Of a stretch of 64,000 nt of DNA, positions 1 to 64,000 are shown one piece after another. How positions within the stretch are numbered: position 1 is the first letter of the stretch; each line of letters starts with the position of its first letter. A program made the position numbers and the translations under genes. The stretch is from NCBI GenBank assembly GCA_017893485.1, contig CM030362.1, positions 265,765,675 to 265,829,674 of the forward strand, read 5' to 3'. The notes beneath the pieces are model-generated. The model saw only the letters and a list, made by a program, of their open reading frames with translations. It did no database searches and had not been told where the DNA came from. This DNA is from Hemerocallis citrina (taxonomy: Eukaryota > Streptophyta > Magnoliopsida > Asparagales > Asphodelaceae).

Positions 1-719
1 TTTGTAATGGGAACTTGCTTTAAAGGAATCTATATCGAGGACAAGAGCATAAGCTGTCACTAATGAGTCCTCATTTCTATGAATTAGCTCGTTCCTCAAA
101 TCGGCTCGTAATCCAGCCCTAAACCTAGCGAGAGTTTGTTCTTTACTCTCTTTACTTAAAGCATTGCACCGAATAAGGAAGTCATCAAATTTATTAACAT
201 ATTCTTGTGTGGATTTACTTCCTTGATAAAGTTGGTTCCACGAATCTAGGAATCGGGTGTGGAACGATAACGATATATATCTCTCAGTGAGCTTCTCTTT
301 CATGGCTTCCCAAGTGGTTATGGGTCCAGGCATCGGCCTCTGCGGGCGTGTTCAAGATTGGTCCAGTGTTGTTGAGCTTTCCCAGTCAATTTCATCGTGA
401 CAAATTTAACTTTCAGGGCTTCGCTCATGTCAAACCACACAAAGTAGTGGTCCATTGCACAGATCCAATCAAGATAAGTTTGGGGTTCCATGTGGCCTTC
501 AAAATGGAGAACGTCAGCCTTAACGTTCTTCTTATTTTGTTCGTCAGGGTCACGTTCTTGACGTCGATCGTCACGAACATTTCCTTGAGGGATTTGACGA
601 TTAGCATGAAGCTCAGAGGCAACAGTTTGATTTAATTATACTTTCTCAAGTCTCTTATTGATATTGGCAAGAGTTGCTTGAGTGGCAGCTATGGTAGCGG
701 AAATATCAGAGTTGTCCAT
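1..719 (-). pseudogene. Ty3/gypsy gag, 5' part, decayed
   Basis: The minus strand reads as a Ty3/gypsy Gag capsid. It starts at the ATG complementary to 717-719 (MDNSDISATIAATQ...), continues through HFEGHMEPQTYLDWICAMDH and a VKFVTMKLTGKAQQHW stretch (about 350-540), then TTWEAMKEKLTERYISL (about 260-315) and a TLARFRAGLRADLRNEL stretch (about 75-150). This matches the usual order of plant capsid motifs. The frame is broken by a stop near 640 and by a stop/frame change near 340, so it cannot make a full Gag. It follows the 5' LTR and primer-binding site at 977-2192 in the correct order, and the rest of the element lies off the left edge. The gypsy assignment is firm; the lineage is not resolved. 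Confidence 0.85.
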
Positions 720-976
720 CTCAGTTCGGGAAGGTCTAGGGTTCCTAGTTGGGTGATTTGGGAGGGATAAGAAAGGCTCTTCAGAATCTGTGATGGTGCT
801 GCGAAGACGCATTCACCAAAAGGGGAAAACTAGGGGTCGTGTGTATGCTAACTTTTTTTAAAATGAATATGAAATGATCTAAAATAAAGAAAAAAAAATT
901 AAAAGACTACATGATTCTAAATGAATATAAAAATTGATGCCTAAATGATGCAAAAACTAGGGTTTTAAGAACCTTC

Positions 977-988
977 GCTCTGATACCA
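977..988 (-). other. Primer-binding site, tRNA-iMet type
   Basis: The minus strand carries TGGTATCAGAGC three bases inside the LTR end. This is the common plant PBS, complementary to the 3' end of initiator tRNA-Met. It fixes the element's orientation and the inner LTR boundary at 992. Confidence 0.9.
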
Positions 989-991
989 AAA

Positions 992-2192
992 TGATGTAAA
1001 ACGTAATCCTAAATAGAATTTCTAAGAATCTTAAAGGATTAATTTTACCAACATGTAATGCGGATCAAGTTAGAAATTAAAACAGTTAATCGGTTCGATG
1101 GATTTTCAAGAATTGAATTAAATTTAGCAAGCCCAATTAATAATTCAGTTCTAACAATCAATAATTAAATCCCTAAGCGTTCTTAGCAGGTAAAAGAGTC
1201 AATAGTGATTCGTACTCTAATTAGGCAAGTGGAACACTCAATCTTGATAATTGTGGTCGACAGTTAAATTGAATAATATAATAGAGATAATAAAGTAGTA
1301 TAACACAAATATTTGAGAATTGGAAAGAGTATACCGAGGGTTCGAAGAACTCAGCGTAGATCTCGGGTTGAACAGCAGTGAAGAGCACAACAATCAAAGA
1401 GATAGTAATGGCAGCACAACGAGCAATGGCAGCAATCAGCAGTGATGGGGGCCACGGGAGCTGACCGACGTGGCTCGACGGCGGGAGGGTGTCGAGCGGC
1501 GAGGGCGGCGGTGCAAATCGACGCATTGCGGCGTCGGGGTGCCACTGGTCGACGGAAGAGGTGGGGTTTTGGCCTGGGGCGTTGGGTCAACAGGAGTGGG
1601 GGGGTCGTCGGAGGTGAAGACGGGATGGGGAAGCGGATGTGGGGGAGTTGTCGAGGGCACGAAGTGGGGCTAGGGTTTCGGTCGAAGGTGGGGATGGGTT
1701 TGGGGATGAAGTCAATGGCGAAGGAGGTGGCTGTGGTGGTTGTAGGATGACGACGTGGGGGCTAAGGTTTTGGTCGGGATCAAAAGTAGGGGAAAGAAGA
1801 AGAAGGTGAGAGAGATTAGGGTTTTGGGTTAATTTTATTTGGGGGATTTTTTTAATTTGGGGTAGATTTTAGAGTTCACTAACCCTAAAATTGTATTAGG
1901 ATTTATCGCAAACCCTAATAGTTGGATCTCAATTGTATCACACAAAAAGAGACAGGAAGAGCAAAACTCAACACAATAATTTTTTAAATCAAGAATGACA
2001 TATCTTTCTCATTAATCTCAGGGCCTATAAATAGGCTTAAAACAAATCTTGTTACAAATCTCAAAAGATTCTAAAAATCTCAAAAATATTCTAATGCAAA
2101 AAAGAAAGATTACATATGGCTATAATTGCCAAAAAAACCAAACATGATACTGAAATAAAATACTAAATTAAATAGAATTGATGTCCTCATCA
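992..2192 (-). repeat. 5' LTR of minus-strand gypsy element
   Basis: On the minus strand the repeat runs from TGATGAGGACATC (2192) to TTTTACATCA (992). The termini TGATG/CATCA form a 5-bp inverted repeat, and a tRNA-iMet PBS follows. A TATA-like palindrome (CCTATAAATAGG) lies at 2024-2035. A GC-rich block occupies about 1440-1760; its open frames on both strands look like composition effects. The partner LTR is outside the window, so the length of 1,201 bp rests on the termini alone. If the outer edge is right, the flanking target-site copy begins GTATG at 2193. Confidence 0.75.
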
Positions 2193-2558
2193 GTATGTTC
2201 CACAAATTGGGGTGGGGACTGGTCCGGGCCGGCCCAAGCGTAGGTATGCCCCCCTACCTGTATTTGTACAATTTTCTTTGAACTAGATTTATTTGCATGT
2301 CGTTTTCTTCTATCTAATTCTAAATATGCATTGGAATTGGCATCATTACCAAGCATGACGCGACTAATGCATCATTATGTGTGTAACAGTGTAGGAAGGA
2401 GAGAGCACATGTGACGCATGTGCTGTAAATATAGTGTGGAAAAAGTTGGCTTCACAGTTCAACACATTTCTTATGAAGTTACAATAGTTAAAGATGATTT
2501 TTGTTTAAGAATGAGCATCGAGAATTACTCTTTATGTTTTGCCCTTTCTTTTGCACAG
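2193..2558 (+). other. Probable terminal intron of the ORP-like gene
   Basis: No coding or repeat signature was recognised. The stretch ends in a pyrimidine-rich tract and the acceptor CTTTCTTTTGCACAG directly before the exon at 2559. It is therefore best read as the remaining 3' part of an intron interrupted by the retrotransposon on its left. Confidence 0.5.
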
Positions 2559-2735
2559 TCCTCGAAATTACAAGAGAACGGGTGGAAACCCAGATGGTTC
2601 CAAAAGGACAGCGAGACTGGAACATTTAGGTACAAGGGAGGATACTGGGAAGCTAGGGAGCAGGGAAAATGGGAAGACTGTCCTGATATTTTTGGCGAGT
2701 TTTCACTTGGTACTGATGTTAAAACTCATAAATGA
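2559..2735 (+). CDS. Last exon of oxysterol-binding-protein-related protein (partial)
   Basis: After the acceptor TTTTGCACAG, an open exon of 58 codons begins [17 protein letters not shown] and contains [20 protein letters not shown], then ends with TGA at 2733-2735. The W-x-PRWF and GGYWEAR...PDIFG pattern is what I recall from the C-terminal tail of plant OSBP-related proteins (ORPs), lipid-transfer proteins that bind sterol or PI4P at membrane contacts. Upstream exons are not visible; they would lie left of the window, beyond a gypsy element that points the other way. The reading frame is intact, so this may be the end of a live gene whose last intron holds the element, or a stranded gene fragment. 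Family recognition is from memory without a search. Confidence 0.65.
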
Positions 2736-3812
2736 GGATATGTTAATAGCTAATAGCTTACAGATTGGCTTAAGATGTTTGTAATTTTTTGGTGCTCTGC
2801 AAGTTGTTCGCTTGCGTGCATGTATATAATGCAATTGTGAATCCATTTTGGAGCAATGGAATCATGTGTGTATACATGTATTTTTTTTTTCGCTCCCTTA
2901 CTGTCCAATAAATTCATTTTCTTGCGTGTCAGTTTTAGTATTGAGAATCAATTTAATGTTTTCAGTTCATATGTTATGGTATGAATATTGGATACAAGAA
3001 TGTGCTCATTGCCTGTTTCAATTTGTTCTTTATAGATAATGAGATTCACCATTAGAGAGCCTTTATCGCCAATAGACTTGTCGGATGCATCCATCGTTGG
3101 GCAGTACATCGTGCAGGAAAAGAATGTCTTGTCCACGAGCTACATTGCATCTATCTAAAGAGTTCTGTATACAGCTGATATGTCTTTTTATTTTTATTTT
3201 TATTTTATTTTTATTGGTGTGCATAAATTGTTCTCAAAATTACGCAGAACGCCGAAGTTTTGATGCGAGTACTATTTCTATTTACATTAATTTTGTCAAA
3301 AGTATGTTTTGTAAACAACTTGTGGAGCCAATCTATTTATACTGAAGTTTCTTGCTTCGCCTAGCGCACAAATCATCTCAACGCAGTGGAAATTTGTTAC
3401 ATTGCTGCTCTCTTCTTAGCTGACAAATAATCTCTTGATACAACGAAAATTCGTTAAATATCACTCAATTAACAGTGTCAATGATGCATTTCCTTAGTTG
3501 CTTAATTCCCTTAGCATGTGGAATGGGCGGAATTGACATGATTTACTTTTAGTATATAATGCCAACCAGTAATCCTTTCTCTTTTCTCTTCAAGGCGCAT
3601 GGTTATAATCAAATTTCGATGTTGCTTTCTTGGTGTACGCAAAATACTTCTACAAATAAAAAATGAACTTGCGTAAATTTTGAACAACATTTAAAATTTT
3701 AAACATATATCAATCATCATCTTATATCTCAATCATATATCTAAAACTTCAAATCGTATGCTACTTCACGTTCATATTAAATTACTACTAGTGACGAGAC
3801 CGTTCTCCTACA
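2736..3812. other. Downstream and intergenic DNA, no gene recognised
   Basis: AT-rich single-copy-like DNA. The first part should contain the 3' UTR of the ORP-like exon. A short open stretch at about 3040-3160 (translating near TIREPLSPIDLSDASIVGQY) was examined but matched no family I know. No structured repeat was seen. Confidence 0.4.
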
Positions 3813-4334
3813 ATGGCTAAGCGAGAGAGGGAGGAAGATAGGGTGGTCCACGTCAGCAAGCGTCATGGAGAGCAGTCACGCTCGAGGAGCAAAGCAAGGG
3901 GGGAGGACAAGGTCGAGGTCACCTGCGGATCATAGAGACCGAGCAGGTGACGCAAGAGGAAAAGGAGATCGACTAGGTCGGCTTCGAGAGAACGAAGAAA
4001 TTCTGTTGGAGTTTAGAGATAGGAGCGCAGCTTCTCATCACCACCAAGGAGACAGAGCGGTAGAAAGGAAAAGGAGGTCGCACACAGACGTGACTAGAGG
4101 CAATACCAAAGATTGTGATGAACATAGAGTTCATCGGCGATCACCTTCGCCGGAGAAAGAGATGCGTCGTACTAGAGAAGACGAATACGGCGAGTGGATA
4201 TTGGTAAAGCCTAGGAAAATACAGAAACACAGTAAGAGTAAGAGTACTTCGGGGGATTCGAAGATTGATGGACGTCAAAACTGTCATAAGTGCGCAAGAC
4301 CTGGCCATTCGATTAGTAACTGCAAATTCGATTG
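3813..4334 (+). pseudogene. LINE ORF1, N-terminal part with zinc knuckle
   Basis: The probable start is ATG 3813 (MAKREREEDRVVHVSKRHGE). The frame then shifts in a G-run near 3900 into the frame open from 3865. The protein is rich in R, S, E and K with RS repeats (RTRSRSPADHRDR), then has YGEWILVKPRK and a CCHC zinc knuckle, CHKCARPGHSISNC (about 4281-4322). The sequence is interrupted after GATTG by a Tat-type retrotransposon and resumes at 15811. Rejoining the flanks places a second, mutated knuckle (CYVCKKSSHISMAS) directly after the first. A nucleic-acid-binding ORF1 of a non-LTR retrotransposon is the best reading, supported by the DUF4283-like and endonuclease-like regions downstream. 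Confidence 0.7.
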
Positions 4335-4339
4335 GTTCT
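4335..4339. repeat. Target-site duplication GTTCT (left)
   Basis: GTTCT here and at 15811-15815 flanks the element at 4340-15810. Removing one copy plus the element restores a continuous LINE frame across the two zinc knuckles. Confidence 0.85.
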
Positions 4340-4546
4340 TGATGTGTCTAATTGTTATACAAATATTTGTACTCATTTACCCATTAAAATTGCTTGTATT
4401 CATCTTTATTGTGTTTAATTCATCTTATTTCCATAATATTTCAAGTAATTAATTAGTTTTGAAGGAATAAGATTTTTGATGCAAAATGTGAATATTTTTA
4501 GTAAAATTCAACAAACAAAACAAACAGAATGATTTATTAAATTTTA

Positions 4547-5188
4547 AGGTTTTTAACATGTATGTCCCTAACAAATACTTGAATATCATGTATGCCCCCT
4601 ACAAATATGTATTTTCATATATGTCCCCAACAATATATGCCATTTCTCTTAATTATCCCTCTAGTTAAAAAAACCCAAAACGATAGAGAATTTTCAGTTT
4701 TTTTTAAGGACTTGATGAAAAATGACTAAAATATTATATTCTCTACCATTCAAACTTTATCTTTTTCATCCTTGTAAATCCGGGCAATTGTTAATCCAAC
4801 CAAGACTTATTAACTCTTCTAAAAAAATTTTCATTTTTCTTCATGAAATGGATAAACTAACAATGCATCTTTGAGAACTACATATTCTTTCTCATGTCAC
4901 TTCTTCAAATTTACCATCAGTCTTGTTTTTTAATGATAGATTATAATCTTCCTCATATATTTTCCTTAAAACTGTTAAATCTTTTCTCATTTGATAGTCT
5001 AATTTGATATTTTAATTTGCTTTCTATTTGTCTCGTAAGGGTAAAATCATGGTTAACTTAGTGATATCTAACATAGGGGTAAATATGAAATAAAGTCCAA
5101 ATTGTTAGAGGTATATACGAAAATACAGATTTGTGAGGGGTATATATGATATTATCATATTTGTTAGGGGCAAACATGTTAAAAACCC
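4547..5188. mobile_element. Mutator-type MITE, 642 bp
   Basis: Terminal inverted repeats begin (A/G)GGTTTTTAACATGT at both ends. The element is flanked by a 9-bp duplication TAAATTTTA (4538-4546 and 5189-5197), the size typical of Mutator-like elements. The 3' LTR of the host element shows the empty site, proving insertion after the host element arrived. It encodes no protein. Confidence 0.9.
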
Positions 5189-5535
5189 TAAATTTTATTG
5201 TTTTGTTGATTTTTAAATTTCACAATTTTGCCGTGTGAAATACAAGATATAAATTTTAATTGCCAATGGAGGGGAAAATGCAATAAACAATTTTAAAAGA
5301 GTTTAAATAAACTAATATGATTTTTAGTTAGTTTAATTAATTTTAAACTAATTAACTGTATTTTTATTTTTAAATTCTATTTTCTGATTTTATTTTGTGT
5401 GTGCAGCACGTGCTTGAAAAAAAAGAAAGAGAAGGAAATGAGCAAGAAATAAAGAGCAAATTACATAAGGAAACAAATAAATGAAGAATAGGGGGTTTTC
5501 TGCAAAAATAAACCCTAATCTCTATTTCTTGCGCC

Positions 5536-5543
5536 TATAAATA
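5536..5543 (+). promoter_or_regulatory. LTR TATA box
   Basis: TATAAATA in the context GCGCCTATAAATAGAAGAGC, conserved in the 3' LTR at 11187-11194. It is the probable core promoter of the Tat-type element, with transcription starting shortly downstream. Confidence 0.65.
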
Positions 5544-6788
5544 GAAGAGCAAACAAGAGAAGAAGTAACGCTGAACGAAGGGAGAGAGCGACGGTTGATC
5601 CCTAATCATTATTATAAAAAAAAAAGAAAAAGAAAAGATGAAGTCAGAGCAAAGTGGGCGTGCTGTGCTCCAACTCCAAGGCGAAACCAGAGAGATGTGA
5701 CATCAGCAGCACGTAGCGTCCTTGCGCGTGTGGCTCAAGACGAAAAGGAGAGAGAGAAAGAGAGAGAGTTGGGTTAAAGCGCGGACGTCAGCTTCATTGT
5801 GCGGCTCAAGACGAAAAAGGAGAAGGAGAGGTGACGTGGTATGCTAACTCAGCGACGCTGAGTTCGAGGCCAGACGGGATAGGGATCAGAGGTGACATGG
5901 GCGCGCGTCTCGAGGCTGGCGTCAGCAGCAGAAAGCGACAGAGAAGGAGAGAGGAAGAGAAGGTCGTGTTTGCTACTTCGGTTTGCAATTTCTTCTACAA
6001 AAATAGTCCATTTTGTATCTCTTTTCTCTCTCTCTAATTTTATAATGTAATCCAGGACAATGTTTGTTAGTTGCAAAACCATTATGAACTAAATTTATTT
6101 TTCTAGGGCTTCGATGTAGCCTAGTTTTGATAACACAATTTTAATTCCATATTATTTTTCTATTTTTTCATGATTGTATGTTTGATTTTTATTCTTAATG
6201 CGTACAATTGGTTAACAGACGTTTGTATGATCCATTAAATCATGAAGAGACCGAAATGGTAATTTGTGATTAATAAAAATTAAATACCATTGATTGAGCG
6301 AAATTAGAGATAATTTACCGTGATTAATGTGACCGTTAAGAAATCCATAGATCTTAATGAATTTTCAATTGGTAATTCGTGCATGAACTATGACAAATAA
6401 TTAGTTGAGAATATTTTTGATATTGCTTGAGAGAGAATATTGAATAATTTGGGGATTTTGGTCTACAACATGGAAAAATAATCTTTTTATTCGTATGGAA
6501 TTATAAATTGTGTGGGATGAACTAGGTGAAATCAAAAGCCCTAGAATTAATTTTGCCATTAACAAATTACAAAATTTCAGATTCAAACCCTTTAATTAAT
6601 TTAGTTAGATTTTTTGATTAATTTCATTTAGTTTCTTTCTTTGTTAATATCGATATTCCAAATAGTAATTCATCTAGTGATTTCGGTACTCAATAAAATA
6701 ATTAGTGCTTGTGGGTTCGACACTCTTTTCACTTAACTATACTACTTGTTACGATTTTGTACACTTGCAAAAATTCACATCAAGTTTT

Positions 6789-6807
6789 TGGCGCCATTGC
6801 CGGGGAC
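6789..6807 (+). other. Primer-binding site, tRNA-Asp type
   Basis: TGGCGCCATTGCCGGGGAC lies six bases after the 5' LTR. It differs at one base from the complement of the plant tRNA-Asp 3' end as I remember it; this PBS is usual for the Tat/Athila branch of plant Ty3/gypsy elements. Confidence 0.85.
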
Positions 6808-6999
6808 TAGTTATTCTTTTATTGATATTGAAAATTGCTAGATTATTACTAGTTTGGATTTTTTTATTTTTTATTTTTATTATTATTTTACCCCTTTTTT
6901 TTTGACTTATTTTTACTTTTATTTATTTTTCTTATTTTATTTTTTTATTTTTTCTATTTTTTTCAATACTTATATTTCAGGACATACAAGTACATTATT

Positions 7000-8825
7000 A
7001 TGGAGAACTATGAGAACAAGGTTTTGAAAGACTATGCTATGCCTTCAATTCATGAAGCAACATCAAGCATAAAGAGTCCGGTTATTGAAGCTAACGATTT
7101 TGAGATTAAACCGACCATTATTCAAATGATTCAACAGACTGTTCAATTTTGGGGACTACCGCACGAGGATCCTTATGTTCACATTGCAAATTTTCTAGAA
7201 ATTTGTGACACTTTCAAGCACAACGGAGTATCAGATGATGTAATTCGATTGAGACTTTTTCCTTTTTCACTAAGAGATAAGGCGAAGGTTTGGCTAAATT
7301 TTCTACCACCCGGTAGTATTACTACTTGGGAGGGACTTGCACAAAAATTTCTAGCTAAGCATTTTCCGCTGGCAAAGACAGCAAAACTAAGAAATGATAT
7401 TACCACATTTATTCAATTTGAGATCGAGTATTTATATGATGCATGGGAGAGGTACAAAGAGTTATTAAGAAAGTGTCATCTTCATGAACTACCGAAATGG
7501 TTGCAAATTCAAATATTCTATAATAGTTTGGGAGTTACAAATTGATTTATGGTTGATGAAGCAGCGAGAGGTGCACTAATGAACAAAACTCATGAAGCAG
7601 CCTATGCACTTTTAGAAGAGATTGCATCAAATAATTACCAGTGGTCTTCAGAGAGAACAATGCCAAGAAAAGTTGCTGGAGTTTTTTGAACTTGATCATA
7701 TTACTACTTTAACTGCATAAATTGATATTTTATCTAAAAAGTTAGGCAATATGAACTTTAGTGCTATTCAATCTAATGAACTTTAGTGCTATTCAATCTA
7801 ATATGATTTGTGATCTTTGTGCAGGAAATCACTCAAGTACAATTGCCAAGTGGGGAACCCTTTTTCTCAATCAATTTCAATCAAGCAAATTACGTGTCCA
7901 ATTTTCAACATCAAAACAATCCTTATTCGAACACGTAACATCAAGAATGGAGAAACACCCCCAATTTTTTCATGGAACAACAATCAAGGAGCAATTAGAC
8001 CACCTCAAAATTTTTCACAGCAAGAAAAGAAGCTGACACTTGAAGAGATGCTTATGCAACACATGCAGAAGACAGAGCAATACATACAGAAGACAGATTT
8101 GGCAATTCAAAATGTTGCAATTTCAACTTTAGCTTCAGTTCGCAATCTTGAGGTTCAAATTGGAATTTTTTGCAGTGCTAGGCTACTTTTTGAAACTATT
8201 TGCGATTTTGGGCCACAACCCAAACTATTAGCATTTTTAGTTAGGCAGTGCCACGTCAGCAGCAGCCGCTATTGGGAATAGCGGCCTCTTCTTAGCGACC
8301 AACACATTGGACTCCCACACTTGGCAGATGATAGAGGGTATTGTATAATTGCAAACCACTTGGTATAACTGAGGTCGCTATTGTCAATCGCGGCCTTATA
8401 TAACTAAGGCCGCTATTCCCAATAGCGACCTCAGGTGGGGCTGAAATAGATTGGGCCAACCTGTGGTCGCTATTGAGAATAGCGGCCTTAGTTATACAAG
8501 GTCGCTATTGACAATAGCGACCTCAGTTATACGAAGTCGTGTCCATTATACAATATCCTCTCTATAAGCTGACAATGGTGGGAGGTCGCTATGAAGAGGT
8601 CGCTATTCCCAATAGCGGCCACTGCTGACGTAGCACTGCCTAGCTAAAAATGCTAATAGTTTGGGTTGTGGCCCAAAATCGCAAATAGTTTCAAAAAGTA
8701 GCCTAGCACTGCAATAAATTCTTCAAATTGGTCAAATATCAAATATTCTTAACGAAAAAATGACAGGAACATTACCGAGCAACACAATGGTTAATCCCAC
8801 GGAGCATGTCAAAGCATAACATTAA
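7000..8825 (+). pseudogene. Tat/Athila-type gag, broken
   Basis: Starts at ATG 7000 (MENYENKVLKDYAM). It shows the conserved capsid run DPYVHIANFLEICDTFK (about 7170-7220), RLRLFPFSLRDKAKVWL (about 7250-7300), TTWEGLAQKFLAKHFP and LRNDITTFIQFE. Damage: an in-frame TGA near 7543, a frameshift in the T-run near 7690, a TAA near 7719, and a roughly 25-bp direct duplication at 7751-7801. A zinc knuckle C-x2-C-x4-H-x4-C (about 7813-7854) spans another frameshift. The MITE at 8163-8721 splits the frame at LEVQIG/QISNILN; removing it with one TSD copy rejoins the two sides exactly. This is the virus-like-particle structural protein and it is not functional here. Confidence 0.88.
8163..8721. mobile_element. 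Fold-back Mutator-type MITE, 559 bp
   Basis: Terminal inverted repeats begin GAATTT(T/A)TTGCAGTGC and extend about 120 bp inward. The flanking 9-bp duplication TTCAAATTG (8154-8162 and 8722-8730) indicates a Mutator-type insertion. The interior has six palindromes of the type GGTCGCTATT-nnn-AATAGCGACC, near 8260, 8373, 8406, 8463, 8500 and 8598. No protein is encoded. Inserted into gag of the host retrotransposon. Confidence 0.92.
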
Positions 8826-8833
8826 GAAGCGGG

Positions 8834-9259
8834 ATGACAATTGAGCAACCACAAGAAGAAAATGGCGAACAAAATGTGGTTGAAAAGGAAGAAGAGTACG
8901 AACCAATTATGGAGGAACAAACACAGCATGAGCAAGTAACTTTTGATGTTTTTTCCAAGAAGTTTTCTATCGAAGAACAGTCGTGTTTTCAAGTAAGTGA
9001 AACAGATTTAATTGTGGGCGAGAAACATAAGGCTAAAGTTGAAAAGTTACCAATCGAAGTATATCCAACAAATTCAGCAACCCATGAATCTGAGAAAGAA
9101 AATAAGTTGAAATATGTTATGTATTTGGATGTTGCACCATCTATTCATCCATTTTCTCAGCTGACATTCAAGGAGGTGGGGATATCAAAGACTGCCATCT
9201 TCACGAAAGAAACGACTGAAATTCGAGCCGCTACCATCAAGCTTGACGGATGCACATAA
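8834..9259 (+). pseudogene. Acidic gag-downstream ORF joined to a pol remnant
   Basis: A 141-codon frame from ATG 8834 rich in E, Q, V and K (for example VVEKEEEYEPIMEEQTQ). It follows directly on the gag tail. Its end (RAATIKLDGCT) and the following bases resemble the last residues of Tat/Athila integrase, and GCGCTTCTTGGGAGGCAACC (about 9371-9390) is typical 3' leader sequence of this branch. I infer that an internal deletion removed nearly all of pol and fused these ends. The ORF itself was not recognised. Confidence 0.45.
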
Positions 9260-10638
9260 AAATTCTAATCCACATATGAAGAGAATTATTGGAAAAGAGA
9301 CTCGTATGTTGTTAGATCTTGGCGTCACATAACCATTTCACCACCAAGTCGGACTGAAGACTTAAAACTTAGCGCTTCTTGGGAGGCAACCCATATTTTC
9401 TTTTACTGCATTTAGTTTTGAATTTTCTTTTATTTTATTATAATTTTAATGTTTGATTTTATTTTGTAGGATTGCATAAGTTTGGAAGTCATCGGGTGGA
9501 GCTGTTTTCTATACCTATATTGATGGCTATTTTTTAGCAGGATTGAGTCAGAATCTGGAACAATGCTTCAAAGAGCGATTGTAGCCTATCGTATTAGCTT
9601 TCCAGCAAAAAAAAAAAAATCACATTTGGACATCTACAGCTCCAGATATCGCTGAAACACTGAATGCCGCGCGTACAGAATTTTTAAGACGAATCAGGGG
9701 AGAAATTCTGAACTTTTTGCATTGTTTTTGTTTTTCTTTTTTCTTTCCCATTGAGGAAAATGTGATATTCAAGTTTGGGGAGAAGGTTAGAAATTTATTT
9801 TTATTTTATACATTTTTGAAAGAAAAACAAAACAAAATTGATTTCAATTGGGCTCACCATTACACTTTTGAGTTCTTTATTGTGCTAAGCATTGAAATTT
9901 TTTTTTAGGATTGACAATTGCTTGTAAAGCAAGATTAAGCAAAATTATTTACTTTAGGAATTATTGAATTTCAAAATTCCTTGCACAATTGAGACAGTCA
10001 TGCGATTATACATAAAAGAAAAATGTAATGTTTTTTCTTCTGATTATCCCCTTTGATCTAGTCCTAAACAGAGTTTAAGTAAATAGAGTAATAATGAAAA
10101 AAAAAATATATGAATAAAGTCAATCTACTCCAGTGTTTTGAGTTGCTTAGTAACTAGAGGTATTCATCACAAATGTTTACTTTTACGTCAAACGACAACT
10201 TGAAATATGAGTATGCAAAGTACTCTAAGTTTGTGACTTGTTGAGTAACCGGGTGAATTCATCACAAATGTTTACATTCGCGTCAAAAGGCAAGTGACAA
10301 AATTAGAGAAGAGACCAAAAAAATAAAACTCTAGTTTGCTACTCGGTTTGTAGTAGTGAGAAGGGATAATCACAGATGGAGTTGTTACATAATATAATTA
10401 TATTAATTGCATGACAATTATGATTGAGTTTGGAATTATAAATAAATAATTGTACTAGAAAAAGTGAGTATGCTTGATTTTACTTTATTTGCTGTTGTTT
10501 ATATTCTAAATTAATTTTGATGCTTGCAAGATAAGATTTCTTAGTGTGATGAGTTGAGCCTACTATTGATTATTATTCCTTTATTCATGGTTTTACTTTT
10601 TGCTCGAGGACACGCAAAATCTTAAGTTTGGGGCTATT
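9260..10638 (+). other. 3' untranslated spacer and polypurine tract of Tat-type element
   Basis: Non-coding AT-rich DNA. It ends in CTTAAGTTTGGGGCTATT (10621-10638), the probable polypurine tract that primes plus-strand synthesis, immediately before the 3' LTR. Similar T-rich blocks with frequent ATCACAAATG/TTTACAT phrases at about 10140-10290 form two degenerate direct repeats. Confidence 0.7.
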
Positions 10639-13600
10639 TAATGTGTCTAATTTTTATACAAATATTTGTACTCATTTACCCATTAAAATTGCTTGTATTT
10701 GTCTTTATTGTGTTTAATTCATCTTATTTCCATAAGATTTCAAGTAATTAATTAATTTTGAAGGAATAAGATTTTTGATGCAAAATGTGAATATTTTTAG
10801 TAAAATTCAACAAACAAAACAAACAAAATGATTTATCAAATTTTATTGTTTTGTTGATTTTTAAATTTCACAATTTTGATGTGTGAAGTGCAAGATATAA
10901 ATTTTAATTGCCAATGGAGGGTGAAAATGCAATAAACAATTTTAAAAGGGTTTAAATGAGCTAATATGATTTTTAGTTAGTTTAATTAATTTTAAACTAA
11001 TTAATTGTATTTTTATTTTTTAAATCCTAATTTCTGATTTTATTTTGTGTGTGCAGCACATGTTTGAAGAAAAAGAAAGAGAAGAAAATGAAGCAAGAAA
11101 TAAAGAGCAAATTACATAAGGAAACAAATAAATGAAGAAGATAGGGTTTTTTGCAAAAATAAACCCTAATCTCTATTTCCTGCGCCTATAAATAGAAGAG
11201 CAAACAAGAGAAGAAGTAACACTGAACAAAAGGAGAGAGCGACGGTTGATCCCTAATCATTATTAAAATAAAAAAAAGATGAAGTCAGAGTGAAGTGGGC
11301 GTGCTGTGCTCCAACTCCAAGGTGAAACCAGAGAGACGTGACATCAGCAGCACGTGGCGTCCTTGCGCGTGTGGCTCAAGCCGAAAAGGGGAGAGAGAGA
11401 ACTAGGTCAGAGCGCTGACGTCAGCTACACTGTGCGGCTCAAGACGAAAAGGGAGAACGAGAGGTGACGTGGCGTGCTGACTCAGCGGCACTGAGTTCGA
11501 GGCTAGACAGGACAGGTATCAGAGGTGACGTAGGCGTGCGTCTCAAGGCTGACGTCAGTAGCAGAAAGCAACAGAGAAGGAGAGAGGAAGAGAAGGCTGT
11601 GTTTGCCACTTCGGTTAGCAATTTCTTCTACAAAAACAGTCCCTTTTGTATCTCTTTTCTCTCTCTCTAATTTTATAATGCAATCCAGGACAATGTTTGT
11701 TAGTTGCAAAACTATTATGAACTAAATTTATTTTTCTAGGGCTTCGATGTAGCCTAGTTTTTATAACACAATTTTAATTCTATATTATTTTTCTATTTTT
11801 CCATGGTTGTATGTTTGATTTTTATTCTTAATGCGTACAATTGGTTGACATACGTTTGTATGATCGATTAAATCATGAAGAGACCGAACTGGTTGTCACG
11901 CCCCGCTTCCCAGATTACAGGAACACAGGCACGTAATCGAGGCCCAGCGAATGATGCAGATACATCATTCATAAGCTGTAAATTTAACTCAACAAGATAC
12001 AATTTCAACCACGATAACATATAAAATCACAACAGGATAACAAAGTACATGAATATTACATGAACCAACAACTGGAAAGAAACATAGTTACGGGTCAACA
12101 CGCCCGGATTACAACAAGGATTACATGAATAAACATGAATTAAAATAACATGAAACTAAACAAGACTAGAATCTCTGCTCGGCAACACTTTCGGGTAGTT
12201 CTCCATCTGGGCCTGCAAGTATATTATTACAAGGAAGGAAACAAGTGGTACCCGTTAATGCAAGTCACGGGCCGCAAGTGGTACAAGCAACGGGACAAAT
12301 ATAAAATGAAACAAAAGCAGGAAAGAACAGAGAATCAAGAATCATATGATAGAGCAATTACAACATGTGACTGAATCAAGAACAAGACCTCATGGAACAA
12401 TTACGTGCATGTGAACAAGTAAATAATCCATAAGAACATGTAACATGTGAACGAGTAAGCAAGTAAACGTGTCAACATGAACGCGCAACATGTAAACAAG
12501 TAAACCAGTCATCATAACATGTAACATGTAAACGGATCGTGCAAGTATACGTGTCATGTCATGTCTTTTATTAACCTAACTAGGTAGCACTTCATGCAAC
12601 CTATACTACATGGTTGCTACTCGCAATCAAGTGAACGTTTAGACTAGTGGTGGATTCTATAGGTCACGTACTCGGGAAAGTTGTATCTTGTTCGAGATAC
12701 GTGCATGTGGACATAGTGTAACGTAGCGTGAAACATGTCAAGTAACCTGTATTTAGCAAACTTGTAACTTGTAACTTACAAATTGCAGCGAGGAACCACG
12801 AGCCCCCGACCGAGTACACTCTTCTATATTGTCCACTACTAAATCTTTTCCCTTTATACCCAGGCTTGTTATCTTTTTAATTACAAATAAACATGAACAT
12901 AACTACATGCAAGAACAAGGACGGGTAACATGGCAAGAGTAACATGACAAGATCAAGTATCAAAGACTTATACGAGGCAAGAAAACATATTTTAGAACTT
13001 ATAAAACATGTGATGCAACTAATGACATGCATAACACTTGAACAAGAATAGAGATATTATAACAACATGCAACCTAGGAACAAACAATTCATGCACAATA
13101 TCATGTATAATAGTATATATGTGAATCGTGTTCATGCAAGGGACATGGCAACAAGGTATTCGTGATCTTGTACGAATACGGGATACGGATTAGGTATGGA
13201 AACGGTTATCAATTCGACTTATGAATGCGAATTGGAGTCAAATAATAATATACTTGCGGTATTTTTACAAAGGCTTGTACTAGAACAATAAAATTGTACA
13301 AGAGACACTTGCCTGTTAGTCGACGACAATGAAATTTGAGATAGAATAACGGGATCAGTATCCCGGGCAGTAGAACAAGTGTGAAATGTTTGGCAGCCAC
13401 GCCAAAACAGAAAATCCCAAAATAGCAAACTCCAAACAGCAACTCCAATAGCTCCACAGCAACTCACTATCTCTAGTCCCACCCTCCAAATAGCAGTCAA
13501 CTCAACAGTAAACAGCAACCCCACAGTATAATACTTCTACAGCTACTCCAATAAAACACTCCACCAGTATTATACTTCTACACCCTGTCTTCTACTTCTT

Positions 13601-15810
13601 CACTTCTTCTTCTTCTTCAATTTCAGAACAGAGAGAGAGAGAGAGAAATCGGCCCTCTTCTTCACCTCTGTTTCGACAGACAGAGAGAGATAGAAAAAGA
13701 GAGAGGGAGAGAGAGAACGAACGGTGGGATGCGTTCGGCGACGGCGGGGCGTTCGAGGGGGAGGCGACGCTTCGGTGGCGACTCAGGGAGGAGCAGCGAC
13801 TGCGGCACAGGCGGTGGTCTGTGATGGCGAAGGCGGGGAAATCGAACGGGGAAGCGATGACAGGGCTCGGAGCTTCGGGCTTGAGCAGGAGGGAAGATGG
13901 AACAGTGACGGCGGCGCGTTGAAGGAGAGAACTGAGTGCGGGAGAGACAGCACACGGGGAAAGCTTCGAGGTCAGGCTTCAACGGTGGGGCTGAGCGGTG
14001 GAGTGCGGAGGCAGAGCTTCGATGGCGGATGCGGAGCGGTTGACGATGGCGAGATTGGTCGGCGGTCGAGTCGTCGAGGTCGGAGGAAGAAGACAAGGCG
14101 AGCAGCGGATGGACTTCGGTGCTTCGGCGCTTGAGCGAAGGGGAATGGCGATGGGGAGATGGAGCAGCAACGGGCGGCAATGGAGCGGACGAGCGGGGGA
14201 AGATGACGACGAGGCAGCGATGGGATCTTCGACGATGGCGGCGACGCGCGACTGCTGCGACTGAGTCGGCAATGGGGACGGCGAATGGGGAGCAACAGTG
14301 CGGTGGAGAAGGGAGGAGAGGGAGACGAGCGGAATGCGACGACTGGTTGGCGGAGCTTCGGGAAGACGACGACGATGACTGCGGAACGGCACTCGAGCGG
14401 GAGAATGTGGAGGCGACGCGACAGTCTGAGGTGGCGCGATGGCCTCAGGCGGAGCTCCGAGCGAAGGGGGAGATGCGAACGGCGAGAGAGGAGGCGAGCG
14501 GAGCTTCGACGAGGTTGAGGGAGAGGGATGAAGTCGAGGTCGGGGATGATGAGCGGGCGGGAGATGGAGGAAGGAAGGAGATGAGTTCTGTTGGTTTGAT
14601 TGAGAACCAGAGAGGGAGAGGGAGAGAGAGGGGAAACGGGGAAGGGTATAAATATAATATAATAAGAAGTTAGAGGGGGTGAGAAGTGGGGTAGTTACTA
14701 GGAGGGGAGATGTGCTGTACGGGATTTGAGGAGTGGGGGGAGTTGGAGTACGGGACAGAATAGTGGGGGTGAAAGAATAAATATTGTATGGGGATAGGTG
14801 TATAATAATTCTGTACAATTAATGGGTTTTGGGTCTGGGCTTCAAATAAATGGGCTCTAAATAAAATAATATCCATATGGTTTGGGTTGGGCTTTAAAAT
14901 AGTTTCATATATTTAAATAAAATACTTAGGATGTTGGGCTAAAATTTCTGGGCTCAGATTTAAATATAATAATAAAATAAAACAGAATATGGGATTGGGC
15001 TTAAAATAACAAGTAAATAGTTGGGCTTCGAATTAATACATAATAAAATCAAAATAGAATTTGGGCTCACATTAATTAGATAATAAATCAAAATGTAAAC
15101 TTGGGCTCATATTAACAATTAATAAAACCAAAAATACAACTTGGGTTTACAATAAAGAATTGGGCTCTAAAAATAGTTTAAACAATAAAATCAATTATGG
15201 GAAGATAGTTATAAAATACTGAGAATTTAAATACGGAAAAAAATACTTTAAAAATTTACGTATTAATGAAAACAGGGGTTACACTGGTAATTTGTGATTA
15301 ATAAAAATTAAACACCATTGATTGAGCAGAATTAGAGATAATTTACCGCGATTAATGTGACTGTTAAGAAATCCATAGATCTTAATGAATTTTCAATTGG
15401 TAATTTGTGCATGAACTATGACAAATAATTAGTTGAGAATATTTTTGATATTGCTTGAGAGAGAATATTGAATAATTTTGAGATTTTGGTCTACAACTTG
15501 GAAAAATAATTTTTTTATTCATATGGAATTATAAATTGTGTGGGATGAACTAGGTGAAATCAAAAGTCCTAGAATTAATTTTGCCATTAACAAATTACAA
15601 AATTTCAGATTCACACCCTTTAATTAATTTAGTAAGATTTTTAGATTAATTTCATTTAGTTGCTTTCTTTATTAATATCGATATTCCAAATAGTAATTCA
15701 TCTAGTGATTTCGGTACTCAATAAAATAATTAGTCCTTGTGGGTTCGACACTCTTTTCACTTAATTATACTACTTGTTGCGATTTTGTACACTTGCAAAA
15801 AATTACATTA
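10639..15810 (+). repeat. 3' LTR of Tat-type element (interrupted)
   Basis: Near-identical to 4340-6782 apart from the missing MITE and the inserted solo LTR at 11894-15283. Its ends are mutated (TAATGTG... and ...TTACATTA), and the TSD GTTCT follows at 15811. A TATA box is at 11187-11194. Confidence 0.92.
11894..15283 (-). mobile_element. Solo LTR, 3.39 kb (family DE)
   Basis: On the minus strand it begins TGTAACCCCTGTTTTC and ends GGGGCGTGACA. The TSD CTGGT lies at 11889-11893 and 15284-15288. The same sequence in the other orientation is at 60273-63692 with a different TSD. There is no PBS, gag or pol, so it is a solo LTR or an LTR-like unit. Its end matches the ends of the Tekay-like LTRs at 25965 and 31888, which are followed by a PBS. 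It carries a GC- and purine-rich block at 13620-14640 and, on the minus strand, intron-like signals: donor CAG|GCAAGT at 13312 and acceptor TTGCAG at 12213. Confidence 0.88.
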
Positions 15811-15815
15811 GTTCT
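15811..15815. repeat. Target-site duplication GTTCT (right)
   Basis: Matches 4335-4339 and closes the Tat-type insertion. Confidence 0.85.
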
Positions 15816-17488
15816 GCTACGTATGTAAGAAATCCAGCCATATCTCCATGGCAAGCCCCAAGAGAAAAGCCTTTTCTGCCTCCAACTCTAAAGCTCCTCC
15901 AAAGACGGCAACGTCTCTCTTATCGGAAGGGAGTACGATGCAGGAGAGCGCGACAAGAGATAGGCGAGTGATTCAGGCCTCGATCCCTCATACGCCATTA
16001 ATGGCAGACTTCAAAAAGCATTATAATAGCTGCATTATGATGAAAGCTCAAACAGGCAACCTTAACGTTATTGATATTTCATACCTATTAACGGCCGTGC
16101 TAGTGACTTCTCCTATGCCAACGTGGGTGGTTCAAGAAATATCAGTTAATAGCTTCTTTGTCCATTGCAGCGACGGTGAGATGGCGGCAGAGGCGATCAG
16201 AGTGAAAGGATTAGAAGGGAAAGATGCTCATGAGGGTATGGAATTCTTCGTCACTTTCAAGCCTTGGTCTCGCGAGTTTAGAGCGATAAAAGCTGAAAGC
16301 TTACCGTCGCTATGGATATGAGTATACAATTTGCTGTTCCATTGCTGGGTTCGCTCAGGTTTCCAAAATCTTATTCGAAGCTTTGGATTGCTCATCGAGA
16401 TCGATAGAAATACCCTAACCCACTCCGGATGTAAATTTGCATGTCTACGAATCGGTGTTGCGAACAAGGTAGACATCCCGTCGAAGATCATAACTGACTT
16501 TGAAAACTCTGTGTACGAAGTGAAGGTGATTGTCAAAGTACAAAAGAGTGTCTCGTTTCGTTGTTTGGCGACAGCGGAGGAAGTGGATTTCGACCGTGGA
16601 GATGACGTGCGAGTGGTAGAAGATGAAGCCAAACCGTTGGATATGAGAGCATTGAACCACAGCCGCCCCTCTTTAGATCTGATCAAGAAGCAATCGAGGT
16701 CTCCAATAGCCCTAACGATTCAGATGAGCGCCAGCTTCAATTTTTCGATAGTTTTGAGAGGGGCCCACCAGTAGGCGACAAAACAAGGCAGAGGCACAGT
16801 TGGAGACATGTTGGGTCTTGCTCTGTAGCGAAAGGTGATGAGACATTAGAGGGCGATGTGACAGGGGGTACTAGGTGCAGCTTAAAAGCTGGGATTTTGA
16901 AAAAAAGCGTTGGCATGGGTCTCGAAGCGAGTAAAGAACTTGGATTGGTTAAGGAAGACTGGCTTCATTTTTTTAAAAGCAAAATAGAGGAATCGGAGAA
17001 AGTAGCGCTGACTACTCTAATCCAAATTAAAGGCCCAGCTCTACATTCTAGTGGGTCCAAGCCCATGGACCCAAAGGCCAAAGGAGACCCAGCAAGCAGA
17101 AGCAAAACTTGTGGTTCACAAATGCAAAATCATCCAAATGTCGACACTCAGCAAGCCAACTTAGATCCAACCAAATTACTTCTGACAGAGGCAATACAAT
17201 AATCCACCGATCCGGACTCTTGTGCAGGAATAGTTGGAGTATTAGACGGTGTGTGAAAGGACAATATAATCTCAGAAACAGAAACAGAGAGCGAAGACAA
17301 AGAACTCAGGGGTAGTGTGGGAAGCACCAACATCAAGAAATTTAAGGAATATCAAAGGAAGGGGAAACGACAGGTGGAGAAATGTGGGCTGCAGGACTCT
17401 AATCAAGAAGGGTTACTCCAAAGGTCGTTCAAAGCTTCGGAGCAAGACACGACAGGGGGAGGTACCATTTTTTTTATTGCTCTGTTCT
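15816..17488 (+). pseudogene. LINE ORF1, C-terminal part (DUF4283-like)
   Basis: Continues the ORF interrupted at 4339. First comes a second zinc knuckle with its last Cys changed to Ser (CYVCKKSSHISMAS, about 15816-15860), then a DUF4283-like region: ADFKKHYNSCIMMKAQTG (about 16000-16055), VTFKPWSREFRA, LWI-stop-VYNLLFHCWVRSGFQNL, LIEIDRNTLTHSGCKFACL and DFENSVYEVKVIV. DUF4283 with CCHC motifs is the usual ORF1 architecture of plant L1-type LINEs and binds the element RNA. A TGA at 16319-16321 sits where the family normally has an Arg codon, and several later frameshifts occur (16774-17500). The rest is low-complexity linker. Confidence 0.78.
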
Positions 17489-17670
17489 TAATTCCTTAAA
17501 TGAAGACTCACTTATTTATTTTGCTAGTCTTTACAACCTAGCCATGGGTTCTAATAGGACTGAACCACTAGAAAAAGTAGCTATCATTAGAGAGGAATCC
17601 AGGGTAGCAATCGCTTAGACCCGAGGGTGGTGGGGTAGGAGAAGAGGGTAGGTGTCATTTTTAGTTTCTT

Positions 17671-17902
17671 ATGGTATACATCTTTTGGAACGTAAGAGGG
17701 ATGAGACAAAAAACCAAAAAAAGATTGATCAGAATCACTTTGAATAAAATTCGCCCTAGTATCTGCGGGTTATAAGAAACCAGAATTGAGTGTCCTTCTA
17801 CAGAAGAATTTAGAAGCCTTAGAGGGATGGCGGACTTTGACTTGAGATTTAAGCCGGCGGTAGGATTCTCGGGAGGCATTGCGGTCGGGGCGAATATGAG
17901 AC
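17671..17902 (+). pseudogene. LINE ORF2 start: APE-type endonuclease, truncated
   Basis: From ATG 17671 the frame reads MVYIFWNVRGMRQKTKKRL, then RPSICGL-stop-ETRIECPS, ending in FKPAVGFSGGIAVGANMR. The WNVRG start, the (Q)ET motif and the SGG motif are signatures of the AP-endonuclease domain of plant LINE ORF2, which nicks target DNA for target-primed reverse transcription. One internal stop lies at about 17773. The ORF is cut at 17902 by the first LTR of the array, and no reverse transcriptase follows in the window. Confidence 0.78.
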
Positions 17903-18879
17903 TGTAACTCCCTATTCCAGTAGTACGTATTTTATTACGTGAATTTTTGTACTTCAATTTTTAGATCAGTTTTATTTTTCTCTTTGGACTCTTTATCTAA
18001 AGCCAGAATATTCTTCTGTTCAATTCCATAATTTTGTGATTTTTCGATTGGAGTTTAAATACAAATTCTAACCCCAATTATCCCTAATCAACATTTCTCC
18101 TATCTGCCTAACCCACTCCCGCTAATCACTCACATACGCCAAATTTCTCCCCCTCATTTTTCTCATTCTACGCCTAACTCCTCATTTTTTCACACACATG
18201 CCTAATTTTTCTACATCCATCTCTATCACCCCTTATTTTATACACATGCATGCATACATGCATGATTCACTCCATTCTTCCTTCTATATATACACACATA
18301 CACAAGCATACAGACCACCTCATTACCTTCTTCTCTTCCTTTGCCTTCTTCACACCCGAGAGCCCTTCTCCTTCTCTTCCTCTGCCTTCTTCACACCCGA
18401 GAGCTCAAGCAACACCCGACCTCCACTTTACCTTCCACCTTCGAGCCAACACTCCGCTTCTACGATCCTGCGAATCCCGAAAAATAACCCGACGCCGCGC
18501 GCCACCTTATTGTTGTCGTCGCTCATCGTTGCTACCGTTGCTAACTAGCTACCGTCTTGGGACCATTCTTACCGCCGTTGTGCCGCTGTCCGTTGTCGAC
18601 GTCGCTTCTTCTTTCCGTGGTTAACACCACCACCGAAATCGTCACGTTATAAGGCAAGTACCTTGTACACTCCTTTTGTTCTCGTACAAGCATTTTCCTT
18701 GGACTCGTGGCAAGTAGTCTAGTTATCATCATGTTTTATTGTCAAGTTCCATTCTAGTCACTCGTTCTATGCTATATCAACTCAAGAGTGAACCGTTAAC
18801 ACATTTCGAATCGTGTTATCGAATATCGAATATTCAACCTTACTATCTCTAAAATTTCTTGACCTTGCACTAAGAATTA

Positions 18880-19600
18880 GACCATGTTTCTGATACTGAA
18901 GTGAAGATTTTCTACGTGGAAATCGTAGCCCATCGAGTCTCGAATCCAGAACATCTTACGGTTTCTCAATCGGATGTATAGATTGTGAGATATCGCGATT
19001 TTAGTACTGGCATATCATGAATTTCTGAACCTGCACGAGATTACGAACGGTATCTTGTACTGAGAATTTGACTATGTTCCCGATACTGGATCGAAAAACT
19101 TTCTACATGAAAATTTTAGCCCTTCGAGTCTAGATATCCTAAACATATTACGTTTTCTCAATCGGATGTATAGATTGTAAGATATCGCGATTTTAGTACT
19201 AGCATATCATGAATTTCTGAACCTGCACGGGATTACGAACGGTATCTTGTACTGAGAATTTGACCATGTTCCCTATACTGGATCGAGAAACTTTCCCATG
19301 AAAATTGTAGCCCTTCGAGTCTAGATATCCGAAACATATTACGGTTTCTCAATCGGATGTATAGATTGTGAGATATCGCTATTTTAGTACTGGCATATCG
19401 TGAATTTCTGAACCTGCACGGGATTATTAACCGGTATCTTGTACTGAGAATTCGACCATGTTTCCTATACTGGATCGAAAAACTTTCTACATGAAAACCG
19501 TAGCCCTTCGAGTCTAGATATCCGAAACATATTATGGTTTCTCAATCCGATGTATAGATTGTGAGATATCGTAATTTTAGTATTGTGACTCTGAATTTTC
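18880..19600 (+). repeat. 192-bp tandem repeats inside LTR 1
   Basis: Four degenerate copies with the landmark CGGATGTATAGATTGTGAG (or its variant) at about 18971, 19163, 19354 and 19547. The equivalent block in LTR 2 (29650-30370) also has four copies; LTR 3 (43390-43730) has two. Confidence 0.85.
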
Positions 19601-20468
19601 AGAATGCGCGTGAAACATCGAAACCAGCGAAGAATAAATTTGTACGCATAACTAATGTCTCTAGAATGTATCGTGTGAATATGCGTTAGAACCGGAAGAG
19701 AATCTACTTTCTAGAATCTCTGACGGAATTGGATTTGCTTTTCTGTAACAACGGAAAAGTGAATTTGAATGCAGATATGTCAAGTTGTTTAAAAATTCAT
19801 CTTTACGTTTTTGCATATAAACCCATTACTTTTCATATTTAATGAACTGAGGGTATTATTGTTCTTGTAATAATAACTTGCATAGATATAATAGGTTGAT
19901 AGAATGTATTTTAAACTACTTGATAATTCTATAATAACTACTCTCGATACATGTACTCATTTTACGCCTCATGTCCATGATTACTGCCCTTGATATTTTT
20001 CTTGACTAAACTATTTGATTACACCGTTTTACTAGTCGTACCAACTGCATGTTCATAATTAATTATAAAAGAATAACAAGCCGGGGTTATAAGGGTACGG
20101 CTTAATAGTGGACAATATAGGGGAGTATACTCGGAAGGGGGCCCGTGTTTCCCGAAATTGTGATTCTTGATTCTTGATTCTTGATTACACAATTCTTGAT
20201 TACATAATTCTCGATTACATGATTCATGATTACATGTCTTGATACTATCACTGGAAGACCCGAGTACATAATCCTATAGAATTCACTACTTAAGTCTAAA
20301 CGTCACATGATTGATATGCACCGAACTTGTGGTATGCGACACAGGATTGTGTGCATTAGATAAGTTAATAAAATTGATAATCCCGAGATCTTCACTAAGC
20401 ATGATTCTTGATTACATGACTCTTCGTTACATGACTCTTGATTCTTGATTACATGATTCATGATTACA

Positions 20469-23400
20469 TGTAACACCTCAGATTTTAAAATACTGGAAAA
20501 TTATTCGTTTTTATATATTTTGTAAGGGTGAGAATTATTTTTAAGTGATAACTTATTTTATTTATTTTCAATATTGATATTGGTACGAATATTTGTGGTA
20601 GATTGGTATTATTGTTATATTAGAGTTAAGAGTTGGGATTTTATGTGAGGAAATATAGTTTATTTTATTTTATAATTTTGGGAAATTATTATAAGATAAT
20701 TTTATGTATTTGTCTTGTTCGTATTATTATTATAGAAAAGAGTTGGAGTTTAGTTGTAATATTTTGGATTTGGAGGGCTTATAGGTAATTATACCTTTCT
20801 ATTATTATTAAAATATATATTATATTACCAATATAACTCCTCCTTCATTTTAATTCCTTTTTCTTTCTTCTCCCTTCTTTCCTTCTTCTCCATTCCGATC
20901 AAAACCAGAGAAGCACCGAACCCAAATTTCGGCCCTCTCTCTCTCCTCAAATCCACTTGGATTCTCCGTCAAATCCTAATTAATTTAAGGGGCATGCTAA
21001 TTGAGGGGTTCTCTACATCGTGGAAGTGTCGGATTTTCGAAAGGATTTCGAAAAGGTATATCCTAACTTACTTTATTATATAAAATTAAGTTAGGTTAAT
21101 TTCTATGGAGTATGATTATTATGGTAGAGAGATTTAGAGATGTTGGAAGTGGTAGATTTGAGGAATTAGTAGAATGTTAGAGAAATTACAAGTTGTTAGT
21201 AAATTAGAGTTTTGGGTTTGTAAAAGAGAGTTATATATATGAGAATTATCTCTTATATGGTAGTAAAAATTGTAGTGAGCCATTAGAATAAAATGGGGAG
21301 TGGTGATTTTGGCATAAACTCGGATTATAGGGTTTATGAAATCGGGTAGGAAACTCGATCCTAATAATTGTAGAAAATGCATATGAGGGTGTGAAATATT
21401 ATGAAAATATTAATATAAATTTAGGATGATTTTTATAGGCTTAAGCTCAATTAAATTGAGTGAAATAGACTATAGGTGAAAAGTGCACGCCGGGTGTTCG
21501 ATGAAATGCCCGAGCGAGATTTAGGTGGGGATTTGATGGGTTCGGAGGTGTAGTTGAGTCTCATTATTATTATTAACCCTAATATGTGAGATTAGGAAAA
21601 AGATGATTAAAGAAATTAGAAAATATGAATTTTTCTTATTAGAAAGCCTCCGATCAATAAGGGAATGTTTGTATTGGGACCCGAATTCGAAGTCTATTGA
21701 TATAGCTCACCTATATATGTCATTTGTGACGCGTGGGTTAAGACGGATTCGAATTTGGAGGTTCGTAGGTCGAGTTTTGAGTTTTAAGCTAATCGGTCCT
21801 ATAATTTCCTATCTAGGTGGAAAAGGTCGAACTTCGACTGGCTATAGGACGGACGTGGAACATCGTTTGCTCGATCTGTCAGGTGAGTATGTGTATTATA
21901 AGTATTTTTATATTGTGGCCGAATTTCGTGGCCTTTTGATATATTTTGTGGGAGTTATGCCAAAAGTGGACTTTTATTGAAAATACGGATTTTTAAGGAT
22001 CCAAAATAGGTTTTTGAGATATGTGGTGAAAGTGACTATTTTAAGTATATAAAATCTATAATATGGATTATTGTGATGTGTTGAAGTATAAAAACTAATT
22101 ATATTAGCTTGTTTATGCACATTTTTATCCAATGCATATTTTGTGCATGTTTTAGGGCATATAGGCCCTTATAGGTAGTTATGATTACATGGAGCATGGT
22201 GTATGAGCTAGCATACTATAATTAGATATTATAAGATTTAATTAGAGGAAATAAGTGATTTTGGCCCCTTTTCTGGGAAATCTGTATGTGTGGTGTATAT
22301 TTGTGATACATATATAGATGATTATGATGTGTGATGCAATAGTTGATGAAATTAATAATTAGGTACACGTTTACATTGTAATTATGTTCGAAATAAATTA
22401 ATGGGTAATAATACGATATTATAACATGATGAAGTATACATTTTGACACTTTTACTATATGGAATAATTTAATGTAGTTCTTCTATTAATGTTATAACTG
22501 GGCATATGCCTATATATGATATAAGGAGGTAATGAATAACATGGTACCCTTAATGTGGGTTGTTATGGCAAAATAAATATCTTGGCACATTAGTATTATG
22601 CAATAATATGTTATGATGTTTTATGATGATATGAAGGTTAATATTGTGCTCACTGGATATGTATTAAATGGTAAGATAAAAGAAAAGATAAGATGGTGCG
22701 TGCTAATAAACTGTTTTTTATTCTTGTGATAAAATCAAGGTGGTGGCTATTATTAAATTCAAAAGTGTAGCGCTGTGGAATAAAGTAAGCTGTAATGATG
22801 AAATAAGTAATGTTAATAACAGATGGTTTTGTTGACCAGTACCTACAGCAATCCGGGGGGTTTGGGCTAGACCTCCTAACGCCCAAGGACCGGCTTGGGA
22901 ATAGTGGACCCAAACTATGTTTGGGGTAAGTGGATTTTATCGCCTAAGCTATCAGCTTGAGGCCCGGTTTTCCCTGGATGACAGCTGTCGCTAGGAAACA
23001 CCCTAGTGGGACTAGTGGTGAGTGTTTGCCTCGCTAGCTTCGGCTGGGAGGAAGGACCCTAGTGGGACTAGGGGTTAGTGGTTTTTTCCTCGATGACAGA
23101 TGTCACGAGGAAGCACCCTAGTGGGACTAGTGGTAAGTGTTTGCGTCGCTGGCTTCAGCTGGGAGGAAGTATCCTAGTGGGACTAGGGGTTAGTGGTTTT
23201 TTCCTCGATGACAGACGTCGCGAGGAGGCACCCTAGTGGGACTAGGAGTGCTGTGTTCCCTCGCTATTTCGGCTAGGAGGAAGACGTAGCCTCGGACGAG
23301 TAACACTCTGGGAGAGCATCGGACCGCGTGTTTACTGGGCTGTCGGCTTTCAGTATGTTGGGATACTGTGGCTCACTGGTCGACAAACTAATAAAATAAC

Positions 23401-25314
23401 TAAGTGTTAATAAAAATGTGAGGGTAAAGAAAGTGGAAAGTAAATTGTGAATTGTGGATGAGAAAGAAAGTAGTTGTGAATGAAGCAAATGTGAAAGAAA
23501 ATGAGTTATGAGTTAGTGTATGAAAAGAAGTGATAAATGCAGTACGTGGTTAATTTAAAATGATAGTAATAAAAGAGACATGTGTTAATATGATTAGTAC
23601 GAAGTAATTGTATTATGTGAGTGATTATTAAAGTAAAATACCGTGTGATATGAGTTGCACCTTGGAATTGTGTCAAGGAACTACCTGCCCGCTATTTCTG
23701 TGGAAATGGTGGGAAATACCTGCCTTGGCATAATTCGCAGGGTGAGTTGGTATACTAGTGGTAATGATTAATGGAAATGAGAAATTAAATAAAGTGAAGA
23801 TGATAAGTGATTTTAGTGAATTAATAACCAAGCTATCGGCTTGAGATGTGATGTGATATTACCCAAACTGTGTGTTTGGGGTGCGGTGATCATTACCCAA
23901 GCTATCGGCTATGGGGTGTGATATGTGGTGGCCCCAGATTGTGTTTGGGGATTAAGTGAAAATGATAATAAGATTTATTGTTTATAAGAAAAAAAGAAAT
24001 TACTAAAGTGGTGTAGTGAGTTATGAATGATCTATAAAACGTGTTTTGATGCAATAAGAATGTGCATTCGCGTAAGTGATACGGTGATGATGTGATGAAA
24101 TGCAAGTTAATTATAATGTGTAAGGAGAGGTTATGTTTGTGTTATATGACGTGAATGAATATGGCATTAAGGGAATGAATGCATATGTTTCTGATGTGAT
24201 ACATGATTTAATACAATAAAATAAATACTTGTGCTATGAAAGTGGTTATGAAAATGGTTAATGCAGAAAGTATGTTGTGTTATGAGTTTATATCCATATA
24301 AATGGTTATTAAAGAAAGATGTAATAACATCATGTAGTTATATTCATATAATGCTATTATGACGATACTTGTGGAAGAATGAATATTTGGGTTAGAGAAT
24401 TTAAATTGAAAAGTAATGGATTGTATGTGTATTCGTACTATTGCGAATGTAAAATAAGGATATATATATACATGAGGTAGATGTGAAGTATATAGTGAAA
24501 TGTGTGAAGTTATGGATAATTAAATAGTTGAATGCAGGATTGGCAAAGTATTTGATATATCGTCGTATTGATGATGCTGTTGTGTTCAGGATTCAGGTTG
24601 CATTATCTTAACTTGGTATTTGTAAGTTTAAATTATTTTCTTTATACTATTTTAATTTGTTATTAAATTAATACTCACACCAGAATGGCTGACCCCTTAG
24701 TGTTTGGGGGGTTAGGGGAGTCTGAGGACTACCCTAGATCCCTTACTGTTACAGGTTCTCATCAGTGCAGAGGTGAGGCGTGGATTGGTAGGATGAAGTT
24801 TTATTTTAAAAATTTGTACTAATTAGTTATGTGAATAGTAAAATTTATGATCTAAATTGTATTATGGATGTATAAGCATGTATATGATGATGATGAGTAT
24901 AGTGTGGGGTGGTGTGGTATGTTTGTGACCCGTACCCATCTCGTTGTGGAGTACCTGGCTCTGTGGTAGGTTTTACAAGGATTTTTCTAAATTTTTACCT
25001 CGTTTTTCAAAGAAATTTATGGTTTTTATTGAATATTTGATAATCCGTTATGAGATTGGCCCCCAGAGCATTATATTATATTGTCTGTGTGTTTCGGCTC
25101 ATTTTGGCTTGGGGAGTCCGTGAAATTATTGCGTGTATTGTGAGCTACGGAATTTTGAGCAGAATTCCGTAAGCTATTTGTGTTTCGAGGCAAAATTTAC
25201 AGGGGAAATTCTGCCAAAATTTTCCTTGAAATATAACTTTCTTAGTTTATGTTTAAAGTGACATAGAAATTGAAAGAATTGAATTTGGAGAAAAAAAAAT
25301 TTGGGGGTGTTACA
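20469..25314 (+). mobile_element. Solo LTR, 4.85 kb (family GH)
   Basis: Starts TGTAACACCTCAG and ends GGGGGTGTTACA, so the ends form a 9-bp inverted repeat. The TSD is TTACA at 20464-20468 and 25315-25319. LTR 2 shows the uninterrupted site. The plus orientation is chosen because a pyrimidine-rich leader (20830-21000), a splice-like donor AAAAG|GTATAT (21056) and acceptor TTACAG (24754) all point this way. A second copy of the family is at 36044-41825. No PBS or coding domain was found. Confidence 0.85.
22909..23950 (+). repeat. Hairpin-rich and 115-bp repeat block of family GH LTR
   Basis: Short dyads recur: CCCAAACTATGTTTGGG (22909-22925), CCTAAGCTATCAGCTTGAGG (about 22943), CCAAGCTATCGGCTTGAG (about 23828), CCCAAACTGTGTGTTTGGG (about 23863) and CCCCAGATTGTGTTTGGGG (about 23932). 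Between them lie about three copies of a 115-bp unit containing GATGACAG...CCCTAGTGGGACTAG (22977, 23091, 23206). Confidence 0.75.
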
Positions 25315-25974
25315 TTACATGACTCTTGATTACATGACTCTCGATTCTTGATTACATGATTATTGATTAACTGAGCCTAGGTTATCAATTGCTTATATCT
25401 TGAAGTCTAGAATACACTAGTTACAGTTATTACTTACATGATCATATTGTCCCAGTTCCTTGCTTACTTCCATATTATATTTGTACTTCTACTTCTTATT
25501 TCTTCCATGTTATATCTTGTTATATTATCCCTTTTTCTACTTGTTGCTACTTGCTGCCCGAAACTTGCTCTAACAGGAACTTTTCTATTTTTCTTTGAGT
25601 TAATAATTATACAGGTACTAATGGACCCGACGAGCAGACTCTCTAGACGATCGTTGCTGCTTCCTTACTACTTCATGTTGTTTTTCTTTCAGTCGCTATT
25701 TTATCTAGTTGTTATAGCGAACTGCTTATCATATTATGTTAATTCTGGCACCTTGTACTCTCGAGCATCTTGACCCGATGTTGATGTATTATCCAAATGA
25801 TGGTTATTCTATTTTCAGCTCATGTGATTATTATATTTGCCTGCGTGAATGTGTTATAAAGATCTTGTTGAGCTTATAATTGTACAGCTTATGGATGATG
25901 TATATCATTCGCTGGGCCTCAGTTGCGTGCCTGTATTTCCGTACAGTGGGAAGCGGGGCGTGACAAGTTTTTAG

Positions 25975-25987
25975 TGGTATCAGAGCC
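25975..25987 (+). other. Primer-binding site, tRNA-iMet type
   Basis: TGGTATCAGAGCC lies nine bases after LTR 1, complementary to the initiator tRNA-Met 3' end. It proves that the repeat ending at 25965 is a 5' LTR. Confidence 0.9.
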
Positions 25988-26099
25988 TAGGCTCGAATCA
26001 TGCTAAGTTCAACAATATACACACCACGTGGATCACATGAATGTTAATAACCAACTTGCCATCTAGAGATTTACCCCATTCGAATATGCATTTCAGACT

Positions 26100-26830
26100 A
26101 TGATTCACGAAGGCTCTTCGACTTTTACACCCAGGGATGAACTATCGGAGATCGTCGCCATTCTCCAGGAGATGCAACGAATGATTGAGCTACAACAAGG
26201 GCAAAATGAATTGGTGAGAGCTAGTCTGGATAGGGTACAGGATGTCGCAAACTCCATTCAATAGGACTTGTTTGTGCACCAGCATAAGAGTTACACCACC
26301 ATGCTCGATATCCAGGAGCAGATCCATAGAGGGTGGAATGCCGTTCAGGGGGCATTACATCTGCTTACTATCGCACAGTCTACAGGTGGACCGATAAGGA
26401 GGCCAGTTCAGACCCTGACTACTAGAGCATCACCTTACTCATCGGCGACTCCGAAGAAGGACCAGAAGTACTATTATTGCCACTGAGTTGGACACATACG
26501 CAAGACCTGCTGGAAAGCCAACAACCTGTGTCTTGCATGCGGAGCGAATGATCACAAGGTTCGGGATTGCCCGAAGAGAAAGTGTGTCACACCAATAGGA
26601 GGATCAAATCCTAGTGGAGGACAGACTGGAGAGTGTAATCAGGCTCATAACCTGATTACAGAGGAGGCAGAGATCACCAAAGAAACAGTTACTGGTATAT
26701 TTCGATCTAGTCAAGCTTCAGGTCCTGCGTCGTTTGTTACCTTCTGTACATTGCATTCATTCTCGTCGATCAATCCTTTATTGAGTATCATACTAGTTAT
26801 TTCTTTCTACCCCTATTTTCTTGAATCTTC
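26100..26830 (+). pseudogene. Tekay-like gag with capsid deleted
   Basis: From ATG 26100 the frame reads MIHEGSSTFTPRDELSEI, a TAG follows near 26262, then LDIQEQIHRGWNAVQGAL and two zinc knuckles, the first with its terminal Cys codon region altered and the second CLACGANDHKVRDC (about 26530-26571). Compared with the gag at 32010-33160, the capsid core (about 500 bp) is missing between the N-terminus and the linker. The frame has further stops. The alignment fades after about 26820, where an LTR-like insert begins. Confidence 0.8.
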
Positions 26831-27234
26831 TGTTGAAGGAGAGTAGGAATATTGTTGGGCTAAATGGCAAACAATTGGAAACTTCTGTTATATTTTATTA
26901 TAACAACAAGAAGACTCTTCACTATTTTCTAAAACTGATATTACTACACCTTACAAATATACACTCTATTCTTTTTCTTCTTTTCTGCTTGTTTCTTGTT
27001 CTTGTCTTGGTTAATTTTTTTTCTTCTTCCTAAATCTCTCATTTATAGGAATGAGATATGAGTAACTGACAAATTCTTCATTTCCGTTTCTCCCATTTTT
27101 CTTTGCGGCACCAATCTTGCCACAATTTTTTAACATTGTTTGGTGGGTGGGGCCCACTTTACCAAATAAGTTTGATAACCAACATCTTCGTATTACCAAT
27201 CTCTTAATTCTGCTCAATTCATCGATCGCTATCA
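26831..27234 (-). repeat. LTR-like insertion, ends uncertain
   Basis: This segment is absent from the second internal region of the array. It starts TGTTGAAGGAGAG and ends GCTATCA, with the minus strand showing CCTATAAATGAGAG, a TATA-like box. It resembles a small solo LTR (copia-like size), but no convincing target-site duplication was found, so boundaries and class are tentative. Confidence 0.4.
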
Positions 27235-27262
27235 CGTGATATCAGCATCTAGAAACATCACC

Positions 27263-27285
27263 ATCAGAGTGGCGCAGCGGAAGCG
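27263..27285 (+). ncRNA. 5' fragment of initiator tRNA-Met
   Basis: The 23 bases starting ATCAGAGTGGCGCAGCGG match, as I remember it, the first 23 nt of plant initiator tRNA-Met (acceptor stem and D arm). The match then stops; no anticodon or T arm follows, so it is not a tRNA gene. Directly after it the sequence rejoins the protease region of the element. Confidence 0.7.
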
Positions 27286-27390
27286 CAGTAGAGTCCCTTA
27301 TTGATTCGTGGAATGAATATCAAAGCAAACTTTAACATCATCAACAACTCAAGGTTCGATGTTATATTTGGAATGGATAGGGCCGGGGCC
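27286..27390 (+). pseudogene. Retrotransposon protease remnant
   Basis: Aligns with 33410-33510 of the second internal region: the frame from 27313 reads MNIKANFNIINNSRFDVIFG, the counterpart of the segment ending [11 protein letters not shown]. The catalytic DSG part is missing and the similarity ends about 27390, where the LOG-bearing segment begins. Confidence 0.75.
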
Positions 27391-27419
27391 AAAGTGCAGA
27401 TACTGATCATAGGCCGGTT

Positions 27420-27743
27420 ATAGGGGGTGGTGAATTAATGAAGAAAAGACAAAAATAAGAAGAGAAATGAGGAGAGAAGTCAAAGAAAGAAGAAAGAAAA
27501 AGAGAAGAAAGAAAAAGAGAAAGAAAGAGGAAGAAGAAAGAGAGAGAAGTCGGAGAAGAAAGAGAGAAAAAGAGAGAAGTCGGAGAAGAAAGAGAGAGAG
27601 AGAGAAGCCAGGGAAGAAAGGGGTGAAGAGAAAGAAGAAGACAACTCGGGAGCAAGCTTCGGAGAAGAGAGAAAGTGAGAAGCCGATAGCAGAGATGAGA
27701 GCAAGAAAGAAAGAGAGAGTAGGAGCTCGGATTTTCTTGGCAA
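27420..27743 (+). repeat. Purine-rich GA/GAAA tract upstream of LOG copy
   Basis: About 300 bp almost entirely of A and G (GAAGAAAGAGAGA-type) in low-complexity form. It may be the 5' leader of the captured mRNA or an expanded repeat. The long open frames through it on both strands are compositional. Confidence 0.7.
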
Positions 27744-27815
27744 ATGGAAAGAAGAGATCAAGAATCGGTGGTAGGGATGAAGAGAAAATCGGTGCAAGAA
27801 GAAAGAGAAGTGGGT

Positions 27816-28475
27816 ATGAAGAAGTTTACTTCATCTTCATCATCTTCATCGAGATTGATCATGATTTGTGTATTTTGTGGCAGTAGCTCTGGCAAAAGAG
27901 CTAGCTACCAGGAAGCCGCGATCGAGCTCGGCAAGGAGCTTGTAGAAAGGAATATCAATCTCGTCTATGGTGGTGGGAGCATAGGATTAATGGGCTTAGT
28001 TTCCGACGCTGTTCGTGCTGGTGACCGACACGTTTTGGGAGTGATTCCCAAGTCGCTGATGCTGAAAGAGAATACTGGGGGAACTGTGGGAGATGTTAGA
28101 GTTGTCTCTAACATGCACGAGAGGAAGGCTTAAATGGCTCGTACTGCTGATGCTTTCATAGCCTTGCCCGGAGGTTATGGAACACTTGAGGAATTGTTCG
28201 AAGTGATCACTTGGGCTCAACTGGGGATCCACAACAAACCGGTAGGTCTTTTAAATGTTGATAGATATTACGACTCACTGCTATCCTTCATAGATTCTGC
28301 TATGGCTGAGGAGTTTATATCCAGTAAGGCCAGACGCATCTTGATTTCCGCTCCATCTCCTAAGGAGTTACTAAGAAAATTGGAGAAGTATGTGCCAGAG
28401 CGAGATAAGCTTGTAACTCAGCTGAACTGGGATGTTAGCAATGTTGGTGGTTCAGATTCTGAGCCTAGACATTAA
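27816..28475 (+). pseudogene. LOG-like: Intronless LOG (cytokinin riboside 5'-monophosphate phosphoribohydrolase) copy
   Basis: LOG enzymes release active cytokinin bases from their nucleotides in the cytosol. From ATG 27816 the frame encodes a Ser-rich leader, then [50 protein letters not shown], and the family signature [33 protein letters not shown], ending at TAA 28473-28475. That is 219 codons, near the usual full length, with the catalytic Arg (HERK) and Glu (PGGYGTLEE) codons present. One nonsense codon, TAA at 28131-28133 (codon 106), replaces the Glu expected in RKAEMAR; an ATG follows at once. No introns are present, although plant LOG genes have several, so this is an mRNA-derived copy. 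An in-frame ATG at 27744 would extend it upstream. Confidence 0.92.
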
Positions 28476-28660
28476 ATTGTTGAGTCATCCAGTTAAGGAT
28501 GCACAATTGTCTTTAGTTGTTTTTCGTGCCTTTGTACTCTTTGTTTCTTTTATCTTTTGTTGTACTCTCGATTGAAGAGTATTGCATTCTTCTTAGCTAT
28601 CCTATATCCAGCCTGAATAAATTTTGAGGATGAATTTTTTTTTTGTAAGGTGGGTAGGAT
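28476..28660 (+). other. LOG 3' UTR joined to retrotransposon 3' end
   Basis: The LOG trailer runs to about 28596 without a poly(A) tail. From CTATCCTATAT (about 28598) the sequence matches the 3' end of the second internal region (42340-42407), including the tract GTAAGGTGGGTAGG before the LTR, the probable polypurine primer. The junction is thus a precise gene/retrotransposon fusion. Confidence 0.85.
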
Positions 28661-31600
28661 TGTAACTCCCTATTCCAGTTGTATGTATTTTATTACGTGA
28701 ATTTTTGTACTTCAATTTTTAGATCAGTTTTATTTTTCTCTTTGGACTCTTTATCTAAAGCTAGAATATTCTTCTGATCAATTCCATATCAATTCCATAA
28801 TTTTGTGATTTTTCGATCGAAGTTTAAATACAAATTCTAACCCCAATTATCCCTAATCAACATTTCTCCTATCTGCCTAACCCACTCCCGCTAATCACTC
28901 ACATACGCCAAATTTCTCCCCCTCATTTTTCTCATTCTACGACTAACTCCTTCTCATTTTTCCACACATATGCCTAATTTTTCTACACCCATCTCTTTCA
29001 CCCCTTATTTTATACAGATGCATGCATACATGCATGATTCACTCCATTCTTCCTTCTATATATATACACACACACAAGCATATAGACCACCTCATTCCCT
29101 TCTTCTCTTCCTTTGCCTTCTTCACACTCGAGAGCCCTTCTCCTTCTCTTCCTCTGCCTTCTTCACACCCGAGAGCTCAAGCAACACCCGACCTCTACTT
29201 TACCTTCCACCTTCGAGCCAACGATTCCGCTTCTACGATCCCGCGAACCCCGAAAAACAACCCGATGCCGCGCCACCTTGTTGTTGTCGTCGCTCACCGT
29301 TGCTACCGTTGCTCGCTAGCTACCGTCTTGCTGTCATTCTTACTGTCGTTGTGCCGCCGTCTGTTATCGACGTCACTTCTTCTTTCCGTGGTTAACACCA
29401 CCACCGAAATCGTCACGTTATAAGGCAAGTACCTTGTACACTCTTTTTGTTCTCATACAAGCATTTTTCTAGGACTCGTGGCAAGTAGTCTAGTTATCAT
29501 CGTGTTTTATTATCGAGTTCCATTCTAGTCACTCGTTCTATGCTATATCAACTCCAGAGTGAACCGTTAACACATTTCGAATCGTGTTATCGAATATCGA
29601 ATATTCAACCTTACTATCTCTAAAATTTCTTGACCATTGCACTAAGAATTAGACCATGTTTCCGATACTGAAGTGAAGATTTTCTACGTGAAAATCGTAG
29701 CCCATCGAGTCCCGAATCCAGAACATCTTACGGTTTCTCAATCGGATATATAGATTGTGAGATAACGCGATTTTAGTACTGGCATATCATGAATTTCTGA
29801 ACCTGCACGGGATTACGAACGGTATCTTGTACTGAGAATTTGACCATATTTTCGATACTGGATCGAAAAACATTCTACATGAAAATTGTAGCCCTTCGAG
29901 TATAGATATCCATAACATATTACGGTTTCTCAATCGGATGTATAGATTGTGAGATATCGCGATTTTAGTACTGGCATATCATGAATTTCTGAACCTGCAC
30001 GGGATTACGAACGGTATCTTGTACTGAGAATTTGACCATGTTCCCTATACTGGATTGAAAAACTTTCTACATAAAAATTGTAGCCCTTCGAGTCTAGATA
30101 TCCGAAACATATTACGGTTTCTCAATCGGATGTATAGATTGTGAGATATCGCGATTTAGTTACTGGCATATCGTGAATTTCTGAACCTGCACGGGATTAT
30201 TAACCGGTATCTTGTACTGAGAATTTGACCATGTTCCCGGTAATGGATCGAAAAAATTTTCTACATGAAAACCGTAGCCCTTCGAGTCTAGATATCCGAA
30301 ACATATTATGTTTTCTCAATCCGATGTATAGACTGTGAGATATCGTAATTTTAGTATTGTGACTCTGAATTTTCAGAATGCGCGCGAAACATCGAAACTA
30401 GCGAAGAATAAATTTGTACGCATAACTACTGTCTCTAGAATGTATCGTGTGAATATGCGTTAGAACCGGAAGAGAGTCTACTTTCTATAATTTCTGACGG
30501 AATTGGATTTGCTTTTCTGTAACAACGGAAAAGTGAATTTGAATGCAGATATGTCAAGTTGTCTAAAAATTCATCTTTACGTTTTTGCATATAAACCCAT
30601 TACTTTTCATATTTAATGAGCTGAGTGTATTATTGTTCTTGTAATAATAACTTGCATAGATATAATAGGTTGATGGAATGTATTTTAAACTACTTGATAA
30701 TTCTATAATAACTACTCTCGATACATGTACTCGTTTTACGCCTCATGTCCATGATTACTGTCCTTGATATTTTTCTTGACTAAACTATTTAATTACACCA
30801 TTCCACTAGTCGTACCAACTGCATGTTCATAATTAATTATAAAAGAATAATAAGCCGGGGTTATAAGGGTACAGCTTAATAGTGGACAATATAGGGGAGT
30901 ATACTCGGAAGGGGGCCCGTGTTTTCCGAAATTGTGATTCTTGATTCTTGATTCTTGATTACACAATTTTTGATTACATAATTCTCGATTACTTGATTTA
31001 TGATTATATTTTTTGATACTATCACTGGAAGACCTGAGTACATAATCCTACAGAATTCACTACTTAAGTCTAAACGTCATATGATTGATATGCACCGAAC
31101 TTGTGGTATGGGACACAGGATTGTGTGCATTAGATAAGTTAATAAAACAGATAAACTCGAGATCTTCACTAAGCATGATTCTTGATTACATGACTCTTCG
31201 TTACACGACTCTTGATTCTTGATTACATGATTCATGATTACATGACTCTTGGTTACATGACTCTCGATCCTTGATTACATGATTATCGATTAACTGAGCC
31301 TAGGTTATCAATTGCTTATATCTTGAAGTCTAGAATACACTAGTTACAGTTATTACTTACATGATCATATTGTCCCAGTTCCTTGCTTACTTCCATATTG
31401 TATTTGCACCGTTACTTCTTGTTTCTTCCATGTTATATCTTGTTATATTACCCCTTTTACTGCTTGTTGCTACTTGCTGCCCGAAACTTGCTCTAACGGG
31501 AACTTTTCTATTTTTCTTTGAGTTAATAATTATACAGGTACTGATGGACGCGACGAGCAGACTCTCTAGGCGATCGTTGCTGCTTCCTTACTACTTCATG

Positions 31601-31888
31601 TTGTTTTTCTTTCAGTTGCTATTTTATCTAGTTATTATAGCAAACTGCTTATCATATTATTTTAATTCTGGCACCTTGTACTCCTCGGCATCTTGACCCG
31701 ATGTTGATGTATTAGCCAAATGATGGTTATTCTATTTTCAGCTCATGTGATTATTATATTTGCATACGTGAATGTGTTATAAAGATCTTGTTGAGCTTAT
31801 AATTGTACAACTTATGAATAATTTATATCATTCGCTCGGCCTCAGTTGCGTGCCTGTATTTCCGTATTGTGGGAAGCAGGGCGTGACA
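28661..31888 (+). repeat. LTR 2 of Tekay-like array (uninterrupted, 3,228 bp)
   Basis: TGTAACTCCC...GCAGGGCGTGACA. It is the cleanest copy of the family and serves both as 3' LTR of the LOG-bearing unit and 5' LTR of the gag-pol unit. Splice-like sites: AAG|GCAAGT at 29425 and ATACAG|GTACTGATGG at 31537. Confidence 0.93.
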
Positions 31889-31897
31889 GGTTTTTAG

Positions 31898-31910
31898 TGG
31901 TATCAGAGCC
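31898..31910 (+). other. Primer-binding site, tRNA-iMet type
   Basis: TGGTATCAGAGCC lies nine bases beyond LTR 2, as in the first unit. Confidence 0.9.
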
Positions 31911-32009
31911 TAGGCTCGAACCATGTTAAGCTCAACAAGTATGCACACCGCATTGATCACATGACCATTTAAATAACCCAGTTAATGACCTTACTCGATT
32001 TTGCTGAAT

Positions 32010-33160
32010 ATGATTCGCGGAGGATCTTCAACTTCTCGACCCAGAGATGCACCGTCGGAGAACGCTGCAGTTCTCCGAGCAATGCAGCGAATGATGGAGC
32101 TCCAGCGGTAACAAAACCAGTTGATGAGAGGCAGTTTAGAAATAGCCCAAGAAGCTGCCAACCGAGCTGGACCAATCCTAGGAGCATTACCACCAAGGCC
32201 TGGCACAGTGTCAGATTCATGAGACTGCGTCCGGAGAAGTTTGCAGGAACTGAGTCACCACTGGAAGCTGAGCAGTGGCTAATTAGGACTGAGCAGTTGC
32301 TGCATGCCGCACGAATCTCTGATGTGGACCGTGTGGATGTAGTCACCATTCAGCTGGCAGACATTGCCCACATCTGGTGGAAGGCGGAGACCGAAAGATT
32401 AGAGAAGCCTATCACTTGGGCCACCTTCGCCGAAAGCTTTTTAACTAAGTTCTTCCCTAGCGTTACTAAAGTAGAGATGGAGCGTCAGTTCATTTCTCTA
32501 ACCCAAGGAAAGCGGTCAGTTGATGAATATACCGCAGAGTTCACTCGTCTGAGTCGTTTTGCATCAGCCATGGTAGCAAATGATGAGGATAAGGCCCAAC
32601 AATTCTTGTTGGGCTTAGACTATGATATTCAGGATCGTCTAGCCGCCCACTAGCACCGTACCTACGCTGCCGTGCTTGATGCAGCAAGGATTCAAGAACA
32701 AACCCACCGGAAGAGGAATGCCGCTCAGCAGACAGTACAACCTGTTACTGTCATGAGGCCATCGGGAGGACCGATACGAAGGCCAGTTCAGACCCCAACG
32801 ATTAGAACACTACCCTACTCACCAGTTTCTATGAAGAAGAACCTGGTGTGTGACTGTTGCCACAAGATTGACCATGTACGAAGGGACTGTAGGGCTGCTA
32901 ACCGCCTGTGCCTTGCATGCGGAGCAAGCGACCACATGCTCCGAGATTGCCCGAGGAACAGGTATGGTGCATCAGCTGGAGAATCCAAACAACAGGGACC
33001 ACCAGCTCGTGGTCTGGGTAGGCCACCGCTTCCACCACAGAGGCAAGTTTATGATCAGAGGAACATAGCTCCTAGGGGAGGCCAGACTGGAGGATGTGGT
33101 CAGGCATACAATCTGACGGTAGAAGAGGCAAAGACTGTCGAAGGAGTAGTTGCAGGTATT
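32010..33160 (+). pseudogene. Tekay-like gag
   Basis: Starts at ATG 32010 (MIRGGSSTSRPRDAP). The capsid part includes RPEKFAGTESPLEAEQWL (about 32225-32280), IWWKAETERL, FFPSVTKVEMERQF and KRSVDEYTAEFTRLSRFA. Two zinc knuckles follow: [14 protein letters not shown] (about 32850-32891) and [14 protein letters not shown] (about 32910-32951). Broken by TAA near 32110, a frame change before 32215 and TAG at 32651-32653 in a HQHR-like context. It makes the particle protein in live relatives. Confidence 0.9.
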
Positions 33161-35020
33161 CTTACATTTGAGTCATATTCAGTTATTGCATTTTCTTTCA
33201 TTTTGCATTCTTCCTTATTCTTTATCTCATTATTAGGTATCATCCTAGTTCACTCCTTTCCTACCCATGTTCTCTTTGATTCCGGTGCTATCCATTCTTT
33301 TATTTCTGCTCAATTCGTTGGTCAGCATCATTTGCCCTGTGATGATATGCCAGTTGCTTGGAATATCACCACGGGAGAAGGTGTCATTGTTTGTTCTAAA
33401 GAATGCATGCAGAGTCCTTTACTGATCCATAGTATGGATTTTAAGGCAAACCTTATCGTCATCAACAACTCCGGGTTTGATGTCATACTTGGAATGGATT
33501 GGTTGGGAGCTACTCATGCCGTAATTGACTGCCGAAAGAAGAAGGTAGTGTTCCGAATTCCAGGTCGCCAGGAATTCGAGTTCCATGCTGGCAATACACC
33601 GTTTGGGCGTGTCAAGGAGGCTGGAATGCTGAAATCAATGTGCACTGATGGCAAAGTGGCACCTTTGATCGTACGGGATTTTCTAGATTTCTTTCCTGAT
33701 GAATTTCCTGGGTTGCCACCAGACCGCAATGTGGAGTTTAGTATCGAGATCCAACCAGGTACAACGCCAATATCGAAAAGTCCCTACAGGATGGCACCCG
33801 TGGAATTGGCCGAACTGAAGGTGCAAGTTCAAGAATTACTAGATAAGGGATTTGTCAGGCCGAGTGTTTCTCCTTGGGGAGCTCCTGTATTGTTTGTTAA
33901 GAAGAAGGATGGAAGTCGTAGGCTCTGCATCGATTATCGGGAACTAAACAACGTGACTGTGAAGAACCGGTACCCACTACCAAGGATTGACGACCTATTT
34001 GATCAACTTGGAGGTGCTTTTATTTTCTCGAAGTTGGATCTTCGTTCGGGGTACCATCAAGTTAGGGTGAAGACCAGGGATATTGAGAAGACAGCGTTTC
34101 GAACCTGATATGGTCATTATGAATTCCTTGTAATGCCATTCGGAGTTACCAATGCACTAGCTATTTTCATGAGTCTGATGAACATGGTGTTTTCACCATT
34201 TTTGGACAAGTTCGTAGTAGTATTCATCGATGACATCCTGGTATATTCTCGGAACAAGGAAGAGCATGCTAAGCATCTGAGGATCGCTCTACAGATGTTG
34301 AGGGAGAATCGCCTTTTTGGGAAGCTAAGTAAATGCGAGTTCTGGCTGGATCGTGTTGCATTTTTTGGCCACATCATCTCAGGAGCAGGAGTTTCAGTAG
34401 ACCCAGAGAAAGTTGTTGCTGTCAAGGAATGGCCAGTACCCAAGTCAGCGTCAGAAGTTCGTAGTTTTCTCGGACTAGCAGGCCATTATCGGAAGTTTGT
34501 TCAGGACTTTTCAAGGATTGTTGGACCACTGACATAACTGACGAGGAAGGATCAGAAGTTCGTATGGGATGATGCATGTGGTCAGGCCTTCGAGGAGTTG
34601 AAAGATCGACTGACATCAGCACCTGTGTTAACTGTACCAGATGGTTCAGGAGGATTCATGATTTATTGTGATGCATCTGGTAAAGGCTTGGGAGCGGTAC
34701 TGATGCAGCAAGGCAAAGTTGTTGCTTACGCATCCAGACAATTGAGGCCTCACGAGTAGAACTACCCTACTCATGATCTAGAGCTCGCATCTGTGATTTT
34801 TGCTTTGAAGCTATGGAGGCACTACTTGCTCGGTGATAGAGTTGAAATCTTCACTGACCATAAGAGCCTCAAGTATGTATTCACGCAGAAGGAGTTAAAC
34901 ATGAGGCAGAGGAGATGGCTGGAATTCATGGCAGACTATGACATCAACCTATAGTATCACCCGGGTAAAGTGAACACGGTACCAGATGCCCTGAGTAGGA
35001 GACCAGCAGCTATGTTTCTT
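33161..35020 (+). pseudogene. Tekay-like protease, reverse transcriptase and RNase H
   Basis: Protease: [15 protein letters not shown] (about 33280-33325), then [15 protein letters not shown]. Reverse transcriptase: [14 protein letters not shown] (about 33780), [20 protein letters not shown] (about 33880-33935), [15 protein letters not shown] (about 34030), VMPFGVTNA, and the catalytic box [10 protein letters not shown] (about 34225-34255). RNase H: MIYCDASGKGLGAVLMQQGK (about 34660), [18 protein letters not shown] and [10 protein letters not shown]. Stops interrupt at 34106-34108 (TGA), 34535-34537 (TAA), 34757-34759 (TAG) and 34952-34954 (TAG), each where C-to-T change in a CGA, CAA or CAG codon would explain it. 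The order PR-RT-RH-INT marks Ty3/gypsy. Confidence 0.94.
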
Positions 35021-36043
35021 ACTGAGCAGAAGATATTATTGGAAGAAATGAGGAGACTGAACTTGGAAGTGATTTTTCCAGGTTCAACACTAAAGTTTAT
35101 GATGTTACAGTTGCAGTCTTCATTAGTGGAGCAGATCAAAGAAGCCCAAGCAAGTGATGAGCAGTTACAGAAGTTCAGAAGTCAAGTCAAGGCAGGCTTA
35201 AGAACCGACTTGATTATTCATATAGATGGATCACTTCGCTTCAGTGCACGATTGTGTGTACCTAAGGGAGAAGTCAGACAAGAATTGCTCGCAGAAGCCC
35301 ACCATTCACCCTATTCCATTCATCCTGGAGACAAAGATGTACAGAGATCTGAAGACAACATTTTTGGTGGCACGGCATGAAGAGAGCAGTGGCGAAGTTT
35401 GTATCACAGTGTCTGATTTGCCAGTAAGTGAAAGCAGAGCATCAAAGGACCGCTGGACTGTTGCAGCCTCTCCAATTCCGGAGTGGAAATGGGAGAACAT
35501 CACCATGGACTTCGTGACGGCTCTTCCGAGGAGTCCCAAGGGTCATAATGCCATTTGGGTGATCGTTGATCGTTTGACGAAGAGTGCCCACTTCATACCT
35601 TTCAGAGTGGGTCAGTCCACAGAAAGTCTGGCCGAGAAGTACATACAGGAGATTGTACGGTTGCATGGAGTTCCTGTCAGTATTGTGTCGGATAGAGATA
35701 CGAGGTTCAGGTCCCAATTTTGGGAGAGCCTTCTGAGAAGTCTGGGAAGCATGTTGAGTTATAGTACAGCATTCCACCCTCAGACGGATGGACAATCTGA
35801 AAGGACGATTCAGACTCTGGAAGACATGTTGAGGTCTTGTGTTCTTCAATTTGGAGGTTCTTGGGAAGATCATCTGCACTTGGTTGAATTCTCGTACAAT
35901 AACAGTTACCAGGCAAGCCTCAAGGCGGCACCATTCGAGGCACTCTACGGTCGTAAGTGTAGATCACCAGTCTGTTGGGACGACATCGGTGAAAGAAAAC
36001 TTTTGGGACCAGAGTTGATTACGAAGTCAGTGGACGCAGTGTC
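35021..36043 (+). pseudogene. Tekay-like integrase, first part
   Basis: A zinc-binding region (HHSPYSIHPG ... CLIC-like, about 35300-35420, broken by a frameshift near 35380) leads into the catalytic core: WENITMDFVTALPRS (first Asp, about 35490-35530), IVSDRDTRFRSQFWE (second Asp, about 35680-35725) and FHPQTDGQSERTIQTLEDML (Glu, about 35770-35830). The core is cut at 36043 by the solo LTR at 36044-41825 and resumes at 41831. The triad itself is intact in the read sequence. Confidence 0.92.
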
Positions 36044-37790
36044 TGTAACGCCCCAAATTTTTTTTTTGACTCCAAACTCAATTCCTTCAATTTCTAAGTT
36101 ACTTTAAACATAAACTAAGAAAGTTATATTTCAGGGAAAATTTTGGCAGAGTTTTCCCTGTAAATTTTGCCCCGAAACACAGATAGCTTACGGAATTCTG
36201 CTCAAAATTCCGTAGCTCACAACACATACAATCATTTCACGGGCTCCCCAGGCCAAAATGAGCAGAAACATATAGGCAATATAATATAATGCTCTGGGGG
36301 CCAAACTCATAACGGATTATCAAATATCAATTAAAAACCATAAATTTCTTTGAAAACAAGGTAAAGTTTTTAGAAAAACCTTTGTAAAATCTACCACAGA
36401 GCCCGGTACACCACAACAAGATGGGTACAGGTCACAACCACCACATACTACTCCATACTATACTCACCGTCATCATTTACATGCATATACATCCATAATA
36501 CAATTTAAATCATAAACTCAACTATTCATAAAGCTAATTAGTACAAAAATTTTAAATTAAAACTTCACCCTACAATCTGCGCCTCACCTCTGCACTGATG
36601 AGAACCTGTAACAGTAGGAGATCTAGGGTCGTCCTCGGACTCCCCTAACCCCCCAAACACTAAGGGGTTAGCCATTTCTGGTGTGAGTATAATTCACTAA
36701 TCTAATAAATAACCCAAACTATATAACGAATATAAATTAAACTTACAAATATCAAGGTAAAAAGATTCAATCTGAATCTGAACATTAAAGCATCAAGAAT
36801 ACCACTTTGTATCAAGTACTCGTCAAATCTGCATCCGTCTACCTATATCCATAACTTCACACCCTTCGCTAAATGCATCTTAATATATGACTGCATAAAT
36901 ATAAATACATATATACACAACTCGTTCAATCTATACTCAATTACAAAGCAACACACTAATTCACATTCCATTTCTTTGTATTTTGAAATCCCCAACACAA
37001 ATAATCATCATTTCATAATTACCACCACCTCCACATTTCTTTATTTTCATTACTAATCACATATGGTCTCTGCCACTTTTCTTCATACTTATCCAACCAC
37101 ATATTTCATTTACCATTCCTTTTCATTTATACACACAACTCATTCTTTCCTACTTATCTCGTAACATTACTTCACATCCACTCCACTTTAAATCATCTTA
37201 TTCTTTTTCATCGTATATCCTCACATGCATTCATTTTAATCGCATAACCTTCCCCACATTTAATCTCATAATAACACAATTACCCCACGTATCATCACAT
37301 TATAATTTACCCTTTACTTTCTTTTCATTCCAATTTCATCCTATAGCTTATTTTCACCCTCATCTTACGAATTACTTTACTTTTATTCCCAACTTACAAT
37401 GCAACTAGCATATCAACAACTCACTCATTCATCCTGAACATTGTGCCTAGGCAGGTAGTTCCCACTATTTCCTCCGAAATAGCAGGCAGGTAGTTCCTAG
37501 TCACAATTTCAAGGCACACCAACTTATAACACAGCATACTTTCTTTAATAACCATTTTCATTACCAACCTCATAATACAGGTATTGGTCTTATTGTATTA
37601 TATCACGTGTCACATCATAAACATAAGCATCTCTTCTCATAATATCATATTAATTCATGTCTTATAACACAAAACATAACATCTCAATACACCTGGCACT
37701 TTACTCGCATTTCATCACATCATTAACATACCACTTATAGCACAAATGTCTTTGACTTCACTTTCATTCTTATCACAATATACTCCATAT

Positions 37791-38610
37791 CCCAAACATA
37801 GTTTGGGCAATCACATACCAAACCCCAAAGCTGATAGCTTGGGTAATACTCACCGCACCCCAAACACACAGTCTGGGTAATATCACATCACATCTCAAGC
37901 CAAATGCCAATATATATACATATATATCTCCCGTAGTATATTCACATCTCCCATAATATAAATAATCTCCGAAATATATATCATATCATCAATATCTTTA
38001 TATATATATTCTTTCAATACACATATACACCTTTATATTTACTCCTTTTCAGTGCCCACACTACTGACCTCCTCATACAACACAGGGATCTCTGTGCCTC
38101 CCATCCAGTACATTTCAATCCCGCTAACCCACCACATCACCCAGATCCAGGCGTCCTAAGCATCTACCATTTGTGGGCTGGATTGAAAGTACGGTTGCGC
38201 ACTTGTCCAACCAAGACTAAAGCCAAAAGGCTAGTCAAAAGTAAAATATAACACGTGGATCGATGCTCACACAGAGTCTTACACGTCTGAGGCTACGTCT
38301 TCCTCCTGGCCCTATACCAGCGAGGGAAACTCCTGATCCCCAAACATAGTTGGGGCAATATATAACTCCTGATCCCCAAATATAAAGTTTATAAATATAA
38401 CTCCTGTTCCCGGGTGTATCCCGGGCCTGTGGGGTCTAGCCCAAACCCCGGGAGATTGTGCGGCACTGCAATATTTAATTCTCCTTTATATACATATACA
38501 TATCTCCTTTATTATATACTCCTTTACAATATAACTCATGTTCCCCAAATATAAAATTTGGGGCAATATCATTATATATATAACTCCTGTTCCCCAAATA
38601 TAAATTGGGG
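37791..38610 (-). repeat. Hairpin block of family GH LTR (second copy)
   Basis: Dyads equivalent to those at 22909-23950: CCCAAACATAGTTTGGG (37791-37807), CCAAAGCTGATAGCTTGGG (about 37824), CCCCAAACATAGTTGGGG (38338-38355), CCCCAAATATAAATTGGGG (38592-38610) and others, among CTCCTTTATAAYATA phrases. Confidence 0.75.
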
Positions 38611-40173
38611 CAATATATAACTCCTTTATAAAATAACTCCTTTAATAAAATATCTCCACATATTCATTTATAATATATCTCCGTTATAATATTTCTCCAC
38701 ACATATATATCTCTCCTTTATAATATAACTCCATATATGAATATATCTCCTGTATAACATAACTTCTTTACAACATATCACTGTATATCTCCTTTACAGT
38801 ATAACTCCTTTATAGAATAACTCATTTACAATATAACTCCTTTATACTCTAATTTCACCATTATAACATAACATGAATGCATATACTCCGTTAAATTCAT
38901 AAACATGCGCATACCATTAATCTCATCGATTATCGTATAAATTCTCCGTTATCACCCACACGGCACACACACATCACGCAAATTTTCACATCACTTTATC
39001 ACACCAAACTTTCAATTTATCACACACCTATTACACACACACCACCTCATTCACTTCGTCCTATCATCGCATCACAATATCACATCGTACACACCATACT
39101 TTCCATCTTATCACAGCAGTCATGAGACCACACATCACATATACAGATACATATCTCTGATCTTTACAACCCCGAAGCATATAAATATTTATCTACAAGC
39201 ATCAACACACTCCCATACATATATATACTAATTTATTACACTTCATAATTTACTCCATATTATACTTATGAATTTTTTCTATATTCAGTATACTTCACAC
39301 ATCACACACCAAGCCATATTTTAAAATTAATCACAGCACATTATGCACATAGAATAAAAGATCATACTCACATAGCATCCCGCGAAGACTCGAAGCGCCA
39401 TCTCGCCATCCTGCATCCAAAGTCGCCAACATATCCTATTATCAAATTTCAACGCAATTAAGGCTCAAATCATTCAAACCAGTCACGGGAAAACAATAAT
39501 ACTAATTATCTTACTATCACACAGACGTTTCATTGAACGTCTGGGATACACGTGCGATGCACGTAATAATCTAATGTCTAAAAGATTTTTATTTCCCAAA
39601 CAATTACTAGAACCATTCCCAATTTATTCTAATGGCTAAACTAAAATTTCTACTATCATGCGGAAGATAATTTATATATATAAAATTCTCGTTTCCAAAT
39701 CCAAAACCCTAATTTTTAGCAACTTGCAAAATTCCCAATAATTTGCTAATCTCTTGCCTCTACAATGCCCAACACCTCCTAATCTCCCTACCATAACCAT
39801 TCTACTCAAAATAAATTAACCACACTAAATTTTATACAAAAATAAAATCTAGGGTTTACCTTTTCGAAATCCTTTCGAAAAACGGATACCGCCACGACGT
39901 AGAGGACCCTTCAATTAGCCATCCCCTTGAATTAATTTAAAAATAATGGGAAAATGGATCGGATTTGGGAAGGGGAAAAGGCCGGCCGATGGGTTCGGTC
40001 ACGGTCGGGAAGAAAAGAAGGAAAGAAAGAAGGAGGAAGAAAAGGGATTTTTTTGGAAAATAAATAAATAAATAAGTATTAATATAATGGTTGTAAAGTA
40101 ATATTTACATATAAACCCCTCATCAACAAAATATTACAAATAAACCCTAGACTCTACACTTTAGTAATACTCT

Positions 40174-41581
40174 CAGTGTTCTAAAAAGCGGCCTAGGCGG
40201 CCGCCTAGGCGCTAGGCGACCCCCCAACGCCTCGACTAGGGCCTAGGCGTTTATGAAAATCGGAAATGGGTTCCAGGCGGCCAAAATCGGACCTAGGCGG
40301 CGTTTAATCGGTCTAGGCGGGTCTAGGCGGACTAGACCCGCTTAGGCCTTTAGTAATTTAAATAAATAAAAAATAAAAAAAAATAAAAAAAAACCCACCG
40401 CTCTCACTTTCTCCTCCTAATAAAAAAAATAAAAAACCCTAAATCGCGCTCTTCACTTTCACCCCCAAATCACGCTCTTCGCTTTCACCCCAAATCGCAG
40501 CTCCTCTTCCTCCGCCTCCCTCCTCCTTCGCCGTCTTCCTCCGCCTCCCTCCTCCCTCGCCGTCCTCCTCCGCCTCCCTCCTACTTCGCCAGTTCGCCGT
40601 CCTCGTCCGCCTCCCTCCTCCTTCGCCGCCTCCACTTCCTCCTCCTTCGCCTCCCTCCGACTCCGCCTCCCTTCGACGTCCTCTTCTCTCTCAAAGTTCA
40701 CAGCTCCTCCGACGTCCTCCCTTCGTCTGCCTCCCTCCGAATCGCAGCTCCTCCGACGTCCTCCTTCGACGTCCTCCTCCGCCGCCCTCCGCCACCCTTC
40801 GACGTCCTCCGACAATATATGCAAAACTTCTAAGTTCTAATAGTAACCTCGATAGATTTCTAAATATATTGGTAATTGGTTATCTTATCTTTCTTTCCCT
40901 TTCACATTCTTTTGCGTGCTCTTAGTACAGCTTCTTATGTTTTTGTGGACTCTGATATTGTAAGTTATTAATGCTGATGTTTTCTTTGTTATTTATGCTA
41001 CTAGTGTTCACATCTTTTTCTTGATAATTTTAATGGTATAATTTTGTTCTGTCAGTCGACAGTATGTATGTTCAGTTCACCGGCCTTTTACTCAACAAGC
41101 TAATGTAGTTTCTTATTTTGATTATTATTTTATGCACTAATCAGTTAGCTAATGTAGTTCACTAACAAATACAAAGGGCTGCTCAAGATACAATGAGGCT
41201 GTATTCATGGATCAATTTCTATTTATTGGAGGCATACTTTGAGAATAAGTATTTGTATGAAGTATAGGATTGGTCCGAATGGATTTTCATACATAATTTT
41301 TAAGACTAAAGAACAATAATACACCGATTTGACTATGTGAAGCTCATCCTACAATTGCAAGGAGAAAAAGTTCAATAATAAGAAACTAAGAATGAGTAGC
41401 AATAAAGAGTAAAAAGGAGTAACAACAAAATAAACCCAAAAGATCGATAAATAAATAAATAAATAAATAAATAAATTTAAAAAACCGCCTAGCGCCTAGC
41501 CGCTTAATCCCCGAGTACAAGGTCTAGGCGCTAGGCCCCCATCGGCCGCCCGACTACCGCCTTGCGCTTTTTAGAACATTG
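40174..41581. mobile_element. Non-autonomous hAT element, 1,408 bp
   Basis: Termini CAGTGTTCTAAAAAGCG and its inverse (CAATGTTCTAAAAAGCG) are flanked by the perfect 8-bp duplication AATACTCT (40166-40173 and 41582-41589), diagnostic of hAT. Subterminal copies of GCCTAGGCG repeat near both ends. The core has a CT-rich block (40490-40810, CTCCTCCGCCTCC-type) whose long minus-strand frame is low complexity. No transposase was found. Confidence 0.92.
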
Positions 41582-41830
41582 AATACTCTCAATACAAAAT
41601 GCATAAAATTATCTCAAAACAACCATCCAAAATTACAAAATAACAATGAACAATATTTCTTCACATGAAACTCTAACTCATAACTCCAATACACCAATAA
41701 TACCAATTTACCACAATTATCCATACCAATATCAATATTTAAATAAAATACATCAAAAATAATTTTCACCACTCAAAATATATAAAGACAGACATTTTCG
41801 GTATTTTAAAAATTCGAGGTGTTCAGTGTC

Positions 41831-42333
41831 TCAGATCAGGAAACACCTGAGGGCAGCTCAAGATAGGCAAAGGAAATGGGCGGACACTCACCGCAGACCC
41901 TTGGAGTTTGAGGCAGGTAATCATGTGTTCTTCAAAGTATCACCATCAAGGGGCATCATCCGTTTCGGGGGCGGAGGCAAGCTTAGTCCCCGATTCATTG
42001 GCCCATTCGATATTGTGGAACAAGTGGGCAAGGTCGCTTACAGGCTCGCGCTACAACCAGTGTTATCAGGAGTTCATGACGTATTCCATGTTTCCTAACT
42101 CAGGAATTACATCAGAGATGTCAACCATATCATCGACTACTCAGAGTTATCTGTACGTCCAGACTTATCACGTGAAGCTCAACCAATTTTTATCTTGGAC
42201 AGGCGTGAGAAAGTGCTGAAGAATAAAGCCATCAAACTTGTACGAGTCTCTTGGAATCCTCACTCGCCAGGTGAGTCGACATGGGAGCTCGAGGAAGAAA
42301 TCCAGAAGAAGTACCCCCATATCTTCGAGTAGG
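41831..42333 (+). pseudogene. Tekay-like integrase C-terminus and chromodomain
   Basis: Resumes the integrase at VSQIRKHLRAAQDRQRKWAD, with FEAGNHVFFKVSPSRG, GKLSPRFIGPFDIVEQVG and VFHVS, then TAA near 42097 where a Gln (CAA) is expected. The tail, in the next open stretch, reads VLKNKAIKLVRVSWNPH and STWELEEEIQKKYPHIF (about 42210-42330), the shortened chromodomain typical of Del/Tekay chromoviruses, thought to direct insertion to heterochromatin. A stop (TAG) ends it at about 42333. Confidence 0.88.
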
Positions 42334-42407
42334 TGTCTTGCTTTTCTATCCTATATCTCACCGAATAAATTTCGAGGATGAAATTTTTTTTGTAAGGTGG
42401 GTAGGAT

Positions 42408-45159
42408 TGTAACTCCCTATTCCAGTTGTACGTATTTTATTACGTGAATTTTGTACTTCAATTTTTAGATCAGTTTTGTTTTTCTCTTTGGACTCTTTAT
42501 CTAAAGACAAAATATTTTTCTGATCAATTCTATAATTTTATGATTTTTCGATCGGAGTTTAAATACAAATTCCAACCCCAATTATCCCTAATCAATATTT
42601 CTCCTATCTGCCTAACCCACTCCCGCTAATCACTTACATACGCCAAATTTCTCCCCCTCATTTTTCTCATTCTATGCCTAACTCCTTCTCATTTTTCCAC
42701 ACATATGCCTAATTTTTCTACACCCATCTCTTTCGCCCCTTATTTTATACACATGCATGCATACATGCATGATTCACTCCATTCTTCTTTCTATACACAC
42801 ACACACACACACAAGCATACAGACCACCTCATTCCCTTCTTCTCTTCCTTTGCCTTCTTCACACCCGAGAGCCCTTCTCCTTCTCTTCCTCTGCCTTCTT
42901 CACACCCGAGAGCCCAAGCCAACACCCGAGCTCCACTTTATCCTCCACCTTCGAGCCGACGACTCCGCTTTTGCGATCCCGTGAACCCCGAAAAACAACC
43001 CGATGCCATCACCTCGTTGTTGTTGTCGTTCACTGTTGCTGCCGTTGCTCGCTAGCTACCATCTTGCCACCATTCTTACCACCGTTGTGCCGCCGTCCGT
43101 TGCCGACATCGCTTCTTCTTTCCGTGGTTAACACCACCACCGAAATCGTCACGTTATAAGGCAAGTACCTTGTACACTCTCTTTGTTCTCGTACAAGTAT
43201 TTTCCTTGGACTCGTGGCAAGTAGTCTAGTTATTATCATGTTTTATTGTCAAACTCCATTCTAGTCACTGGTTTCATGCTATATCAACTCAAGAGTGAAC
43301 CGTTAACACATTTCGAATCGTGTTATCGAATATCGAATATTCAACCTTACTATCTCTAAAATTTCTTGACCTTGCACTAAGAATTAGACCATGATCCCGA
43401 TACTGGATTGAAGATTTTCTACATGGAAATCGTAGCCCATCGAGTCCCGAATCCAGAAAATCTTATGGTTTCTCAATCGGATGTATAGATTGTGAGATAT
43501 CGCGATTTTAGTACTAGCATATTGTGAATTTCTGAACCTGCACGGGATTACTAACCGGTATCTTGTACCGAGAATTCGACCATATTCCCGACACTGGATC
43601 GAAAAACTTTCTACATGAAAATTGTAGCTCTTCGAGTCTAGATATCCGAAACATCCTACGGTTTCTCAATCGGATGTATACATTGTGAGATATCGCAGTT
43701 TTAGTATTGTGACTCCGAATTTACAGAATGCGCGCGAAACATCGAAACTAGCGAAGAATAAATTTGTACGCATAGCTACTGTCTCTGGAATGTATCGTGT
43801 GAATATGAGTTAGAACCGGAAGAGAGTCTACTTTCTAGAATCTCTGACGGAATTGGATTTGCTTTTCTGTAACAACAGGAAAGTGAATTTGAATGCAGAT
43901 ATGTCAAGTTGTCTAAATATTCATCTATACGTTTTTGCATATAAACCCATTACTTTTCATATTTAATACATTGAGTGTATTATTGTTCTTATAATAATAA
44001 CTTGCATAGATATAATAGGTTGATAGAATGCATTTTATACTACTTGATAATTCTATAATAACTACTCTCGATACATGTACTCGTTTTACGTCTCATGTCC
44101 ATGATTACTGCCCTTGATATTTTCCTTGACTAAACTATTTGATTACACCGTTCCACTAGTCGTACCAACTGCATATTCATAATAAAAGAATAACAAGCTG
44201 GGGTTATAAGGGTACGACTTAATAGTGGACAATATAGGGGAGTATACTCGGAAGGGGGTCCGTGTTTCCCAAAATAGTGATTCTTGATTCTTGATTCTTG
44301 ATTACACAATTCTTGATTACATAATTCTCGATTACATGATTCATGATTACATTTCTTGATACTATCACTGGAAGACCCGAGTACATAATCTTATAGAATT
44401 CACTAATTAAGTCTAAACGTCACATGATTGATATGCACCGAACTTGTGGTATGTGATACAGGATTGTGTGCATTAGATAAGTTAATAAAACAGATAAACC
44501 CGAGATCTTCACTAAGCATGATTCTTGATTACATGACTCTTCGTTACATGACTCTTGATTCTTGATTACATGATTCATGATTACATGACTCTTGATTACA
44601 TGACTCTCGATCCTTGATTACATGATTATCGATTAACTGAGCCTAGGTTATCAATTGCTTATATCTTGAAGTCTAGAATACACTAGTTACAGTTATTACT
44701 TACATGATCATATTGTCCCAGTTCCTTGCTTACTTCCATATTGTATTTGCACCGTTACTTCTTGTTTCTTCCATGTTATATATTCTTATATTACCCCTTT
44801 TACTACTTGTTGCTACTTGCTGCCCTAAACTTGCTCTAACGGGAACTTTTCTATTTTTCTTTGAGTTAATAATTATACAGGTACTGATGTACCCGACGAG
44901 CAGACTCTCTAGACGATCGTTGCTGCTTCCTTACTACTTCATGTTGTTTTTCTTTCAGTTGCTATTTTATCTAGTTGTTATAGCGAACTGCTTATCATAT
45001 TATTTTAATTCTGGCACCTTGTACTCCCGGGCATCTTGACCCGATGTTGATATTTTATCTAAATGATGGTTATTCTATTTTCAGCTAATGTGATTATTAT
45101 ATTTGCCTGCGTGAATGTGTTATAAAGATCTTGTTGAGCTTATAATGGGAAGCGGGGCG
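42408..45159 (+). repeat. LTR 3 of Tekay-like array, 3' truncated
   Basis: Begins TGTAACTCCC after the polypurine tract at about 42392-42407. It has two rather than four 192-bp repeats. Near the end a 70-bp block is missing between TTATAAT and GGGAAGCGGGGCG, and the final TGACA is replaced by MULE sequence. Splice-like sites are at 43161 (donor) and 44880 (acceptor). Confidence 0.9.
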
Positions 45160-45654
45160 AGATACTTGCACTTCGAAAAATCGAAGAGCAAGCTCGGTCT
45201 TTGAAAGACCGAGCTAGTTTATACTAGACTCGGTCTTTCAAAGACCGAGTCTTGCACTTTAGGGGTTTTAACTGCGCAGATCTCCTTTCTTCTTCTTCTC
45301 TCTCTCTACTTTACTCTATTCTATTTCTCCAACTCATCAGAGGTAGCATGTCCACGTCATCGGGAAGAAAGATCTATTTTAGAAGATTGACTCATACAAG
45401 TATTTTGCTCAGATGATAGAAAAAACAAAGAAATTCTATAAACTCAGGTTCATAGAATTACTTGGTATAATCAACTCATACAAGTATGAGGATCGAAGAT
45501 ATGGAAAAACCAAATAGCACTCCACCTCCGATAGAAAAACCAAAGAAATTCTATAAACTCAGGTTCATAGAATTACTTGGTATAATCAACTCATGCAAGT
45601 ATGATAATTGAGAAATGAGCACTTTATGCAGATGAAGGTCGAAGATATGGAATA

Positions 45655-45876
45655 ATGACTACGAACCTGTCAGAATGCTTCAATTCAGTCTTGAAAGGAG
45701 TCCGTAGTTTACCAGTAACTGCGATTGTTGAGACGATCTTCTTACGTCTCAACTCTTACTTTACTACTCGTCGACAGGTCGCTAGTAAGTTTTTATGTGA
45801 AGGAAAGATTTTTGCTAAAAGTGTACATGATTTGATTGATAGTCATCGTGAAGCTAGTAAGTTTGGATGTGTTTAA
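45655..45876 (+). pseudogene. MULE (MuDR-like) transposase C-terminal fragment
   Basis: ATG 45655 opens MTTNLSECFNSVLKGVRSLP, then VTAIVETIFLRLNSYFTTRR. The N(L/M)(S/A)ECFNSVLKG(A/V)R motif followed by RLNSYF is the conserved stretch after the catalytic core in plant Mutator-like transposases. Only about 73 residues remain; the DDE core is absent, so it cannot act. Upstream, 45415-45640 contains a direct repeat of AAATTCTATAAACTCAGGTT. Confidence 0.8.
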
Positions 45877-46179
45877 TTTTCGAAAATGTATGATTGATTG
45901 AGGTTTAAATATTGGCCAAAGAGAGTATTTTGGAATCAATAAGTTTCAAATATATTCGAATCAAAATGTCTTGAAGTTTTTCGCAAAAAAATTCAATCAG
46001 CTTCAAGGCTCGGTCTTTCAAAGACCGTTGTCATTTTAACAAGACTCAGTCTTTCAAAGACCGAGTCATGATGCTGATTATAAAATATCACTTACGCATG
46101 TAAGACTCGGTCTTTCAAAGACCGAGTCTAGTTATATTTAGAACGGTCTTTGAAAGACCGAGTCTTGAGTTCAATCAAT

Positions 46180-46500
46180 TCCACAATATCTCCACAACAT
46201 CTCCACAATTCCAGAAACTCATTAACATCTCCACAATATCAACAAACTCATTAACATCTCCACAATATCAACAAACTCATTAACATCTCCATATGTCCAA
46301 CATCTCCACAATATCAAAAATCTCATTAACATCTCCACAACCACATCATCTCCAACATCTCCACAACCACATCAACAATCTCATTAACATCTCCACAATT
46401 TCAATAACATCTCCACAATATTGTTAATATCATATCCACAACCACATCAACAATTTTAATAACATCTCCACAATATCATCTCAACATATGCCCAACAGAA
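46180..46500. repeat. Minisatellite ACATCTCCACAATATCAACA
   Basis: About ten imperfect copies of a 25-30 bp unit, with landmark CATCTCCACAA, inside the MULE. Confidence 0.8.
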
Positions 46501-46945
46501 CATTGAAAAAACTAGAGACATTAACAACATATTACTCTAAACTCGAGACAAAACATTAAAAAACTACAAAATCAAACTAACTAAAAATCTTACAACACCT
46601 ACCAAATCCAAACTCGTTGAGGGATAGAAAGAAGAAGAAAAAAATACGAAAAGTAAATAAAGTCGAGAAGAAGAAGAAAGGAGATTTGCGCAATTAAAAC
46701 CCCCAAAGTGCAAGACTCGGTCTTTGAAAGATCGAGTCTAGTATAAACTAGCGCGGTCTATCAAAGACCGAGTCTTGCTCTTCGATTTTTCGAAGTGCAA
46801 GACTCGGTTTTTGAAAGACCACGCTAGTTTATTCTAGACTCGGTCTTTTAAAGACCGAGTGAGTCGCTTTGGGAATTAAAAAAAAATGTAGATTGGTTTG
46901 GGAAAAACTTTCAAAAAGTAGGTCGGTTTGGGGAAAAAATCGCTG

Positions 46946-48640
46946 ACTACTGAGTTCTGCATATAAGCAATAACTATGCAATCACTTATATTGCTATGTG
47001 AGATGTGCATGCTATATGCCTTATGATATATACAACTTGAACTCTGCTTATGGTACTATGGATGAACTTAAACTGTGTATTGAGGAAATGCATGCTCAAG
47101 ACCATCTGGTCAGTCTACATACTTTTATGCCAGAGTTCTAAATTCACATCTGTATTCTGCATAGGAATAATTTCCTTCTTTCACAAGAATAACATTCTCT
47201 TCTATTAGTTCTTTCAATGTAATTCCTGCTTCGGCTATGTTGTTTTCTATGTAGGGAACTTCGGTTTTTTGGTAAATATACACTTGATCGCTCTAGATTT
47301 CTCATTTAAAAATTAGTACTTCTAATTGAATAGTTTAATATCTGAAGCCATGAAGCCATGTTGCTGGGATATTGAGCCTCTATTTTGGTTAATTAATTTT
47401 TCTAATATTGGCTGTTCAGATTGCATGATGATAATCAACATACCTGAAGGACTGACTACACATTTCAGGCTCTCTAAAATTGTCCTATGCAAGGATATTA
47501 AGGTATTACAAATGTTCTTTTTGATATTGTAAGTTTCACTATTAATGAGTTACACCATACTCCTAATTTAGTGGGTTGATAATTTTTTTTTATTTTTAGT
47601 TGATTCGCATGAACACAGATTGAGTTTTTGAATACAAGTTGTTCATCATGACTGAAATAGTTCGTCATAGATCAAGTACTAAAGGTAGCTGATCATGAAA
47701 TAGTATTTTATTATTATTTAAATATTTGATAAATCTTGTTTACCGGGTTGACCCAAATTGAGACTCGGGATTTTTGGCTGCTTACAAGTAGTCATTCATC
47801 TAGGAGGGACATTATAGAATGTGCACAAACTAATTAGTTCTTAGATCCTTATTTTCTTTCGAGGTAAATAAGTGGAAATTCGGTTAGCTTTAACAATGTG
47901 AAAAGTGCATGCTGACATCTTACTTGTGCACTCTTTAATTTTAATTCCTTCTACTGATCAAGCTCACTAAAGCTTGACTAGATGTTACGCCGGTGATGGA
48001 TGTGGAAGGAAAATGCTCTTTTTCATCCAGTGGAAGTACCTAGAGGCAAAGGTTGTTGCGAAAACTCCTCAATGATTTAGATATCTCAAATAAATTTGTT
48101 CCCACAAAGGTTGTCTATGTGAATTCTTATGATTTTGTTTATCAAGTGATCTCTACAAATTTCGCTACCATGATTTAGTAGAGATTTTTGGTACATGACC
48201 AATCAAATGGCTTTATGTGCAGTAACAACAAATCAGTTCAGTGCATAGTCAAAGAAGCGCATGGAATAGATTGCAGCTACAACTTTATCCAGTGATATTA
48301 AGATTGCTGCTCTCTCTATACTGGTGTATTCAAAAAGTGCTTTAGAAGTTGCTCTGTATAGCTTTCGAAACTCTTATTCTGAGCTGACGAATATGTTAAC
48401 GTATTGGTTCTTATACTGCTGAATCTTTATGTACTTTGCATGTGCTAATTTTATCTTGTTACAATTTTTATATATAAAAATATTGGTGTTTTGGAAACTG
48501 AGGATTTTATGTACTGTATCGACCTTGAGCTTTATAGCATTGATCATGGATGCTGGAGAACAACATTGATTGAACTATTAGCAAATTGATATCTTCTGGA
48601 GAATTTTCAAAACTTTTCTATGCATCTGTAGTTTTTTTTG
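46946..48640. other. Unidentified DNA, possibly intron and exon remnants
   Basis: No repeat termini or known domains. Short open pieces flanked by splice-like signals occur at about 47420-47500 (MMIINIPEGLTTHF) and 47980-48180 (KVVYVNSYDFVYQV), but none matched a family I know. It may be the original pre-insertion DNA or a decayed gene. Confidence 0.35.
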
Positions 48641-48649
48641 CATATAGGT

Positions 48650-49006
48650 AAAAAAAAATGGCATTTTTAAAACGCTGCAAAAAAAAAACACCACTCTTAC
48701 AAACGATAGCGTTTCCGAAACGTTATTAAAGGCATGGCGTTTGAAGAACACTACAAATACAATAGCGTTTCGACAAATGCTATGGTTTTTATAGCATTCA
48801 AAACGCTATAAAAACCATAGCGTTTTGAAAATGCTATAAAAACCATAGTGTTTGTCGAAACGCTATGATTTTTATAGCGTTTTCGAAACACTGTGCTTTT
48901 CATAGCGTTTCGCGGAAACGCTATAAACTTACCATAGCGGGGGCTTTGACAGCGTTTGCAAAACGCTGTCATATAAATGCTATCAAATGGCATATATGTT
49001 GTAGTG
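48650..49006. mobile_element. CACTA-type element end with subterminal repeats
   Basis: The right terminus reads ATGTTGTAGTG, i.e. CACTACAACAT on the minus strand. Inside are many direct and inverted copies of CATAGCGTTTTCGAAACGC-type motifs, the normal subterminal organisation of plant CACTA elements. No clear left CACTA end or 3-bp TSD was found, so it is a fragment or decayed MITE. Confidence 0.6.
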
Positions 49007-49015
49007 ATTATTATA

Positions 49016-49065
<50 letters not shown>

Positions 49066-49067
49066 CA

Positions 49068-49105
<38 letters not shown>

Positions 49106-49850
49106 ATAATAATAATAATAATATATATATATATACTATTATTATAATATATATTATTATTTCATATATACTATTTTATATATACTATTATAATATTCGT
49201 TTATTATTATAATATATATTACTATTATATATTATTATATATATTATTATATAATTTATTATTATTATTATAATAAATTATTTAATATATTATTATAATA
49301 TATTATTATTACATATATATTATTATAATTATTATATGTTATTATATATATGTATATAATTAAATATGTTCATTATAATAAATTATTTTATATTATTATG
49401 TAATATACAATTATTATAATATATTATTATTTTATATATACTATTTTATATTATTTTATATATACTATTTTATATATACTATTATTATATATTATTATTA
49501 TATATTTTATTATTATATATTATTATTATATATAATTATTATTATATATTACTATTATATATTATTATATATATTAATATATAATACATCACTATTATAT
49601 ATTATTATATATATTATTATATAATATACTATTATAATAATCTATTATTATTATTATAATATATAATATTATTATTATATATTATTATTATATATTATTA
49701 TATATATTATCATATAATTTATTATTATTATAATAAATTGTTTAATGTATAATTTGAATATATTATTATAACTATTATATATTATTATATATATGTATAT
49801 TATTAAATATGTTTATTATAATAAAATATTTTATATTATTATATATCAGT
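49007..49850. repeat. (ATT)n microsatellite and AT-rich tract
   Basis: About 100 bp of near-perfect ATT repeats, then about 740 bp of TATTATA/ATATAT variants, starting directly at the CACTA terminus. Non-coding. Confidence 0.95.
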
Positions 49851-50593
49851 ATGTATGTATATGTATACAACATGTATGTATCATAGTATATATACTGTAT
49901 ACAGTATATACATACAACCAAACCTATACATACATTATACTCTCATTTTTAAAAAACTGTTTTCATTAAAAATTATTACCAAACAGCTTTTACACTATCA
50001 TTTTCAGAAAACTCTTTTAAGAAAATTGTTTTCAAAACAACAAACCAAACGCAACCTTAACTTTTCTCAAATCGCAACTACATCATTTATATGAATATAC
50101 TAGGTTTACCCATGGACACGTGCCTACGACACGTCTTCTGAACAATGCAATATATGAAAAACTTTGTAAACAGTAAAATATATGCAATCCAATTTGACTA
50201 ACAAATCACATAGGTCAACATTTATATGCAATACCATCCAGTTAGTGACTACATGATAAGTTATAAAAAATAATTAGAATGTAGTAAAATAATTACATAC
50301 TAAAACAATTAGGGGTGCTTTGGTTGGTTGTAAAAAATATGAAGAGAGGGAAAACACTGTAGTGAAAGCAATTCTTTAGATTTGATTTCTTAAAAGTAGC
50401 TTTGGTTGAATATAGGTTTACTGTAGCAATAATTAAATAATAGTTTTGTTTTGGTTGTATTAATACTGTAGCGAAAATAATTTAAAACACTTTTTTTATT
50501 TTTGGTTTTACATGAAATTAATTCAAAATTAGGGAGTAATTAATTTTATTTAAGCTTAATTCCTAATGTTTTGGATGAGTTAATTAAGCTTAA
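49851..50593. other. AT-rich DNA with MITE-like motifs
   Basis: No gene was recognised. The block from GGGGTGCTTTGGTTGGTTG (about 50312) with repeated TACTGTAGC phrases resembles common plant MITEs and continues beyond the Helitron to about 50960, but its ends were not resolved. Confidence 0.4.
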
Positions 50594-50781
50594 TCTCTAA
50601 TATTATAATGGGAGAAGGCCTTAGTGTCATTTGTAAATGTTTTGTCAATCTACCAACCCATGCAACACACGTGCATAACTATTATAAAGGAGGTTCTAGG
50701 TTCAAATCAAGACTACGTCTAAATTTTTATTTTAAAAAACTATATTTATTAAAACGTGCATCGCACGTGTAAACTACTAGT
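50594..50781 (+). mobile_element. Small non-autonomous Helitron, 188 bp
   Basis: Starts TCTCTAATATTATAATGG and ends with the hairpin ACGTGCATCGCACGT, 8 bases, then CTAGT. It sits between A (50593) and T (50782), the Helitron target preference, with no target duplication. A sister copy is at 51146-51317. Confidence 0.75.
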
Positions 50782-51145
50782 TAGATAACTTTTAATCCCT
50801 AAATTTTAATTAATTAAGAAAAGACTAATTAAACCACAACAATTAAAGCTTTTCTTAATTAAGATTAGTATGATTTTAATCAGTCTTTTCTTAATTAATT
50901 AAAAGTAGGGATTAAAAATTAATTAATTTCAAAACCCAAACAAATATCAACTACTTCACAGAACATAAAGTATAAATCTGAATGTAGTTACTGTAGCTAT
51001 AGTAGGGCGGGAAAATATCTTTTGTGAGCATAAATCTGGACCGTTGATTTCCTTTTAATTGAAGGAGAGCACTTGATAACTTTCTTTTGAGTTGTCTTGT
51101 GTTTTATTATATAGATAATTTATGTTTATACAATGTGCTCACATA
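50782..51145. other. AT-rich spacer between Helitrons
   Basis: Continuation of the MITE-like block (TTAATTAAT-rich inverted repeats at about 50790-50930). No coding signal. Confidence 0.4.
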
Positions 51146-51317
51146 TCTCTAATATTATAATGGGAGAAGGCCTTAGTGTCATTTGTCATTTTGTCATTCT
51201 ACCAACATGTGCAACGCACGTACATAACTAATATAAAGGAAGTTTCTAATTCAAATCCTCTCTACATCGAAGTTTTTATTTTTATTTTTTTAAATTATTA
51301 AAACTTGCATCGCACGT
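51146..51317 (+). mobile_element. Truncated second copy of the small Helitron
   Basis: Matches 50594-50775 from TCTCTAATATTATAATGG to the hairpin CATCGCACGT, preceded by A. Its last 12 or so bases, including CTAGT, are replaced by the Tat LTR starting at 51318, which therefore inserted into it or beside it. Confidence 0.7.
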
Positions 51318-51933
51318 TGTTACCGCTAAATCTGGTGTGGGGGCAAACAGATAGTATTTGTGGATTCTTGGAAAACCTGAATAGCAAACCTAAACCTGTT
51401 CTGTTGGAGTCTGACCGCTGACTCCCGCCGTTCACCTGCAAAAAGTACGAGACACCGGGGTTGATCCCGGTGACGCACCCTCCGATGCTCAAGTCAGTAA
51501 TCAGGGAAGATTATGAAAGAGCGTAAATTGGCAAAAGATTGATTACCTCTTAAAGGTGGTGGATGGGGATATTTATAGCCGCCTTGGGGATTAGATTAGG
51601 AATGTAATCCCTGTGATCTGATAAGGAATATAATCCCCATAATCAGATAAGGAATGTAATCCCAAATTCCCAGTGAAAAGATAGATGTGAATCAGGGCCG
51701 TTGATTAGTATTAATCAGAAACCCTAATTCTATCCTGCTGGACTGGGTTTATTTCGGGTAGAGACCCGTACCCAGTTGAGGTGGATCCGTTCGTGGGTTA
51801 TTGGGTCTTTGGGAAAAAGACCCAGGACCCACTTCAGACCCATTGGTAGGCGAAATTACCATTTTACCCCTAGGCTTCAAGATTCGTTCCGGATTTGGAC
51901 AGTTCTGATTTAACCCCATTTTTAGCCATATCA
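51318..51933 (-). repeat. 3' LTR of Tat-lineage element (616 bp)
   Basis: On the minus strand it starts TGATATGGCTAAAAATGGGG and ends AGCGGTAACA. A polypurine tract, GAGTGGGGGGCTC (about 51935-51947), precedes it, and a TATA box (CTATAAATATCC) lies at 51568-51579. The partner LTR is off the window, so its limits rest on these signals. Confidence 0.78.
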
Positions 51934-52350
51934 CGAGCCCCCCACTCCCGAAGACTGAGCTTGATCAGCCTTTGAGGAGTATTTTTACTGTTTTAATGGC
52001 TGGCGGAGTTGTATTGGAGTCCAAATGGAAGGTTTCGAATCTTTGCAGGAGGCAGTATGGTGATTTTCTAAGTTAGTTGTGTGCTCTGAGTTGTTCTTGA
52101 GCTCTTCTGGGCATTTGGTGATTTTTATCTATTTTTTCGGAATATTTACTTAATTTTGCGAAGTGTCGATTCGTCGTTCGGGGGTCTTAATAAATGGTCC
52201 TAGGCAATAATTATTTACTCGGGGGTTCAAGAATATTTTCCTGACTTTATAATTATTTTCTAGGATTTTAATTTTCCTGAATTTTAAATCATTTTTTCGT
52301 AATTTTTAAATAAATAAAACGATTTTAATAAATAAAATACTGAATTATGG
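51934..52350 (-). other. Polypurine tract and 3' spacer of Tat-lineage element
   Basis: Begins with the polypurine tract complement (GCCCCCCACTCCCGAAG), followed by non-coding DNA. No gene was recognised. Confidence 0.65.
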
Positions 52351-54160
52351 CGTGGCGCGATCTGGACCGTTGATCTTGTGCGGGCATGAATTTCTAAAAG
52401 ATCGGATGGACAGGGTCGCTCGCAGCAATTTCTCCATTTTGAAGGTCGGATGGGCACTTGCTCGGAATCCGTGGCTCGGTTTTTCTCTCACGCGAGTGCC
52501 TCGGATCGCTAGTCTCTTGGCTCAGAGTTCCAAGTGACGTGGAGCGATCTGAGCCGTCGGATCTCGGAGCGAATCTCGAGGTGGGCACAGTTCCCAAGAA
52601 AACACTATCTTGTTGTTTAGTGGACGTGGCGTAATCTGGACCATCCATCATCTCAGGCACGATTTTCGCAGTGATCCAACGGTTGGAGACGCTCGGCAGC
52701 ATTTTTCTTCACTTTCGAGAGTCGGATGGGCACTTGCTCGGAATCCGAGCGAAGTGGCTCGGTTTTTCTCTCATGCGAGTGGCTCGGATTGCTAGTCGCT
52801 CGGCTCGGAGTTCCGAGTGACGTGGAGCGATCTGAGCCGTCGGATCACGGTGCGAATCTCGAGGTGGGCACATTTCCCAAGAAAACACTATCTTGTCGTG
52901 TAGTGGTGCTGGCATGATCTGGACCGTCCGATCGAAATCTTGCATGAATTTTGAGGGGAAAGTCGTTTTTCTCCAATTCGCAGCTCGGATTGGCACTTGC
53001 TCGGAATCCGAGTGATGTAGCTCGGTAGCCGATCGTATAGCTCGGTGGCTGAACTGTTAACTTGGTGGCCAAGCGTATAGCTCGGTGGCCGAACTGTGAG
53101 CTCGGGACCGAGCATCTAGCTCGACGGCCGAACTATCGGCTCGGACTGTTGAACGTCGTGGGATGATCTGAGCTGTCAGATGATGGCACGAATCTCGATG
53201 CTGGCTCAGTTCCCAAGAAAACACTATCTTGTCGTTTAGTGACGCTGGCAAGATCGGAGCCGTTCGATCGAAATCTTACGCGAATTTTCAGGGAAAAGTC
53301 GTTTTTCTCCCATTCGTAGCTCGGATTGGCACTTGCTGGGAATCCGAGCTATCCTCTTCGTTGCGGAGGTCGGATCGCCTGTCGCTCGGATTTTGGTTCC
53401 GAGGGACGTGGGGCGATCGGAGCCGTTGGATGATGGCACAGATCTCGATGCTGGCTCAGTTTCCAAGAAAACACTATCTTGTCGTTTAGTGGCGCTGGCA
53501 AGATCTGAGCCGTCCGATCGAAATCTTACGCGAATTTTGAGGGGACAATCGTTTTTCTCCAATTCGTGGCTCGGATTGGCACTTGCTCGGAATCCGGGCT
53601 ATCCTCGTTGTTGCGGAGGTCGAATCGCCTGTCGCTCGGGTTTTGGTTCCGAGGGATGTGGGGCGATCGGAGCCGTTGGATGATGGCACAGATCTCGATG
53701 CTCGCTCAGTTCCCAAGAAAACACTATCTTGTCATTTAGTGACGCTGGCAAGATCTGAGCCGTCCGATCGAAATCTTATGCAAATTTTGAAGGGAAAGTC
53801 GTTTTTCTCCAATTCATGGCTCGAATTGGCGCTTGCTCGGAATCCGAGCTATCCTCCTTGTTGCGGAGGTCGGATTGCCTGTCGCTCAGATTTTGGTTCC
53901 GAGGGACTTGGGGCGATCGGAGCCGTTGGATGATGGCACTGATCTCGATGCTGGCTCAGTTCCCAAGAAAACACTATCTTGTCGTTTAGTGGTGCTGGCA
54001 AGATCTGACCCATCCGATCCAAATCTTACGCGAATTTTGAGGGGAAAGTCGTTTTTTCCAATTCGTGGCTCGGATTGGCACTTGCTCGGAATCCGAGCTA
54101 TCCTCTTTGTTGTGGAGGTCGGATCGCCTGTCGCTCGGATTTTGGTTCCGAGGCGCTGAG
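52350..54160 (-). repeat. 250-bp tandem repeat array in Tat 3' region
   Basis: About seven copies. The landmark ACTTGCT(C/G)GGAATCCG recurs near 52453, 52731, 52997, 53331, 53581, 53831 and 54080; the last four are spaced 250, 250 and 249 bp. Each unit includes AAGAAAACACTATCTTGTCG and TCGTTTTTCTCC. A sub-array of about 22-bp units (AGCTCGGTGGCCGAACT) is inserted at 53020-53160. Frames across it are repeat artefacts. Confidence 0.93.
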
Positions 54161-54299
54161 CGATTTTACTTGGATTGAAACGTCGCTTCCTTTGTCAACA
54201 GTTGTGGATCTTCGTTACTTAGCCGTTTGGGCTTTTGTAACGCTTCAGAGGAGGCCCAAGAGTTGCGCCCTTACGTTACAAAGCCCACGAGGCGTCACT

Positions 54300-54498
54300 T
54301 TTACTATAAGTTTTCACCCCCTCAACACTTAACCTCATTTCTCACTTTCACTTTCTCACTCTTGGTTTTACTTCTTAGCGAAGTCTTTAGCTCTTGGGTG
54401 GCGCTGCTGGTTGTCGCGGCAAGGCGTTTTAGGCTCCGGCGATCTTTTTTGGCTGTACTAGTCACTTCAAGGTCAGTCTCTTTCCTCATCTTTGTAAA
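54300..54498 (+). promoter_or_regulatory. Probable promoter and leader of antisense gene 1
   Basis: ACTATAAGT at about 54302-54310 is a TATA-like box, followed by a pyrimidine-rich leader (CTCACTTTCACTTTCTCACT) to the ATG at 54499. This is inferred from composition only. Confidence 0.4.
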
Positions 54499-56751
54499 AT
54501 GGTTAAGTTTTCTTCCATGGATGAGACCCCCTCCTCGGACCTAGGCGTCAGCCGAGCGGTCAGGCCGAGCAAGGGTAAAGGGAAGGAGGTCGTGGAGCCG
54601 ACCGAAGAGACAATGGTCAGGCCGAGTACAGATGAGGAGGTTGCCGAGCCTCTCCAGGAGGTAATGGTCCGAGCCAGCAAGGGCAAGGGGGTGAAAACAA
54701 TAATTGAGCACCTGAAGACTGCAGGGGAGTTGGGTCGGCATCCGAGCATTCTGTCGAGCGTTGGCGGTGTGCGGAGCTACTCTGGAGATCTGTTGGAGAA
54801 GGTGACGCAGGGCACCGCCAAGTCGATTGAGGAGAACGAGCCGAGGGAAACCTCTGAGGTGGATCAGATCTCTTCGGTCCTGACCGAGGCAGATTTGCAT
54901 CGGATCCGGAGTGGGTTCCGAATCCCCGTGGAGTACGGGCTCCTTCTCCCTGGCCCTAGCTTCCAAGCGTGCACCTCGTCCTCGGCCGATACGTGTGTTT
55001 TTCTTGCCGACTCCCTGAATACCGGACTTCGGCTGCCGCTGCACCCTTTCGTGATCGAAGTGCTGCAGTGGTACGGCTTGTGTCCGGCTCAGCTAATGCC
55101 GAACACCTGGCGGCACGTTATGGCGTTTGTTCTTCAATGCCAGGAGGTCGGCGCTCTGCCCAATATGTTCATCCTTCGGAGTCTCTACCGTCCTTGCCAA
55201 CCAAACAAAAATGAGCAGAGGTACTACCTCTCGCCGAGGAAAGGTGTGAAGCTGATCGAGAACCCGGATTCGATCAAGCATTGGAAAGAGAAGTACTTCC
55301 TCGTCCGAGCTTCCGAGCCATGGGTGATCCCGACGGTGTGGTTGAGGGACGGTCTTCCGAAGCGGGCGAAGAAAGAGCCCGTGCTCAGCAATGAAGAGGC
55401 AGAAATTGTGGAGAAGCTGCTCCGGCTTCCGACCCTCAGTTGGAAAGACATCACCGAGTAGGCCTTATTTCGAGGGGGTCTCAGTCTGATCGACCCTAGT
55501 ACGCTTCTCCTATTCTTGTTTTGTCATTGAGGTTTGGAAATTTTTTCTAACTTTTTTCACTCGGTTTGTGCAGAATCTCCCAGCATGGACTACAAGGGTC
55601 TGATGGCGAAGGCCAGGGAGACGAAGGAGCAGGACGCGAGGAAGAGAAAGAGGACCGTGTCCGGGCCTCAAGGCGGCCGAGCGCCCAAGATCCCATCGGT
55701 CTCTCCGACCACCGAGCGGCAGGTTGTTGAGGCTCCTTTGGTCGAGCCCGATCAAGGCCTCGTCGTGCCATCCGCCCCACCTACCTCAGATGCGCCGACC
55801 CCAATGGCGCGAACAGATGCTCCAGGGTCTTCGGCCGGAGCGTTCAACATTAGCGTGGCACTGGCTCTCGATGTCCTGCCCTTCACTGCCGAGGCGGAGG
55901 CCATCCTGATCGAGGAGCACAAGCGCATCTTCGTCCCCAATTGGCGGGTGATGAAGTTCGACGGGTTCCTAGGGGACGGCAACATCTGCATGCAGGCGGT
56001 GAAGCACCTGCCGACCCCTAACGACCGAGCGGTGCTCAAGGCGGGCGAAGTTGGTGACGCCACGATGCAGATTGCTCGAAACACCATGTTGGTAAGTACT
56101 AGATGACTTTCTTCAAAAATTTTCCAAGTTTTTGTGCTCGTGCTTAACTGCTTTTTGTATGGCTTGTAGACTCTCTGCCACTTCAATTACCTGCTCGAGG
56201 AGTTCGCGAGCAAGGAAAAGGAGATGACTATTCTGAACGACCGGGAACGGTCGGAGCGATCTAAGGCGGTAAAACAGTTGGAGGCCGAGCAGGTGCATTC
56301 TGCTTTGCTCGAGGCCGAAGTTGCCGACCTAAGGGCTAAGCTCGCCGAGGCGCTGAGGAGCTCAGCCGCTGAGGCTTCCATAGTCGAGACCCTGGAAAAG
56401 GAGACGGCTCGACTCGAAGGGGAGCTGTCTAAGGCCCTGAAGGCGTCGGAGGAGGCCCTGAGCGATCATGCGTCGAAGGTAGCGGCCGCGGAGAAGGCAG
56501 TTCGGGACGAGGCCGAGGCTCACATGTTGACCAACATGGAGGAGGCGTACGGCCGAGCGCTAAAGCATATCGCCGCCCGGAACCCCGGATTTGATGTCTC
56601 GTCCTACTACTTCTACGACCCTGTAGAAGGTGAGGAAGCGCTGCCCCTGGCCAAGCTTGCTCCTAGGCAGGAGGGCGAAGACTCCGAAGACGAGGTGGGC
56701 GCCGAGGGTGCGATTGTAACCGTGCCGAACGACGATGAGGTCGACCCCTGA
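54499..56751 (+). pseudogene. Antisense ORF 1 of Tat element, Transposase_28 (gypsy-type) domain, two introns
   Basis: Exon 1 from ATG 54499 has a K/E-rich head, then RIPVEYGLLLPGPSF, ADSLNTGLRLPLHPFVIEVL and CPAQLMPNTWRHVMAFVLQC (about 54910-55145), the Pfam 'putative gypsy-type transposon' (Transposase_28) signature. TAG at 55459-55461 breaks the frame. Past it the frame stays open to a donor at 55499; acceptor TTTGTGCAG gives exon 2 (55574-56091), donor TTG|GTAAGT and acceptor CTTGTAG give exon 3 (56170-56751). Exon lengths 1000+518+582 keep one frame of 700 codons including the stop. Exon 3 is a Glu/Ala/Lys coiled coil with an acidic tail. It lies opposite to pol, as the antisense ORFs of Tat elements do. 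Function unknown. A poly(A)-like TTTTAATGAAATGG lies at about 56844. Confidence 0.75.
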
Positions 56752-56978
56752 CTTTGTCACCTCTTCTCATCTTCTTGTTCTCCCCTTTTTTTTGTAATGC
56801 CTAATTGCGGACTGGCCACCACTTTTTTGTAAGTCTTGGACTTTTAATGAAATGGTTTTCTTTTTGGTGTTTTGGCTGAATATTTCGAAATTTCGCAAAG
56901 TGTTCAACTCGTTTTGCTCGGATTGTGTCCTTAAGTATTGAAGGCTTCTGTTAATATTCCTCCACTTTTCTGGTCGAG
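56752..56978 (+). other. Spacer between the two antisense ORFs
   Basis: Contains a T-run and GTAATGCC, then a poly(A)-like signal near 56846; probably the 3' UTR of antisense ORF 1 and the leader or intron of ORF 2. Confidence 0.45.
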
Positions 56979-57026
56979 TTGGGTCCGATTACTGAGGTCT
57001 CCCATCTTCGTACTGAGCTAAAGAAA

Positions 57027-57812
57027 ATGAAGCGGGCTCTTTCTCGCAGTCATGATAAAGCATTTTACGACTTCTTGAAATTGGAGGACATCAAAGCAAC
57101 GGCGAGAGGGTATTTTCGCGAGTTGAGGCAACTGCGGAAGCAACCTCGAGAGACTCATCTCGAAGGCGAGATAGAGTTGCTCCGTAAGGAGCTCATCGAT
57201 GTCGACCAAAGGAATAGCGAACTACTGGCGGAGGTTCGTCATTTGGAGGTAACGGTGAAAGAACATTCAGCGGAGGAAGAGGAGTTAGCTTCGAAGGTGG
57301 GGAAGATGATGTCCGAGCGCGATGAGTTGACGACAAGAATTGACAAACTGAGGAGGATCACCATCGACAGGGGTATCGAAGTGACTCATTTCCGTCGTAT
57401 TGTGGCCGACAGTACTAACGTTGCAGGCTCGTCTAAACTTCCTCGTTTCAAAGTATCAGCGGAGGGCGATATTCTGAGAGATAGGATCGTCGAGCTAGAG
57501 GAGGAGATCGCATCGCTGAAACCTCAACCCGTAAGGATCAATGTTCGCAGTACGTCGTGTACTCGCGAAGAGAGCGAAAGAGGAATCTCATTCTATGAAC
57601 TTGCAACTCGTTCGCCTGCCGTTAGGCAGAGCCCAGCTAACGCTCAGAGTGGTGTAGCTGTTTCGTCTAGTGGTGCCTCGGTTGGGGCCACAGCTAGAAT
57701 CAGCGGCGAAGGGGGGTCTCGCTTCGCTGGTTTAGAGTCGAGCTCAGAGGTAAGGCGACGCCGCCCTCGTGTGTCTCTGAACCGAAGCGTTCCCCTTCCA
57801 AAGAAGCGCTAA
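57027..57812 (+). CDS. Antisense ORF 2 of Tat element, coiled-coil protein
   Basis: ATG at 57027, frame open to TAA 57810-57812 (261 codons) and also open upstream to at least 56979, so an upstream exon is possible. The first 170 residues are a charged coiled coil (LEGEIELLRKELIDVDQRNS, LEVTVKEHSAEEEELASKVG, DELTTRIDKLRR). The tail is Ser/Arg-rich and ends RRRRPRVSLNRSVPLPKKR, a nuclear-localisation-like cluster. No enzyme motif was recognised. AATAAAAAAG at about 57881 may be its poly(A) signal. It is probably the second product or the 3' exon of the antisense gene; unlike most of the element it has no internal stop. Confidence 0.6.
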   Translation: MKRALSRSHDKAFYDFLKLEDIKATARGYFRELRQLRKQPRETHLEGEIELLRKELIDVDQRNSELLAEVRHLEVTVKEHSAEEEELASKVGKMMSERDELTTRIDKLRRITIDRGIEVTHFRRIVADSTNVAGSSKLPRFKVSAEGDILRDRIVELEEEIASLKPQPVRINVRSTSCTREESERGISFYELATRSPAVRQSPANAQSGVAVSSSGASVGATARISGEGGSRFAGLESSSEVRRRRPRVSLNRSVPLPKKR

Positions 57813-58040
57813 ACAAGTTGTATTATGCTCTTCAAGTTATTGTAAAACTCTGTTGTAGTGTTAGTCCTGTTTGGGTTCTTAATAAAAAAGTTTATTTTGC
57901 TTCCGATGTTCGAATGTTGCGTTGGCTGGTATTAGTTTAAGTATAACTCCTCCAACTTTTGACCACTACTTAAAATCAGAAGCAAATCTTCCTTCTTATG
58001 GGCGAACCACTTTTGGCTTTGCTTTATAGCGAGCTTAAGG
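57813..58040 (+). other. 3' flank of antisense ORF 2
   Basis: AT-rich trailer with AATAAA (about 57881-57886). No other feature. Confidence 0.4.
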
Positions 58041-58043
58041 AGT

Positions 58044-58660
58044 GGAGTCGAGCCAAGTGTTGGACTCCGAACTCGTCGTTAGAGTTTGTTCAACGGTTGT
58101 GGGAGCAATTCCGAATGGCGAACCCCTTCTAGCCCACTTAAGAGCGAGCCTGCGAAGAGGAGTCGAGCCAAGTGTTGGACTCCGAACTCGTCGTTAGAGT
58201 TTGTTCAACGGTTGTGGGAGCAATTCCGAATGGCGAACCCCTTCTAGCCCGCTTAAAAGCGAGCCTGCAAAGAGGAGTCGAGCCAAGTGTTGGACTCCGA
58301 ACTCGTCGTTAGAGTTTGTTCAACGGTTGTGGGAGCAATTCCAAATGGCGAACCCCTTCTAGCCCGCTTAAGAGCGAGCTTGCGAAGAGGAGTCGAGCCA
58401 AGTGTTGCTCCGAACTCGTCGTTAGAGTTTGTTCAACAGTTGTGGGAGCAATTCCGAATGGCGAACCCCTTCTAGCCCGCTTAAGAGCAAGCTTGCGAAG
58501 AGGAGTCGAGCCAAGTGTTGGACTCCGAACTCGTCGTTAGAGTTTGTTCAACGGTTGTGGGAGCAATTTCGAGTGGCGAACCTATTCTAGCCCGCTTAAG
58601 AGCGAGCTTACAAAGAGGAGTCGAGCCAAGTGTTGTGACTCCGAACTCGTCGTTAGGGTG
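58044..58660 (-). repeat. 115-bp tandem repeat array
   Basis: Five full copies and a partial one. The landmark GGAGTCGAGCCAAGTGTTG starts at 58044, 58159, 58274, 58389, 58502 and 58617 (spacing 115, 115, 115, 113, 115). It lies between pol and the antisense genes. Copies are nearly identical, suggesting recent expansion. Confidence 0.95.
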
Positions 58661-58830
58661 AAGAGTAAAAGCAGAGAGATACAAGCAATTTTACAAGTAA
58701 AATATGAAAAAACTTTCTTTATTGATAACTAATAGTTGGCTGCTTCTAAGTTGCGAGCCATTATTACAAGAGAGAAATAAAGAAAAAAATACAAGTAAAA
58801 GGAGAGGAACGGTTCGACATCCCAGAATAC

Positions 58831-60178
58831 TTAGAGAGACGTTAATGCTCTCTCTTGGTATTTCAAAAGATGGTTGGCATTCCAAGTCCTAGGGATCTCT
58901 CTGCCTTCGAGGTCTTCTAGACGATATGTGCCGGGCCGAACTACTTTGGTGATCCTGTAGGGTCCCTCCCAATTTGGAGCTAATTTACTCTTCTGACTAG
59001 GAAAAGAGATTGCTAACTTTCGGAGGACCAAGTCCCCTTCTTTGAGGTCAGTAGGACGGACTCTCTTATTGTACGCCAACTTGATCCTCCTCCGATAACT
59101 CTGTTGGCGGATTGACGCTCTTCCCGTAGCTCGTCGACCAAGTCTAAGTTTGCCCGAAATTCTCTGGCATTTTGTTCTTCTTCGTAGGCAAGAAGGCAAG
59201 GAGAAGGTATGCCGACTTCCAATGGGATCACAGCCTCGGACCCATAGGTGAGGTTGAATGGCGACTCTCCTGTGGGGGTCCGTTTCGTGGTGCGGTAGTT
59301 CCACAGCACGTTAGGGAGCTGATCGACCCATAAGCCTTTAGAGCACTTATTCAGCCTTTTCTTAATACCGGAGAGGATCTGTCGGTTAGCATTCTCCACT
59401 TGACCATTCGATTGTGGATGGGAGACGGAGGAGAAACGTTGTTGGATGGCGAGGTTTTCACATAGAGCTCGGAAAGAAGCCCTGGTAAACTGGGTTCCAT
59501 TGTTTGTTATGAGGACTCGAGGGACACCGAATCGGCAGATAACGTTCTTCCAGAAGAACTGAAGTACTTTGTTCTTGGTGATTGTGGCCAAGGGCTCAGC
59601 CTCTATCCACTTCGAGAAGTAGTTGATTGCCACGACTAAGAATTTGAGCTGGCCGGGAGCTGGTGGGAATGGCCCTAGTAAATCCATCCCCCACATTGCG
59701 AAAGGGATATGACTTGATAGGGAGGTGAGAGGAGCTTGTGGGAGGCGACGGACGTTGGAGTATTTCTAACAAGAGCTGCATTGCCGAACGTGGAGTTCGG
59801 CGTCTTGAAGGAGAGTGGGCCAGAAATATCCATAATTCAACACTTCCGGGCTAGGGATCTGGACCCTGAATGTGCCCCGCCGATGCCTTCGTGGAGCTTT
59901 TGCAGGGCGTAATCGGCTTGTTCCGGGGAGAGGCATCTCAAATAAGGCCTGCCGTCTACTTGTGTGAAGGAGCGCTTGTATAGAATGCCCTCGATAAGTG
60001 TGTATCGCTCTGCTCGGGTTCTCACTCGGCGAGCTTCTTTAGGGTCTTCGGGGAGGAGCCCATCCCTTAGGAATTCTACTAGGGGTTTCATCCAGTTATC
60101 TTGAAGCAGGACAGGTAGCGACTCCATCGAGTCGGAAGTTTCATCTTCTATACTTGGCTTCAGGAGCACCTCAGTCAA
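58831..60178 (-). pseudogene. Tat-type integrase
   Basis: On the minus strand: YTLIEGILYKRSFTQVDGRP and a zinc-binding remnant (about 60000-59840), then GMDLLGPFPPAPGQLKFLVV (first Asp, about 59690), SKWIEAEPLA, GVPRVLITNNGTQF and HPQSNGQVENANRQIL (Glu, about 59400). The second catalytic Asp of the usual ITDNG motif reads Asn (AAC, complement of 59502-59504). Stops and a frameshift occur near 59770, 59840 and 59070. The C-terminus, GDLVLRKLAISFPSQKSK to EGREIPRTWNANHLLKY, ends by 58831, in the usual Tat style. Confidence 0.92.
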
Positions 60179-60272
60179 GACGGTCTGCTCGAGACCTTGG
60201 AGGGAGGAGGAGGCTAGTTTGGAGAGGGCATCGGTCTGGGAATTCTCTTCTCGGGGGATTCGCTGGATGAGA
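60179..60272 (-). pseudogene. Tat-type RNase H tail
   Basis: The minus strand reads an RIPREENSQTDALSKLASS-like run toward the integrase, the end of the RNase H domain. It is interrupted at 60272 by the solo LTR; the rest of the domain is at 63698-64000. Confidence 0.8.
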
Positions 60273-63200
60273 TGTAATCCCTGTTTTCATTAATACGTAT
60301 TTTTAAAGTATTTTCCGTATTTAAAATCTCAGTATTTTATAATTATTTTCCCATAATTGATTTTATTGTTTAAACTATTTTTAGAGCCCAATTCTTTAAT
60401 GTAAACCCAAGTTGTATTTTGGTTTTATTAATTGTTAATATGAGCCCAAGTTTACATTTTGATTTTACTATCTAATTAATGTGAGCCCAAACTGTATTTT
60501 TATTTTATTATGTATTAATTCGAAGCCCAACTATTTACTTGTTATTTTAAGCCCAATCCCTTATTCTGTTTTATTTTATTATTATATTTAATTTGAGCCC
60601 AAAAGATCAGCCCAAAATCCTAATTATTTTATTTAAACATCTCGAGCCCATTTATTAAAGCCCACTAGACCCAATACCCATATATTGTACAGATTTGTCA
60701 CACACCTATCCCCATACAATACCTTTCCCTATACAATTTTCCACACCCCCACTTTTCTGTCCCGTACTCCAACTCCTCCCCACTCCTCAATAACCGTACC
60801 AGCACTTTCCCCATACTCTCATAACTACCTCCCAGTTCTAACCCCATTATTTTAATTATTTTAAAACCCACCCCTACCCGGTTCATTCTCTCGCCCCCTC
60901 TGTTCTTCAACCAAAACAACAAACCCAACCGAACTCTTCTTCCTCCTTCCTCCATCGATCAACTCCCGTTCGAACCCACCGTCGCGCCACTCCTCTCCAC
61001 CGACGCGCCCCTCAGTCGACTCCACCATCCCGCATCTTCTTCCCCACCTCCTTCCGCCATTGCCAACTCGCCTCGAGCTCGTCGACAGCCGCACCTCACC
61101 ATCGAAGCTCTGCCTCCCCCCGACAGCACCTCGTCTTCCTCCTTCGCTCAACTCCGCCAACGCCTCCGCCTTCTCCCTTCGTCGACTCCGTCCCTCTTCC
61201 TCAATCCTCGAAGCTTCGCCGCCAGCCTCCTCTTCTTCCTCGTCGACACAGCGACGCCGCGTCGCCATTGTTGTGCCGCTCACATCGATCAGCCACCAGT
61301 GCCGCCCATTCCCTTCCTCTGCGCGTCGCCCTCCTGAACGCGCCGCCCGTTGCTGCCCCCACTCTCGCCCAGCCTCAGCTTCGCTCCCCGTCGACGTGCC
61401 GCCTCCGCCATCGAAGCCATCCCCGTCACTCAGTCGCGAGCGCCTTCCACTCGAGCCCAGCCTTGCTCCACTTCCGTCGAAGTCAGCACCACCAATCGAG
61501 CTCGTCGCCGCTCCTCGACCTCGCCCCTACTCCTCGCCGCAACCCCGAGCGTCGCTCAAGTCCGCAGCCACCTGCGGCAGTGCTTCCGTCGACAGCCCCC
61601 CCCCTGCGGTGCTCTTCCCTTGACATTCCTCCAGTCGCGTCGCTGCTCCCACCAGTCGCTCGCATCCCCTACAATTCAGCCGCTCGCGCTCCCTTCTCCC
61701 TCTGTCGTCACTCAGCCGCCATTATTGCTGCTCATCTCCACCTCAGCCCGTCGCTCTTCCCGTCCGATCTCTGCCCCTCAACTTCCGCAGTCGCCCTCAA
61801 TCGCCACCCGCCCCGTCGCCGTTTCCCCTATTCTCCCGCGCGCTCTCCGCCCCCTCTCTCTCTTTTTCTCTCTCTCGCTGACGAATGAAGTGAAGAAGAA
61901 GAAGGGAACAAGGGATTGGGATTTGTTGCTGTTGTGTGGGTGTCGGGTTGATTTTTATTGGTGTTGGGTTTATTATATTGGTGTTGGGTTGTATTGGGGA
62001 TTGTGTGGAGTATTATACCGGTGTTTGAGTTGCTTTGTTTTGGAGTTGCTTTGTGAAGTTGTTGTTGGGAGTTTTGCTGTTGTGTTGCTGTTTGGAGTGG
62101 TTTGAAAGGGGTCGTTGCCGTTTGCTATTGGAAGTTGCTATTTTGGACTTTGGCGTGGCTGTCACAAATTATCTCGCACTTGTTCTGCTGTCCGGGATAC
62201 TGATCCCGTTATTCTCTCTCAAATTTCATCGTCGTCAAATACCAGGCAAGTGTCTCTTGTACAATTTTATTGTTCTAGTACAAGCCTTTGTAAAAATACC
62301 GCAAGTATATTATTATTTAACTCCAATTCGCATTCATAAGTCGAATTGATAACCATTTTCATACATAATCCGTATCCCGTATTCGTACAAGATCACGAAT
62401 ACTTTGGTGCCATGTCCGTTGCATGAACACGATACACACATATATACTATTATACATAATGTTGTGCATGAATTGCTTGTTATTAGGTTGCATGTTGTTA
62501 TAATATATATTATTCTTGATTAAGTGTTATGCATGCCATTAGTTGCATCATATGTTTTATAAGTCCTGAAATATGTTTCCTGCCTCGTATAAGTCTTGAT
62601 ACTTGATCTTGTCATGTTACCCTTGCCATGATATCTGTCCCTGTTGTTGCATGTAGTTATTGTTCATGTTTAATTGTAATTAAAAAGATAACAAGTCAGG
62701 GTTTAAAGGGAAAAGATTTAGTAGTGGGCAATATAGAAGAGCGTACTCTGACGGGGGCTCGTGGTTCCCCGATGCAAATTGCAAGTTGCAAATTGTAAAT
62801 TTGCAAACTTTATGTTCTATGTTTCACGCTACGTTACACTATGTCCACATTGCACGTATCTTGATACAAGATATACTTGACATGACTTCTGGATATGTTT
62901 CTCGAGTACGTGACCTATAGAATCCACCACGGTCTAAAACGTTCACTTGTTTGTGGATAGCAACCATGTGGTATGGGACACATGAAGTGCTACCTAGTTA
63001 GGTTAATAAAAGATATGACATGACACGTACACTTGCATGATCCGTTTACATGTTACATGGTTATGATGACTTGTTTACTTGTTTATATGTTACTCGTTCA
63101 TGTTGACACGTTTACTTGCTTACTCGTTTACATGTTACATGTTCCTATGGATTACTTACTTGTTCACATGCACGCTATTTGTTCCATGAGGTTTTGTTCT

Positions 63201-63692
63201 TGATTCTGTCACATGTTGTATTTGCTCTATTATATGATTTCTTGATTCTCTGTTCTTTCCTGCTTTTGTTTCATTCTATTTTTGTCCCGTAGCTTGTACC
63301 ACTTGCGGCCGTGACTTGCATTAACGGGTATACCTATTGTTTCTCTTCCTTGTAATAATATACTTGCAGGCCCAGATGGAGAACTACCTGGAAGGTGTTG
63401 CGAGCAGAGATTCTAGTCTTGTTTAGTTCTCATGTTATTTTAATTCATGTTTATTCATGTAATCTTTGTGTAATCGGCGGTGTTTGACCCGTAACTATGT
63501 TTCTTTCAGTTGTTGGTTATGTTCATGTAATATTCATGTACTTTGTTATCCTGTTGTGATTTTATATGTTATCGTGGTTGAAATTTTATCTGTTGTTGAG
63601 TTAATATACAGCTTATGAATGATGTATTCGCATCATTCGCTGAGCCTCAGTTACGTACCTGTGTTTCCGTATTCTGGGAGCGGGGCGTGACA
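60273..63692 (+). mobile_element. Solo LTR, 3.42 kb (family DE)
   Basis: TGTAATCCCTGTTTTC...GGGGCGTGACA with TSD TGAGA at 60268-60272 and 63693-63697. Same family as 11894-15283 but the opposite orientation. It contains a CT/GC-rich block (60880-61890), donor-like CAG|GCAAGT at 62246 and acceptor TTGCAG at 63369, conserved with the other copy. No coding domain; the long frames in the GC-rich block differ between copies. Confidence 0.88.
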
Positions 63693-63697
63693 TGAGA

Positions 63698-64000
63698 GCT
63701 TCTTCAAATAGGAGCCATGAGATTCCTGACCTTGGCTAGGTACTTAACCATTCGGTCATCTCGTGCCTTTGTACTCGCCTAGGACCTGATTACGACCGCT
63801 GAGAGTCGCTAAAATTCGGAGGCACTGCGCCCCTGCATTGCGAGACCAATTCCGAGGCGGCTATGGTACGAGGATCAGTGCTTCATATTCTGCTCAATTG
63901 TTAGAGGCCTTGAAGTTGTTGCGGAGGGAGTATTGGAGGATGAAATCATTTGGGCCGGCCAGAATGACCTCGGCTCTGCTTCCCTCGTTACAAGAGGATC
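63698..64000 (-). pseudogene. Tat-type RNase H, core fragment
   Basis: The minus strand reads GSRAEVILAGPNDFILQYSL, then FKASNN-stop-AEYEAL (stop TGA, complement of 63894-63896, where Glu is usual) and, in shifted frames, NQVLGEY and MVKYLAKVRNL. NNEAEYEAL with its acidic residues is the RNase H signature of Tat and related elements. The domain continues off the right edge. Confidence 0.82.

Follow-up and report, generated by a model that had tools for sequence, protein, structure and literature searches.

A complete gene for a predicted cytokinin-activating enzyme of the LOG type is the main coding cargo of an abundant, recently inserted family of LTR retrotransposons in Hemerocallis citrina. 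The family is non-autonomous and derived from the Ty3/gypsy chromovirus type, and the function of its LOG protein has been selected in the transposing lineages. LTR-captured genes are often fragments or decaying copies. We analysed a stretch of 64,000 nucleotides of contig CM030362.1 (the window), in which the initial annotation had placed a LOG gene inside an LTR element. This element is real and represents one copy of a large family, with LTRs at 17903-25965 (interrupted) and 28661-31888. We consider it very probable that an LTR element captured the mRNA of a LOG7-type gene of the host, that the resulting element would have been moved in trans and that its LOG protein was selected; we are less confident that the benefit came from cytokinin. 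The family makes it testable whether a retrotransposon can gain by altering host development, beyond copying itself.

The LTRs and other element parts described here lie on the forward strand, except for one insertion without an assigned strand. The 5' LTR of the LOG element (LTR-A) starts with TGTAAC after a flank ending in GAGAC, and its first part (17903-20470) is 94.8% identical to 28658-31244. An alignment break and the flanking bases mark a later insertion at 20471-25313, which has the ends TGTAAC...GTTACA and TTACA on each side. The remainder of LTR-A occupies 25314-25965 and ends with GTGACA. The primer binding site reported earlier was found as a PBS-like TGGTATCAGAGC at 25975-25986, with the same site at the equivalent place after LTR-B; we take it to be complementary to initiator tRNA-Met. 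A gag remnant follows (26200-26845), with ∼66-72% identity to the gag region of the downstream element where the two can be aligned. It is absent in the short form of the family, in which the gag deletion junction lies at ∼26197|26962 in window coordinates. The next part of the element is a non-coding internal stretch (26962-27281), from which a probe (26965-27275) was present in 20/20 fetched loci. The probed part contains long pyrimidine runs and diverges less than the LOG synonymous sites; it is a candidate packaging or splicing signal. An aspartyl protease remnant, already named in the initial annotation, extends over 27290-27415: homology is detectable at 27290-27381, a weaker likeness can be seen by eye up to ∼27415, and the downstream element carries an RVP_2 domain.

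The captured cDNA begins with a GA-rich sequence that is probably its 5' UTR (27416-27743) and whose junction with the element is common to 20/20 loci. It continues with the intronless frame of a predicted LOG7-like cytokinin riboside 5'-monophosphate phosphoribohydrolase (27744-28475, based on domain, PDB and exon alignments) and closes with the LOG 3' UTR (28476-28598), which lacks a poly(A) and served as a probe independent of the open reading frame. As had been described, the element's own 3' end resumes at ∼28598. This segment (28599-28660) matches ∼42346-42407 of the downstream element, has its polypurine tract AAGGTGGGTAGGA at 28647-28659 and is followed by the LTR start at 28661. LTR-B (28661-31888) is shared: it closes the LOG element as its 3' LTR and opens, as the 5' LTR, a second, gag-pol element at 31985-42407, which is interrupted at ∼36044-41823. 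In the second element we detected Retrotrans_gag, RVP_2, RVT_1 and SH3_Tf2-1, with rve and chromo under their cut-offs. This second element, which had gone unnoticed in the initial annotation together with the sharing of LTR-B, ends in a third LTR (LTR-C, 42408 to ∼45159) with a truncated 3' end. The segment directly adjoining the truncated end (45165-46801) has inverted terminal repeats of ∼137 bp, and a transposon insertion there may have removed the end of LTR-C. Other repeats in the window include ∼192-bp tandem repeats inside the LTR at 29637-30360, also found in LTR-A and LTR-C, and separate direct-repeat arrays at 22968-23283, 49007-49901, 52351-54153 and 58001-58659.

The window copy of the LOG gene is broken. 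Its frame has no introns and aligns without gaps to residues 7-214 of Arabidopsis LOG3 (PDB 2A33), with an E-value of 1.9e-90 when the stop is translated as X, and there is no frameshift; the intronless frame reported earlier is thus borne out. However, the initial annotation had called the gene full-length and had counted 219 open codons from the ATG at 27816, and that stretch includes an in-frame TAA at 28131-28133. The two halves of the frame match PF03641 at 1.6e-6 and 2.3e-31, well beyond what chance would give. At the codon of the stop, 74 of the other 75 copies tabulated encode E and one encodes K. Without read-through no full-length protein can be made from the window copy, so an intact gene at this locus is ruled out and the copy is a dead member of the family, intact copies of which exist at other loci. 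The native start is probably the ATG at 27744 rather than 27816, since the DNA from 27744 can be aligned, albeit with gaps, to the N-terminal part of the host's own LOG gene.

To identify the protein we can use the LOG of a single insertion, L028, which matches PF03641 at 1.2e-46 and TIGR00730 at 9.4e-58; against the bacterial equivalog model NF058542 it scores 128.5 bits, under the cut-off of 300. The motif PGGxGTxxE, which we take to mark the LOG/lysine-decarboxylase-like fold family, is well kept across copies: R103 and E125 are each conserved in 75/76, E126 in 75/75 with a residue at that position and G119 in 72/76. Judged from these matches, the captured LOG belongs to this fold family and is a predicted cytokinin riboside 5'-monophosphate phosphoribohydrolase.

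All genome searches were run on the genome from which the window comes (3.78 Gb in 701 contigs). For PF03641 we obtained 1025 first-look candidates. Of these 150 were scored, and all 150 were above the Pfam curated cut-off, 146 of them without a stop in the match; the scored matches occur on each of the 11 large contigs as well as on some of the small contigs. Two DNA probes from the LOG 3' UTR gave 759 and 748 first-look candidates, of which 40 were scored for each probe. These first-look counts (748-1025) are rough bounds on family size only. LOG units occur at hundreds of places or more in the genome, many of them intact and some young. In this species, so many intronless LOG sequences would distort the counting of gene-family members and misdirect work on hormone genetics.

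We fetched 20 loci of 10 kb from the top PF03641 matches, two of which overlap within one tandem array. In all 20 loci the LOG sequence lies between LTRs of the family together with the PBS and the polypurine tract. Both capture-junction probes align through in 20/20 loci with 77-90% identity. The short form LTR-PBS-LOG-PPT-LTR, which has no gag, accounts for 16 of the 20, and the other four retain gag remnants; four short copies compared side by side have the identical gag deletion junction. Only gag and protease remnants were found between the PBS and LOG, so the LOG element has no pol of its own. Where both outer flanks were visible, an exact 5-bp target site duplication (TSD) was present (8/8 loci); the window composite ends in a truncated LTR. 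The recurrence of the LTR-LOG-LTR unit with TSDs at many loci rules out chance, and likewise an assembly artefact joining the segments, for the family as a whole.

Some of these insertions are recent. Across ten measured LTR pairs the divergence ranges from 0 to 2.4%, and the least diverged are those of L013 (0/2866), L022 (2/2807), L028 (2/2839) and L026 (3/2847). L013 and L022 lie within tandem arrays, so that the identity of their LTRs may come from recent duplication; the units of the arrays L010-L013 are 4.7-4.8 kb long and 99.8-99.98% identical. L026 and L028, by contrast, each represent a single insertion that has a TSD and near-identical LTRs, and hence LOG units have moved recently. 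For a view independent of open reading frames we scored codons 17-219 in 60 fetched places. The frame was open in 37/60 (29/38 and 8/22 in the two samples; L048, with a compensating insertion at the boundary of the codon range, was counted as open) and broken in 23/60.

The initial annotation had expected a donor LOG gene with introns in the host. The matches of an Asparagus LOG protein tile to this genome include four intron-bearing LOG genes, namely H1 (L089 and L094, contig 1), H2 (L090 and L095, contig 2), L091 and L093. We resolved H1 into seven exons, which H2 matches exon by exon, the last one included, and all six H1 intron positions are closed in the captured copy. In a protein tree eight captured copies form one clade (100/100), which is grouped with H1 and H2 (98/93), and this larger group adjoins Asparagus LOG (84/83). 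The grouping suggests that the captured LOG was most likely derived from the host's own lineage. The distance between the captured LOG and H1/H2 is 0.73-0.88 at synonymous sites (dN 0.07-0.09), which means that the capture happened long ago, unless a closer donor escaped the search. The N-termini are serine-rich in both cases, with MKKPSSSS in H1 and H2 resembling MKKFTSSSS in the captured copy. At the cDNA edge (∼28598) we found neither an A run nor a poly(A), and no duplication was seen at the cDNA edges. The six missing introns, the missing poly(A) and the junctions common to 20/20 loci point to a single event in which a Ty3/gypsy chromovirus-type element took up the mRNA, in agreement with the earlier preference for capture by the LTR element over LINE-type retroposition. 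We also observed an old, decayed intronless LOG copy (L096:1-1001), whose C-terminal tail is intermediate between those of the host LOG and the element LOG. Its match to the LOG element extends only up to window position 28589, beside the 3' capture junction. This copy may have been made from the donor mRNA at an early stage.

As the first 20 loci were the best PF03641 matches, we repeated the selection test on copies picked by 3' UTR similarity alone. The two probes listed 80 places, of which 60 were fetched and 53 analysed. The 20 unfetched places comprise the window, two already sampled (L009 and L028) and 17 left aside; from the fetched places we dropped five that were rearranged (L030, L041, L073, L076 and L082), one in which no LOG was found (L065) and one identical to the place of L026 (L075). 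For the 53 copies pN/pS falls with divergence. It is 1.01-1.02 for near-identical pairs (pS<0.02), a small bin of 36 pairs with a wide bootstrap interval of 0.5-2.1, then 0.45 and 0.35 in the intermediate pS bins, and finally 0.244 for deep pairs (pS≥0.12; 983 pairs; codon bootstrap 0.18-0.32). Taken apart, the two UTR samples give 0.31 and 0.19 for deep pairs. A neutral-looking set of near-identical copies beside constrained old lineages is the pattern one would predict if source elements are under selection and most insertions decay afterwards. Pairs of broken copies also show a low value (0.29, 107 pairs), because they have inherited constrained sequence. As a proxy for change after insertion we also considered nearest-neighbour pairs (pN/pS 0.366) and set them aside, since in this sample the nearest neighbour of a copy is mostly not a close one; change after insertion was instead read from the near-identical bin and from singletons.

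The sharing of variants among copies gives the same picture. For the 53 UTR copies and the window copy, with 34 multi-change variants left out, the ratio of replacement to synonymous variants (N/S) is 2.65 for variants in one copy, 1.80 in 2-3 copies, 1.05 in 4-9 copies and 0.19 in at least 10 copies, where 5 replacement variants stand against 27 synonymous ones. All seven stop variants are singletons. A Fisher test on variant sharing gives 1.2e-9, a value to be read with the fact that recombination makes the variants non-independent. The LOG copies are indeed mosaics of one another, as expected of recombining retroelements.

Three technical explanations of the low ratios could be ruled out. 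Biased sampling does not account for them, as the ORF-independent copies give a low value too. Mutation bias is not the cause either, as a neutral simulation with the mutation spectrum of the 10 LTR pairs yields a pN/pS of 0.70-0.77. Nor is there a frame artefact: among 19 domain-picked copies, N/S for variants in at least 3 copies is 0.29 in the LOG frame, compared to 4.1 and 12.3 in the other two frames and 1.3-6.0 in non-coding and LTR stretches.

The main rival to selection at the level of the element is a benefit to the host, in which some LOG retrocopies would be extra cytokinin-activating genes of the plant and, by coincidence, also source copies. Development is known to depend on LOG dosage, many copies are intact, and selection on the host would leave a pattern like that of selection on the element. 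However, the near-identical copies show no constraint (pN/pS 1.02, interval 0.5-2.1), and ten of the domain-picked copies, whose LTRs or units are 98.9-100% identical, span diverged LOG lineages with a pooled pN/pS of 0.16, which fits selection linked to transposition better than the domestication of a few loci. We regard host-level selection as unlikely, though it is the alternative to be taken most seriously.

A second possibility is that the constraint arose in a host gene, through separate captures of LOG or repeated exchange with host LOG mRNA. Besides the mosaic structure of the LOG sequences between lineages, the divergence of the flanks speaks for it. For the same pairs the synonymous divergence of LOG is 0.16, compared to 0.06-0.08 in the non-coding flanks. 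Most of the LTR has diverged roughly a third as much as LOG (0.05), and only the first LTR part reaches a similar level (0.13-0.15). At fourfold sites outside CpG the divergence is 0.155, so CpG decay is not the explanation of the excess. Constraint on the flanks, perhaps because they serve in packaging or regulation, or their homogenisation would account for the difference; otherwise LOG has varied faster for some other cause, and a second source of synonymous variation in LOG may be one option. Against separate captures or exchange, both junctions are common to 20/20 loci, and in the tree all eight copies fall into a single clade that excludes H1 and H2 (100/100). Furthermore, none of 76 copies comes within 10% of H1, the sole host LOG compared, in any stretch of ∼96 bases, which rules out exchange with H1. 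Overall we find this explanation quite improbable.

It is less probable still that the open frame alone was needed, for example against nonsense-mediated decay of the element RNA, with the LOG protein itself irrelevant. Such a need would account for the stop variants never being shared, but replacement changes have been removed as well (5 vs 27 synonymous in at least 10 copies) and the motif residues are kept. The least credible alternative is an ordinary processed pseudogene made by LINE-type retroposition of LOG mRNA into the element, which agrees with the intronless cDNA and is contradicted by the absence of a poly(A) or a duplication at the cDNA edges, by the same junctions and LTR-to-LTR unit in 20/20 loci and by 5-bp duplications at the LTR ends in 8/8 testable loci, although an original LINE step before capture by the LTR element is possible.

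In the reading that we prefer, a Ty3/gypsy chromovirus-type element would have acquired the spliced mRNA of a host LOG7-type gene by reverse transcription, with a template switch in the particle as the probable mechanism. The LOG cDNA would have taken the place of all element sequence between the protease and a point close to the end of the integrase/chromodomain region. Having no reverse transcriptase (RT) or integrase of its own, the LOG element would then have been moved in trans by related gag-pol elements, and a later deletion of gag would have produced the short LTR-PBS-LOG-PPT-LTR form. The initial annotation had stated that the unit could have been mobilised in trans, and as far as the sequence goes this holds for pol-less LOG units with 5-bp TSDs (8/8 testable loci). 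The LOG element and the downstream gag-pol element have LTRs, PBS and polypurine end in common, and from these shared ends we infer mobilisation by a gag-pol helper. The downstream element is likely the type of this helper. Its RT stretch gave 6448 first-look candidates in the genome, and all 40 that were scored showed 97-100% identity.

With less confidence we suggest that the LOG protein would activate cytokinin locally in the cells that transcribe the element, which might promote division or meristem fate and thereby improve the odds of new insertions reaching the germ line. That a family without genes of its own lives by manipulating host cytokinin through LOG, and that LOG is kept under selection for this reason, is a tentative proposal to which we give somewhat less than even weight. 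If it were true, a selfish element would spread via host development without encoding replication machinery. How the protein would be translated is a separate matter: the leader of L028 contains 19 ATGs in the 1066 bases between the PBS and the ORF, which makes translation from unspliced RNA doubtful and would call for splicing or some other special form of the message.

Gypsy elements that contain a LOG domain have been described in print before. The relevant section of PMC9289625 lists a YgdH (LOG) domain in gypsy consensuses of Citrus sinensis and Citrus clementina and, with a looser filter, of Populus trichocarpa, and cites Steinbauerova et al. 2011. These elements resemble ours in that a LOG-type domain lies inside plant Ty3/gypsy LTR retrotransposons. 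In that section the mention is a domain listing for RT-collected consensuses and gives no donor, junction, selection or age; unlike those consensuses, the Hemerocallis LOG element has no pol and mostly no gag. In the open-licence literature that we searched, we came across no retrotransposon family that carries LOG alone and lacks both gag and pol. The captured LOG is grouped with the host's own LOG genes beside Asparagus LOG, which suggests that its capture was likely separate from that of the Citrus and Populus elements, known here by description only.

Other captures offer partial parallels. According to PMC9289625, 25-kb gypsy elements of Phalaenopsis orchids carry AlkB in an additional ORF, and the enzyme is active in vitro; there, too, a host-like enzyme domain has been kept through several rounds of retrotransposition. 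LOG replaces the genes of its element, unlike the added AlkB ORF, and its product is a predicted enzyme. Bs1 of maize, as described in PMC13317346, which also reviews the capture mechanisms of LTR elements, likewise holds host gene sequence inside an LTR element. It comprises segments of three genes, none of them a full-length ORF, whereas the LOG family is large and has one complete coding region. Host genes between LTRs were surveyed in rice and sorghum, where PMC3726574 gives a mean Ka/Ks of 0.92 for rice and 0.60 for sorghum pairs, with some genes under purifying selection. That survey covers many different captured genes and reports mean values, whereas our case concerns one gene and, apparently, one capture in a large family, with a deep-pair pN/pS of 0.24 set against a simulated neutral expectation. 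Finally, we noted three predicted proteins of Xanthoceras sorbifolium (P0001, P0002 and P0003), each with two LOG-like domain stretches and 55-60% identity to the captured LOG. Xanthoceras belongs to the Sapindales like Citrus, and these proteins are possibly LOG-bearing elements annotated as genes.
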